The notes beneath the pieces are model-generated. The model did not search any database, was not told where the DNA came from, and worked only from the letters and a program-made list of their open reading frames with translations. Shown here in pieces: positions 1 to 49,995 of a stretch of DNA of 49,995 nucleotides. This DNA is from an uncultured Pseudomonadota bacterium. GTDB lineage: Bacteria; Pseudomonadota; Gammaproteobacteria; Burkholderiales; Methylophilaceae. Position 1 is the first letter of the stretch. Each line of letters starts with the position of its first letter. The DNA lies in assembly GCA_903926935.1 (NCBI GenBank), contig CAIYLB010000100.1, positions 1 to 49,995 on the forward strand, read 5' to 3'. A program made the translations under genes and the position numbers.

Positions 1-9
1 AAAAAGGGA

Positions 10-405
10 ATGGGCAACATTACAAAGACTTTACTTGTGTTTATGGCTATTGGCATTATCGTTCAAGCGGCATCTAATTCAAAAAATAGTAATGTAACGC
101 TTACGCCTGAGCAAAAAGAAGCTAAAGCGAAAAGCGCAACCCTTGACGCTTTGTCAAATAAGTGTGCTGACGCCATTCAGGCCTCGTTAAAATTTCCTGA
201 AGGAGCTGAAATCCCAAATGTTTACAATGTTTCAGATTATAAAAAATTCTTTCAGGAAGAAAAAAAGGGAGTATATCGCGTTCAGGTGACGTTTAAGGCT
301 CGCAATGGATTTAATGCATTGAAACAATCTATCGTTGAATGCAAATGGAAGAAGACTGCTAGCGGCGACTTTGTCAATATAGGTGGATTAACAAAAATAG
401 AATAA
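10..405 (+). CDS. small exported protein of unknown function
   Basis: I do not recognise a family. The 131-residue product begins with a hydrophobic stretch (about residues 6-21) that could be a signal peptide or membrane anchor. A polar, lysine-rich segment follows, then a compact domain with two cysteines (about residues 52 and 111) that might form a disulfide if exported. A GGGA motif lies only a few bases before the ATG, so the ribosome binding site is cramped and the true promoter is outside the window. A good terminator follows ten bases after the stop. The gene sits alone beside an apparent integrative-element scar, so it may be accessory cargo; this is inference. Confidence 0.6.
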   Translation: MGNITKTLLVFMAIGIIVQAASNSKNSNVTLTPEQKEAKAKSATLDALSNKCADAIQASLKFPEGAEIPNVYNVSDYKKFFQEEKKGVYRVQVTFKARNGFNALKQSIVECKWKKTASGDFVNIGGLTKIE

Positions 406-414
406 CGAATAGCC

Positions 415-436
415 AACCCGCTTCGGCGGTTTTTTT
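415..436 (+). terminator. rho-independent terminator
   Basis: A CCGC / GCGG stem closed by a TTCG tetraloop, extended by A-T pairs around a bulged C, runs straight into seven T residues. It ends the transcript of the small exported protein. Confidence 0.75.
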
Positions 437-710
437 ACGCCCGCGATTTTGGCTTACTAAATCTAAATCAAAAGGCGATGACGGAAGGTTTCATTTTTCC
501 ATTGATGTGATTAAGGCTGAATAAATGAGGAGAAATTATGTACCCTATAATAGAGCCGGCTGTTAGTTAATCTTAGTGTTGCCTCGGTGACATTTTTTAG
601 TGATTAAGTTTTGAGTGGTAACAGGGCAGCATCAATTTTATTGGGTACGTTTGAGGGTACGCGATAATTTTAATTTTTATAGAATGGCTTATCTATTAGT
701 TTATAGCGAT

Positions 711-733
711 TTGTTCGATTGACGCCAGCACCA
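711..733 (+). other. tRNA/tmRNA 3'-end-like sequence (possible att remnant)
   Basis: The stretch reads GTTCGATT, then GCC, and ends in CACCA, which is the pattern of a T-loop, T-stem and CCA end. The T-stem does not pair and no acceptor or anticodon arm is found upstream, so it is not a functional tRNA. A duplicated 3' end left by integration of an element is one explanation; chance resemblance is another. Confidence 0.3.
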
Positions 734-766
734 TTTAAGTGTTTCACCCAGCATCAAAAAGTATCT

Positions 767-801
767 AAAGCCTAGTAAATTCAACCTTCTAGGCTTTTTT
801 T
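767..801 (+). terminator. rho-independent terminator
   Basis: A perfect nine-base stem, AAAGCCTAG with CTAGGCTTT, is separated by 13 bases and followed by a T-run to 801. No intact gene precedes it, which suggests it belonged to a gene now lost or to a decayed RNA gene. Confidence 0.7.
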
Positions 802-907
802 ACGTCTATGGTAGTCGCATAGTGTAGCTTGACATACCCCATTTAATTGGGCTAACTTAGTGGGGTAAGTTTAATTTAACGACATTTTGATGTTGGAGTT
901 ACCCCAA

Positions 908-946
908 ATGGCATTAACCGACACACTCAATCTCAACGTCTGCTAG
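908..946 (+). pseudogene. stub of a P4-type tyrosine integrase N-terminus
   Basis: The frame opens MALTDT and stops after 12 residues. Integrases of the P4 family commonly begin with MALTDT or MALSDT, and they are commonly preceded by short repeats like the TACCCC / GGGGTA copies found here. The rest of the integrase is absent, so this can only be a scar. Six residues are a thin basis and the call is tentative. Confidence 0.35.
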
Positions 947-1115
947 CCGGAAGTGAAGTATTAGAAAATTTCTACATCAGTCTTATTGGACGAATAGCGG
1001 TTTTTATCAGCACGGTGTATTTAAAAAACTAACGTCACCCATCAATTGCTTAAGTATCAAACGAGCGCGCTATGTTAAAATTTGCGTATGATTTATCACT
1101 TATTCAATAGTTAGC

Positions 1116-1805
1116 ATGGCGCGTTTTCATGTCATTATTCCAGCCGCAGGTAGCGGCAGTCGCATGGGTGCAGGCGCACCTAAACAATATTTGAGTTTAA
1201 ATGGTAAGTCACTGATTCAGCGTGTGATTGAAGTGTTTGATAGTGCAACTAAAATTAGTAGTATTAATATTATACTCAGTGCTGACGACACGCACTGGTC
1301 TAGCACTTATCTGAATGCCAGTAGTAAATCCCAAGTACATTATTGTGGCGGCAATACGCGGGCTATAACGGTGTTGAATGGCTTGATTGCAATAGAAGCG
1401 CAAGTGGCAGCCGATGACTGGATTTTAGTGCATGATGCGGCTAGACCAGGTTTAACCAATCAATTGTTAAACCATCTTTTAACTACCTTAGAAAATGACT
1501 CCGTAGGTGGCTTACTGGCATTGCCGCTGGCAGATACCTTAAAGCGTGCAGATACTGAGCAGCGTGTATCGGCCACTGTGCCGCGCGTTGATTTATGGCA
1601 GGCGCAAACACCACAAATGTTTAGATATGCGACACTAAAAGAGGCGCTTATTCAGTTTAATGGTAGTCCTACCGATGAAGCTGAAGCCGTTGAAGCTTTG
1701 GGTTTGAAGCCACAATTAGTGGCGGGTGAATTGCGTAACCTCAAAGTTACCTATCTGCAAGATTTAGCCGTTGTTTCTGCTTTAATGCATTCGGAGAAAA
1801 AATGA
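1116..1805 (+). CDS. ispD: 2-C-methyl-D-erythritol 4-phosphate cytidylyltransferase
   Basis: The enzyme couples MEP with CTP to give CDP-methylerythritol, the third step of the MEP isoprenoid pathway, in the cytosol. The 229-residue length is normal. The nucleotide-binding loop reads [10 protein letters not shown] near residue 10, followed by APKQY, whose lysine contacts CTP. VHDAARP near residue 106 and the late [11 protein letters not shown] motif (about 187-197) are also diagnostic of IspD. The stop overlaps the ispF start by four bases, so the pair is translationally coupled. The ribosome binding site before this ATG is weak. The gene lies directly downstream of the integrative scar, but its sequence looks ordinary. 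Confidence 0.96.
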
Positions 1806-2299
1806 TTGTGACACCCAATATGGCGATAAGAATCGGTCATGGTTTTGATGTTCACCGGCTAGTGCTAGGACGAAAATGCATCATAGGTGGCGTAGATATT
1901 CCTTTTGAAAAAGGCTTGGATGGTCATTCTGATGCAGATGTATTGCTGCATGCCATTTGTGACGCGCTATTAGGCGCAGCGGCGCTAGGTGACATCGGCA
2001 AACATTTTCCACCGACGGATATGCAATATAAAGGCATTAATTCACGCGAGTTATTAAGGCAGGTTGTGGCCTTAATGAAGGGCAAAGGTTATGGTGTGAG
2101 TAATTTGGATTGCACTGTCATTTGCGAGCTACCAAAATTATCGCCACATACTGAACAAATGCGTATGAATATTGCCGAAGATTGTGCGGTAATGCTAGAT
2201 GCGATAAACGTGAAAGCGACTACTACTGAAAAGTTAGGCTTTACCGGCAGGGGCGAAGGCATTGCGGCAGAAGTTGTTTGCCTGATTGCTAAAGTATAA
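1802..2299 (+). CDS. ispF: 2-C-methyl-D-erythritol 2,4-cyclodiphosphate synthase
   Basis: The product cyclises CDP-ME 2-phosphate to MEcPP, the step two after IspD in the MEP pathway. The metal ligands are visible as D16, H18 (GFDVH) and H50 (HSDADVLLH). The [13 protein letters not shown] motif near the C-terminus binds the cytidine nucleotide. The start at 1802 follows a strong GGAGAAAAA site inside ispD; an internal ATG at 1820 (MAIRIGHG) would give the more usual length, so the first six residues may not be translated. The protein works as a trimer. The ispD-ispF overlap is conserved in many proteobacteria. Confidence 0.96.
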
Positions 2300-2474
2300 A
2301 TTTTTAGCTTTGCACTGGTAAACTAGAAACTGATAGCAAATTACTATGACACAATTTTTAACGCAATTTTAATTATTAGCTTAAGGTCGACTTTAGATAA
2401 AAAAGACTCAAGCTCTAGACCCCATCAAAAAATTAGTAGTTAAACAGTATTAATTCTGAACTGAAAATCACTCT

Positions 2475-4298
2475 ATGCTGCACTGGTTTGAAAACCTATT
2501 AAATCCCTTTCCTAGCAACGAAATTGATCCTCCGCCACAGGCGTTGTGGCCTTTTTTGTGGTCATGCACCCAAGGTTCTAGGACATTAATTTTTGCGATG
2601 ATGTTCTTCACTGCCATTATTGGTAGCTTTGAAGCACTTTTGTTTGCTGTAATGGGCAAGTTAGTGGATTGGCTTAGTAAAACTTCTGCAGATTTATTAT
2701 GGGTCACAGAGAAGCAGCACTTATTGCTGTTAGTAGGCTTGTTGTTACTTAGTCCAATATTAATTACTTTGCAGACTTTTATTAAACACCAAGCGCTTGC
2801 GGGTAATTTTCCTATGCGCTTGCGCTGGAATTTCCACAGACTCATGCTGAGTCAAAGTATGAGCTTTTATCAAGATGAATTTGCCGGTCGCGTCTCGGCA
2901 AAAGTCATGCAAACTGCCTTGGCTGTGCGCGATGTATTTTTTATCGTGGCGGATATTTTGGTTTTTGTGATTATTTATTTTGTGACTATGGTTGCCGTTG
3001 TTGGGCATTTCAACACGATGGTGATGCTGCCATTTTTAGCTTGGGTACTTTGTTATATTTCGTCTCTTAGTTACTTTGTGCCACGTTTAGCTAAAGTCTC
3101 ACAACAACAAGCCGATGCCAGATCACTAATGTCAGGGCGTATTACCGATGCTTATACTAATATTAGTACGGTTAAGCTATTTTCACATGCTGGGCGCGAG
3201 GCTACTTATGCCAAATCGGCAATGCACGAATTTTTAGGCACAGTTAATGCGCAGATGCGCTATGTGTCTGGTGTTGAAATCGTTAATCATATACTGAACG
3301 TGCTGCTGATTATTTCTACCTCTGGCGTTGCTTTGTGGCTATGGACTGAAGGCGAAATGAGCGTAGGTGGCGTCGCTGCAGTTACCGCAATGGCCTTACG
3401 TCTAAACGGAATATCGCATTGGGTGATGTGGGAACTTACCTCGCTTTATGAACAAATTGGTACTGCGCAAGATGGCGTCAACACTTTATCCATGGCGCAG
3501 CAGATTACCGATGTAGCCGAAGCACAACCGCTGGTCGTTAGTGCTGGCAATGTCCAATTTGAAACCGTCAACTTTTCCTATGGCTTGAAAACGCCAGTGT
3601 TGCAGGCCCTTAAGTTGAATATTAAATCAGGTGAAAAAGTTGGTCTAGTTGGACGCTCTGGCGCGGGTAAGTCAACGATTGTCAATTTACTGCTACGCTT
3701 TTATGACGTAGAACAGGGCCAAATATTAATCGATGGTCAAGACATTAAACTGGTTACACAAAATAGCTTACGCAGCCAGATTGGCATGGTGACGCAAGAT
3801 ACTTCATTATTGCATCGCAGTGTACGCGATAATATTTTATATGGCCGCCCTGACGCCACTGAAGCAGAAATGATCAGCGCTGCGAAACATGCGGAAGCCC
3901 ATGAATTCATTTTAGGCCTTACGGATGCAAAAGGCCGAACTGCTTATGATGCACACGTCGGCGAGCGTGGTGTAAAGCTCTCCGGTGGCCAACGGCAGAG
4001 GATAGCCATTGCTCGCGTTATGCTTAAAGACGCACCAATATTGCTATTGGATGAAGCGACTAGCGCATTGGATTCTGAAGTAGAAGTGGCAATACAAGCG
4101 AGCTTATATACCTTGATGGAAGGCAAGACTGTAGTTGCCATTGCGCATCGCTTGTCTACTATCGCGGCAATGGATAGGTTGATTGTGCTGGATGAAGGTA
4201 AAATAATCGAAGAGGGCGACCATCAATCTTTGCTAAAATTAGGTGGTTTATATGCGACTTTATGGGCACATCAAAGTGGTGGATTTTTGGGTGAGTAA
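2475..4298 (+). CDS. ABC exporter, fused membrane and ATPase domains (MsbA/MdlB-like)
   Basis: A 607-residue half-transporter expected to act as a dimer in the inner membrane. Residues about 35-330 form the six-helix membrane domain. The ATPase domain follows, with Walker A GRSGAGKST near residue 393, the signature LSGGQRQR near 502 and Walker B ILLLDEATSALD near 523, then an IAHRLSTI switch histidine. All ATPase residues look intact. The substrate cannot be read from sequence; relatives export lipids, peptides or drugs. The gene stands alone: 175 bases separate it from ispF and a small DUF1348 gene follows. The start ATG at 2475 has no clear Shine-Dalgarno sequence. Confidence 0.9.
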   Translation: MLHWFENLLNPFPSNEIDPPPQALWPFLWSCTQGSRTLIFAMMFFTAIIGSFEALLFAVMGKLVDWLSKTSADLLWVTEKQHLLLLVGLLLLSPILITLQTFIKHQALAGNFPMRLRWNFHRLMLSQSMSFYQDEFAGRVSAKVMQTALAVRDVFFIVADILVFVIIYFVTMVAVVGHFNTMVMLPFLAWVLCYISSLSYFVPRLAKVSQQQADARSLMSGRITDAYTNISTVKLFSHAGREATYAKSAMHEFLGTVNAQMRYVSGVEIVNHILNVLLIISTSGVALWLWTEGEMSVGGVAAVTAMALRLNGISHWVMWELTSLYEQIGTAQDGVNTLSMAQQITDVAEAQPLVVSAGNVQFETVNFSYGLKTPVLQALKLNIKSGEKVGLVGRSGAGKSTIVNLLLRFYDVEQGQILIDGQDIKLVTQNSLRSQIGMVTQDTSLLHRSVRDNILYGRPDATEAEMISAAKHAEAHEFILGLTDAKGRTAYDAHVGERGVKLSGGQRQRIAIARVMLKDAPILLLDEATSALDSEVEVAIQASLYTLMEGKTVVAIAHRLSTIAAMDRLIVLDEGKIIEEGDHQSLLKLGGLYATLWAHQSGGFLGE

Positions 4299-4349
4299 GT
4301 AATTTTTGATGAGTAATATATTTCATGTTTGTAAAATTATAGAAAATAA

Positions 4350-4832
4350 ATGATGACCGTTAATGTAGAAATCCGCCCGCCAGTGCCGCCATTTACTCGC
4401 GAAACTGCCCTGCAAAAGGTACGGATGGCCGAAGATGGTTGGAATAGTCGCGATCCACAGCGGGTTTCTTTGGTTTATACACAAGATTCTCAATGGCGTA
4501 ACCGCGCGGAGTTTCCTCATGGGCGCGCAGCAATTGTGGAATTTTTGACGAAAAAATGGGCGAATGAACAGCAATACAGGTTAATTAAAGAATTATGGGC
4601 GTTTGAAGAAAATCGTATTGCAGTAAGGTTTGCTTATGAATGGTGCGATGCTGCGGGTCATTGGTTTAGGTCTTACGGCAATGAAAACTGGCAGTTTGAT
4701 GCGAATGGTTTGATGGAGTTTCGCTATGCCAGTATTAATGATTTAGCCATTAAGGAAACTGAGCGTAAGTTTTTTTGGGCTTTAGGTCGACGCCCTGATG
4801 ATCATGCTAGTTTAAGTGACCTAGGTCTTTAA
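4350..4832 (+). CDS. DUF1348 family protein (NTF2/SnoaL-like fold)
   Basis: The 160-residue soluble protein matches the DUF1348 family, recognised by the sequence around [22 protein letters not shown] (about residues 31-52) and by the WALGRRP segment near the C-terminus. The family is predicted to adopt the cone-shaped NTF2-like fold; no reaction is established that I know of. It starts 51 bases after the ABC exporter and may be co-transcribed with it. An in-frame ATG at 4353 is equally possible as the start. It faces the convergent smr gene across about 60 bases. Confidence 0.8.
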
Positions 4833-4894
4833 ATCTGTTTTGAAATCAGTCTTTAATTTGATCCTTAAGCTAAGTTGGAATAATGAGTATTAGA

Positions 4895-5533
4895 CTAAGC
4901 TTTAATCAAGACAATGACAGCGCCACAGCCACCATCTTGCCTTTTGGCTTCCACGTAAGCAATTATTTCATTTTTTTGCATTAGCCAGCCACGTAGCTTG
5001 TTCTTTAGTACAGGCTCTTGATTGCGCGAGCTAAGCCCTTTACCATGCACAATACGCACGCAGCGAATACCACGGCTTTTGCAGTCACCAATAAATGTTG
5101 ATGTATATAGTCTAGCATCATCACTAATCATGCCATGTAAATCAATCGCCGCTTGCACTGGCCAATGGCCACGACGTAATTTAACTAAAATTTCTGGTGA
5201 ATGGCCTGCGCTTAAATAAGAAATCGGTGCGCCCGCTTCTAGTTCGTAGGCTGGAATAAAATGATCTGATAATGAGTCAGCAAGCGCCTGTTGATCATCT
5301 CGCTTCAATCTTTTTGGGATAGGTCTTGGTTTAGCTTGTTGCAAGTCTAGCCGCACCTTCGCATGCCGAGCGGGCAAGGGTATTACATCTTTTACCGCTT
5401 CACGAAACAGATTAAGGTCTTCGTTGTCAGGTTTTGTCACAGCGATATGTGTGCCTAGATTGATGTTGCTTGGCTTAATGTTGCTTGATTTAATCTTGCC
5501 AAGTTTAATTTGGCTTGGTTTAATATTCGTCAT
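4895..5533 (-). CDS. Smr domain protein
   Basis: The C-terminal half is a small MutS-related (Smr) domain with the DLHG motif (AAIDLHG) and the VHGKG motif; members nick or bind branched DNA or act on RNA, so a nuclease role is plausible but unproven. I choose the ATG at 5533, giving 212 residues. A longer reading from a TTG at 5575 would run back through the hairpin after trxB and has little support. The N-terminus is odd: five imperfect pentapeptides (IKPSQ, IKLGK, IKSSN, IKPSN, INLGT) from 15-base repeats, followed by a basic linker (about residues 50-75). The gene lies about 50 bases downstream of trxB and may share its transcript. Confidence 0.85.
   Translation of the reverse strand: MTNIKPSQIKLGKIKSSNIKPSNINLGTHIAVTKPDNEDLNLFREAVKDVIPLPARHAKVRLDLQQAKPRPIPKRLKRDDQQALADSLSDHFIPAYELEAGAPISYLSAGHSPEILVKLRRGHWPVQAAIDLHGMISDDARLYTSTFIGDCKSRGIRCVRIVHGKGLSSRNQEPVLKNKLRGWLMQKNEIIAYVEAKRQDGGCGAVIVLIKA
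5450..5524 (-). repeat. five imperfect 15-bp tandem repeats in the Smr gene
   Basis: Units at 5450-5464, 5465-5479, 5480-5494, 5495-5509 and 5510-5524 each end in TTGAT or TTAAT on the plus strand. In the Smr frame they encode five lysine/serine-rich pentapeptides near the N-terminus. The repeat length keeps the frame open when copies are gained or lost. Confidence 0.8.
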
Positions 5534-5546
5534 GTTAAATAATAGT

Positions 5547-5570
5547 AGGGACAATAGCCATATTGTCCCT
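5547..5570 (-). other. hairpin between trxB and the Smr gene
   Basis: A perfect nine-base stem (AGGGACAAT with ATTGTCCCT, six-base loop) lies 11 bases after the trxB stop and 13 bases before the Smr ATG, in the transcription direction. No T-run follows, so it is more likely an RNA-processing, stability or translation-control element than a classical terminator. Confidence 0.6.
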
Positions 5571-5581
5571 AGCAATATGTA

Positions 5582-6547
<966 letters not shown>

Positions 6548-6600
6548 CTAATATGTAATAGTAAATTGTTAGAGCTGTTGGCCCTTAACAGAGATTAAAA

Positions 6601-6670
6601 ATGCCGCTAAATTTGAATTGTATAAATTCAAATTATGGCCAAATTAGTACTGATATAACTTCTGCGGCAT
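6601..6670 (-). terminator. branched stem-loop downstream of dps
   Basis: ATGCCGC at 6601-6607 pairs with GCGGCAT at 6664-6670, enclosing a perfect ten-base hairpin, AATTTGAATT with AATTCAAATT (6610-6619 and 6625-6634, loop GTATA). On the minus strand the outer stem runs into TTTTTAA, so it may terminate the dps transcript. A further hairpin, GTAGTT with AACTAC (6688-6703), overlaps the region just past the dps stop. Confidence 0.55.
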
Positions 6671-6706
6671 AAACTGAGTAGCCATCTGTAGTTTTCTAAC
6701 TACAAA

Positions 6707-7171
6707 CTACTTCTCTAATAGGCTACGTAACATCCAACCGGTTTTCTCATGTAACTGTAGTCGTTGTGTTAGCAAGTCTTTAGTCGCCTCATCAGAAGCT
6801 TGGTCGGCCGCAGGGAAAACGCTGCGTGCTGTTCGACATACCGCTTCATGACCCTCAACTAATTCTTTAATCATGTCTTGTGCTTTAGGTACAGATTCAG
6901 TTTCTTTAATAGACGATAGTTTTGCAAAGTCACGATAGGTGCCAGGTGCGTAAACATCTAAAGCGCGAATACGTTCCGCGACCAAATCAACCGCAAGTGC
7001 TAGTTCAGTATATTGCCCCTCAAACATTAAATGCAAAGTGTTGAACATTGGGCCAGTGACGTTCCAATGAAAATAATGGGTTTTAAGATAAAGTGTATAT
7101 GTGTCGGCTAATAGGTGTGATAAACCTTGGGCAACATTTTTCCTGTCTTGTTCTTTAATACCAATATCCAT
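6707..7171 (-). CDS. dps: Dps-family DNA-binding ferritin
   Basis: The protein oxidises and stores iron, removing hydrogen peroxide, as a hollow dodecamer that may bind DNA. The 154-residue length fits. The ferroxidase-site residues H35 (HYFHWNV), H47, D62 and E66 are all present at the family spacing. The N-terminal tail is short, with only a few lysines, so DNA binding may be weak. The gene is transcribed away from ftsK across a 120-base spacer. Control by OxyR or Fur is usual for dps, but I see no clear binding site. Proximity to trxB suggests a small redox-defence neighbourhood. Confidence 0.95.
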
Positions 7172-7240
7172 GATCGGTTCCTAGTTTTGCATCTGATTAG
7201 TTAGATTGATATTGTATTAGCTACGCATCCACTTTGATAC

Positions 7241-7249
7241 TGCTATAAT
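7241..7249 (+). promoter_or_regulatory. extended -10 promoter for ftsK
   Basis: TGCTATAAT at 7241-7249 is a perfect -10 hexamer with the TG extension one base upstream. No good -35 lies 16-18 bases before it, as is common for extended -10 promoters. It lies about 45 bases ahead of ftsK, in the dps-ftsK divergent spacer. Confidence 0.6.
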
Positions 7250-7291
7250 TAAATTTGCAGTATAAATTTAACGTCAACTATACCTGAGGTT

Positions 7292-9619
7292 TTGACTATC
7301 TTGTTTTTCAAAAAATCAACTCCTGCGAATGCACGACGTGAAGCTGAAGTCAGTAAATCGAATCAACTTGTTGCTACGCTAATTAAAGAAGCATGGTGGC
7401 TCGGTTTAGTCTTGTCCGGGCTTTATATTGCCATTATCCTTTTTAGCTACCATCGCGAAGATCCTTCTTGGTCGCATATGGCGGCTGATAGTTCTATTAT
7501 TCACAATAGTGGCGGTAATGTTGGTGCATGGCTGTCAGATATGCTACTTTATTTGTTTGGTTTTTCTGCATGGTGGTGGGCAGTGTTGGCTTTTTATGCC
7601 ATGTGGTTTGTTTATTTAAAGTTAGAAGCTGTGGATTTGAACGAAAAGCCATTTTTACTGTTTAATTTCATAGGCTTCGCTCTAGTGCTCATTGCCTCAA
7701 GCACTTTAGAGGCAGGACATTTGGTTAGCCTACCAGCCTCATTGCCACTAGCACCCGGCGGCATGTTAGGGTCATCGGTAGATAGCAGTTTACGCATGAT
7801 GTTTGGCTATACTGGTTCTAGTATGTTATTAATTGTGATGTTCGTTATCGGCTTTAGTCTGTTTACCGGCTGGTCTTGGATCATGATTACCGAAAAATTT
7901 GGCGCTGCATTAATTGCCAGCTACGAATTCATTAAGTTCAAATTACAAGATTGGCAAGATAGAAAAGCCGGTAAAGTGGTTGAGTTAGAACGTTCTGAAT
8001 TTGTTCATGCTGAGCGCAAAAGAGTTGTGGATCGTGAGCCGGTATTGATTGAAGTGCCAGCTTTTGAAGTGATACAAAGTGAGCGTGTACAAAAAGAAAA
8101 ACAGGCGCCATTATTTGAAACCTTGCCAGATTCTAGCTTGCCACCTTTGTATTTGTTAGATGAGCCATCAGGCACGGTTGAGCCGCAATCTGCCGAAACC
8201 TTAGATTTTACTTCACGTTTGATTGAACGAAAATTAATGGATTTTGGCATTGAAGTAAAGGTACTTACTGCCTTGCCAGGTCCAGTCATTACGCGTTTTG
8301 AGTTAGAGCCAGCCGCCGGTGTTAAGGGCAGCCAAGTTACAAATTTAATTAAGGATTTAGCGCGTGCGCTGTCCGTGGTGAGTGTTCGCGTGGTAGAAAC
8401 TATCCCCGGTAAAACCTGTATGGGTTTAGAGATTCCTAATCCTAAGCGCCAAATTGTTTATTTGTCGGAAATCATGAGCAGCCAAGCTTATGCCGATGTA
8501 AAGTCACCACTTGCCATATGTTTAGGTAAGGATATTGCAGGTAAACCAGCAGTCGCTGATTTAGCAAAAATGCCGCATGTGTTAGTTGCAGGGACTACCG
8601 GTTCGGGTAAATCTGTGGCTATTAACGCGCTGATTTTAAGTTTGCTCTACAAGGCGGATGCCAGTCAAGTGCGTATGATTTTGATAGACCCGAAAATGTT
8701 AGAGCTTTCAGTGTATGAAGGTATTCCGCATTTGCTAGCACCTGTGGTTACCGATATGCGACAAGCTGCAAATGCGCTTAACTGGTGCGTGGCGGAGATG
8801 GAGCGCCGCTATAAATTAATGTCTATGCTAGGTGTGCGTAATTTGGCTGGTTATAACCAAAAGATTAGAGATGCGGATAAAGCGGGTGAAAAAATTCCGC
8901 ATCCATTTAGCCTAACGCCAGACGAGCCAGAACCGCTGATGGAAATGCCGCTAATTGTAGTGGTGATAGATGAGTTGGCCGATTTAATGATGGTGGTGGG
9001 CAAAAAAGTTGAAGAGCTAATAGCACGCCTAGCACAAAAGGCGCGTGCTTCTGGCATTCATTTGGTGCTTGCTACCCAGCGTCCGTCAGTAGATGTGATT
9101 ACCGGCTTAATTAAGGCCAATATTCCAACCCGCGTTTCTTTTCAGGTCTCAAGTAAAATTGATTCACGAACTATATTAGATCAAATGGGCGCGGAGGCCT
9201 TACTAGGTCAGGGCGATATGTTGTATATGCCGCCAGGCACTGGTTATCCGTTGCGTATTCATGGCGCGTTTGTTTCAGACCAAGAAGTGCATAAAGTAGT
9301 GAATTACCTTAAGGCGCAGGGTGAACCAAACTATATTGAAGGCATCCTAAGCAATGAGGCTTTAGAAGGCGATGCTGACTTTTCTGACAGTGGCAGTTCA
9401 AATTCAAGTGGTGGCTCAGAAGTTGATCCACTTTATGATGAAGCCGTCGGTATCGTACTTAAAACACGTAGAGCTAGTATTTCAGGGGTGCAGCGGCAAT
9501 TGCGTATCGGCTATAACCGTGCAGCAAGGTTAATTGAAGATATGGAGCGTGCTGGATTAGTGTCCGCCATGCAGACTAATGGCAATCGTGAAGTGCTAGC
9601 GCCGCATCATGATGTTTAA
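7292..9619 (+). CDS. ftsK: DNA translocase FtsK
   Basis: The divisome protein pumps chromosomal DNA toward dif during septation. Four membrane helices occupy about residues 35-205, a short charged linker follows (much shorter than in E. coli), then the RecA-like motor with Walker A GTTGSGKS at 434-441 and a Walker B-like [12 protein letters not shown]. The C-terminal gamma winged-helix domain (from about 705, with [20 protein letters not shown]) reads KOPS sites. At 775 residues it resembles the short FtsK/SpoIIIE type. The start is a TTG. GAGGT at 7286-7290 is too close to the TTG at 7292 but well placed for the in-frame TTG at 7301, which I prefer. lolA follows 36 bases later, an order common in proteobacteria. 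Confidence 0.96.
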
Positions 9620-9655
9620 TACTGATAAATGTAAAAGATCAAAATAAGGAAATGG

Positions 9656-10273
9656 ATGCGTAAATTTAAAATCGTAATATTGGCTGGCTTGTTGTTTATA
9701 CCAATGTTAGCAAATGCAGATGGCAGTGCTAGCCTTAAGAATTTTTATGAGAAAACCCAATCGATACGCGCTGACTTTCATCAAGTAGTGACCGATAAAA
9801 AAGGCCAGAAAATTCAGGATGTGTATGGCCAAATGCAGTTGAAGCGACCGAATAAATTTAGGTGGGATTACAATAAGCCATTCGAACAGCAAATCATTAG
9901 TGACGGTAAGCAAGTTTGGCTTTACGATACTGAATTAGCGCAAGTGACGGTGAGAGAACTCAGTAAAGCACTTGGCGCTAGCCCGGCGGCTTTATTGGCT
10001 GGCGAAGATAGTTTGGATAAAAACTTTAAACTAGTTAATGCCTATCGTAAAGACAAGGTAGACTGGGTGAGTACCAATCCAAAAGATAAAGATTCAGGTT
10101 TTGATAATATAAGTTTGGGTTTTAAAGACGATGTTTTACAGGAAATGATTATGTTAGATAGCTTCGGTCACCTAACTAAAATCATTTTTACTAATCTTGA
10201 AGCTAATCCAGTAATCGATGCCAAAACTTTTCTATTCAAACCGCCAAAAGGAGTGGATGTAGTTGGCGAATAG
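9656..10273 (+). CDS. lolA: outer-membrane lipoprotein carrier protein LolA
   Basis: The periplasmic chaperone accepts lipoproteins released by LolCDE and carries them to LolB. It has 205 residues with a clear signal peptide (basic MRKFK start, hydrophobic core, ANA-D cleavage near residue 22). The mature part has the LolA signature (SIRADFHQVV, then GQMQLKRPNKFRWDYNKPFEQQI, about 37-86), whose aromatic and basic residues line the lipid-binding cavity. AAGG lies at a suitable distance before the ATG. It is probably co-transcribed with ftsK and the transcript ends at a strong terminator about 80 bases later. Lipoproteins in this window (MltF, the NodT-type channel, Blc) would be its clients. 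Confidence 0.95.
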   Translation: MRKFKIVILAGLLFIPMLANADGSASLKNFYEKTQSIRADFHQVVTDKKGQKIQDVYGQMQLKRPNKFRWDYNKPFEQQIISDGKQVWLYDTELAQVTVRELSKALGASPAALLAGEDSLDKNFKLVNAYRKDKVDWVSTNPKDKDSGFDNISLGFKDDVLQEMIMLDSFGHLTKIIFTNLEANPVIDAKTFLFKPPKGVDVVGE

Positions 10274-10350
10274 CTTGGTTAAAGTTTATTTGAAGTTGAT
10301 TGCTGATTCAATAGATTGAATATAATCATTACTTTCAGTGATATTATTTA

Positions 10351-10384
10351 GGGTTGCAAGCTTAACAGCTTGCAACCCTTTTTA
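10351..10384 (+). terminator. rho-independent terminator after ftsK-lolA
   Basis: A perfect 11-base stem, GGGTTGCAAGC with GCTTGCAACCC, has a six-base loop (TTAACA) and is followed by five T residues. It separates ftsK-lolA from rarA-serS. Confidence 0.92.
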
Positions 10385-10408
10385 TTTGGACATCATAGGT
10401 AACAATTT

Positions 10409-13143
<2,735 letters not shown>

Positions 13144-13204
13144 CTTTAAAGTCGCAGCGCACGGTAGAGATTTTAGGTTTTATTTAGAGATTTATTCTGC
13201 TATT

Positions 13205-14659
13205 TTAATTAGTATGCAAGCTTTTAAAGCTAAATAAATCTGAATTATGGCTAGCTTGGTAGCGTTCTAAAATACGTTGGTAACTGCGTATGGATTCCAC
13301 AAAAATAACAGGTGCGCCGCCACTAGCATAGCCATATTTTGCTTCTAGGTAATATTCTGGGTTATTTAATAATACTAAGGTTTTCTTCACATCTGCCCAT
13401 CTATCTGGATTCAGATTTAAACGTTTAGCCAGTATTCTGGCATCCTCTACGTGGGCGTAGCCAATATTGTAGGCTGCTAAAGCCATGTAAGTGCGATCAG
13501 GTTCTGGTATGCGTTCAGATACAGCTTCTATCATCTTAATGATATATTTGGCCCCGGCTGGTATGCTTTGTTTGGGGTCCAGTCTATCGGTTACGCCCAT
13601 TAAGTCAGCAGTGCTTTCCGTTAGCATCATCAAGCCTCGCACATTGGTGGGAGAGGTGCTAAAGGTATCCCAGTGGGATTCATGGTAGCTGACTGCCGCT
13701 AACAAACGCCAATCAATACCAGTTATATCCTGTGCTTGCTTAAATATATTTCTGTATTTTGGTAATAGTGTGTCTGTTAGTTTCATGAAGTTGGTGATAT
13801 CTAACGTATTTAGACGTTTAGAACTACCATAATAGCGATCAAGTAAATTATGCAAAGTGCCGTCTTTTTTAATTTTATCAAAAAATAGGTTCACTTTTTT
13901 AAGCAGTGCAGGATCTGCATTTTTTGGTAAAGCCCATGCAATTTTTTCCGTATCGCCCAAAGGCATTGCCACTTCTAGATTCGGATAGTAGTTTTGCATC
14001 ATCGCCACTAAATAGCTGTCAGCTACAGTGAAATCTAAAATGCCAGTCGCCACCTCGTCTAGCAGCGTTTCTGAATTTGTTTGCTTGAGAGCATGCCAAT
14101 GCAATGACGGCTCTTTTTCTTGTATTTGACTTAAGCGTTCTGCAAAACTAGTGCCAACAGGCACTGCAATTTTTTTACCTGAAATATCGGCAATATTTTT
14201 CGGTTTATCACCTACTTCATTGTTATAGACCAATTGCTGTTGTGTTTCTTGGTAAGGTTTCGAAAATTGAACAAGCTGTTGTCTAAGTCGCGTTATAGTC
14301 AAGTTGGCTGCGGCAATATTGGCTTTTCCTTTAAGTAGCGTAGGGATAACGTCGCTGATACTCGGTACTAATAAAAATTTTATTTGATATTCCGGAGCAA
14401 AATCTTTCACAAACAAAGCGGCTAGGTCATATTCGATGCCAGAAAACTCGTTATCACCATTCATGTAATAAGTGGTTGGGCCATTGTGCGTAACAAAAAT
14501 GAGCTCTTTTTTCTGATTGTTTGCTGAGGCTTGTTTCGAACTGTCGTCAGATTGCGAGCAAGATGCAAGCAGAAAGGTAACAGTAAAAGAGATTAACAAG
14601 CACAGTAGTAGTTTGTTTTTTTTGTAAAAAATGGCAGCAAATTCCAGCAGCAAACTCAT
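13205..14659 (-). CDS. mltF: membrane-bound lytic murein transglycosylase F
   Basis: MltF cleaves the MurNAc-GlcNAc bond of peptidoglycan with formation of 1,6-anhydro ends. The 484-residue protein begins with a lipoprotein signal (lipobox LASC near residue 34). A periplasmic amino-acid-binding-like domain (about 50-280), which regulates activity in this family, precedes the SLT domain. The SLT domain has the catalytic glutamate in AVSYHESHWD near 330 and the MALAAYNIGYAHVEDAR motif near 400. The ATG lies eight bases after the rpiA stop, so the two are likely co-transcribed. It should be sorted to the outer membrane by the Lol system. Confidence 0.95.
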   Translation of the reverse strand: MSLLLEFAAIFYKKNKLLLCLLISFTVTFLLASCSQSDDSSKQASANNQKKELIFVTHNGPTTYYMNGDNEFSGIEYDLAALFVKDFAPEYQIKFLLVPSISDVIPTLLKGKANIAAANLTITRLRQQLVQFSKPYQETQQQLVYNNEVGDKPKNIADISGKKIAVPVGTSFAERLSQIQEKEPSLHWHALKQTNSETLLDEVATGILDFTVADSYLVAMMQNYYPNLEVAMPLGDTEKIAWALPKNADPALLKKVNLFFDKIKKDGTLHNLLDRYYGSSKRLNTLDITNFMKLTDTLLPKYRNIFKQAQDITGIDWRLLAAVSYHESHWDTFSTSPTNVRGLMMLTESTADLMGVTDRLDPKQSIPAGAKYIIKMIEAVSERIPEPDRTYMALAAYNIGYAHVEDARILAKRLNLNPDRWADVKKTLVLLNNPEYYLEAKYGYASGGAPVIFVESIRSYQRILERYQASHNSDLFSFKSLHTN

Positions 14660-14667
14660 TAAAAAGC

Positions 14668-15345
14668 CTAGCGCCAGCGCTCGGTTATGTGACCATTATT
14701 TGCAATGAGTACGGCATCAGCGAGGCTGTAAAAAATACCATGCTCTATCACGCCAGGTGTGTTGTTGATGATATTATTTAGTGTTTCGGCATCAATATTT
14801 TTGTCGAACTTCATCTCGAGTACGTAGCTACCATGCGATGTCACCCAAAAGCCATCTTTAGCAGCATTGGGGCGTAAATCACCTTCTGCGCCAGCATCAT
14901 GCAGGCTTTTTTTTGTAAGTTGCCAAGCAAACGGAATTACCTCAATTGGAATGACAAAATTTTGCCCGATACGGCTGACGAGCTTGCTTTCGTCGGCCAC
15001 CACTATAAATTGCGTAGCCGCTTTGGCTAGTAATTTTTCTTTGACTAAATCGCTACCGCGTCCTTTAAGTAAGGTCATTTCTGGTGTTACTTCATCCGCA
15101 CCGTCTACATACAAATCAATATAGCTAATATGCTCTAAGGCAACGATAGGTAAATGCAATGATTGCGCCATATTGGCGCTGATAGTAGAGCTTGCAACTG
15201 TGGTGATTTTCAGACCATCTTCACGTTGGCGACGCGCGAGCTCTTCAATGAAATAATTGGCGGTAGAACCGGTGCCTAAGCCAACTAGCATGCCATCTTT
15301 TACAAAAGTGGCGGCTTGTATAGCGACTAATTGTTTGTCATTCAT
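14668..15345 (-). CDS. rpiA: ribose-5-phosphate isomerase A
   Basis: The enzyme interconverts ribose 5-phosphate and ribulose 5-phosphate in the pentose phosphate pathway; in ribulose monophosphate methylotrophs it also helps regenerate the formaldehyde acceptor, which would apply if the organism assignment is right. The 225-residue length is standard. The phosphate-binding GLGTGSTANYFIEEL is near residue 18, the catalytic DGADEV near 83, and KGRGSDLVKEKLLA with its lysines near 95. It precedes mltF on the same strand and lies about 145 bases downstream of efp, beyond that gene's terminator. Confidence 0.97.
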   Translation of the reverse strand: MNDKQLVAIQAATFVKDGMLVGLGTGSTANYFIEELARRQREDGLKITTVASSTISANMAQSLHLPIVALEHISYIDLYVDGADEVTPEMTLLKGRGSDLVKEKLLAKAATQFIVVADESKLVSRIGQNFVIPIEVIPFAWQLTKKSLHDAGAEGDLRPNAAKDGFWVTSHGSYVLEMKFDKNIDAETLNNIINNTPGVIEHGIFYSLADAVLIANNGHITERWR

Positions 15346-15413
15346 AGATAAAAAATCCTATTATTTACTTAACTTTAAACGCTATGATAACTTGATTATG
15401 ACGGTTTAGGCAT

Positions 15414-15440
15414 AAAAAAAGGGAGGCAATGGCTCCCTTT
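15414..15440 (-). terminator. rho-independent terminator after efp
   Basis: On the minus strand AAAGGGAG pairs with CTCCCTTT across a short loop and runs into a T-run of seven or more. It ends the greB-earP-efp transcript before rpiA. Confidence 0.85.
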
Positions 15441-15490
15441 GGGTTAAACATTACTAGGCACTTGAAGGGCTTAGCGGGTGTTTAAAATAA

Positions 15491-16051
15491 TTATTTCAAT
15501 ACACGGTTTCTGTATTCACCAGTACGTGTGTCAATTTCAATTTTGTCGCCTGTGCTGCAAAATAACGGCACTGGAAACTCATGGCCAGAAGCGATTTTAG
15601 CTGGCTTCATTACTTTACCTGAAGTGTCGCCTTTAACTGCTGGTTCTGTGTAGGTAATTTCACGCACCACTGTTGTTGGTAATTCTACTGAAATTGGTTT
15701 TTCGTTATAAAAACGAATATCTACCGCCATACCATCCTCAAGGTACGGTAAGCTGTCAGCCATAAACTCAGCATCTACATCATATTGGTTATATTCAGTA
15801 TCCATAAACACATAACTAGGATCAGCAAAGTAGGAGTAAGTCGCTTCTTTTTTCTCTAGAATAACCACTTCAAATTTGTCGCCAGCGCCGTAAATAGTCT
15901 CGCTAGGTGTATCTGTTAGCAAATTTTTAAATTTCATTTTTACGACAGCAGTGCTGCGGCCAGATTTAGTATATTCTGCTTTAACCACTACCAATGGGTC
16001 AGTGCCGACCATAATGACGTTACCGGCGCGAAGTTCTTGTGCTGTTTTCAT
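15491..16051 (-). CDS. efp: translation elongation factor P (arginine-32 type)
   Basis: EF-P enters the ribosomal E site and rescues stalling at polyproline stretches. The 186-residue protein has the three beta-barrel domains of the family. The tip loop reads SGRSTA, which places arginine at position 32, the residue rhamnosylated by EarP, rather than the lysine used by EpmA. The gene for EarP is directly upstream (78 bases), so the modification partner is present. The protein ends with the [17 protein letters not shown] motif of domain III. Confidence 0.97.
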
Positions 16052-16129
16052 AAATTGCCCTGCTAAGTTAAGTTTTTAATTGATAAGTTTTGCTGCGTGC
16101 ATAAAGTTGACTGTACGCAAATCGGCAAA

Positions 16130-17305
16130 TTATACCTTATTTTTAGCCAAATTCTCACTAAAAATCACCAGTTTTGTAGCTAGGTCTGGCTGTAGACTAA
16201 GAACCTTTGTGGCTTGTTTAGCGTAATTCTTAATCTCTGGTAACTGTTCGAATAAGCGTTCAATTGGTATACGCGTTGGTGCACTAGCACTTGACCAAGC
16301 GAGATGTGATTCCTTCATTAAGTCGACTATATCTGGCGCGGCAACATCTAAGTATAAGTCTAAAAATGCCTTGAGCTTTAGAATATGTGTTTCATCAGAC
16401 TGAATATAAGGTTGCCAAATAAAAGGTTTTTCTGCCCAAATAGCACGTATCCAACTATCTTCTCCGCGTACAAAGTTTAAATCACACCCCCACAATAGGC
16501 GGTCATAATCTGCTTGAGATAAAAACGGCAGTAAATGTATGGTTAAATTACCTTGCTGTATTTCATTAGAATTACTTTGCTGAACATCTACCAGATTTTG
16601 AAGGCTGCTAGCGATAGCGCTGTTAAACGGAATGAATAGCCTTATATGTCGATTTGCAACAATTAACGATTTAATCAAGCCGATTATGTCAGCTTGTGCA
16701 TAACAGAACAATGATATTTTTACAGTGTCTGCAGTTGAATTATCTGCGCTGCTAATACCAATCTTCTGCCAAAATTGTGATTGTTTTTCTTTACTGTTTG
16801 TAAAAATATTACGTTCAGTAATTAATTCTTTTTCCCGAATCAAGCCACCAGTATCGTCTTTAAAGCCTGGGAAAAAGTAATGTTTGGTAATGGCTAGTGT
16901 AGCCTGTGGTGAAGGCTTAGCATGAAAATCACTAACCCATTTTTCTGCAGAAAGATATTCTAAATTAATCCAGATTGAAGCTTGCTGCGCCATTTTTTTA
17001 ATATAAAAATCCGGCAGTTCGCAAGAGAACGTTTCCAACACCACGTCTGCTAAATTAGTGGTTGTCGTATCTTTTTGGCTAGGCCAAACACACACTTGTA
17101 CACCATTAATTAGCTGTGATTTTTTAGAGACATCTAAACTGGTAATGATTTTTTTTGCGCTCGTCATATCATCAATGAATAAACGTATAGTCAAATTATG
17201 GTCATGGACTAGTTGCTGGCTTAAGCGCCAGCAGACGCCTATGTCACCATAGTTATCGACAATTTTGCAAAAAATATCCCAGCGATTGTTTCTAATATGA
17301 CGCAT
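16130..17305 (-). CDS. earP: EF-P arginine rhamnosyltransferase EarP
   Basis: EarP transfers rhamnose from dTDP-beta-L-rhamnose to Arg32 of EF-P, activating it. The 391-residue length fits the family (formerly DUF2331). The N-terminal WDIFCKIVDNYGDIGVCWRLS carries the two conserved aspartates (here D17 and D21). The C-terminal FVRGEDSWIRAIWAEKPFIWQPY motif carries the glutamate of the nucleotide-sugar site. It lies between greB and efp on one strand, and its substrate EF-P has the matching Arg32. The cell must supply dTDP-rhamnose; no rml genes are in this window. Confidence 0.95.
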   Translation of the reverse strand: MRHIRNNRWDIFCKIVDNYGDIGVCWRLSQQLVHDHNLTIRLFIDDMTSAKKIITSLDVSKKSQLINGVQVCVWPSQKDTTTTNLADVVLETFSCELPDFYIKKMAQQASIWINLEYLSAEKWVSDFHAKPSPQATLAITKHYFFPGFKDDTGGLIREKELITERNIFTNSKEKQSQFWQKIGISSADNSTADTVKISLFCYAQADIIGLIKSLIVANRHIRLFIPFNSAIASSLQNLVDVQQSNSNEIQQGNLTIHLLPFLSQADYDRLLWGCDLNFVRGEDSWIRAIWAEKPFIWQPYIQSDETHILKLKAFLDLYLDVAAPDIVDLMKESHLAWSSASAPTRIPIERLFEQLPEIKNYAKQATKVLSLQPDLATKLVIFSENLAKNKV

Positions 17306-17338
17306 ACAATTGGTTATTTTTAAATGTCAGAAGCTTTT

Positions 17339-17833
17339 TTAAACTGCAGGTATTTGATATTGCACGTCAATAATTTCATATTGTTCTTCACCGACCGGTG
17401 CGGTAACTTTAATAATGTCGCCAATTTTCTTACCCAGTAATGCTTTAGCTAATGGCGCAACCCAGCTGATATAGCCTAATGATGGTTCTAATTCGTCTTT
17501 TCCGACAATGCGGTAGCGGTGTTCAATATCGTCTTTAAGTGAAAATAGCGTGACCCACGCACCAAAAAATACTTTTTCTAAGCCTTGTTGCGTTGCCGGG
17601 TCGACAATGACGGCTAAATCCATGCGTTGCATTAAAAAGCGTAAACGGCCGTCTATTTGACGCAAACGTCTTTTGCCGTAAATGTAATCACCATTTTCGC
17701 TTCTGTCGCCATTACCAGCTGCCCAAGAAACTACTTTAACCAAGGCGGGACGTTCAATTTTTAGAAGTTCGTTAAACTCCGCTTCAAGCTTGGCGTGACC
17801 TTGAGGCGTAATGTAATTTTTTTCGTCGGCCAT
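17339..17833 (-). CDS. greB: transcription elongation factor GreB
   Basis: GreB inserts a coiled coil into the secondary channel of RNA polymerase and stimulates cleavage of backtracked RNA. The 164-residue protein shows the GreB-type N-terminal coiled coil with the basic/acidic tip GNGDRSENGDYIYGKRRLRQID (about residues 40-61), typical of GreB rather than GreA, and a C-terminal FKBP-like domain. It heads a same-strand block with earP (33-base gap) and efp, so factors for backtracked polymerase and stalled ribosomes would be made together. Confidence 0.93.
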   Translation of the reverse strand: MADEKNYITPQGHAKLEAEFNELLKIERPALVKVVSWAAGNGDRSENGDYIYGKRRLRQIDGRLRFLMQRMDLAVIVDPATQQGLEKVFFGAWVTLFSLKDDIEHRYRIVGKDELEPSLGYISWVAPLAKALLGKKIGDIIKVTAPVGEEQYEIIDVQYQIPAV

Positions 17834-17890
17834 TTTTATAAAAGGTATAAATAATTATATTCTAGTGACTTTTGGGATGGTTAATCACTA

Positions 17891-18265
17891 CTACTTTTCT
17901 AAGACCTGTAGATCTTTTACATAGAAAGATGTTTCACCGAAACATGAAGAAGGAATGCCTTTATGTTCTTCATAATAAATTTTCACTCTTTTACCTAGTG
18001 AGTCATTTACCTTGTTTACTATGGATTTATCCTTGACGGTGAAGACAAATTTTTCCGCCTGCGTACCTGGCATAGAGACTAAAATAATTTCGCCTTCCCA
18101 TGTTTTGCATACATAACCTTTAAGCGAAAATTTTTGTACATATCCGGCACGTTCACCAGATGAATATATCCAATTTATACTTACCCAAGTATATAAGGAA
18201 AATAAAGCGCCAGTAAGCAATACGAACAATAATGCATACTTAACAAAACCTTTAAAATTATTCAA
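17891..18265 (-). CDS. conserved membrane-anchored protein of unknown function
   Basis: The 124-residue product has one hydrophobic helix (about residues 9-30) followed by a soluble domain, presumably periplasmic, with the segment SSGERAGYVQKFSLKGYVCKTWEGE and two cysteines (about 53 and 108). Similar short proteins are common in beta- and gammaproteobacteria; I know of no assigned function. The start is a TTG with AAAGGA seven bases upstream. It is followed 57 bases later by greB on the same strand but need not be part of that operon. Confidence 0.75.
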   Translation of the reverse strand: MNNFKGFVKYALLFVLLTGALFSLYTWVSINWIYSSGERAGYVQKFSLKGYVCKTWEGEIILVSMPGTQAEKFVFTVKDKSIVNKVNDSLGKRVKIYYEEHKGIPSSCFGETSFYVKDLQVLEK

Positions 18266-18424
18266 CGTATTGTCCTTTTGTTATTTTTGGATAGTTGTTT
18301 TTAAGCTTGCTCACTAAGCAATTTTAGAAATACACTGGCTTTAATAGGCGTTTTTAAATATGTAATTTGGCTAATATTTGTTCTTATTAAACTAAATTAT
18401 GCCAAAGTTAATTTGCAATACAGG

Positions 18425-18964
18425 CTATTTACTTTGAATCACTTTCAAATCATCAATAATTTGCTGAGAATGTTTTGAGATATCAACGCTAGTATAAATT
18501 TTAGCGATTTTACCTGTGGGACTAATTAAAAATGTGTAGCGCTTTGCAATTTTTACTATATAAAAATTACTTAAAGCATTGTAACTGTCGGCGACTTTAC
18601 CATTGGTATCAGACAGTAGTGCAAAAGGTAAATTGTATTTTTTTGCAAATTCGTCATGTGATTTGCTGTTGTCGACACTAATGCCAACTACCTTTGCGCC
18701 CAATTTTTCAAGTTGAGTCATGTCATCTCGAAAGTGGCAAGCTTCCTTGGTGCAGCCTGGGGTGTCATCTTTTGGATAAAAGTATAGCACTAGATATTTG
18801 CCAGCATAATCAGACAAATAATGCGTCTGCCCTTGCGCATCATTTAGCGTGAAGCTTGGAGCATCATCTCCCACTTGTAACTTATTATTGGCATTTGCAT
18901 AGCTGCGGTAACCAAAAATGGCCAATAATAAAGCCGCAAGATAAAGGAGTATTTTAAGAGTCAT
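18425..18964 (-). CDS. membrane-anchored or periplasmic peroxiredoxin (PrxQ/Bcp type)
   Basis: The thiol peroxidase reduces hydrogen peroxide and organic or lipid peroxides. The catalytic motif PGCTKEAC (near residue 69) has the peroxidatic cysteine and, five residues later, the resolving cysteine, the hallmark of atypical two-Cys PrxQ enzymes. The arginine of the active site is in the conserved later half. Unlike ordinary cytosolic Bcp, this protein starts with a hydrophobic helix of about 17 residues and an ANA-like cleavage site, so it is probably exported or membrane-tethered. Which periplasmic reductant would regenerate it is unknown. It is followed by about 385 gene-free bases upstream on the map toward the SAM synthetase. 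Confidence 0.88.
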   Translation of the reverse strand: MTLKILLYLAALLLAIFGYRSYANANNKLQVGDDAPSFTLNDAQGQTHYLSDYAGKYLVLYFYPKDDTPGCTKEACHFRDDMTQLEKLGAKVVGISVDNSKSHDEFAKKYNLPFALLSDTNGKVADSYNALSNFYIVKIAKRYTFLISPTGKIAKIYTSVDISKHSQQIIDDLKVIQSK

Positions 18965-19349
18965 AGATAGTATTTTGTGTGGTTTTAGTTTCGTATTGAT
19001 TTTTGATTAACTTCGTTTTGAAAAGCGATTAAGTCATATATTCAAACAGCTTTATGTTAGCACTAATTTTAGTTACTTTTATTTAGTTTTATTCAGATGT
19101 ATTTTTAATGAATTGAATTTTACGGTGAATTATTGCTGGCTAGATTACGTTGAAAATCTAGTGGTTGCCTTTAATTTAAAGCATTGAAGTGGCTGTTACG
19201 TTGTTTATTGGTTAATGATGCAAGTAATGCAGGTGTAATGTCTCTGGAATATTATCTCTCAAATTGAGACTTTTCTTGTTAATACGTTTCCTTGTTTTTT
19301 GTTGCTAGTGTTACTAACAAAAATTGCTAATCACACATAAATTTATTTG
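18965..19349. other. gene-free spacer
   Basis: No open frame with coding character is seen. The stretch is AT-rich, lying between the start of the peroxiredoxin gene and the end of the SAM synthetase gene, both on the minus strand. It holds one perfect hairpin, CTAGATT with AATCTAG (19140-19161), with no T-run on either side. A promoter for the peroxiredoxin gene must lie here but none is convincing. Confidence 0.6.
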
Positions 19350-20552
19350 CTAAAAAAGTGTTAAAGAGCCGTTGATAATCGTTTTCCAAAGTATATTAAT
19401 GGTCGATAGGTGTTGATTAACAATCGCCGCAACGGGCTTTTTAATTTCCTCAATATTTATGCCGGGCGCTAGATGCAATTTTAAGTCTGCCACTGCAGGG
19501 TTATCAATAGGCCGGCCAATTTGCCCCAGTAAATAACAATATGCTTCAAGCACACCCTCTACAGAATTTACAATATCATGGGCAATATTTTGCGCTACTA
19601 CGTTATATAACTTGCCAATATGGCTGACTGGATTTTTGCCAGCAAGTGCTTCCATGCTCATAGGCCGATAAAAGGTGATGAGGCCATTTGCTCTATTGCC
19701 ACGACCAACTTCACCATCATCACCGTTTTCTGCGGAAGTGCCGGTAACCGTCAGATAAATGCTTTGTTCTGTAATATTATCTGCTGCATTGACCACAACA
19801 TTTACAGCCTCAACGCCAGCCATTTTGGCTGCTAACTGTGTTAAGTCGGCTATTTTTTGTTTAATTTCAATGTAGTCCGACATGTTGTTAATAAATCGAC
19901 CAACAATAGCGCAGGCCACCGTTAAATTAATTTCATTATCCAGTCTAACGCCCATGACTTTAATGTCTTCGCCTATGGCTGGAAACGCTGCTTTAACCGC
20001 AGAGGAGTTCAGATAGCGCTCAACTTGCAACACTAACTTCTCTAAGGTATTCAGTGGTGCGTAACCAACACCGCAGGAGGTGTCGTTGGCAATAGCCATT
20101 TTTGTATTTTTTTGGCTTAGAAATAGCTTGGTCAGCTCAACTGATCCCTGCTGAATATTGCAATGTATGCGCACCTGCTGATTAATATCAACAAACCGTA
20201 AGTTTTCTGTTAGCCATCGACGGCTGCTTTCAATGGCAAGTTCGTGAACCGGCACTTTAACGCCGCCAACAAGTTCAGTGGCACGCCCGGCTAAGTAAAT
20301 TTCAATGGGTGCAGTCACCTCACCACCACCAAAACTGGCAATTGCTTGGCCACCACAGAGCAGGGCTTTATCAACATTGTGATGCAAAATCATACCAAAA
20401 TTTTCAAGGTAATAATTCGACAGACTCCGGCTACATTCTTCTGCGAGTGCATCACAAATCGTATCTGGATGCCCTAAACCTTTGCGCTCAACAATTTCTA
20501 GTGGTAACGAACCAACCATTAGACATTCAAGTATGGAAATATTTAAATACAT
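19350..20552 (-). CDS. archaeal-type S-adenosylmethionine synthetase
   Basis: The enzyme makes S-adenosylmethionine from methionine and ATP. The 400-residue sequence matches the archaeal MAT family (COG1812), not bacterial MetK: VERKGLGHPDTICDALAEE near residue 22, LHHNVDKALL near 57, SFGGGEVTAPIEIYLAGRAT near 74, and a GDDGEVGRGNRANGLI motif near 278 that matches the archaeal-type glycine-rich phosphate loop. The start ATG at 20552 lacks a clear Shine-Dalgarno; an in-frame ATG 11 codons later (MVGSLPLEIVERKG) is an alternative. The gene stands alone downstream of the 3' end of tRNA-Arg. A normal metK is expected elsewhere, so this would be a second enzyme, possibly acquired. Several SAM-dependent functions could use it; none is adjacent. 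Confidence 0.9.
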   Translation of the reverse strand: MYLNISILECLMVGSLPLEIVERKGLGHPDTICDALAEECSRSLSNYYLENFGMILHHNVDKALLCGGQAIASFGGGEVTAPIEIYLAGRATELVGGVKVPVHELAIESSRRWLTENLRFVDINQQVRIHCNIQQGSVELTKLFLSQKNTKMAIANDTSCGVGYAPLNTLEKLVLQVERYLNSSAVKAAFPAIGEDIKVMGVRLDNEINLTVACAIVGRFINNMSDYIEIKQKIADLTQLAAKMAGVEAVNVVVNAADNITEQSIYLTVTGTSAENGDDGEVGRGNRANGLITFYRPMSMEALAGKNPVSHIGKLYNVVAQNIAHDIVNSVEGVLEAYCYLLGQIGRPIDNPAVADLKLHLAPGINIEEIKKPVAAIVNQHLSTINILWKTIINGSLTLF

Positions 20553-20605
20553 GGTCTGTATGCACTATTCATTTGATTGTTGCTATCAGTCTATCGATCA
20601 TATTT

Positions 20606-20634
20606 TAAATATACACAACATAGTGATAAATCAA
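20606..20634 (-). promoter_or_regulatory. candidate promoter of the SAM synthetase gene
   Basis: On the minus strand TTGATT (20629-20634) is followed after 17 bases by TATTTA (20606-20611). Spacing is ideal and the hexamers are moderate matches. Transcription would start near 20599, about 47 bases before the ATG. Confidence 0.4.
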
Positions 20635-20641
20635 AATCCGC

Positions 20642-20670
20642 GTGAACACGTAGTTCACACAAATATTTGT
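20642..20670. promoter_or_regulatory. two adjacent palindromes upstream of the SAM synthetase gene
   Basis: GTGAAC-N5-GTTCAC (20642-20658) is immediately next to the perfect 12-base palindrome ACAAATATTTGT (20659-20670). They lie just upstream of the candidate -35 and about 60 bases from the 3' end of the tRNA. They could be repressor sites or part of an attachment site. Confidence 0.4.
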
Positions 20671-20728
20671 TGCATGTAGGTGAGATGCTTGTTTTGAAGC
20701 TATGCACTGATAGCTAGAAGGGCGTGAT

Positions 20729-20803
20729 TGGTGTCCCCGTCAGGACTCGAACCTGAAACTGACCCTTAGGAGGGGCCGGTGATATCCGTTTCACCACAAG
20801 GAC
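20729..20803 (-). tRNA. tRNA-Arg (anticodon CCU)
   Basis: The minus strand folds as a complete cloverleaf. The acceptor stem is GTCCTTG with CGGGGAC (two G-T pairs), the D-stem GTGA with TCAC, and the anticodon stem GGCCC with GGGTC around loop CTCCTAA (anticodon CCT). The T-stem is TCAGG with CCTGA around TTCGAGT. The CCA end is encoded (20729-20731). It reads the AGG arginine codon. Genes for such minor tRNAs are frequent integration targets. Confidence 0.96.
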
Positions 20804-20892
20804 AGCCAGCACGTATTCTACCGTTTTAAGCCTTGTTCGTGGGATGTAGTCGCATATATTTTTAACAAAAACGTCAGCTAGTTATTAGGGAC

Positions 20893-22296
20893 TTAACTTT
20901 CCATCCACTTGTTAAAGCTTACCGTTACTTGCAGGCCGTTGGTCAAATTTGCTTCAGAAACAACAATATCCGCATTATGGAGATTCGCGATTTCTTTAAC
21001 AATTGCCAAGCCTAAGCCGCTACCATCTTGCCCAGATCCTATGACGCGATGGAATCTATCGAATATTTTGTCACGATCAACCATGCTAATACCAGGGCCA
21101 TTGTCAGTAACAATGAGTTCCACATCCTCATCGGTTGAACTGATTGACATGGTGACACGGCCACCTTTTTGCGTATAGCGAATCGCATTATCCAGCAAGT
21201 TATACAATAACTCTTTAAGGCGCTCAGCGTTACCTAAAATTAAGGCGGGAGTTGTAGCTGCTTCAAAACCTAAGTCAATTTTCTTTTGTATGGCAGTGGG
21301 AGCCATTTCTGAGGCTACTTCTTTTGAAACGATATTTAAATCCAGCGCTTCCATTTTAATCATTGAAACTGCTTCAGGTTGATTTTTTGCTAAAACCAAC
21401 AGTTGGTTAATGGTATGCAATAATCGATCTAGACTTAAGTGTACTTTAAGTAAGATGGATTTTAATTTGAGCGGATCTGGTTCAAGCTCGGCAAGCTCTA
21501 GTTGTGCCTGAGCGCCTGCGAGCGGTGTTCTTAATTGGTGCGCAGCATCAGCAATAAATTGATTTTGGCCCAAAATCAATTGCTGCAATTGTTTCATTAG
21601 ATGATTCACAGAATTGGTGACTAAAGAAATTTCTTCAGGGATGTTGGGTAAATTAATTGGGCTTAGATTTTTCTCTGAACGTTTTGATAAAGCATCTTGT
21701 AGCTCGCCCAAAGGGGCTAAGCCTCTCTTCACGCTAATTGAGATAATTAAGAATGAAACTATCACTAATAATAATTGTGGCACTACAATGCCAATCAGTA
21801 TTTTGTTGGCCAGCGCATTGCGACGATTTAGCGTAACGGCTACTTGAATGTTGATGTCATGCGTGCCACTAGCATTTGTTACCTTGAAAATTGAGCGCAT
21901 CACGCGAAATTTTTCATTGTTGATATCGGCAAAAAAGTAGTAAGAGTCTAGTTTAGAGGTGTAGGTTTTGGTTTTTTCAAAAAGACTTTGATTGCCACTT
22001 AATAACACGTCATTTTCATTACTGATGGTATAGAAGATTTTATCTACATTGTCGTTTAACAATATTCGACTGGCATTTTCTAGCAAATCAAAATCTTTTG
22101 TATCTATTCCAGATTGCTTTAGATAGCTAGTAATATCCTGCGATGAGCTATGTAAATCGGCATCTAGCTCTTTTTCTAAAGCGTTGATGGCCAGTCGATT
22201 GAGCAGGGTGCTGTCGACTAAAATCAATAACAACATTAGCGGCATTAACCAGCTTAATATTTTTTTACGTAATGAGGCGTTGGTACGTTGCATCAT
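20893..22296 (-). CDS. sensor histidine kinase, TctE/QseC-like
   Basis: The 467-residue inner-membrane kinase has two transmembrane helices (about residues 12-33 and 168-190) enclosing a periplasmic domain of about 135 residues of the 2CSK_N type seen in TctE and QseC. The cytoplasmic part has the H-box FIADAAHQLRTPLAG (histidine near residue 250), N-box NLLDNAIRYT, G1 DNGPGIS and G2 GSGLGLAIVKEI, all intact. The signal is unknown. It follows its regulator gene by six bases, so the two are one operon. The pair is divergent from the aminotransferase/ACP cluster and probably controls it. Confidence 0.93.
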   Translation of the reverse strand: MMQRTNASLRKKILSWLMPLMLLLILVDSTLLNRLAINALEKELDADLHSSSQDITSYLKQSGIDTKDFDLLENASRILLNDNVDKIFYTISNENDVLLSGNQSLFEKTKTYTSKLDSYYFFADINNEKFRVMRSIFKVTNASGTHDINIQVAVTLNRRNALANKILIGIVVPQLLLVIVSFLIISISVKRGLAPLGELQDALSKRSEKNLSPINLPNIPEEISLVTNSVNHLMKQLQQLILGQNQFIADAAHQLRTPLAGAQAQLELAELEPDPLKLKSILLKVHLSLDRLLHTINQLLVLAKNQPEAVSMIKMEALDLNIVSKEVASEMAPTAIQKKIDLGFEAATTPALILGNAERLKELLYNLLDNAIRYTQKGGRVTMSISSTDEDVELIVTDNGPGISMVDRDKIFDRFHRVIGSGQDGSGLGLAIVKEIANLHNADIVVSEANLTNGLQVTVSFNKWMES

Positions 22297-22302
22297 ATTG
22301 TT

Positions 22303-23001
22303 TTATTGATTAATTTCAGGATTTGTTGGGGTGTTTTCTGGTAAATCTAACATATATCCTAAGCCGCGCACGGTACGTACTTCAATGCCTACACTGAGAA
22401 GTTTCTTGCGTAATCGATGCATATAAACCTCAATAGCATTAGTGCCTATACTTTCGTCCCAATCGCTAATATTTTCAAGCAAACTTTCTTTGCTGACTAC
22501 TTTGCCAACGCGAACCAGTAAAGTTTCGAGCAAACTTAACTCGCGTGGGGAAAGCGCAAAAGGTTGATTTTGATAGGTGACTAAACGATCTTTAGTATTT
22601 AAGCTTAATGGCGGATATTCAATAATCGACGATAATGTTGCATGCTGACGACGTAATTGTGCACGTATTCTGGCGGCTAATTCTACTAGTTTTATTGGTT
22701 TAACCAAGTAATCATCCGCGCCTAAATCTAAACCGGCAATCCTATCTTCCACGCTATCTCGTGCGGTTAAAATAATTACGCTGGTTTGTTGTTTCCTGGC
22801 ACGCAACCTTTTTAACACCGCTAGCCCATCCATTTGCGGCAAGCCTAAATCAAGCACCACTGCGTCATACACTTCATTATGCAAGGCTAAATCGGCTTGT
22901 TTGCCATCTTTTGCCCAATCAACTACATAACCCATATTGCGCAAATATATGCTGGTGGCATTGCCTAAAATAACGTCATCTTCAACTAGTAAAATTCGCA
23001 T
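22303..23001 (-). CDS. OmpR-family response regulator, TctD/QseB-like
   Basis: The 232-residue protein has a receiver domain with the acidic pocket D8/D9, phosphoacceptor D51 (VVLDLGLPQMDG) and the KP motif (DDYLVKPIKL, near 100-110). A C-terminal winged helix follows, with the RVGKVVSKESLLENI and IEVYMHRLRKKL recognition segments. It should bind tandem hexamers on one face of DNA. Such a pair, TGTAAG-N5-TGTAAG, is in the divergent spacer at 23218-23234, and a near copy lies at 30965-30981. This supports, without proving, autoregulation and control of the two downstream operons. Confidence 0.93.
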   Translation of the reverse strand: MRILLVEDDVILGNATSIYLRNMGYVVDWAKDGKQADLALHNEVYDAVVLDLGLPQMDGLAVLKRLRARKQQTSVIILTARDSVEDRIAGLDLGADDYLVKPIKLVELAARIRAQLRRQHATLSSIIEYPPLSLNTKDRLVTYQNQPFALSPRELSLLETLLVRVGKVVSKESLLENISDWDESIGTNAIEVYMHRLRKKLLSVGIEVRTVRGLGYMLDLPENTPTNPEINQ

Positions 23002-23217
23002 AAATTTGGTATGAGTGCTTGAGATTAAAAAAATCTTTGTTAAGGTTAAAGTGTTATGTATCTAAGTTCTAAGTGTATAGATTCTAGAATGTATAAGTAA
23101 AGATTCACTTAAACGTAATATACACAAAAAAGAATAGCTTTGGATTTCTGTTTGAGCGATACGAAGTTTTAATGAATCTAGTGTTAGTCAGGTTCGCCAA
23201 ATATTTAAAGCAATAGC

Positions 23218-23251
23218 TGTAAGGAAAATGTAAGCAACTCGCCACTATAAT
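23218..23251 (+). promoter_or_regulatory. response-regulator box and promoter of the aminotransferase/ACP cluster
   Basis: TGTAAG (23218-23223), five bases, TGTAAG (23229-23234), then 11 bases and a perfect TATAAT (23246-23251), with no recognisable -35 hexamer. An 11-base period puts both half-sites on one DNA face, and this distance to the -10 is the one used by PhoP- or PmrA-type activators. Transcription would begin near 23258, about 45 bases before the first gene. Confidence 0.65.
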
Positions 23252-23302
23252 TTATTTGTAAAATTTACATGACTAAACCTTACTAGAAATTAAAGGAATT
23301 GA

Positions 23303-23986
23303 ATGCTTTTTGTAATCGATTTTGATGGCACACTTTCTGTTGGTGATACCGTAGATGCTATGTTAGAGCGCTTTGCGGACAATAAGTGGAAAGATCTGGA
23401 AGACGAATGGTTGCAGGGCAATATCAGCGCCATTGACTGTATGAAGCAGCAATTAGACTTAGTGGAAGTTGATCAAGTCACGCTTGAGAACTTCTTTCGC
23501 GGCATTCAGTTAGACGCCAGCTTCATCCCATTTCACCAATATATTAGTAAGTTTTCTAAAGTTGCGATTGTCAGCGACGGCTTAGATCATGCGATTGATG
23601 TGGCAACACGCAATGCGGCTATTCCCAGTATGCCGATTTATGCCAATAAATTACATTTTAAACCTAACGGTGTTGCTATCAGCTACCCATTTCGTAATGA
23701 AAATTGCAAAGCAGGTAATGGTGTATGTAAATGCCAAATAGCAGAACAATTGTCTGCGGATGTTGGCGGTCCGGTGGTGTTGGTTGGCGATGGTAAATCT
23801 GACTACTGTTTAGCTAAACATGCAGATGTCGTGTTTGCCAAAGGTAAACTTATTACCTATTGCGAACAAGAGAATATTCCTTTTAGACGTTTCCAGACAT
23901 TTTCTGAAGTGTTGAGTGTGGTTAAACAGTGGGATATTACCAAGAAACAGTCAAGTACAAATTCTTATAAACCCCTAGTAGCATAA
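23303..23986 (+). CDS. HAD-superfamily phosphatase (MtnX/SerB-like, subclass IB)
   Basis: A 227-residue cytosolic phosphohydrolase. Motif I is VIDFDGTLS with nucleophile D6 and general acid D8, motif II is IVSDG near residue 92, and motif IV is GDGKSDYCLAK near 174. It resembles the MtnX-like and phosphoserine-phosphatase-like group; the substrate cannot be read from sequence. A cysteine cluster (ENCKAGNGVCKCQ, about 132-144) resembles one seen in MtnX-like members and might hold a metal. AAGGA lies five bases before the ATG. It is the first gene of the cluster and is followed by an aminotransferase, so phosphatase and transaminase may act in sequence on a small phosphorylated precursor. Confidence 0.85.
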   Translation: MLFVIDFDGTLSVGDTVDAMLERFADNKWKDLEDEWLQGNISAIDCMKQQLDLVEVDQVTLENFFRGIQLDASFIPFHQYISKFSKVAIVSDGLDHAIDVATRNAAIPSMPIYANKLHFKPNGVAISYPFRNENCKAGNGVCKCQIAEQLSADVGGPVVLVGDGKSDYCLAKHADVVFAKGKLITYCEQENIPFRRFQTFSEVLSVVKQWDITKKQSSTNSYKPLVA

Positions 23987-24072
23987 CCCCCATAATTTAA
24001 TGCCGATTTGTTGGCGTTATTTATCCGTATTTAAATAGTAAGCTTAATTTTAAAAATGAAAGAGTCTGCCTG

Positions 24073-25446
24073 ATGGATGCTAAAATCATTGAAATTCTAG
24101 ACAAAAACAATAAGTATTGCTCACATGGAGATACGGTTAACTACGCAGATCCTCCAAAAGTATTTGAGGATTGCAACGGTAGCTTTTTGTTTGATGAAAA
24201 TAAAACGCCATATTTAGATTGGCAAATGTGGTATTCAGCGGTTAATTTTGGCTATAAAAATAAGCGTATTAGTGACGTCTTGCACAAGCAAGTGGATACT
24301 TTACCGCAATTAGCCAGTCAATATTTACATAAAGAAAAAGTAGACTTAGCTGAAATTATCTGCAAATACATGGAAGAAAAATATGGCGAAAAAGGCCGTG
24401 TTCACTTTAACGTAGGTGGCGCGCAAGCGGTTGAAGATTCTCTGAAACTAGTACGTAATCACACTGGAAAAACCCACCAATTTGCCTTTATGGGCGGCTA
24501 TCATGGCCGTACATTAGGCGCATCAGCGATTACTTCTAGCTATCGTTATCGCCGTCGTTTTGGCAACTTTGCAGATCGCGCACATTTTGTGCCGTATCCA
24601 TACTGTTTCCGTTGCCCATACGACATGAAAGTGGAAACTTGTGATACTTATTGCCATAAAGAATTTGAAAAGTTATTTGAAACAGAGTATCAATCTGTTT
24701 GGGATAGCAAAGCCGAAGAATGTGAATTTGGCGCGTTTTATATAGAGCCTATGCAAGGGACTGGCGGCTACATTATTCCACCAGATGGCTATATGGAAAA
24801 ACTACAAGCCAGCCTTAAAAAACGCAATGTGTTATTAGTGGCTGATGAAATTCAAATGGGCGTTTACCGTACTGGTAAATTATGGTCTTGGGAAAACTTT
24901 GGTATCGTGCCTGACGTTTTTGTGTTCGGTAAAGCTATTACCAACGGCCTTAATCCGCTATCAGGTATTTGGGCTAAAGAAGAATATATTAACCCAGAAA
25001 AATTCCCTCCTGGCACTACACATTCTACCTTTGCTTCTAATCCATTAGGTACTGCGGTTGCGCTAGAAATTATGAAAATGACGCAAGAAGGCGATTTTGG
25101 TGCAGAAGTCAATGAACGCGGCGCTTACTTTTTAAAACAAATTCAGGGTTTAAAGTCTCGCTGGAAAGTGGTTGGCGATGTGAGTGGTCTTGGTTTGGCT
25201 TTACGTATAGAGCTTTGTACCGAAGATGGCTTTACGCCAAGTCGTGCATTGGCTGATCGCATGTTTAATGAAGGCCTAAAAGGCGACATTATGATAGACG
25301 GCAAACAATATGGTTTAGTGTTGGATATTGGTGGTTATCAGAAAAACGTGATTACCTTAGCACCTTCTTTATTGATTACTAATGATGAGATTGATTTAGG
25401 AATTAAATTGTTTGAAGCATTGCTTACACGATGCGGTGCGCAATAA
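24073..25446 (+). CDS. class III PLP-dependent aminotransferase
   Basis: The 457-residue enzyme belongs to the acetylornithine / GABA / diaminobutyrate aminotransferase fold. PLP lysine K287 lies in VFGKAITNGLNP, the ring-stacking aspartate in LLVADEIQMGVYRTG (near 258), and the phosphate-binding region at GGAQAVEDSLKL (near 115). An insert with several cysteines (PYCFRCPYDMKVETCDTYC, about 176-194) is seen in some relatives and could bind metal. Its clustering with an ACP and ketosynthase suggests that it aminates a keto or aldehyde intermediate of a lipid, or makes an amino alcohol head group. It starts 86 bases after the phosphatase. A nine-base hairpin follows its stop. Confidence 0.9.
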   Translation: MDAKIIEILDKNNKYCSHGDTVNYADPPKVFEDCNGSFLFDENKTPYLDWQMWYSAVNFGYKNKRISDVLHKQVDTLPQLASQYLHKEKVDLAEIICKYMEEKYGEKGRVHFNVGGAQAVEDSLKLVRNHTGKTHQFAFMGGYHGRTLGASAITSSYRYRRRFGNFADRAHFVPYPYCFRCPYDMKVETCDTYCHKEFEKLFETEYQSVWDSKAEECEFGAFYIEPMQGTGGYIIPPDGYMEKLQASLKKRNVLLVADEIQMGVYRTGKLWSWENFGIVPDVFVFGKAITNGLNPLSGIWAKEEYINPEKFPPGTTHSTFASNPLGTAVALEIMKMTQEGDFGAEVNERGAYFLKQIQGLKSRWKVVGDVSGLGLALRIELCTEDGFTPSRALADRMFNEGLKGDIMIDGKQYGLVLDIGGYQKNVITLAPSLLITNDEIDLGIKLFEALLTRCGAQ

Positions 25447-25460
25447 ATATTGCGATGAAT

Positions 25461-25488
25461 GGCTACTTAAGTTTTTTACTAAGTAGCC
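25461..25488 (+). other. hairpin between the aminotransferase and the downstream genes
   Basis: GGCTACTTA (25461-25469) pairs perfectly with TAAGTAGCC (25480-25488) around a ten-base T-rich loop. No T-run follows, but TATAAT occurs at 25494-25499. It may be a partial terminator or processing site setting different levels for the first two genes and the rest, with a possible weak internal promoter. Confidence 0.55.
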
Positions 25489-25513
25489 TTCAGTATAATT
25501 AAGCTAATAAAAT

Positions 25514-25900
25514 ATGTTGTTAAGCCTTAAATCTGTCAGCTTGTTTTGTATTTCTATGCTGTTTTATACGCTAGGCAATATTTTATTTAAAAAAGGCATG
25601 AATGGTTTTTTAACTTCATCACAAACTGGTTGGCGAGGCCATTGGGCTAGCATTAAGCAGGTTTTAACCAGTAAGCTCATAATGCTTGGTCTGTCAATTT
25701 TTGTGTTAGAAGCCATTGTTTGGCTAGCCTTTTTATCCATCACACCACTAAATATTGCTGCGCCCCTATCTAGTGCTAATAATATTTTTATATTAGTAGC
25801 TTCAGCGTGGTTTTTAAAAGAGCGTATTAGCCGGAAACGCTGGCTAGGTGTGGCGCTCATTATCACAGGTATTTTATTTGTAGGCGGTGGTTACACATGA
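25514..25900 (+). CDS. small EamA/EmrE-type membrane protein (ArnE/ArnF-like half-flippase)
   Basis: The 128-residue protein has about four membrane helices and the features of the drug/metabolite transporter superfamily: an early FYTLGNILFKKGM segment, a central helix ending in PLNIAAPLSSANN, and a last helix after the KERISRKRWLGVALIITGI motif. Proteins of this size act as dimers. A second, different copy lies at the far end of the same cluster (29637-30041), which suggests a heterodimer like ArnE-ArnF that flips a lipid-linked amine. The stop overlaps the next start by four bases, so it is coupled to the hydrolase. Confidence 0.8.
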   Translation: MLLSLKSVSLFCISMLFYTLGNILFKKGMNGFLTSSQTGWRGHWASIKQVLTSKLIMLGLSIFVLEAIVWLAFLSITPLNIAAPLSSANNIFILVASAWFLKERISRKRWLGVALIITGILFVGGGYT

Positions 25901-26862
25901 CGCAAGCTTTAACCATGAACAAAAGTTTATTAGAAATGCAAACGCATGAGATTCTCTCTGCACAAAAAAAAATAGTCAAACCAAGTATTGATGACTTGAT
26001 AGGTTCCGTTGGATTTATTGAACGCAAGGGTAGTGTAGGCGTGCTGCTTATACATGGTCTCACCGGCACACCTACAGAAATGAAACAATATGGTAAGGTG
26101 ATTGCGCGTCAGGGATTTACTGTGGCTTGCCCTCCACTGGCTGGCCATTGCGCAACTATTGAAGCTTTGTCTGCCACCAAATGGCAAGATTGGTATCTTT
26201 CTATTGAGGCGGCTTTTGATGCACTTAAAGAAGAGTGCGAGCATGTTTATGTATCAGGCCTTTCTATGGGTGCGTTGATTGCCTTAATGCTAGCAGCCAA
26301 AAAAGGCAATAAAGTAGCTGGCATTATTTTACTTTCTACCACCTTTTTTTACGATGGCTGGAACATACCTAAACTTAAACAAGCTATATTGCTACCATTA
26401 GTACTTTATACACCACTTAAATATTTTGTGCAGTGGGAAGAAACCTCGCCTTACGGCATTAAAGATGAGCGTGTTCGTGCACTGGTACATGCTATTTTAG
26501 AGAATCGTGACAATCAAGCCGCAGATAAAATCGGTTATTTTAAAACGCCCGCAACGGTCATTTTAGAAAGCGTTAAATTAATCAAAGCTGCGAGGAAAGT
26601 GCTAAAAAATGTAACGGTGCCAACGCTTATTATTCATGCAACAGAAGATGATATGGCAAGTTTAAAGAACGCGTATTACACACAAGCTAATATCTCATCT
26701 GAAACGGTTGAAACTTTTTTTGTGGATGATTCATACCACGTACTTACCTTGGATAAGCGTAAAGATGATGTTGGTAGACGCACAGCGCAGTTTTGTAAAG
26801 AGCAATCTCAAAAGCTTATCGCTAGTAATAAAACGCATGAATTTATGCCGGTTTCTGTATAA
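25897..26862 (+). CDS. alpha/beta hydrolase (carboxylesterase / thioesterase-like)
   Basis: The 321-residue protein has the full alpha/beta-hydrolase triad: nucleophile S123 in GLSMG, acid in ATEDDMAS (D251 or D252) and H281 in DDSYHVLT. The oxyanion HG motif is LIHGLTGTP near residue 50. The overall layout resembles Est30-type carboxylesterases and monoacylglycerol lipases. There is no signal peptide, so it acts in the cytosol. In this setting it could release an acyl chain from the neighbouring ACP or trim an ester; I cannot tell which. Translation is coupled to the preceding transporter by an ATGA overlap. Confidence 0.85.
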   Translation: MTQALTMNKSLLEMQTHEILSAQKKIVKPSIDDLIGSVGFIERKGSVGVLLIHGLTGTPTEMKQYGKVIARQGFTVACPPLAGHCATIEALSATKWQDWYLSIEAAFDALKEECEHVYVSGLSMGALIALMLAAKKGNKVAGIILLSTTFFYDGWNIPKLKQAILLPLVLYTPLKYFVQWEETSPYGIKDERVRALVHAILENRDNQAADKIGYFKTPATVILESVKLIKAARKVLKNVTVPTLIIHATEDDMASLKNAYYTQANISSETVETFFVDDSYHVLTLDKRKDDVGRRTAQFCKEQSQKLIASNKTHEFMPVSV

Positions 26863-26906
26863 GATATCTGCCTCTGTATCGATAATAATCAATAGGACCA
26901 AAAGTA

Positions 26907-27185
26907 ATGACCGCAGAAACAACTAGTAAGCAAATTCCAAGTCTTGATGACGTCACCAAAGCGCTAGCAAAAATGATTGCTGACAAAATGGATATGGATC
27001 AAGCCGCTATTAAGCCGGAAAGTGACCTGCAAGTGCTGGGTTTAGATTCACTGGATACTTTTGATGTTATTTTTAGTGCTGAAGATTATTTCAATATTAA
27101 AGTGCCAAACGATCAAGTTAAAATAAGTACATTGCACGATGTTGCGGTGTTGGTTCATCAGTTAATCTTAGAACAGAATAATTAA
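26907..27185 (+). CDS. dedicated acyl carrier protein
   Basis: A 92-residue acidic ACP with the phosphopantetheine serine S48 in LGLDSLDTFDV. It is not the housekeeping AcpP: the DSL motif reads LDSLDTFD, the N-terminus is longer, and the gene is not in the fab operon. AGGACC sits about ten bases before the ATG. It ends one base into the ketosynthase start (TAATG), so the two are made together and probably work together, holding a growing or finished acyl chain for the acyltransferase downstream. Confidence 0.9.
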   Translation: MTAETTSKQIPSLDDVTKALAKMIADKMDMDQAAIKPESDLQVLGLDSLDTFDVIFSAEDYFNIKVPNDQVKISTLHDVAVLVHQLILEQNN

Positions 27186-28435
27186 TGGCTAATTTGTCGA
27201 ATCGGCAACGTGTTGTTATTACTGGTCTAGGCGTAGTTTCACCACTTGGTAACACGCTGGCGGATTTAACGCAGAATGTTTTTTCTGGGGTTTCTGGTAT
27301 TGGACGCCTAAATACACCATTTGTTGATGAATTGAATTGCAAAATTGCTGCACAAGCACAATTTGATCCAGCTGAGCATTTTACCAAGCATACTTATTCT
27401 ATGCTGGACCGTACCAGCCAAATGGCCTTACACAGCAGCTTGGAAGCAATCAAAGATGCTTCTTTAGTTATCGATGAGCACCTAAAACCGCGTATGGGTA
27501 TTTTTCTCGGCACTGGTATGGGCGGGGCGCACTCAATTGAAGAAGGTTATGTACGTTTGTATAAAGAAGGCGCTAGCCGACTTAAGCCCTTCACCGTGTT
27601 AATGAGCATGAATAATGCTGCGGCTTCTGCCGTTGCCATTGAACACCAACTCACAGGCCCAAATCAAACATTTTCTACCGCCTGCTCTTCTTCTGCAGTT
27701 GCCATTGGTGAAGCCACTAGGCTAATACGTCATGGTTATGTCGATGTGATGCTTGCTGGTGGTAGCGAGGCCTTGCTAACTTTGGGCTCTATCAAAGCGT
27801 GGGAAGCACTTAGGACGCTGGCGGAAGAAGATACTGATGACTTGAGCGCTTCTTGCAAACCATTTTCTGTAGACCGAACTGGGTTAGTGTTGGGTGAGGG
27901 CGCCGCAATGTTGGTGTTGGAATCTTATGAATATGCCGTAGCTCGTGGCGCAAAAATTTATGCTGAAGTAGTAGGTTATGGCGCGGCAAATGATTGTAAC
28001 CATATTACGCAACCGTCAGTCACAGGCCAGTCCGCAACTATGCAAGCGGCGCTGAAAGATTCTGGTTTGGCGGCAGAAGCGATTCAATATATTAATACAC
28101 ATGGCACAGGCACAAAGCTTAATGACGTCACTGAAACGAATGCGATTAAAAAAGTATTCGGTGCGCATGCTTATGATTTAAGCGTCAGTTCAACTAAATC
28201 TATGCATGGGCATTTAATGGGTGCGGCAGGTGCGCTAGAAACTATTATCACCACCATGGCGCTACAGAATAATCAGCTGCCACCAACCATAAACTTAAAG
28301 CATCCAGACCCTGAATGTGATTTAGATTACGTACCAAATATCGCTAAGAAATTAGCTAACTTTGAATATGCAATGTCTAATTCATTTGCTTTTGGTGGCA
28401 CTGGTGCTGCATTAATATTAAAAAAAATAAATTAA
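27185..28435 (+). CDS. beta-ketoacyl-ACP synthase, FabF type
   Basis: The 416-residue condensing enzyme has the complete Cys-His-His site: C167 in STACSSSA, H306 in NTHGTGT and H343 in MHGHLMGAAGA, close to E. coli FabF numbering. It should therefore condense malonyl-ACP with an acyl primer, presumably on the adjacent ACP. No ketoreductase, dehydratase or enoyl reductase gene is nearby. Either housekeeping Fab enzymes finish the chain or the 3-keto group is kept for another use such as amination. Start and stop overlap the ACP and acyltransferase genes by one base each, a tightly coupled set. Confidence 0.93.
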   Translation: MANLSNRQRVVITGLGVVSPLGNTLADLTQNVFSGVSGIGRLNTPFVDELNCKIAAQAQFDPAEHFTKHTYSMLDRTSQMALHSSLEAIKDASLVIDEHLKPRMGIFLGTGMGGAHSIEEGYVRLYKEGASRLKPFTVLMSMNNAAASAVAIEHQLTGPNQTFSTACSSSAVAIGEATRLIRHGYVDVMLAGGSEALLTLGSIKAWEALRTLAEEDTDDLSASCKPFSVDRTGLVLGEGAAMLVLESYEYAVARGAKIYAEVVGYGAANDCNHITQPSVTGQSATMQAALKDSGLAAEAIQYINTHGTGTKLNDVTETNAIKKVFGAHAYDLSVSSTKSMHGHLMGAAGALETIITTMALQNNQLPPTINLKHPDPECDLDYVPNIAKKLANFEYAMSNSFAFGGTGAALILKKIN

Positions 28436-29637
28436 TGACAATGGCTGCACTTAATTATGACCAGCCTGATTCTAATCAACTTGGTTCTAATCAACTTGAT
28501 TTTAATCCAGAGCAACAGCCGCGTTATGCCGCGCGCCACGCATTTCTAGCAACAGAGGATGACGCGTCTAATTGGCAGCGATTACTGCCCAATTGTTTAG
28601 AAGCTTACCACTACCATTTAGCCTTTGATTTAGGCCATGTAGCTGGTTTTAAAACGGGTTATATTTCAATCCTAAAAGATGCTGAAGTGGTTTGTATTGC
28701 GCCAATTTTTATTACTGACTATGCGCTAGATACCACTGTGCAGGGCACCATGAAAACCTTCACCCGCTGCATTAATAAGTGGTTTCCTGCGCTAATGACC
28801 CTACGTTTACTCTGTGTAGGCTCACCGGTGACTGATTCTGCACAAATTGCGTACGATAAAAACATTCTGATGGATAATGAAATAATCAGGCAATTATCGG
28901 TAACCCTTGATGCAGTCGCTGAGGCTGAAGGTGCTAGCGTGATTGCATTTAAAGATATTTTAGAGCGCGATGCTACGCTGTTACGACCGTTGCTTGAAAT
29001 GCATGGCTATTCATGCGTAGATAATATGCCTGTAGCTAGAAACGCCATCAACTTCAAAGATCTGGATGCTTATTTTGCCAGTATAAGTGCTAGCACACGT
29101 AAAGATTTGCGTCGGAAACTCAAAAAATTCGATCAAATACGCATTGAAGAATACGATGGCATGCCTCCGCATTTAGATCAAGTCTATCAGCTATATTTAA
29201 ACTGCTATGAAAAAAGTGAACTTAAATTTGAAAAGTTAACTTTGACATTTTTTGAATCCTTAGCCACTGTCATGGCTAGTCAATGTCGATTTGTGTTGTA
29301 TTACCTTGATGAAAAATTAATAGGCTTTAATTGTTTATTAATTGGCAATGGCGTGATGCTGGATAAATATATCGGCATGGATTATATCTACAGTACACAG
29401 GTCAATTTGTACTCACTGGCTTGGTTACATAAAATTAAAATGTGCATACGCGATGGTTTTCACACGATGCAAAGTGGTCAAGCCGCCTATGATGTTAAGC
29501 TAAGTTTTGGTGCTTCCTTAGAACAAACTTATATTTTATTTAAACATCGTAATCGCTTTATTAATCCACTATTAAAGTTAGCCGCACGTTTACTCGCTTA
29601 TGGTAATTTTGATCCGGCATTAAAGGCAACTAAATAA
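28435..29637 (+). CDS. FemAB/BioF2-like GNAT-fold acyltransferase
   Basis: A 400-residue protein of the double-GNAT group that includes FemAB and the BioF2-like acetyltransferase domain (PF13480-like). Recognisable parts are DAYFASISASTRKDLRRKLKKFDQ (about residues 216-239) and VMLDKYIGMDYIYSTQVNLYSLAWLHKIKM (about 306-335), followed by a GFHTMQSGQAAYDVKLSFGA segment. Family members transfer acyl or aminoacyl groups to amines. Next to an ACP it is a candidate N-acyltransferase using acyl-ACP; this is inference. The N-terminus holds a short 15-base repeat. Start and stop overlap both neighbours by one base. Confidence 0.8.
   Translation: MTMAALNYDQPDSNQLGSNQLDFNPEQQPRYAARHAFLATEDDASNWQRLLPNCLEAYHYHLAFDLGHVAGFKTGYISILKDAEVVCIAPIFITDYALDTTVQGTMKTFTRCINKWFPALMTLRLLCVGSPVTDSAQIAYDKNILMDNEIIRQLSVTLDAVAEAEGASVIAFKDILERDATLLRPLLEMHGYSCVDNMPVARNAINFKDLDAYFASISASTRKDLRRKLKKFDQIRIEEYDGMPPHLDQVYQLYLNCYEKSELKFEKLTLTFFESLATVMASQCRFVLYYLDEKLIGFNCLLIGNGVMLDKYIGMDYIYSTQVNLYSLAWLHKIKMCIRDGFHTMQSGQAAYDVKLSFGASLEQTYILFKHRNRFINPLLKLAARLLAYGNFDPALKATK
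28470..28514 (+). repeat. 15-bp tandem repeats at the 5' end of the acyltransferase gene
   Basis: Two near-identical 15-base units (28470-28484 and 28485-28499, TTCTAATCAACTTG plus G or A) are followed by a diverged third (28500-28514). They encode SNQLG, SNQLD and a variant close to the N-terminus, before the folded domain. Confidence 0.75.
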
Positions 29638-30041
29638 TGCGCTTGCCTTCACGCTTAACTTGGGATGTAATCGCCTTAATTGGCTTATTGTTAGTGCTCG
29701 ATACCTTTGCACAGATCGCTTTTAAAATGGGTGTTACGTATCTTGGAGAATTTCCAACCAGTAGTTTGCCTGCTGTTATTAAATATTGTGCCAATATGGC
29801 GATGAATCCTTTTGTGATTAGTGGCATCGTTGCCTTGTTTTTAGCCTTTTTTACTTGGCTAACACTTATTTCAAAAGTAGATTTAAGTTTTGCTCACCCA
29901 ATGACATCACTGGTGTTTGTGACGATTCCGCTTAGCGCTTCTTGGCTTCTGCACGAACCGTTGCATTGGAGTCAAATTGTCGGTGTCATCCTAATTGTTC
30001 TAGGCGTTTTTACTGTTTCTGATGATGGTGCGCCAGACTAG
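29637..30041 (+). CDS. small EamA/EmrE-type membrane protein, second subunit
   Basis: The 134-residue protein has four predicted helices and the DMT-type sequence LDTFAQIAFKMGVTYLG (about 22-38), then the membrane segment FLAFFTWLTLISKVDLSFAHPMTS and the ending EPLHWSQIVGVILIVLGVFTV. It is a distant relative of the 128-residue protein at 25514, and both lie in one operon; SMR-size proteins need partners, so a heterodimer is the simple reading. It starts on the last base of the acyltransferase gene. The charged residues within helices are few, unlike EmrE, which fits a flippase of neutral or zwitterionic lipid more than a drug pump. Confidence 0.8.
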   Translation: MRLPSRLTWDVIALIGLLLVLDTFAQIAFKMGVTYLGEFPTSSLPAVIKYCANMAMNPFVISGIVALFLAFFTWLTLISKVDLSFAHPMTSLVFVTIPLSASWLLHEPLHWSQIVGVILIVLGVFTVSDDGAPD

Positions 30042-30127
30042 CCTTGAAAGCTATTCATAGGTCAAATTCACAGAAAAATTTAGTTTTAAAGTCAAAATTG
30101 ACCAATGTGCCTAGGGCAAGAATCTAC

Positions 30128-30865
30128 ATGAGAGCCAGCATTTTTTTAGTGGGCTTATGTTTTTTTAGATGTGCAATTGCGCTGGCTGCTGACTCAGCTG
30201 AAGCTTTTAACAGTGTGCCAACAATAATATCCTACAAGTTCACGCCTTCTTATTATCAATCTTCTAATGGTAATGATGCCCTAGATGTAAATATTCGCGC
30301 TAACAGCGATAAGCATACTATATGGTTAGGTGAATATCGCGATCATGACGGATTTCACCAAAGTCGCGCAGGTTATGAATATAAGCTTGATCTTGGTTTC
30401 ACCCGTTCGGTCTTATCTGCACAAGCTGCTAGTGGTGGATTTCTCGGTGGTTCTATCACTACCGAAATTGGCGGGGATACCTTTGCTATTCTAGGTTTTG
30501 CACGTACGAATCTTCATGATTATTACAATCTAAATTTTGATCCAAATGATGCGATTACTATTGGCATTGGTACGCGAGCATTGCCTGATACAGAGTTATC
30601 TTTATTTCAAGTGAGGGATGACCGTCTAGGCACTGGGCAGCAAATCAGTCATTTATTGTGGCGCTATAAAACTGCAGATGAACAGCGTTTAAGTATTGAT
30701 GGTAGCTATAAAGCCGGCCTAGATCGTGATTATTTGAAAGTAAACGGCTATGGCCTAACGCTAGATTATGATTACCATCAATATTTCGCCAAAATTGGCT
30801 ATGACCAATATTCAAATTTTTCTAACAATACTCTCACTCGATTTTCGCTGGGCATGCGCTTCTAG
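30128..30865 (+). CDS. outer-membrane beta-barrel protein of unknown function
   Basis: I choose the ATG at 30128, which gives a clean signal peptide (MRASIFLVGLCFFRCAIALAA, cleavage before DS) and 245 residues. A longer frame begins at a TTG at 30044 but adds a polar leader that would spoil the signal. The mature protein is rich in alternating hydrophobic/polar strands with aromatic girdle residues and ends in FSLGMRF, the terminal-phenylalanine signal for BAM assembly. I estimate 8-12 strands. Acidic/histidine pairs (EYRDHDGFHQSR) could be catalytic, as in barrel-type lipid enzymes, but no known site is recognised. As the last gene of the cluster it may accept or modify the product at the outer membrane. 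Confidence 0.75.
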   Translation: MRASIFLVGLCFFRCAIALAADSAEAFNSVPTIISYKFTPSYYQSSNGNDALDVNIRANSDKHTIWLGEYRDHDGFHQSRAGYEYKLDLGFTRSVLSAQAASGGFLGGSITTEIGGDTFAILGFARTNLHDYYNLNFDPNDAITIGIGTRALPDTELSLFQVRDDRLGTGQQISHLLWRYKTADEQRLSIDGSYKAGLDRDYLKVNGYGLTLDYDYHQYFAKIGYDQYSNFSNNTLTRFSLGMRF

Positions 30866-30964
30866 TTGAACTTTCAAAACTATTTTTAGTCCGGTAAATT
30901 AGGTTTAACTTCAAAAATAAAGGCCAGTTTAAGGCTCTATTTATATTTAGTTAAGAGATTAAAG

Positions 30965-30997
30965 TGTAAGGTTCGCGTAAGCTAAAATCGTTATAGT
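30965..30997 (+). promoter_or_regulatory. second response-regulator box and promoter, metal-efflux operon
   Basis: TGTAAG (30965-30970), five bases, CGTAAG (30976-30981), then ten bases and TATAGT (30992-30997). It repeats, with one mismatch per element, the arrangement at 23218-23251, again without a -35 hexamer. It lies about 90 bases before the first gene of the RND operon. Confidence 0.55.
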
Positions 30998-31087
30998 GCA
31001 GCAAGTTTTTAAGCAAGCTAACGACGCAAGCTTAAATGTTATTTCAATTTCGGTTTTAATGATAGATGGCCACCTAAAGGTAATACC

Positions 31088-32407
31088 ATGAAATTTAGCA
31101 TTTTTACTTACCTAGCATTGTCTGTTTTTTCATTTTATACCAATATTGTCTGCGCCGAAGAGCCCAAGTTAGACCATTTAAGCTACAGTGCGGCTAACAC
31201 CTTATTTAGCAGCAATAGCCGTGAGTTGTTAGTGGCTAAGCGTATGCTAGAAAGTGCACAAGCTGGTGCAGTCATCGCCGCACAAAAACCTAATCCAGTA
31301 CTCTCAATTGGTGTGTCCAACTTCAATCTAAATCGAAATCAAGGCAACAGCAATCCAAATGGAGGCAACAGTCTTGTAGATAAAACGTTAAATAGTAGTG
31401 TGCAAATTAATCAGTTACTAGAACGAGGCAATAAACGAGAGTTGCGAATGGCCGCAGCCGAAGATGCCATCAAAGCCTCTAGCTATGATTTAAAAGATAC
31501 TCGCAGACAGCAAACGCTAACCTTAGCTTACGCCTATTATGATCTGCTCCTAGCGCAGGAGTCAGTACAAATTCAAATGAGTAATGTCGCCCTGTATGAA
31601 AGCACTTTAAAGGCAGCAGAGCTGAGATTGAAAGCCGGTGATATTGCTAATTCTGATGTAGCGCGTATCCGCGTAGATGCGCTACGTGTTAAAAATGATC
31701 TACGCCAAGCGATTGCTAATCATCAAAAATCTCAAGCGAATATTGCGTATTTAATGGGTAAAGAAAATGAGGCTTCTAGTATCGTTGCAACAGATCAATG
31801 GCCAAAGATGGATGCCGCGCTTAGTGCAGCTGCTAATATGGGTGAGGCGAATTTAACCAGCAAACTTAACCAGCGTCCTGATATTTTGGCCGCGGATGCA
31901 AGAACGCAGCAAGCTGATGAAAATAGGCGTTTCGCTAATTCACTCAAAACCAGAGACCTAAATATAGGCGTTCAATATCAGCACTTTCCCGGCCAAGGTC
32001 CTGCTGTGGGCGATAATACTATCGGCGCTTTTGTCAGTATACCGCTGTTTACCAACTATCAATATCAAGGTGAAGTTGCAAGGTCTGAAGTGGAGTTTTC
32101 GGCGGCTTTAGAAGCCAAAGAACAAGCCCGTGCAGCGGCCATTGGTGAAATTTCACGCAGTCGTGCTGATCTTAATGCTGCTATCGATAAGGTACAGCGC
32201 TTTGAACAACAAATGCTAGGCGAAGCACAAAAAGCTAGTGATGCTGCTGAGTTTGCTTATCAACATGGCGCCATTGGTGTGACTGACTTGCTAGATTCGC
32301 GCCGCGTTTTGCGCGCATTACAATTGGAATCGGCTGCTGCGCATGCCGACTACGCTAAAGCCTATTCTGCATGGCAAGCCGCAACAGATAATGAGGAAAA
32401 TATATGA
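31088..32407 (+). CDS. TolC-family outer-membrane channel of a heavy-metal RND pump
   Basis: A 439-residue channel of the CzcC/CusC type. A signal peptide ends near VCA-EE (residue 24). Two long helical hairpins follow, with the repeated NQRPDILAADARTQQADENRRFA segment near residue 258 that is typical of the family. AAAGG stands seven bases before the ATG. The stop overlaps the adaptor start by four bases. It would trimerise in the outer membrane and dock to the adaptor. It differs from the second channel in this window (41442-43016), which is a NodT-type lipoprotein. Confidence 0.9.
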   Translation: MKFSIFTYLALSVFSFYTNIVCAEEPKLDHLSYSAANTLFSSNSRELLVAKRMLESAQAGAVIAAQKPNPVLSIGVSNFNLNRNQGNSNPNGGNSLVDKTLNSSVQINQLLERGNKRELRMAAAEDAIKASSYDLKDTRRQQTLTLAYAYYDLLLAQESVQIQMSNVALYESTLKAAELRLKAGDIANSDVARIRVDALRVKNDLRQAIANHQKSQANIAYLMGKENEASSIVATDQWPKMDAALSAAANMGEANLTSKLNQRPDILAADARTQQADENRRFANSLKTRDLNIGVQYQHFPGQGPAVGDNTIGAFVSIPLFTNYQYQGEVARSEVEFSAALEAKEQARAAAIGEISRSRADLNAAIDKVQRFEQQMLGEAQKASDAAEFAYQHGAIGVTDLLDSRRVLRALQLESAAAHADYAKAYSAWQAATDNEENI

Positions 32408-33546
32408 ATAAAACTTTACTAACGCTGCTGCTAGCAACCAGTTTGACAATATCCACTGCCGAAGCTACAGAAAAGGTAGCTGTAGTAAACCAATCTGTTT
32501 TGAATAAAGCGGCAGTGAAGAAAACCGCTTCTGATGAAGTGGTATTCGCGGCTAATTCACCACAGTTAGCTAATCTTAAAATAGAACCAGTGATCGAAAT
32601 TACTGCCTCAGCGACCTCGCCGCTTAACGGCAAGATTACTTTTGATGAAAACTATACTAGCCGTATTAGCTCGCCAATATTAGGCCGTGCCCTAAGTATC
32701 AAAGCGCAAATTGGTGATAAAGTAAAAGCCGGCCAAGTGCTAATGACGATAGACTCTCCTGAGCTAGGAAGTGCATTGGCGGATGCGCGCAAAGCGTATG
32801 CCGACCTACAACTTAAAAACAAAGCCTTTGCGCGCAATAGTTTACTGCTTGAAGGGGGCGTAATTGCACGAAAAGATCTAGAAGCCAGCCAATCTGATTT
32901 AGCTCAGGCAGTCGCTGAAGAACAGCGAGCCAATGCACGCCTTAAAAATCTTGGTGCACAACGCAATGGTGATGAAAGCTTTATGTTACGCGCGCCGATT
33001 GCTGGCGTCGTGGTTGATCGTCAGGTTAACCCAAGCTCAGAAGTGCGTCCAGACGCGCCAGCACCGCTATTTATTATCACTAATCCTGAGCATTTGTGGG
33101 CGAGCATAGATTTACCTGAGCGCGACTTAGCCAAAGTAGTCCCTGGCCAAAAATTAGCCATTCAAGTGGATGCGTATCCAGATGAAATTTTTAGCGGCAA
33201 CATAGACTCCATAGGTGTAATGGTAGATCCTACAACTAGGCGCATTAATGTGCGCTGCTCAGTGCAGAGCCGCGGAAAACTTAAACCAGAAATGTACGCG
33301 CAGATTTCACCGCTTAATACGCAAAATATCAAAGTTATACGCTTGGCAAATACTGCTTTAATTACTGAGGGTTTGTATAGCTACGTGTTTGTTGAAGTCA
33401 GCCCTAACCACTTTAAAAAACGTCGTGTATCGCTGAATTCTCAAGAGCGTGAATTTGCAACGGTTAAAAGCGGATTATCTGTCGGCGAACGTGTGATTAC
33501 TTCTGGTGCTTTTTTGCTTAACTCAGAATTAGCCGTCGCCAAGTAA
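32404..33546 (+). CDS. RND periplasmic adaptor (CzcB/CusB type)
   Basis: The 380-residue membrane-fusion protein has a signal peptide cut near AEA (residue 21). The barrel-sandwich half-motifs are GRALSIKAQIGDKVKAGQVLMTI (about 93-115) and RAPIAGVVVDRQV (about 197-209), with an alpha-hairpin between them. It bridges the inner-membrane pump and the channel. The N-terminal extension lacks the methionine cluster characteristic of the copper/silver CusB and the histidine-rich motif of some CzcB proteins, so the metal is not identified from this subunit. Confidence 0.9.
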   Translation: MNKTLLTLLLATSLTISTAEATEKVAVVNQSVLNKAAVKKTASDEVVFAANSPQLANLKIEPVIEITASATSPLNGKITFDENYTSRISSPILGRALSIKAQIGDKVKAGQVLMTIDSPELGSALADARKAYADLQLKNKAFARNSLLLEGGVIARKDLEASQSDLAQAVAEEQRANARLKNLGAQRNGDESFMLRAPIAGVVVDRQVNPSSEVRPDAPAPLFIITNPEHLWASIDLPERDLAKVVPGQKLAIQVDAYPDEIFSGNIDSIGVMVDPTTRRINVRCSVQSRGKLKPEMYAQISPLNTQNIKVIRLANTALITEGLYSYVFVEVSPNHFKKRRVSLNSQEREFATVKSGLSVGERVITSGAFLLNSELAVAK

Positions 33547-33623
33547 AATCACACGTTAACGATAGTAACTCTATACCTAGATCAATTCCTAAGTAAAGTA
33601 ACTCATTAAGTAAAGACAATTCC

Positions 33624-36600
33624 ATGCTAAAAAGTCTGATCACCTTCTCCCTTCAGCAGCGCGTATTTGTGCTATTAGGCGCCTTTGTAATTATTATTGC
33701 CGGCTACTTTGCGGTACAGAACTTACCCATAGAGGCATTCCCAGATGTAGAAGATGTTCATGTTGGCATCGTCACGCAAGCGCCTGGTTTAGCACCGGAA
33801 GAAGTCGAGCGAGTGGTATCGCTGGCGATTGAACATGAGATGAGTGGTGTGCCGCATTTATCCCAAATGCGCTCGGTGTCTATTACTGGCTTATCCGTGG
33901 TGACGCTGACTTTTTCTGAGCACACCGATGACTATTTTGCCCGTCAACAAGTACTCGAAAGACTACAAGGCGTTACCTTGCCTCCAGGGTTACAGCCTAC
34001 GCTGGCGCCGTTAACTACCGCTGTAGGTGAAATTTTCCGTTATATCGTGGAAGCGCCTAAAGATATGCCACAGCGCGAAATTCGTGCAATACAAGATTGG
34101 AAAATAATCCCCTTACTTAGGACCGTGCCAGGTGTGGCGGATATCACTAGCTTTGGTGGTTCAGTTAAAGAGTACCAAATTCAACTTAATCCCTACCTGT
34201 TAACTAAATTCAGCATCAGTATTGATCAAGTCAATAAAGCGCTTGGCAATAATAGTAGCAATGTTGGTGGCGGCTTGTTGCGACGCGGTGATGAATCGTT
34301 AGTCGTTCGAGGTGTAGGACTATACCAAAGCATAGATGATATTGCCAAAACTGTAATTACTTCACGTGCTGGTAAACCGATATTGGTCAGTGATATTGCT
34401 AAAGTAGTGATTGGTGACCGCCCTCGTTCTGGTATTGTTTCCTATAATAGTCAAGACGATGTGGTTGAAGGCATTGTCATTATGAATAAAGGTCAAAATC
34501 CAGCCAAGGTGATTGAGGCCTTACGCTTAAAAGTGGCGGAAACAAATGAAAAGTTACCTCTAGGCGTCCGTATTGCACCATTTTATGACAGAACAAACCT
34601 TATTAAGCACACTGTTAGCACCGTCACTGAGAATCTAATTGTAGGCGCACTACTTGTGGTCGCTATATTAATAGTGTTTCTGCGTAATTGGCGTGCTGCC
34701 TTGATCGTAGCTTCGGTGATTCCGCTATCTTTACTGTTTGCTTTTATTATTATGGATATTTGCGGCGTATCTGCAAACTTGATTTCATTAGGAGCGGTGG
34801 ACTTCGGTATCATTATAGATAGTGCTGTGGTGTTAGTCGAGGCACTGATGGTTAAGCTCGCTTTTACCCAGCTCGATAAATTTCCTCAGCACGCAACCTA
34901 TAGTTGGCGGATTCAGACCTTGAAAAATACCGCCGTGGAAATGGGTAGGCCAATACTGTTCTCCAAATTTATTATTATTCTTGCGTTCTTGCCAATTTTT
35001 ACCTTCCAACGTGTCGAAGGTAAAATATTCTCACCGATGGCATTTACCCTTAGCTTTGCGTTATTGGGTGCTATCGTCTTAACGCTTACTTTAGTGCCAG
35101 CATTACTATCGTTCACTATGCGACGAGAGGATATGGGCGAAAAGCATAGTATTTGGATGGAAAATGTTAAAGAGGGCTATCGGAGTTTCTTACTTAAGAT
35201 GGCGAAAATGAGACTAGCTGTAATTGCCGGCTCGTTAGGATTGTTAGTTTTATCTTTAGTATTATCACCTATGCTAGGTTCTGAGTTTTTGCCAAAATTA
35301 GATGAAGGTAATATTTGGCTAACGATGAGTTTGCCACCCTCTACCAGCCTTGAAAAGTCGAAAGAAATTGAGCGACATGTAAGGAATATTTTAACTAGTT
35401 ACAAAGAAGTCAGAATGGTTAGTGCAGGGGTAGGTCGCCCTGATGACGGAACAGACCCCAAAGGACCTAATAATATTGAGTTGTTTGCTGATCTTACACC
35501 TTCCAATACTTGGAGCTTTCCAAACAAAGAAGCTTTAATTGCCGATATGTCAGCAAGGATTCACAAGATTCCAGGTATACCTACCAATTTCTCACAAGTG
35601 ATTCAAGATAACGTTGAAGAGGCGATGTCTGGTGTTAAGGGTGAAATTGCAATTAAGATTTTTGGACCTAATCTAGGCATACTAGAAGAGAAAGCCAATC
35701 AAGTTGTTAGTGTGCTTAATACTGTTGCTGGTGCTACAGATGTCGAAGCTATACGCATTTCAGGTAACTCAGAATTGGATATTAACTTAGACCGTACGAA
35801 ACTAGCCCGTTATGGCTTGGCAGTTGGTGATGTCAACAATACAGTACAAACGGCTCTTGCAGACAGTGTGGCTAATACTTTTTATGATGGTGACCGCCGC
35901 TTTGATGTGACATTAAGACTCGAGGAGCCTTACCGCCAATCCGTAGATAGCATAGATAATTTACCCATCACTTTAGCGGATGGCGTCAGCACCATTCCAT
36001 TAAGTGAAATAGCTGACATTACTATTAAACAAGGCGCGTCGCGTGTTAGTCGTGAAGGTGTCTCACGCGTGGTATCGATTAAATGTAATTTAGTTAATCG
36101 TGATCAAGGAGGCTTTGTTAAAGAGGCGATGGCTAAAGTTAAAGCCAATGTTAACCTGCCTTCTGGTTACAGTATGACTTGGGGCGGACAGTTCGAAAAT
36201 CAGCAGCGAGCTATGAAGCGCCTTGAAGTAATTGTGCCGTTATCAATATTGCTCATCTTTGTGATTTTATTTTGGGCATTTAAATCAGTACGTAATGCGC
36301 TATTAGTCTTGCTGATGATTCCATTTACGTTAATTGGTGGTTTAGCGGGACTAGGCGTAGCTGGTTTGCACCTTTCAGTTTCAGCAGCAGTCGGCTTTAT
36401 TGCATTAGCTGGCATTTCGGTGCAGAACGGAGTGATTATGGTGGAGCAAATTAAACACCTGATATTAGAAGGTTCAAGCTTGTCTAATGCTATTCTAGAT
36501 GGGGCGGTTGCTAGACTTAGACCTATATTAATGACTGCTTTGATGGCTGGCCTGGGTTTGTTGCCAGCAGCGTTATCGCATAGTATAGGTTCAGAAACGC

Positions 36601-36743
36601 AGCGCCCTTTCGCGGTCGTGATTGTAGGCGGGCTAATAACAGCGACATTTTTTACCTTGTTGTTATTGCCACTGTTGTTCCCATTTTTCTCAGATGAAAG
36701 TAAAGAAGAGAAAAAAATCAGTATGCTTGATACCAGCCAATAA
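33624..36743 (+). CDS. CzcA-family heavy-metal efflux RND pump
   Basis: A 1039-residue inner-membrane proton antiporter with the duplicated RND layout of twelve helices and two large periplasmic loops. The start FSLQQRVFVLLGAFVIIIAGYFA and the early NLPIEAFPDVEDVHV motif are HME-type. In helix 4 the sequence DFGIIIDSAVVLVE has the D-x5-D-x6-E pattern of divalent-cation pumps (CzcA/NccA-like), rather than the single-aspartate pattern of CusA. Zinc, cobalt, cadmium or nickel are therefore likelier than copper; this rests on family knowledge. It follows its adaptor by 77 bases and ends at a strong hairpin. The operon may be driven by the two-component box upstream. Confidence 0.93.
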   Translation: MLKSLITFSLQQRVFVLLGAFVIIIAGYFAVQNLPIEAFPDVEDVHVGIVTQAPGLAPEEVERVVSLAIEHEMSGVPHLSQMRSVSITGLSVVTLTFSEHTDDYFARQQVLERLQGVTLPPGLQPTLAPLTTAVGEIFRYIVEAPKDMPQREIRAIQDWKIIPLLRTVPGVADITSFGGSVKEYQIQLNPYLLTKFSISIDQVNKALGNNSSNVGGGLLRRGDESLVVRGVGLYQSIDDIAKTVITSRAGKPILVSDIAKVVIGDRPRSGIVSYNSQDDVVEGIVIMNKGQNPAKVIEALRLKVAETNEKLPLGVRIAPFYDRTNLIKHTVSTVTENLIVGALLVVAILIVFLRNWRAALIVASVIPLSLLFAFIIMDICGVSANLISLGAVDFGIIIDSAVVLVEALMVKLAFTQLDKFPQHATYSWRIQTLKNTAVEMGRPILFSKFIIILAFLPIFTFQRVEGKIFSPMAFTLSFALLGAIVLTLTLVPALLSFTMRREDMGEKHSIWMENVKEGYRSFLLKMAKMRLAVIAGSLGLLVLSLVLSPMLGSEFLPKLDEGNIWLTMSLPPSTSLEKSKEIERHVRNILTSYKEVRMVSAGVGRPDDGTDPKGPNNIELFADLTPSNTWSFPNKEALIADMSARIHKIPGIPTNFSQVIQDNVEEAMSGVKGEIAIKIFGPNLGILEEKANQVVSVLNTVAGATDVEAIRISGNSELDINLDRTKLARYGLAVGDVNNTVQTALADSVANTFYDGDRRFDVTLRLEEPYRQSVDSIDNLPITLADGVSTIPLSEIADITIKQGASRVSREGVSRVVSIKCNLVNRDQGGFVKEAMAKVKANVNLPSGYSMTWGGQFENQQRAMKRLEVIVPLSILLIFVILFWAFKSVRNALLVLLMIPFTLIGGLAGLGVAGLHLSVSAAVGFIALAGISVQNGVIMVEQIKHLILEGSSLSNAILDGAVARLRPILMTALMAGLGLLPAALSHSIGSETQRPFAVVIVGGLITATFFTLLLLPLLFPFFSDESKEEKKISMLDTSQ

Positions 36744-36749
36744 AAAATT

Positions 36750-36780
36750 ATAAAGGCAGCGTTATAGGCGCTGCCTTTAT
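36750..36780 (+). terminator. hairpin terminator after the metal-efflux operon
   Basis: A perfect 12-base stem, ATAAAGGCAGCG with CGCTGCCTTTAT, has a seven-base loop and A- and T-rich flanks on both sides. It can act in either direction and closes the plus-strand operon. Confidence 0.85.
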
Positions 36781-37116
36781 CTGAGTTATTTTACAAGCTT
36801 AGCTGAGTCATCCTAACATTGGCCTAATGCAGATAAACTAACTATACGTGGGCGATAGAACGTTATAGCAGTGAAAAATCTGCCATTAAAAACGCAGCTG
36901 AAAAGTTGGAGGCATAATCAAAAGGCTAGGATGATAGTCTAAATCATTGTGTATTGGCCGTGACCATGACACAACTATCTATCAATACCATTGCTTTCAG
37001 TTATTGCTAGCATATAATAAAATTAAGCTATACTTCAAATTCTAGGTATATAAGTTAGCCTAATTAGGCAGCTACATTAGCTAAGCTGAATTTAATTGAG
37101 CAGATTTAACTATCAG
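36781..37116. other. gene-free spacer between convergent RND operons
   Basis: No coding frame is supported. The only structures seen are the perfect 12-base palindrome GCCTAATTAGGC (37058-37069) and short AGCTTAGCT-like repeats around 36795 and 37080. The second operon (minus strand) ends at 37117 without an evident U-run terminator. Confidence 0.6.
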
Positions 37117-40100
37117 TTACTGCCCATTATTATTGGTTCCTGAGTCAGTGAATTTAAGCTTAAAGTAATTTTTAATATCATCCACATAGCTGAACACGGA
37201 AGGGATAACCAGTAAGCTTAGGAAGGTTGACGTGATGAGGCCACCGATCACGGCTACCGCCATTGGTGAACGGAAAGAGGTGTCTCCGGCGCTCCAGCCT
37301 GCTGCAATTGGTAGCATGCCTGCACCCATAGCGATAGTCGTCATTACAATGGGTCTAGCGCGCTTGTGGCAAGCATCCATAAGTGCATTAAAGCGGCTTA
37401 ATCCATGGTCGCGCTGAGCAACTATGGCATACTCAACTAACAAAATTGAGTTTTTAGTTGCGATGCCCATCAACATCACTAATCCTATCAGTGACGGCAT
37501 TGAGAAGCTTTTTCCAGCGACTAACAGGGCTACAAAGGCGCCGCCTAATGACAAGGGTAGGGCAACTAAAATAGTCAATGGATGTAAGAAGTCCTTAAAT
37601 AAAATCACTAATACTATATAAATGCACAGTACGCCAGTGAGCATGGCTAGGCCAAAACTTGCAAATAATTCAGTCATAACTTCGGCATCGCCAATTTCAA
37701 CTTGTTTTACACCGGCAGGTAGCCGTTGAATGCTAGGTAGTTTTTTGACAGCCTCTGTTACGCTACCTAAAGTGAGCTTAGAAAGTTCAACTTCAATTTG
37801 CACATTGCGTGAGCGGTCATAGCGGTCTATCACTGATGGACCGCCGGCTAGATTAAAGCTGGCTACTTGGGCCAGCATGACCGGCCCTTTAGCACCTAGC
37901 ACGGTTAGATGTTCTAGTATGCTTTGGTCTTGCCGTGCGCCGTCGGCAAGTTTTACTACAATGGGGATTTGCCGCTGGTTTAAATTCAATTTTGCTAGCG
38001 CAACATCGTAATCGCCATTGGTGGCAATGCGTAAGGTTTCACTAATAGCGCTGCTGGTTACACCCAAGTCTGCAGCCTTGCTAAAGTCTGGGCGTACTAT
38101 CATTTCAGGCCTAATTAAGGTCGCACTTGAGGCGATATTACCTATGCCAGGTATAGTGCGTAAATCCTGAGTGACAGCATTCGAGGCTTGCACTAAGGCC
38201 GCTGGGTCATCACCACTTAACATCAATACATATTTTTCGCCTGAGCCACCCAAACCAATTTTGCTACGCACTCCCGCTAAATTGAGTAAAGATTCGCGAA
38301 TCTCATTTTCAATTATTTGCTTACTTGGCCTTGCGCTACGATCCTCTAATAAAATAGTGAGTGTGGCTTTTCTTGTTTCTGGTGTGCTCGCACTTACAAA
38401 GGAGTCTGTTCCGGCGTTACCAGCGCCTATGGCCGTGTATATGGTTTTAATATGCGGAATTTTGCTAATTAATTGTCTTGCTTGTTCTGCAGATTCTTTA
38501 GTTTGCGCTAAGCTAGCGCCAGGTGATAGCTCTAAATACACTTGAGTTTGAGAGCTATCATCCGCTGGAATAAAGCCCGTAGGCAATAGCGGGATAAGTT
38601 TGACTGAGCCAAAGAGAAACATCACAGCCGCTATCACAGTAATTAATCTATTCTTTAAGCACCAGCGACTTAGCTTCAAATAAGTTTGCATCACAGCACC
38701 ATCTTCAGTGTGTGCAATGCTTGGTTTTAGTAAGTATGCCGACATCATTGGCGTTAATATGCGCGCGACGGCTAACGAGGCAAAAATTGCAAAGGAAGCC
38801 GTCCAGCCGAACTGTTTGAAAAATTTACCTGGAATACCGCTCATGAATGCTGTGGGTAAAAATACTGCAATTAATGTAAATGTGGTCGCTATGACGGCTA
38901 AGCCAATTTCATCTGCCGCTTCCATCGCCGCTTGGTAAGGTGTTTTGCCCATGCGTAGATGTCGGACAATATTTTCAACTTCTACAATGGCATCGTCGAC
39001 TAAAATACCAATCACTAAAGATAATGCTAGCAGCGTGACGATATTAATGCTGAAACCAAAACTAGCCATCCCTACAAATGCCGGAATCACCGATAACGGT
39101 AGGGCTACCGCACAGATGAATGTTGCGCGGAAATTACGTAAAAATAGAAAAACCACCAAAACAGCTAATAATGCGCCTTCAATCAACATGGTGATCGAAG
39201 CTTCGTATTCATCTTTTACCGGTTGAACAAAGTTAAATGCTTCTGTAAGCACGATTTCTGGGTGCTTAAGTTTAAGATCAGCAAATACTTTTTGTACGCC
39301 ATCACCCACTTCAATCTCACTAGCGCCTTTGCTGCGGGATATTTCAAAACCTACTACTGGTTTTCCATTTAGTAAAGCCGCAGATCTTGGCTCGGCAAAG
39401 CTATCGGTAATGTTGGCCACTTGGCTTAATCTGATCTTACGGCCGTCAGTTAAGCTGAGTTCAATTCGACTGATGTCATCGGCAGAACTGGCAGTGGCTA
39501 GTGTGCGAATAGGTTGCTCAGTGCCGCCCAGTTTAGTGCTACCACCAGAAGCTTCCATTTGGCTCAATTTTAGCTGGCTGGAAATGTCGGCAACCGTAGT
39601 ATTTAATGCCTGTAATTTTGATGGGTCCAAATCGACATTGATTTGGCGATTAATACCGCCTACACGGCTTACGCGACCTAAGCCTTTAACGCTTAATAAT
39701 TTTTTAGTCAGTTCGTTATCTACAAACCAAGATAAAGCCTCATCATCCATATTTATTGCGCTTATGGTGTAGGCTAAGATTGGCGCGCCAGAAACATTGA
39801 GCTTGTTAATTTGCGGGTCGCGCAGGTCGGTTGGAAGGTCCGCTCTAATTTGTGCAACGGCAGAGCGAACATCATCTACCGCTTCTTGCACTGGTTTTTC
39901 TAGGCGAAACTCAGCCGTCATAGACACCACGCCATCTTGCACGTTAGTGTAAATATGCTTTAAACCTTGCAGGTTCGCAAGGCTATTTTCAATTTTCCGA
40001 GCAACTTGAGTTTCTAATTGTGTGGGTGACGCGCCTGGTAACGATGCGACAATTGTAACGGTGGGTAAATCAAGGTCAGGGAAGTTCTGCACTTTCATTA

Positions 40101-40191
40101 CTTGATAGCTAATTGAGCCAGCGAACGTAAGCATCACAAACAACATGATGGCTGGAATTGGGTTTTTAATGCACCAAGCGGAAATGTTCAT
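37117..40191 (-). CDS. multidrug-type RND efflux pump (HAE-1)
   Basis: A 1024-residue AcrB/MdtC-like proton antiporter. The N-terminus MNISAWCIKNPIPAIMLF leads into helix 1, and NFPDLDLPTVTIVASLPGASP begins the first porter loop. Helix 4 carries the twin aspartates of the proton relay in GILVDDAIVEVENIVRH, the drug-pump pattern, unlike the metal-pump motif in the neighbouring operon. Substrates cannot be predicted. It is the last gene of a channel-adaptor-pump operon on the minus strand, 39 bases after the adaptor. Confidence 0.92.
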   Translation of the reverse strand: MNISAWCIKNPIPAIMLFVMLTFAGSISYQVMKVQNFPDLDLPTVTIVASLPGASPTQLETQVARKIENSLANLQGLKHIYTNVQDGVVSMTAEFRLEKPVQEAVDDVRSAVAQIRADLPTDLRDPQINKLNVSGAPILAYTISAINMDDEALSWFVDNELTKKLLSVKGLGRVSRVGGINRQINVDLDPSKLQALNTTVADISSQLKLSQMEASGGSTKLGGTEQPIRTLATASSADDISRIELSLTDGRKIRLSQVANITDSFAEPRSAALLNGKPVVGFEISRSKGASEIEVGDGVQKVFADLKLKHPEIVLTEAFNFVQPVKDEYEASITMLIEGALLAVLVVFLFLRNFRATFICAVALPLSVIPAFVGMASFGFSINIVTLLALSLVIGILVDDAIVEVENIVRHLRMGKTPYQAAMEAADEIGLAVIATTFTLIAVFLPTAFMSGIPGKFFKQFGWTASFAIFASLAVARILTPMMSAYLLKPSIAHTEDGAVMQTYLKLSRWCLKNRLITVIAAVMFLFGSVKLIPLLPTGFIPADDSSQTQVYLELSPGASLAQTKESAEQARQLISKIPHIKTIYTAIGAGNAGTDSFVSASTPETRKATLTILLEDRSARPSKQIIENEIRESLLNLAGVRSKIGLGGSGEKYVLMLSGDDPAALVQASNAVTQDLRTIPGIGNIASSATLIRPEMIVRPDFSKAADLGVTSSAISETLRIATNGDYDVALAKLNLNQRQIPIVVKLADGARQDQSILEHLTVLGAKGPVMLAQVASFNLAGGPSVIDRYDRSRNVQIEVELSKLTLGSVTEAVKKLPSIQRLPAGVKQVEIGDAEVMTELFASFGLAMLTGVLCIYIVLVILFKDFLHPLTILVALPLSLGGAFVALLVAGKSFSMPSLIGLVMLMGIATKNSILLVEYAIVAQRDHGLSRFNALMDACHKRARPIVMTTIAMGAGMLPIAAGWSAGDTSFRSPMAVAVIGGLITSTFLSLLVIPSVFSYVDDIKNYFKLKFTDSGTNNNGQ

Positions 40192-40230
40192 GCAGTTTTA
40201 AGTCTTTATAGAGGCCGTATTTTAATGTGT

Positions 40231-41427
40231 TTATTTTTTAGCATTATTGGCTTGCGGTGTCTTCGCCGGGGCTGCAGTGACCGAAACGACTTTAACAATA
40301 TCGTTATCCGATAAAAATGCGCCACCAGTAGCCACTAACAATTGTTTAAGCGTTATACCGCTAATAATTTCCACTAAGTTGCCCATGCGCCGACCAGTTT
40401 TTACTTTAATTTGCTTGGCGATTTGCTCGCCATGATCAGCTTTAACCATAAATACATAAGTGAATCCGTCGCGCATCACCAATGCTTGTTGTTCGAGCGC
40501 TAAAGTGCTAGATTGGCCCATGATAAACTCACCCTTGGCAAACATACCGGCTTTCGCTGTAGTGTTAGACGGTAAATCAACATAAATAAGTGTATTGCGC
40601 GTTTCTAGGTCTACCGTAGGGGATATTTTCCTTACTTTTCCTTTGAAGCTAGAGCCATCTGCCGCTGTGATAACGGCAACTGTACCTACTTTGATCTTTG
40701 TTACATCCGCTGAAATCACCTCAGCACGCCACTCAAGTTTAGCTTGTCTAATGAGTTTAAAAAGCTCAGTGCCTGTGCTGACAACAGCACCTACTGTAGC
40801 GCTTCGGCTTGAAATAACACCGCTATCAGGTGCAAATATCTTGGTGTTGTTGAGGCGAATCTGCTGGGCTGCCAAGGTTGCTTTAGCCACTTCTATTCTC
40901 GCTTTTGCACTATCAGCTGCGGTAGTATATTGGTCTATTTGTTGGTTAGAAAGCGCACCGGTATTAAGCAATGTGCGTGCACGGTCTGCATTGTTTATCG
41001 CTTCTTTACCTTGTGCTTCAGCTACCATTAAGTTGGCTTTAGCTTGGTTAAGTTCGGCAATAATAGATTCTGCAGAAAAGTCGGCTAAAAGCTCGCCTTT
41101 TTTAACGACATCACCTACGTTTACCAACACATTAGTCAGGCGTAATCCATTGGCTTCGCTGCCGATAATCGCTTCTTGCCATGCTGCAATATTGCCATTG
41201 GCAAATATTTTAACGGGTAATGTCACTTGCCTAGCTTTAGTTAGTGTCACCGTGAGCGCCGGTGTTACGCTACTTGCTGGATTCATTTGTTTGGTTTTAT
41301 CTGCATGTGCATCTATGGCTAGCAGTAATAAAAACGGCGCTAGTAGTATTAAAGATTTATTAAAGATTACGTAGCTAGATAATGGTCTGATCGAAAATTG
41401 CATGTTTAATCTCATGGTTGATTTCAT
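40231..41427 (-). CDS. RND periplasmic adaptor (membrane-fusion protein)
   Basis: The 398-residue adaptor has an N-terminal hydrophobic segment ending in DAHADK (about residue 44), a biotinyl-like half at LRLTNVLVNVGDVVKKGELLADF, a coiled hairpin with repeated alanine-rich heptads, and the second lipoyl half at IFAPDSGVISSRSATVGAVVSTG. Several in-frame ATGs near the start (codons 1, 5 and 9) leave the exact start open. The hydrophobic leader could be an uncleaved anchor or a signal peptide. It lies 14 bases after the channel gene. Confidence 0.9.
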   Translation of the reverse strand: MKSTMRLNMQFSIRPLSSYVIFNKSLILLAPFLLLLAIDAHADKTKQMNPASSVTPALTVTLTKARQVTLPVKIFANGNIAAWQEAIIGSEANGLRLTNVLVNVGDVVKKGELLADFSAESIIAELNQAKANLMVAEAQGKEAINNADRARTLLNTGALSNQQIDQYTTAADSAKARIEVAKATLAAQQIRLNNTKIFAPDSGVISSRSATVGAVVSTGTELFKLIRQAKLEWRAEVISADVTKIKVGTVAVITAADGSSFKGKVRKISPTVDLETRNTLIYVDLPSNTTAKAGMFAKGEFIMGQSSTLALEQQALVMRDGFTYVFMVKADHGEQIAKQIKVKTGRRMGNLVEIISGITLKQLLVATGGAFLSDNDIVKVVSVTAAPAKTPQANNAKK

Positions 41428-41441
41428 GGCTTAGCTCGCTC

Positions 41442-43016
41442 TTACGGCTTAGCTTGTTCTTTTACGTTAGCTAAATCTAATACAGGAATGGTTGAACCCT
41501 TTGTTGAGTTGCTTGGTTCAGCTATCTTCAGTTCACGATCAAATGCAGGTGTCGGCGTATTCTGAGCTACCGTCCAGCCGCCGCCCATCGCACGATACAA
41601 TGAAACCCAAGCAAGAGCTTGTTCGCTTTTTAAAGCATAAAAATTGTTTTGCGCTTGAAAGCTAGCACGGCGTGCTTCTTCTAATTCAAATAAATTGGCT
41701 AAGCTAGCATTGTATCGACTATCGGCAGCTATTAAAGAAATGTTAAAGCCATCAACGGCCTTATTCACATCGTCTAAGCGCGCTGCCGCGCTGTTTAAAG
41801 TGGCCATAGCATCTTCCACTTCTCGCACGGCATTACGCGCTACGCTTTCATAAGTACTTTTGCTGGCTTCATATTGTGCTTTAGCGGCACTTATGTTTGC
41901 ATCACGCACGCCAGCATCAAAAATGGGTAGAGACACTTCAATCGGGCCAATAGACCAAGTTAAACCATTTAAACTAGAGCGACGTCTATTCGTCATGAGT
42001 TTATGCGATGCTGAATCATAAGCTAGGCCAATATTGCCAGCTAAGCTTAAGCGTGGGTAACGTTGAGCTTCGTTATAGACAATTTCAAAGCTAGCCGCAT
42101 CTACATTTCGTTCAGCATTGAGTACATCTGGACGCTGATTAAGTAGTTTAGCTGGAATTTCGCTTACTTCAATACCGCTGGGCATAGGCATTACGCCAGT
42201 ATTTTTAGCTAATAATACTCTCAACTCAGGTTCTGCAATAGCGGTTAGTACGACTATATTCTTGATGATTAACGTACATTGTAATGTTTGTTTTTGAAAC
42301 TGATTTCTTGCCTCAGAAGCTTGTGCTATGGCTTGGCTAGCACTGGCCGTTGCTAAAAATCCTGCCTTAGACGTTAAGTCGGATAAACGTGCTGTTTCGG
42401 AGCTGGAGTCTGCCGTTTGCTTTGAAATTTTGCTTAAATTTTCACATAAGCGATAGTTGATATAATCATTAGCTATTTGCGCGGCAACAATGACTCTAGC
42501 CTCATGCCATAAAGCATTAGTGCCAGCCAGTTTAGCTTTCTCTTCATTTTGCTCGGCTTTATTTTTACCCCAAACATCTAGCTCCCAACTGGCGCTTGCA
42601 TTTATTCCCAAGGTATTTGATGTTGGAAAAGTAATGCCTGTGGCGGTAGGTAATATTTGACCACTTCTGCCACGGCTTGCGCTGCCACTTAATGTGATGG
42701 CCGGCAGTAGTTGTGCATCTGCGATAGTGGTTGAAGATCGTGCCGCTATCACTCTAGCTTTTGCACTTTCAATATCAGGGCTGACTGTTTGTGCGGCTTC
42801 AATGAGTGTAATTAATGTGCTGTCATTAAATTGTGCCCACCAGTTTTTTAAATCACTAAGTTTTCCATTATGCGCTTGCGTGCTTGGTAGCGGCTCCAGC
42901 CATTTATCCGCGGGTGACACTGGCTTAAACGAGTTTACGTGTGGCATGCTGCAAGCGGAAAGCCCTAACAGGCAAAAAAGCGCACTTTGAATTAAAAGTC
43001 GTTTAATAGGAATCAT
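41442..43016 (-). CDS. NodT-family outer-membrane efflux lipoprotein
   Basis: A 524-residue OprM-like channel. The signal ends in the lipobox LSAC (cysteine near residue 22), so the mature protein is lipid-anchored. Two repeated outer-membrane-factor domains are present, the second with the LLNQRPDVLNAERNVDAASFEI motif (near 287). The C-terminal tail after about residue 480 is a proline/serine-rich extension. It is the first gene of the operon, the reverse of the usual adaptor-pump-channel order. A TTGTAA-N5-TTGTAA repeat (43064-43080) lies about 50 bases upstream. Confidence 0.9.
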   Translation of the reverse strand: MIPIKRLLIQSALFCLLGLSACSMPHVNSFKPVSPADKWLEPLPSTQAHNGKLSDLKNWWAQFNDSTLITLIEAAQTVSPDIESAKARVIAARSSTTIADAQLLPAITLSGSASRGRSGQILPTATGITFPTSNTLGINASASWELDVWGKNKAEQNEEKAKLAGTNALWHEARVIVAAQIANDYINYRLCENLSKISKQTADSSSETARLSDLTSKAGFLATASASQAIAQASEARNQFQKQTLQCTLIIKNIVVLTAIAEPELRVLLAKNTGVMPMPSGIEVSEIPAKLLNQRPDVLNAERNVDAASFEIVYNEAQRYPRLSLAGNIGLAYDSASHKLMTNRRRSSLNGLTWSIGPIEVSLPIFDAGVRDANISAAKAQYEASKSTYESVARNAVREVEDAMATLNSAAARLDDVNKAVDGFNISLIAADSRYNASLANLFELEEARRASFQAQNNFYALKSEQALAWVSLYRAMGGGWTVAQNTPTPAFDRELKIAEPSNSTKGSTIPVLDLANVKEQAKP

Positions 43017-43225
43017 ACTTTTTGCGTTTGAATTTTATTTTGTATTTAATTGATATTAAAAATTTGTAAAAGCATTGTAACCTGTAGGGGCTTATTGAAA
43101 AAGTTTATTCGGATGTTATTGATCTGAAAACTGATCTAAATATCAATCGTTGTTGATTGAATTTGTGCTGTCACTATGTTGTGACCGCCTTAATTCAGCT
43201 CATATTAAGACCGTGTTGCTGTATT

Positions 43226-45487
43226 TCAGCTAACTTGTAGCGATTGTTCGAATTCAACTAGTGGCACTGGTTTGCCAAACAAAAATCCTTGATACCAATT
43301 GCAGCCATTAACGGCTAAAAAATTCCGTTGTGCTTCTGTTTCCACACCTTCAGCGATGACTGTCATACCTAAGTTTTTTGCCATCGCTATGATAGTTTTT
43401 ACGATGATGCTATCGCTCTCCTTAACACCTATATTTCGCACAAAAGACTGGTCAATTTTTAGATGGCTGAGTGGTAATCGCGTTAGGTATGCTAATGATG
43501 AATAGCCCGTGCCAAAGTCATCAATTGAAAACTTTATGCCAAGCAGGTTAAGCTCACGCATTTTAGTCATGGCATCATCAACATTATCTAACACCACGGT
43601 TTCGGTCAGTTCTATGTCTAGCTTGTTGGGATTAACGGTATACTTGTTAATAAGCGCCGATAAGTTATGCACAAAATCAGGCTGATAAAACTGGCGAGAA
43701 CTTACGTTGACGGCAATAGTGAGTAAGCTATACAGTGGATTGCTCTTCCATGCATCAAGCTGTTTGCAAGCGATTTCTAGCATATATTGACCCATCTCCA
43801 ATATCATGCCATTTTCTTCAGCTAAGGGGATGAACTGCATAGGCGCGATCAAACCATTTTTGGGGTGTAACCAGCGAATGAGTAACTCCGCGCCCATTGT
43901 AATGCCGTCAGAGTTAACTTGTTTTTGGTAATACGGCACAAACTGATTCAAAGACATGCCTAGTCGAAGATCTTGCTCTAATTCCACTCGTGACTCTACG
44001 CGAGACTGCATTGTTTTATCGAAAAAACATAATCGATTGCGACCAGTATGTTTGGCTTGATACATGGCAATATCTATACGTTTTAATAAATCTTCCACAC
44101 TGGTCTTGTGGCCGCTAAATACAATAATACCAATGCTAGAAGTACAGCGAAATTCGTGGCTAGACAGCGAATAGTGCTCACTGAGTACGGATAACATTTT
44201 TTCTGCAATAACATGAGTTTGTTTTGTAGCGGCTTCCGCATCTTGACTTAGGTTTTCCAACATCACTACAAACTCATCACCACCAATTCTAGAAACGGTG
44301 TCACCTTCTCGTACGCAGCTAGTGAGCCTTTCTGCCATTTGTTTGAGCATTAAATCACCCATGTCATGCCCTTGGGTATCATTAAGTGATTTAAAATTAT
44401 CAACATCAATAAACATTAAGGCGCAATGTTGACCGCTACGATTGCTACTAGCTGATGCATGTTGTATACGGTCGAGTAACAGCCGTCGGTTTGGCATGCC
44501 AGTAAGCTGGTCATAAAATGCTAGCTTTTCAATCTGCTCCGCGGCCGCCCTTTGGCTGGTAATATCTATGAGAGATCCTACGTAATTCTGTAGGGTATTA
44601 TCTGTGTTATAAATTGCGGTGATAGTCAGTAGCTCAATAAAAGTATCGCCATTTTTTCGTTTGTTAACTATTTCGCCTTGCCAAGAACCTGTCGCAGTTA
44701 TGTTGTTCCACATGTTTTTATAAAAAATTGCATTCTGAACACCTGAGTGCAATGCTTTCGGTGTTTTTCCAATAATATCGGCCTCGCCATAGCCAGTAAT
44801 GCGGGTAAATGCGCGGTTAATTTTAAGTATCACGGTATCAATATCGGTGATGAATATACCTTCTTGAGACTCAAACGCAGTTGCCGCAATACGCAAATCA
44901 GACTCTGATTGTTTAATTTGGCTAACGTCCGCGATGGTGATATTTATTACCCCTAGTGCATCATGATCTTTAGCGCGTCGGCAATCAATTTGACCGTAAA
45001 ATACGCTTCCATTGCCGTGTTTTAACATCAAACACACACTGTTCTCTGCGCCAATGGCTTGTTTTTTTAGGCGCATAAAAATTAGATGCCAACGATCTTT
45101 GTCTTGATCTACAAGAAAACTAGCAAAACGATTTTTATTATTACGGTCAATACCAAGCATGAAAGCCGCTTTTGAATTGATATTAGTAATAAGGCCATCT
45201 GCGTTGATCGTCAGGTATGCGATAGGAGCAAATTCATACAATTCATTGTAACGATTACGCAAAATCTGTTCGGATAAATTAATTTTCATTAATTCATCGT
45301 TTTGCATTTCCAGTTCAATCTGGTGTACCTGTAATTCGTGTAAAAGTACATCTACACTCTCAATAGGTGCTTGTTTTAGTTCTTTTGGAGTAGCGGATTC
45401 TGCTTGGCTTTTGGCAAGTTTAGATTCGGCCTTATTGCGCAACTTTTTTAACCTAGATTGGAAATGATTGACTGGTTCTTTACTCAC
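43226..45487 (-). CDS. PAS-PAS-GGDEF-EAL cyclic-di-GMP enzyme
   Basis: A 753-residue soluble signalling protein. An N-terminal coiled coil (about residues 10-85) precedes PAS domains at about 85-200 and 200-315. The diguanylate cyclase domain has intact GGDEF in SRIGGDEFVVML with the inhibitory-site RxxD (REGD) five residues before it. The EAL domain keeps ELTET, DDFGTGYS, K in LKIDQSFV and EGVETEAQ, but the signature motif reads ELL in place of EAL. Both activities look possible, so it may be bifunctional. No membrane helix is present, so the PAS domains sense an internal cue. The start codon is GTG. It is divergent from the lipid operon at 45814. Confidence 0.93.
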   Translation of the reverse strand: MSKEPVNHFQSRLKKLRNKAESKLAKSQAESATPKELKQAPIESVDVLLHELQVHQIELEMQNDELMKINLSEQILRNRYNELYEFAPIAYLTINADGLITNINSKAAFMLGIDRNNKNRFASFLVDQDKDRWHLIFMRLKKQAIGAENSVCLMLKHGNGSVFYGQIDCRRAKDHDALGVINITIADVSQIKQSESDLRIAATAFESQEGIFITDIDTVILKINRAFTRITGYGEADIIGKTPKALHSGVQNAIFYKNMWNNITATGSWQGEIVNKRKNGDTFIELLTITAIYNTDNTLQNYVGSLIDITSQRAAAEQIEKLAFYDQLTGMPNRRLLLDRIQHASASSNRSGQHCALMFIDVDNFKSLNDTQGHDMGDLMLKQMAERLTSCVREGDTVSRIGGDEFVVMLENLSQDAEAATKQTHVIAEKMLSVLSEHYSLSSHEFRCTSSIGIIVFSGHKTSVEDLLKRIDIAMYQAKHTGRNRLCFFDKTMQSRVESRVELEQDLRLGMSLNQFVPYYQKQVNSDGITMGAELLIRWLHPKNGLIAPMQFIPLAEENGMILEMGQYMLEIACKQLDAWKSNPLYSLLTIAVNVSSRQFYQPDFVHNLSALINKYTVNPNKLDIELTETVVLDNVDDAMTKMRELNLLGIKFSIDDFGTGYSSLAYLTRLPLSHLKIDQSFVRNIGVKESDSIIVKTIIAMAKNLGMTVIAEGVETEAQRNFLAVNGCNWYQGFLFGKPVPLVEFEQSLQVS

Positions 45488-45701
45488 TGGATAATCTCTT
45501 CAACTTTATTCTTACAATATCTTATATGTAAATCTACTATAAATATATACCTATACATGCTTAGTGTTCATTGTGTGAATTTTAGGTATTAATCATTAGT
45601 TTTTAATACATGAATATTCTTCACATTCATAGTTGTTTAGAGCCTAGCTTCAATTTAAAAGCTTAATCAAGCATGAGTTATTTCCTAATTAATGTACAGG
45701 T

Positions 45702-45729
45702 GGAACTATGGAAATTTAGTTATGTCTTA
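45702..45729 (+). promoter_or_regulatory. candidate ECF-sigma (sigma-E-like) promoter of the lipid operon
   Basis: GGAACT (45702-45707) and GTCTTA (45724-45729) are 16 bases apart. This fits the GGAAC-N15/16-GTC pattern of group IV sigma factors better than any sigma-70 pair in the spacer. The leader to the first ATG would be about 80 bases. No sigma gene is in the window. Confidence 0.45.
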
Positions 45730-45813
45730 AGCAAGTAGGTATTATTTAGAAATGTGTCTTCAGATCAATTAATGTCTACACGGATTAATTAAACAAATAA
45801 TAAAAGGCTAAGC

Positions 45814-46872
45814 ATGCAATTAACCAATGTAGCAATTAATCTAGCCGAAAAAGGATTGTTGCCCGATTTTATTATTCGGCAGGGTATCCGGCGTTTATCA
45901 AAAACTCGCCTTGAAGACATTAGCATATACAATTGCGAGCAGGGTGCAAAAATTGAATCTGATTTTATTTGCACTATGAATAACGCGCCTATCGCGCTTG
46001 TACCTGAGCTTGCAAATTCGCAACACTACGAATTACCCACTAATTTCTTCCAATTATGTTTAGGTAAGCATCGCAAATATAGTAGTTGTTATTGGTTGCC
46101 AGAGACCAAAACTTTAGAAGAAGCCGAGGCTAACGCCTTAAAGCTGAGTTGCGAACATGCAGATTTAAAAGATGGCCAACATATTCTTGAGTTAGGTTGC
46201 GGGTGGGGTTCTCTTACATTTTGGATGGCCGCTCATTATCCTAATAGTCAAATTACTGCTGTATCAAATTCAAATTCTCAGCGGGAGTACATTACCTGTG
46301 CTGCTAAGCAACTGGGTTTAAGCAATATTAATGTGATTACTTGTGATATGAACAACTTTACGCCTAGTGCGTTTTCAATACAAAAGAAATTCGACCGTGT
46401 GGTTTCAGTAGAAATGTTTGAGCACATGCGCAATCATCAAGTGTTATATGCAAAAATATATGATTGGCTAGTCCCAGGCGGCAAGTTTTTCATGCATATT
46501 TTTGTGCATCGCTCGACCCCCTATGCATTTGAGGTACAAGGTGATAACGACTGGATGAGTCAATACTTTTTCTCTGGTGGCATGATGCCTAGCGACGATT
46601 TGCCTTTACACTTCCAAGATAAGCTAAAGCTTAATCAGCGCTGGCGCTGGGATGGTACGCACTATGAAAAAACAGCCAATGCTTGGTTAGCTAATATGGA
46701 TGCGCAAAAAGCATCTATCACGCCTATTTTAGAAGATACATACGGTAAAAAAGACGCTACTAAATGGCGTAATCGCTGGCGTATTTTCTACTTATCTTGT
46801 GCTGAATTGTTTGGCTATAACAATGGGCAAGAATGGTGGGTGTCACACTATCAGTTTCAACGTCCTGAATAA
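45814..46872 (+). CDS. Cfa-like SAM-dependent methyltransferase
   Basis: A 352-residue methyltransferase of the cyclopropane-fatty-acid-synthase superfamily, of the subgroup also resembling plant coclaurine N-methyltransferase. The SAM site is ILELGCGWGSLTFWMA (near residue 127), followed by AVSNSNSQREYI and FDRVVSVEMFEHM. Relatives encoded with DUF2878, DUF1295 and lipocalin genes are part of stress operons in many proteobacteria, and Cfa-like enzymes make methylated or furan fatty acids in some alphaproteobacteria; whether this one does so is inference. It is the first gene of the operon behind the ECF-like promoter. A ribosome site AAAGGC lies about seven bases before the ATG. Confidence 0.9.
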   Translation: MQLTNVAINLAEKGLLPDFIIRQGIRRLSKTRLEDISIYNCEQGAKIESDFICTMNNAPIALVPELANSQHYELPTNFFQLCLGKHRKYSSCYWLPETKTLEEAEANALKLSCEHADLKDGQHILELGCGWGSLTFWMAAHYPNSQITAVSNSNSQREYITCAAKQLGLSNINVITCDMNNFTPSAFSIQKKFDRVVSVEMFEHMRNHQVLYAKIYDWLVPGGKFFMHIFVHRSTPYAFEVQGDNDWMSQYFFSGGMMPSDDLPLHFQDKLKLNQRWRWDGTHYEKTANAWLANMDAQKASITPILEDTYGKKDATKWRNRWRIFYLSCAELFGYNNGQEWWVSHYQFQRPE

Positions 46873-46918
46873 TTGGTCGCTGAATTTAACATTACTATCT
46901 GTACATAATTAACCCAGC

Positions 46919-47443
46919 ATGATTATAAATTTCATTCTATTTCAACTAGCATGGTTTTCCTGCGTAATTGGTGCGGCTAAAGCCATGCCATGGCTAGGCG
47001 TATTGGTTAGCATCTATGTCCTTGGCCTTCATATTTATCAGGCAAAACAAGCCAAGAAGGAGTTATTGCTGGCGCTTTGTGTATTGTTTATAGGCGCAAT
47101 ATCGGATCAAGCCATGTTGACTTTTAAAGTGATTGATTATCTGAATAGTGGCTGGAGTGATGCCATAGTTCCCGTTTGGATTTTGGCCTTATGGTTAGGA
47201 TTTTCCACCATTCTGAACGTCAGTTTACGTTGGATGAGAGGGCGGTATTTAATTGCAGTGATTTTTGGTGCAGTCGGTGGACCCTTGGCTTATTTTAGTG
47301 CAGAAAAAATAGGGGCGGTCATATTGCATGGCCAAAATAGCTACATTGCCTTATCTATAGCTTGGGCCGTCATTACTCCATTGCTGCTAGTTATTTCAAC
47401 TTACTTTGATGGATATAAGCACCAATTCAATGCTAAAAATTAG
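46919..47443 (+). CDS. DUF2878 family membrane protein
   Basis: The 174-residue inner-membrane protein has about five helices, with the family features WFSCVIGAAKAMPWLG near the N-terminus and WILALWLGFSTILNVSLRWMRGR (about 83-105), plus GAVGGPLAYFSAEKIGAV. No function is established that I know of; family members co-occur with Cfa-like and DUF1295 genes, as here. It lies 46 bases after the methyltransferase. Confidence 0.85.
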   Translation: MIINFILFQLAWFSCVIGAAKAMPWLGVLVSIYVLGLHIYQAKQAKKELLLALCVLFIGAISDQAMLTFKVIDYLNSGWSDAIVPVWILALWLGFSTILNVSLRWMRGRYLIAVIFGAVGGPLAYFSAEKIGAVILHGQNSYIALSIAWAVITPLLLVISTYFDGYKHQFNAKN

Positions 47444-47510
47444 AGGCTATCAATGTGAAAAATATAAAATTAAATAAGAACATAAAATCAAATGTAAATG
47501 GGTTCAATGG

Positions 47511-48287
47511 ATGATTAATTGGGACATCTATCTCTGTGGGTTTGCCGCTTTGCTTTTAATGTCGCTAGGTGGTTGGCTGCTAAGTTTGGTGCGTAATAAT
47601 GTAACGCACGTGGATAGTATGTGGAGTCTATTTTTACTTACATCGGCGCTTATCTACTCACTATATCTAGATCATATTAATCTAAGGGTGATATTAGTGT
47701 TACTTCTGCTTAGTGTGTGGGCGTTTAGGCTTTGTTTATACTTAACTTGGCGTAATTGGGGTCCGCACGAAGATCATCGCTATGCTGCTATTCGTAACAA
47801 TAATCAGCCGCACTTTTGGTTCAGCAGTCTCTATATTGTATTCGGCTTACAGGCGTTATTGGCATGGATTATTTCTATGCCATTATTTGGCGCAATTGAA
47901 TCAAATAAAGCTTTCAATTATTTAGATGTATTGGGTATTGCTGTATTTGCGATAGGATTTATATGGGAAGTCACAGCAGACTGGCAGTTGAGTGTTTTTA
48001 AGGCAAACCCACATAATCATGGCAAAGTGCTCGACATTGGCGTTTGGCGGTATTGTCGGCATCCAAATTATTTTGGTGAATGCTGTGTTTGGTGGGGTTT
48101 TTACATCATAGCATTTGCCGCTGGTGCTTGGTGGAGCCTAGTTGCGCCGCTACTGATGACCTTGTTACTGCTTAAAGTTTCTGGTGTAGCCTTATTAGAG
48201 AAAGATATCGCTGAACGACGTCCCGCTTATTTAGTCTACATCAAGACTACCAATGCTTTTATTCCTTGGTTACCTAAACGTTTATAG
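47511..48287 (+). CDS. DUF1295 family membrane protein (steroid 5-alpha-reductase-like)
   Basis: The 258-residue protein has six or seven helices and the C-terminal motif GVWRYCRHPNYFGECCVWWGFYI (about 176-198), which places it with the DUF1295 / isoprenylcysteine methyltransferase / steroid 5-alpha-reductase superfamily. Members reduce or methylate lipid substrates at the membrane using NADPH or SAM; which applies here is not known. Its place next to a Cfa-like enzyme and a desaturase suggests a fatty-acyl or lipid substrate. The next gene starts directly after its stop codon. Confidence 0.87.
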   Translation: MINWDIYLCGFAALLLMSLGGWLLSLVRNNVTHVDSMWSLFLLTSALIYSLYLDHINLRVILVLLLLSVWAFRLCLYLTWRNWGPHEDHRYAAIRNNNQPHFWFSSLYIVFGLQALLAWIISMPLFGAIESNKAFNYLDVLGIAVFAIGFIWEVTADWQLSVFKANPHNHGKVLDIGVWRYCRHPNYFGECCVWWGFYIIAFAAGAWWSLVAPLLMTLLLLKVSGVALLEKDIAERRPAYLVYIKTTNAFIPWLPKRL

Positions 48288-48938
48288 ATGTCTAAGATAG
48301 CGCGTAAATATTTAACTGTAAACTTGGCGCTAGTTTTAGGAATGGTTTTTAATCATGCGGCAATGGCTAAACAATGGGCTTTTGACGTTTACCTAAATCA
48401 AAACAAAATAGGAAGCCACACTTTTGATTTAAGTGACACTTTCCAGTTGACTAGCACTGCAGATTTTAAGGTGAAAGTGTTTTTTATTAATGCCTATCAA
48501 TACCAGCATACTGCCCTTGAACAATGGCAAGGTGACTGTTTAAGCAGTTTGGAAGCCCGTACTATTGAAAATAAAGTAACAACTGTTGTGAGTGGCAAAT
48601 TAACTCAAGATTTTTTTATGGTGGATGCTGGAAAAGCTAAGCAAAAACTACCTGCTTGCAGTATGTCTTTTGCATATTGGAATCGAGAAATTATCGGGCA
48701 AGATAAATTGCTGAATCCACAAAATGCCGAGTGGTTGGATACGAAATTTACCGACCTCGGCTCACAGATTATAGTGGTAAAAGGCGAAAAGGTCGCAGCA
48801 ACGCATTATAAATTGCTGGCCAGTGCTGAAGGTAAGACTAAGTTGAAAATAGAGCTTTGGTATGGTGCGCAAAATGAATGGCTAGCGCTTAAATCTACCA
48901 CGCAAGAGGGTTACGTTATTGAGTATAAACTACGTTAA
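48288..48938 (+). CDS. DUF6134-like exported protein
   Basis: The 216-residue protein has a signal peptide (cleavage near MAKQ or AMA, residue 27) and a beta-rich domain beginning KQWAFDVYLNQNKIGSHTF, which resembles the DUF6134 family of periplasmic proteins with a lipocalin- or LolA-like sheet. Two cysteines (about 84 and 124) could pair. The start ATG follows the DUF1295 stop with no gap. I infer a periplasmic lipid-handling role from the neighbours; none is shown. Confidence 0.7.
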   Translation: MSKIARKYLTVNLALVLGMVFNHAAMAKQWAFDVYLNQNKIGSHTFDLSDTFQLTSTADFKVKVFFINAYQYQHTALEQWQGDCLSSLEARTIENKVTTVVSGKLTQDFFMVDAGKAKQKLPACSMSFAYWNREIIGQDKLLNPQNAEWLDTKFTDLGSQIIVVKGEKVAATHYKLLASAEGKTKLKIELWYGAQNEWLALKSTTQEGYVIEYKLR

Positions 48939-48950
48939 AGAGCAAATTAT

Positions 48951-49496
48951 ATGATGACTAAATTTACAAAAAGACTATTAATGATGACTATATTGGCGAC
49001 TATTTTATCCTCTTGCGCGAGTACTAAGTTGGCGAATATTGCCACAGTACCTCAAGTAGATTTACCAAGATTTATGGGCGATTGGTACGTGATTGCTGCC
49101 ATTCCAACCATGATTGAAACTGAATCTTATAACGCGGTTGAGAACTATCGATTAGTCGAAGATGGCACGATTGCTACGACATTTACCTTTAACAAAGGTC
49201 GTTTGGACGGCCCGGTGAAAACTTACCAACCGACAGGTTTTGTGGTTAAAAATACCGGCAATGCATTGTGGGGTATGCAGTTTATTTGGCCGATTAAGGC
49301 GGAATATAAAATTGCCTATTTAGACGATAACTACACCCAGACGATTATTGCTAGAAATGCCCGAGATTACGTATGGATTATGGCTCGTACACCTAGCATT
49401 AGCGATGTGGAATACAGCAAACTTAAAGAATTTGTCGCTAATCTTGGCTACGATCTTAAGCAATTACGAAAAGTGCCACACAACGTTTCACGCTAA
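48951..49496 (+). CDS. blc: outer-membrane lipocalin (Blc type)
   Basis: The 181-residue bacterial lipocalin is anchored through the lipobox LSSC (cysteine near residue 22). The lipocalin signature G-x-W is GDWYVIAAIP near residue 44. The barrel continues with YNAVENYRL and IKAEYKIAYLDDNY and ends with YVWIMARTP. Blc binds lysophospholipids or fatty acids and is made under envelope stress, which suits this operon. It starts 12 bases after the preceding stop. It needs the Lol system to reach the outer membrane. Confidence 0.9.
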   Translation: MMTKFTKRLLMMTILATILSSCASTKLANIATVPQVDLPRFMGDWYVIAAIPTMIETESYNAVENYRLVEDGTIATTFTFNKGRLDGPVKTYQPTGFVVKNTGNALWGMQFIWPIKAEYKIAYLDDNYTQTIIARNARDYVWIMARTPSISDVEYSKLKEFVANLGYDLKQLRKVPHNVSR

Positions 49497-49543
49497 TTCA
49501 TTTATATTAATATTTAGCCGTGGCTAAAGGTAGTCCGTACATT

Positions 49544-49995
49544 ATGTTGAAAAAACTTATTAAATGGTTTGATAATAACGCAGTCAATATTAAAGCTGAT
49601 AGCAGTGCATTACATGCTGATTGGCGGCAAATAGATGTGTGGCGTGTGGTGCCTTTTGTTTTATTACATTTAGCTTGTCTCTGTGTATTTTGGGTTGGTT
49701 TTAGTTGGTTTGCGTTGATTTTTGCCGTCGTTTTATATGGCTTACGTATGTTTGCTGTGACTGGATTTTACCATCGTTATTTTTCTCACAAAGCTTTCCG
49801 AACCACACGTTTTTTTCAATTCATAATAGCGTTGTTAGGTGCAACAGCGGTGCAGCGTGGTCCTTTATGGTGGGCGTCACACCACAGAGATCATCATGTC
49901 AATTCTGACCAAATTGGCGATGCGCATTCTCCGTCGCAGCATGGATTTTTATGGAGTCATTTAGGCTGGTTTTTATCGAATAAAAATTTTGTAAC
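49544..49995 (+). CDS. fatty-acid (acyl) desaturase, 3' end beyond the window
   Basis: The first 150 residues are present and the frame is open at the window edge. The sequence has the first two histidine boxes of membrane di-iron desaturases, HRYFSH (about 86-91) and HHRDHH (about 123-128), with hydrophobic helices before each; the third box would be outside. It resembles delta-9 acyl desaturases that introduce a cis double bond in the acyl chain. An AAGG site lies about 13 bases upstream, and 47 bases separate it from blc. A desaturase would supply the double bond that the Cfa-like enzyme methylates, so the two may act in sequence. Confidence 0.9.
   Translation, partial: MLKKLIKWFDNNAVNIKADSSALHADWRQIDVWRVVPFVLLHLACLCVFWVGFSWFALIFAVVLYGLRMFAVTGFYHRYFSHKAFRTTRFFQFIIALLGATAVQRGPLWWASHHRDHHVNSDQIGDAHSPSQHGFLWSHLGWFLSNKNFV

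Follow-up and report, generated by a model that had tools for sequence, protein, structure and literature searches.

The nine plus-strand genes of the cluster described here most likely build an amine-bearing lipid, with a head-group core that is fixed and decorations that can be exchanged. We give about even chances to the outline of a dedicated aminolipid pathway, whose reactions and product are deduced from gene content, synteny, catalytic residues and gene fusions; serinol as the specific head group is a tentative choice. An undescribed amino-lipid pathway had been proposed in the initial annotation, and that proposal stands in part: it fits the synteny across phyla, and no paper naming this gene set was found in the open-licence literature.

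Organisation of the cluster

All nine predicted open reading frames, here called A to I, are present between positions 23303 and 30865 of the window (the whole analysed stretch of 49,995 nucleotides). The overlapping junctions are real, although they number four and not the five counted initially: C and D share 4 bases, and the E/F, F/G and G/H junctions 1 base each. Pfam and NCBIfam models confirmed the families assigned to A-H (MtnX-like HAD, class III aminotransferase, EamA, alpha/beta hydrolase, ACP, FabF-type ketosynthase, FemAB_like/PF13480 and EamA), and the C167-H306-H343 triad claimed for the ketosynthase was found in gene F. The synteny check suggested at that stage revealed conserved co-occurrence across phyla with the order kept in relatives, and this repetition of the order excludes a chance arrangement. 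A promoter and terminator scan gave no excess over shuffles, and PADLOC anti-phage defence models gave zero matches for the four proteins of the set that were scanned. The source organism is a freshwater methylotroph.

Distribution and co-occurrence

Members of the aminotransferase family, with 61-98% identity to B, are held by Methylophilaceae, Rhodocyclales, rhizobia, Xanthomonas, Legionella and Acidobacteria. Of 398 genomes sampled from the phylum 25 have it, and so do records titled as several other phyla; within the genus its occurrence is patchy (12 of 37 genomes), and 34 plasmid records carry it. Given this wide occurrence, what is listed for freshwater methylotrophs, for rhizobia and for soil Acidobacteria may lack a whole class of compounds, be they membrane lipids or fatty metabolites.

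Co-occurrence was counted at the 65 of 93 aminotransferase loci with 3 kb on both sides, the 28 loci with less than 3 kb on one side being dropped. Genes were counted within 8 kb, those past the fetched flank being missed, and the loci were picked by aminotransferase similarity, so that the counts apply only to genomes with the aminotransferase. Related loci are not independent; hence a quick aminotransferase tree was built, in which 17 of 63 inner branches are poorly supported. The minimum number of changes on this tree is 1 for the HAD gene and 3 for the hydrolase, and ranges from 10 to 15 for the ACP, ketosynthase, FemAB-like, EamA, arginase-like and DegT genes. Eight further loci were hand-picked from the 25 hit genomes of the 398 sampled.

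The head-group core

Gene A (23303..23986, plus strand) encodes an MtnX-like HAD-IB phosphatase (TIGR01489, 99.9 bits, cut-off 81.55) with D6, D8, S91, D163 and D167 all in place and MtnX (2fea) as top PDB match. MtnX acts on a phosphorylated keto-enol. The assignment of A holds for the MtnX-like subfamily alone, as its score falls below the cut-off of the MtnX equivalog TIGR03333 (89.5 vs 303.2 bits).

Gene B (24073..25446, plus strand) encodes a class III PLP aminotransferase (PF00202, 243 bits) of a distinctive subfamily, in which K287 and D258 are present. Class III aminotransferases use many different substrates, which counts against the aminolipid outline. A Glu/Arg carboxylate pair is the mark of those acting on GABA, ornithine or acetylornithine. 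At the positions held by Glu and Arg in 7vno the alignment places T230 and T428, both kept in 94 of 94 aminotransferase rows. Among the best 25 of 69 matches no NCBIfam family reaches its cut-off, the scores being 194.6 bits for TIGR00700 (cut-off 506.65), 193.9 for TIGR00707 (410.05) and 190.1 for TIGR01885 (378.4). Assignment of B as a GABA, ornithine or acetylornithine aminotransferase was thus rejected, on scores under the model cut-offs and the absence of the carboxylate pair.

The phosphatase gene lies near the aminotransferase in 64 of the 65 loci and in all eight further loci; a Bartonella plasmid with the aminotransferase and no HAD nearby (L135) counts against the aminolipid outline. 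Since the phosphatase is the steadiest partner of the aminotransferase, we favour the formation of an amino-alcohol followed by its acylation over an iturin-like route, and of the two ideas put forward initially it is the phosphatase-aminotransferase one that gains. Together B and A would start from a phosphorylated hydroxy-ketone and end with a small amino-alcohol; the best guesses are dihydroxyacetone phosphate for the first and serinol for the second. The RtxA N-terminal domain and Cj1435 likewise arrive at a serinol unit by amination and dephosphorylation (PMC3222319, PMC13276843), the Campylobacter enzyme Cj1435 stripping phosphate from a serinol-phosphate amide (PMC13276843). The likeness to A and B is drawn from the two reactions, and the serinol units are without the fatty acyl chain of the proposed product. 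The near-constant HAD-aminotransferase pair offers a clear first target for enzyme assay.

Acyl-handling genes

Gene D (25897..26862, plus strand; PF12146) encodes a monoacylglycerol-lipase-like protein of the alpha/beta-hydrolase fold with the triad S123, D252 and H281, whose PDB matches are lipases and monoacylglycerol lipases (4lhe, E 5e-30). We propose that it acts as an acyltransferase, which would pass ACP-borne fatty acyl chains to the amino-alcohol. The hydrolase is found near the aminotransferase in 52 of the 65 loci and in 8/8 further loci; its absence from the fetched surroundings of the other 13 counts against the aminolipid outline. The nucleophilic serine is replaced by cysteine in 7 of 80 hydrolase rows and by glycine in 3. 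Hydrolase-ACP fusions exist at three loci, and in Legionella (L079) a single protein joins an acyl-AMP-ligase-like (AMP-binding) domain, an ACP and a D-related hydrolase. Fatty-acid desaturase genes accompany two of five rhizobial loci read (L131 and L132), the first of which also has a CFA synthase gene, the only one among the five. The Legionella fusion, the Cys-for-Ser hydrolases and the rhizobial desaturases are taken as signs of acylation.

The dedicated acyl carrier protein E (26907..27185, plus strand; PF00550) has Ser48, conserved in 54 of 54 ACP rows, and its gene occurs near the aminotransferase in 40 of the 65 loci. Gene F (27185..28435, plus strand) belongs to the FabF-type ketosynthases, with the intact Cys-His-His triad and a score above the subfamily cut-off (PRK07314, 470.2 bits, cut-off 387); it falls narrowly under that of the equivalog TIGR03150 (475.8 bits, cut-off 493.75). 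In the proposed pathway E would carry the fatty acyl chains and F would lengthen them.

Ornithine lipids, made by the OlsBA, OlsF and OlsI pathways, are amine-bearing, phosphorus-free and derived from acyl-ACP. The present cluster differs from these pathways, the OlsI match reaching 18.7 bits against a cut-off of 385, and no OlsA, OlsB or OlsF model is among the matches listed for the nine proteins (the best 25 for B and F).

Decoration and export

Gene G (28435..29637, plus strand; Pfam) encodes a FemAB_like/PF13480 transferase. In its AlphaFold model (pLDDT 89.9) G has the tandem-GNAT fold of the FemX/MprF transferases: the top Foldseek matches are FemX, Sbb17 and the aminoacyl-phosphatidylglycerol synthases L-PGS and A-PGS (1xf8, E 7.8e-12; TM by query 0.46-0.55 in the first 21 rows). 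At the sequence level neither a single-sequence nor a profile search gave any PDB match for G. CoA users share the fold (2wpw, Foldseek ranks 17 and 19; N-myristoyltransferase, rank 43). K355, kept in 43 of 46 rows, is a candidate counterpart of FemX Lys305. The transferase may attach an acyl or an aminoacyl group. The initial annotation gave it a possible part in N-acylation with acyl-ACP as donor, but its gene, present near the aminotransferase in 33 of the 65 loci, does not track the ketosynthase. The arginase-like gene, found for instance in Novimethylophilus (L056), is restricted to loci with the FemAB-like gene (25/25). A presumed FemAB-arginase fusion (L187) was discarded, the 589-residue ORF having no FEM match and the FEM being a separate ORF.

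Genes C (25514..25900, plus strand) and H (29637..30041, plus strand) encode small EamA proteins (PF00892) whose best NCBIfam matches are ArnE for C (45.6 bits, cut-off 92) and ArnF for H (45.2 bits, cut-off 99), neither cut-off being reached. Like the ArnE/ArnF flippase subunits they would form the two halves of a putative flippase, moving the lipid across the inner membrane. EamA genes lie near the aminotransferase in 36 of the 65 loci; that none was found in the other 29 counts against the aminolipid outline.

The arginase-like and DegT genes are left unexplained by the simplest aminolipid scheme. A broader but improbable version is a modular cationic-lipid system: the HAD-aminotransferase-acyltransferase core would yield an amino-alcohol lipid, the FemAB-like protein would load an amino acid from aminoacyl-tRNA as MprF does, the arginase-like enzyme, where present, would trim arginyl to ornithinyl lipid, and further tuning would come from modules for DegT, a desaturase, a CFA synthase and a glycosyltransferase. 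Read in this way, the cluster of the window encodes the FemAB step as its sole decoration. Should the lipid prove cationic, Gram-negative bacteria would have a further means of altering their surface charge.

Alternative products

The strongest competitor, with perhaps one chance in four, is that the product is no membrane lipid but is secreted, as an amine-bearing fatty antibiotic or signal that leaves the cell through the EamA pair and tripartite pumps encoded close by. TolC, adaptor or RND homologues lie within the fetched stretch of 16 of the 65 loci, MacB or ABC sets adjoin two Agrobacterium clusters, and such efflux neighbours suit an antibiotic or a signal equally well; the patchy occurrence and the plasmid records are also in keeping with it. 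However, the other 49 stretches are without homologues of the TolC, adaptor and RND types, and the dedicated ACP, the flippase-like proteins and, in some loci, the desaturase or CFA synthase resemble membrane-lipid parts.

The iturin-like route, the other idea of the initial annotation, is unlikely. In the iturin and mycosubtilin beta-amino-acyl modules aminotransferase, ketosynthase and ACP share one locus; here they are discrete proteins, of which the ketosynthase would make a beta-keto-acyl-ACP, the aminotransferase would turn it into a beta-amino-acyl-ACP, and the hydrolase and FemAB protein would release or transfer the product. The intact ketosynthase triad, the joint presence of ketosynthase and ACP in 36 of the 65 loci and the missing Glu/Arg pair agree with such a route. 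The ketosynthase gene is near the aminotransferase in 37 loci and was not found near it in 28, where a housekeeping enzyme could substitute; the tree calls for at least 10 changes in its presence and for a single one in that of the nearly constant HAD, to which the route gives no role.

Least probable is that the cluster modifies lipid A or a surface glycan in Arn fashion, the EamA pair standing for ArnE/F and DegT for ArnB: the ArnE and ArnF models top the matches of C and H, DegT is accompanied by EamA in 20 of 21 DegT loci (variant clusters) and a two-component system is close by, but all model scores are under cut-off (about half of it for C and H), Pfam and NCBIfam find among the nine genes neither a sugar-nucleotide or polyprenyl-phosphate transferase nor any Arn sugar gene, and the dedicated ACP and ketosynthase are left without explanation.

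Rickettsia buchneri clusters, considered as a precedent, were set aside: they carry sugar-aminoglycoside and PKS/NRPS genes, and 'acyl carrier', 'EamA' and 'arginase' are absent from the text searched (PMC8770908).

Gene I and neighbouring genes

Gene I (30044..30865, plus strand), in the initial annotation an outer-membrane barrel and here kept as a putative outer-membrane protein, starts with TTG 2 bases past gene H, the sole Met within its first 45 residues being at 30128, and has zero Pfam or NCBIfam family matches. Its homologue adjoins the cluster in four genomes (G034, G005, G029 and G008), lies apart from it in G013 and, on other contigs, in G021, G028 and G032, and occurs in three genomes for which no aminotransferase hit was obtained (G004, G038 and G050). 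Gene I is probably an optional member of the cluster.

A divergent response regulator (22303..23001, minus strand) and its histidine kinase partner (20893..22296, minus strand) have homologues near 39 and 32 of the 65 aminotransferase loci, respectively; the former is a likely regulator, and the pair may control expression. In keeping with the aminolipid outline, a glycosyltransferase family is common to 15 Acidobacterial loci, and the glycosyltransferase of L096 matches MGDG_synth and diglucosyl-diacylglycerol-synthase models.

The cluster and its distribution

The nine plus-strand ORFs at 23303-30865, on contig C100 (the window itself) of a 2.23 Mb genome, belong to a real, widespread biosynthetic locus whose predicted product is likely an aminolipid. 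No paper among the matches listed from the open PMC literature, which excludes most subscription papers and bioRxiv preprints, names or describes this gene set, in keeping with the initial annotation, which could assign it to no described pathway. The encoded families are, in order, an MtnX-like HAD phosphatase (A), a class III aminotransferase (B), an EamA protein (C), an alpha/beta hydrolase (D), an ACP (E), a FabF-type ketosynthase (F), a FemAB_like/PF13480 protein (G), a second EamA protein (H) and one family-less protein (I). The nine genes, the first eight families and the complete ketosynthase triad C167-H306-H343 agree with the initial annotation; the ninth protein, taken there for an outer-membrane barrel, has no family match, and four overlapping junctions are counted instead of five. 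Also intact are Ser48 of the ACP, D6/D8/S91/D163/D167 of the phosphatase, S123-D252-H281 of the hydrolase and K287 of the aminotransferase. The EamA proteins of the window are ArnE/ArnF-like, with scores below the cut-off of the NCBIfam models. Upstream, an archaeal-type methionine adenosyltransferase (19350-20552, minus strand; PF01941, 535 bits) adjoins two-component genes; a bacterial-type S-AdoMet synthetase C-terminal domain is encoded elsewhere in the source genome (G000:C87).

The gene set is conserved and accessory. The aminotransferase is present in 13/61 genomes of relatives (12/37 within the genus), a count leaving out G034, where the rest of the cluster sits on a 3.8 kb contig, and in 15/399 genomes of the order and 25/398 of the phylum. 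A pattern scan of genome contigs gave at least 593 matches, of them at least 555 relatives at E <= 1e-3; the best 80, which were retained, take in Rhodocyclales, Legionella, Asticcacaulis, Desulfobulbus and many Acidobacteria, and among those with a genus name Methylotenera is closest to B, which makes a member of the Methylophilaceae the most probable host. The gene also lies on 34 plasmid records, including 16 from Rhizobium and 10 from Agrobacterium.

Conserved synteny, the check suggested initially, is plain among close relatives, in two variants. Variant 1 has the gene order of the window; in variant 2, two EamA genes, one for a DegT aminotransferase and one for a FemAB protein of a distant type (22-27% identical) lie downstream of the ketosynthase. 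Since the sister of B on the tree is the aminotransferase of a variant-2 genome (locus L030, 98% identical), the core seems to have stayed constant while the module downstream of it was exchanged. A tolC-adaptor-RND set follows the cluster (31088-36743, plus strand), and its close homologues likewise lie downstream of variant-2 clusters in G005, G029 and G008.

Partners of the aminotransferase

A profile search over 95 loci found the aminotransferase in 93, and the 65 with at least 3 kb on either side were used for counting neighbours up to 8 kb away. The phosphatase is near it in 64/65 loci, the exception being a Bartonella plasmid (L135), followed by the hydrolase (52), ACP (40), ketosynthase (37), EamA (36), FemAB (33), an arginase-like protein (25) and DegT (21); a response regulator occurs in 39 and a histidine kinase in 32. 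A quick aminotransferase tree, with 66 rows for the window and the 65 loci, requires a minimum number of changes of 1 for the phosphatase, 3 for the hydrolase, 10 each for ACP, ketosynthase and FemAB, 11 for EamA, 12 for the arginase-like protein and 15 for DegT. Eight additional loci, picked among the 25 phylum-level hit genomes and all from other families, have both phosphatase and hydrolase (8/8).

Thus the steady partner of the aminotransferase is the phosphatase, more so than the ketosynthase, which fits a small, phosphorylated substrate. The nearest solved relative of A is MtnX (2fea), which takes phosphate off beside a keto/enol centre. An iturin-like route, in which ketosynthase and ACP would make a beta-keto-acyl-ACP for amination by B, is disfavoured by the same locus count, which puts the phosphatase and not the ketosynthase constantly beside the aminotransferase; the count goes no further than this, since a housekeeping ketosynthase could stand in for the clustered one. 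B itself (24073-25446, plus strand) falls below the cut-off in all 25 NCBIfam families shown (best 25 of 69 matched; top 268.4 bits versus 552), and its family has Thr in 94/94 rows at the two places where 7vno has Glu and Arg, the second also being Thr in 3n5m. A four-Cys motif, C-X2-C-X8-C-X3-C (residues 178, 181, 190 and 194), with each of the first three Cys in 79/94 rows and the fourth in 94/94, is a possible metal site.

FemAB and the arginase-like protein

The AlphaFold model of G (pLDDT 89.9) retrieves FemX, Sbb17/Sba18, L-PGS/A-PGS and MprF on top in Foldseek; such kinds fill 19 of the first 21 rows, several repeating one protein, with query TM-scores of 0.46-0.55. CoA-binding tandem GNATs (2wpw) rank 17 and 19 and N-myristoyltransferases 43, and PDB sequence searches gave no match for G. 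Such enzymes depend on a lysine, Lys305 in FemX, according to a review (PMC12945691). K355, present in 43/46 rows of the G family, is a candidate for the corresponding residue.

FemAB accompanies the arginase-like gene at 25/25 loci and at 4/4 among the eight additional ones. In independent pairs the two change together in 5-6 of 6-8 and oppositely in none (median p of the sign test 0.03-0.06, at the limit of what can be shown with this small number of pairs). The presence of ketosynthase and that of FemAB do not track each other (both 18, ketosynthase only 19, FemAB only 15 loci). In the arginase-like family the motifs GSGDxHH, DNHPD and DKD, which match the metal ligands of arginases, are conserved in 30-32 of 32 rows. 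Given these motifs and the FemX/MprF-like fold, a bold reading would be that FemAB transfers an arginyl group, which the arginase-like enzyme then trims to ornithine. In G022 the FemAB gene lies in two overlapping frames (L027, 8895-9104 and 9088-9999, minus strand), the copy being either broken or misassembled.

Probable links to lipid metabolism

The closest PDB relatives of D are a lipase and monoacylglycerol lipases. ACP-hydrolase fusions occur in three loci (L078-L080); that of Legionella sp. L079, of 1039 residues, joins an AMP-binding domain, resembling fatty-acyl-AMP ligases best, below their cut-offs, to ACP and a D-type hydrolase, and the same locus has a FEM-DegT fusion. The nucleophile is Cys in 7/80 rows of the D family (five rhizobial loci, Asticcacaulis and a Syntrophaceae), which by analogy would suit acyl transfer better than hydrolysis; PHA synthases carry out acyl transfer with a Cys nucleophile. 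A fatty-acid desaturase is encoded in two of the five rhizobial loci read and a cyclopropane-fatty-acid synthase in one; three lack both. Acidobacterial loci share a glycosyltransferase family (15 loci) and an AMP-ligase-like family (15 loci), whose L096 members match MGDG_synth/diglucosyl-diacylglycerol synthase and PaaK-like models, respectively, below NCBIfam cut-offs.

Several D-type hydrolases surround the aminotransferase in two Devosia-titled loci and one of Bradyrhizobiaceae (L092, L100 and L103), one copy in each having Gly at the nucleophile (L092 5004-5858, L100 4073-4942, L103 2679-3560). On the Bartonella plasmid L135 an MBOAT O-acyltransferase (13614-14996, minus strand) lies two genes from an aminotransferase-FemAB-arginase-like run.
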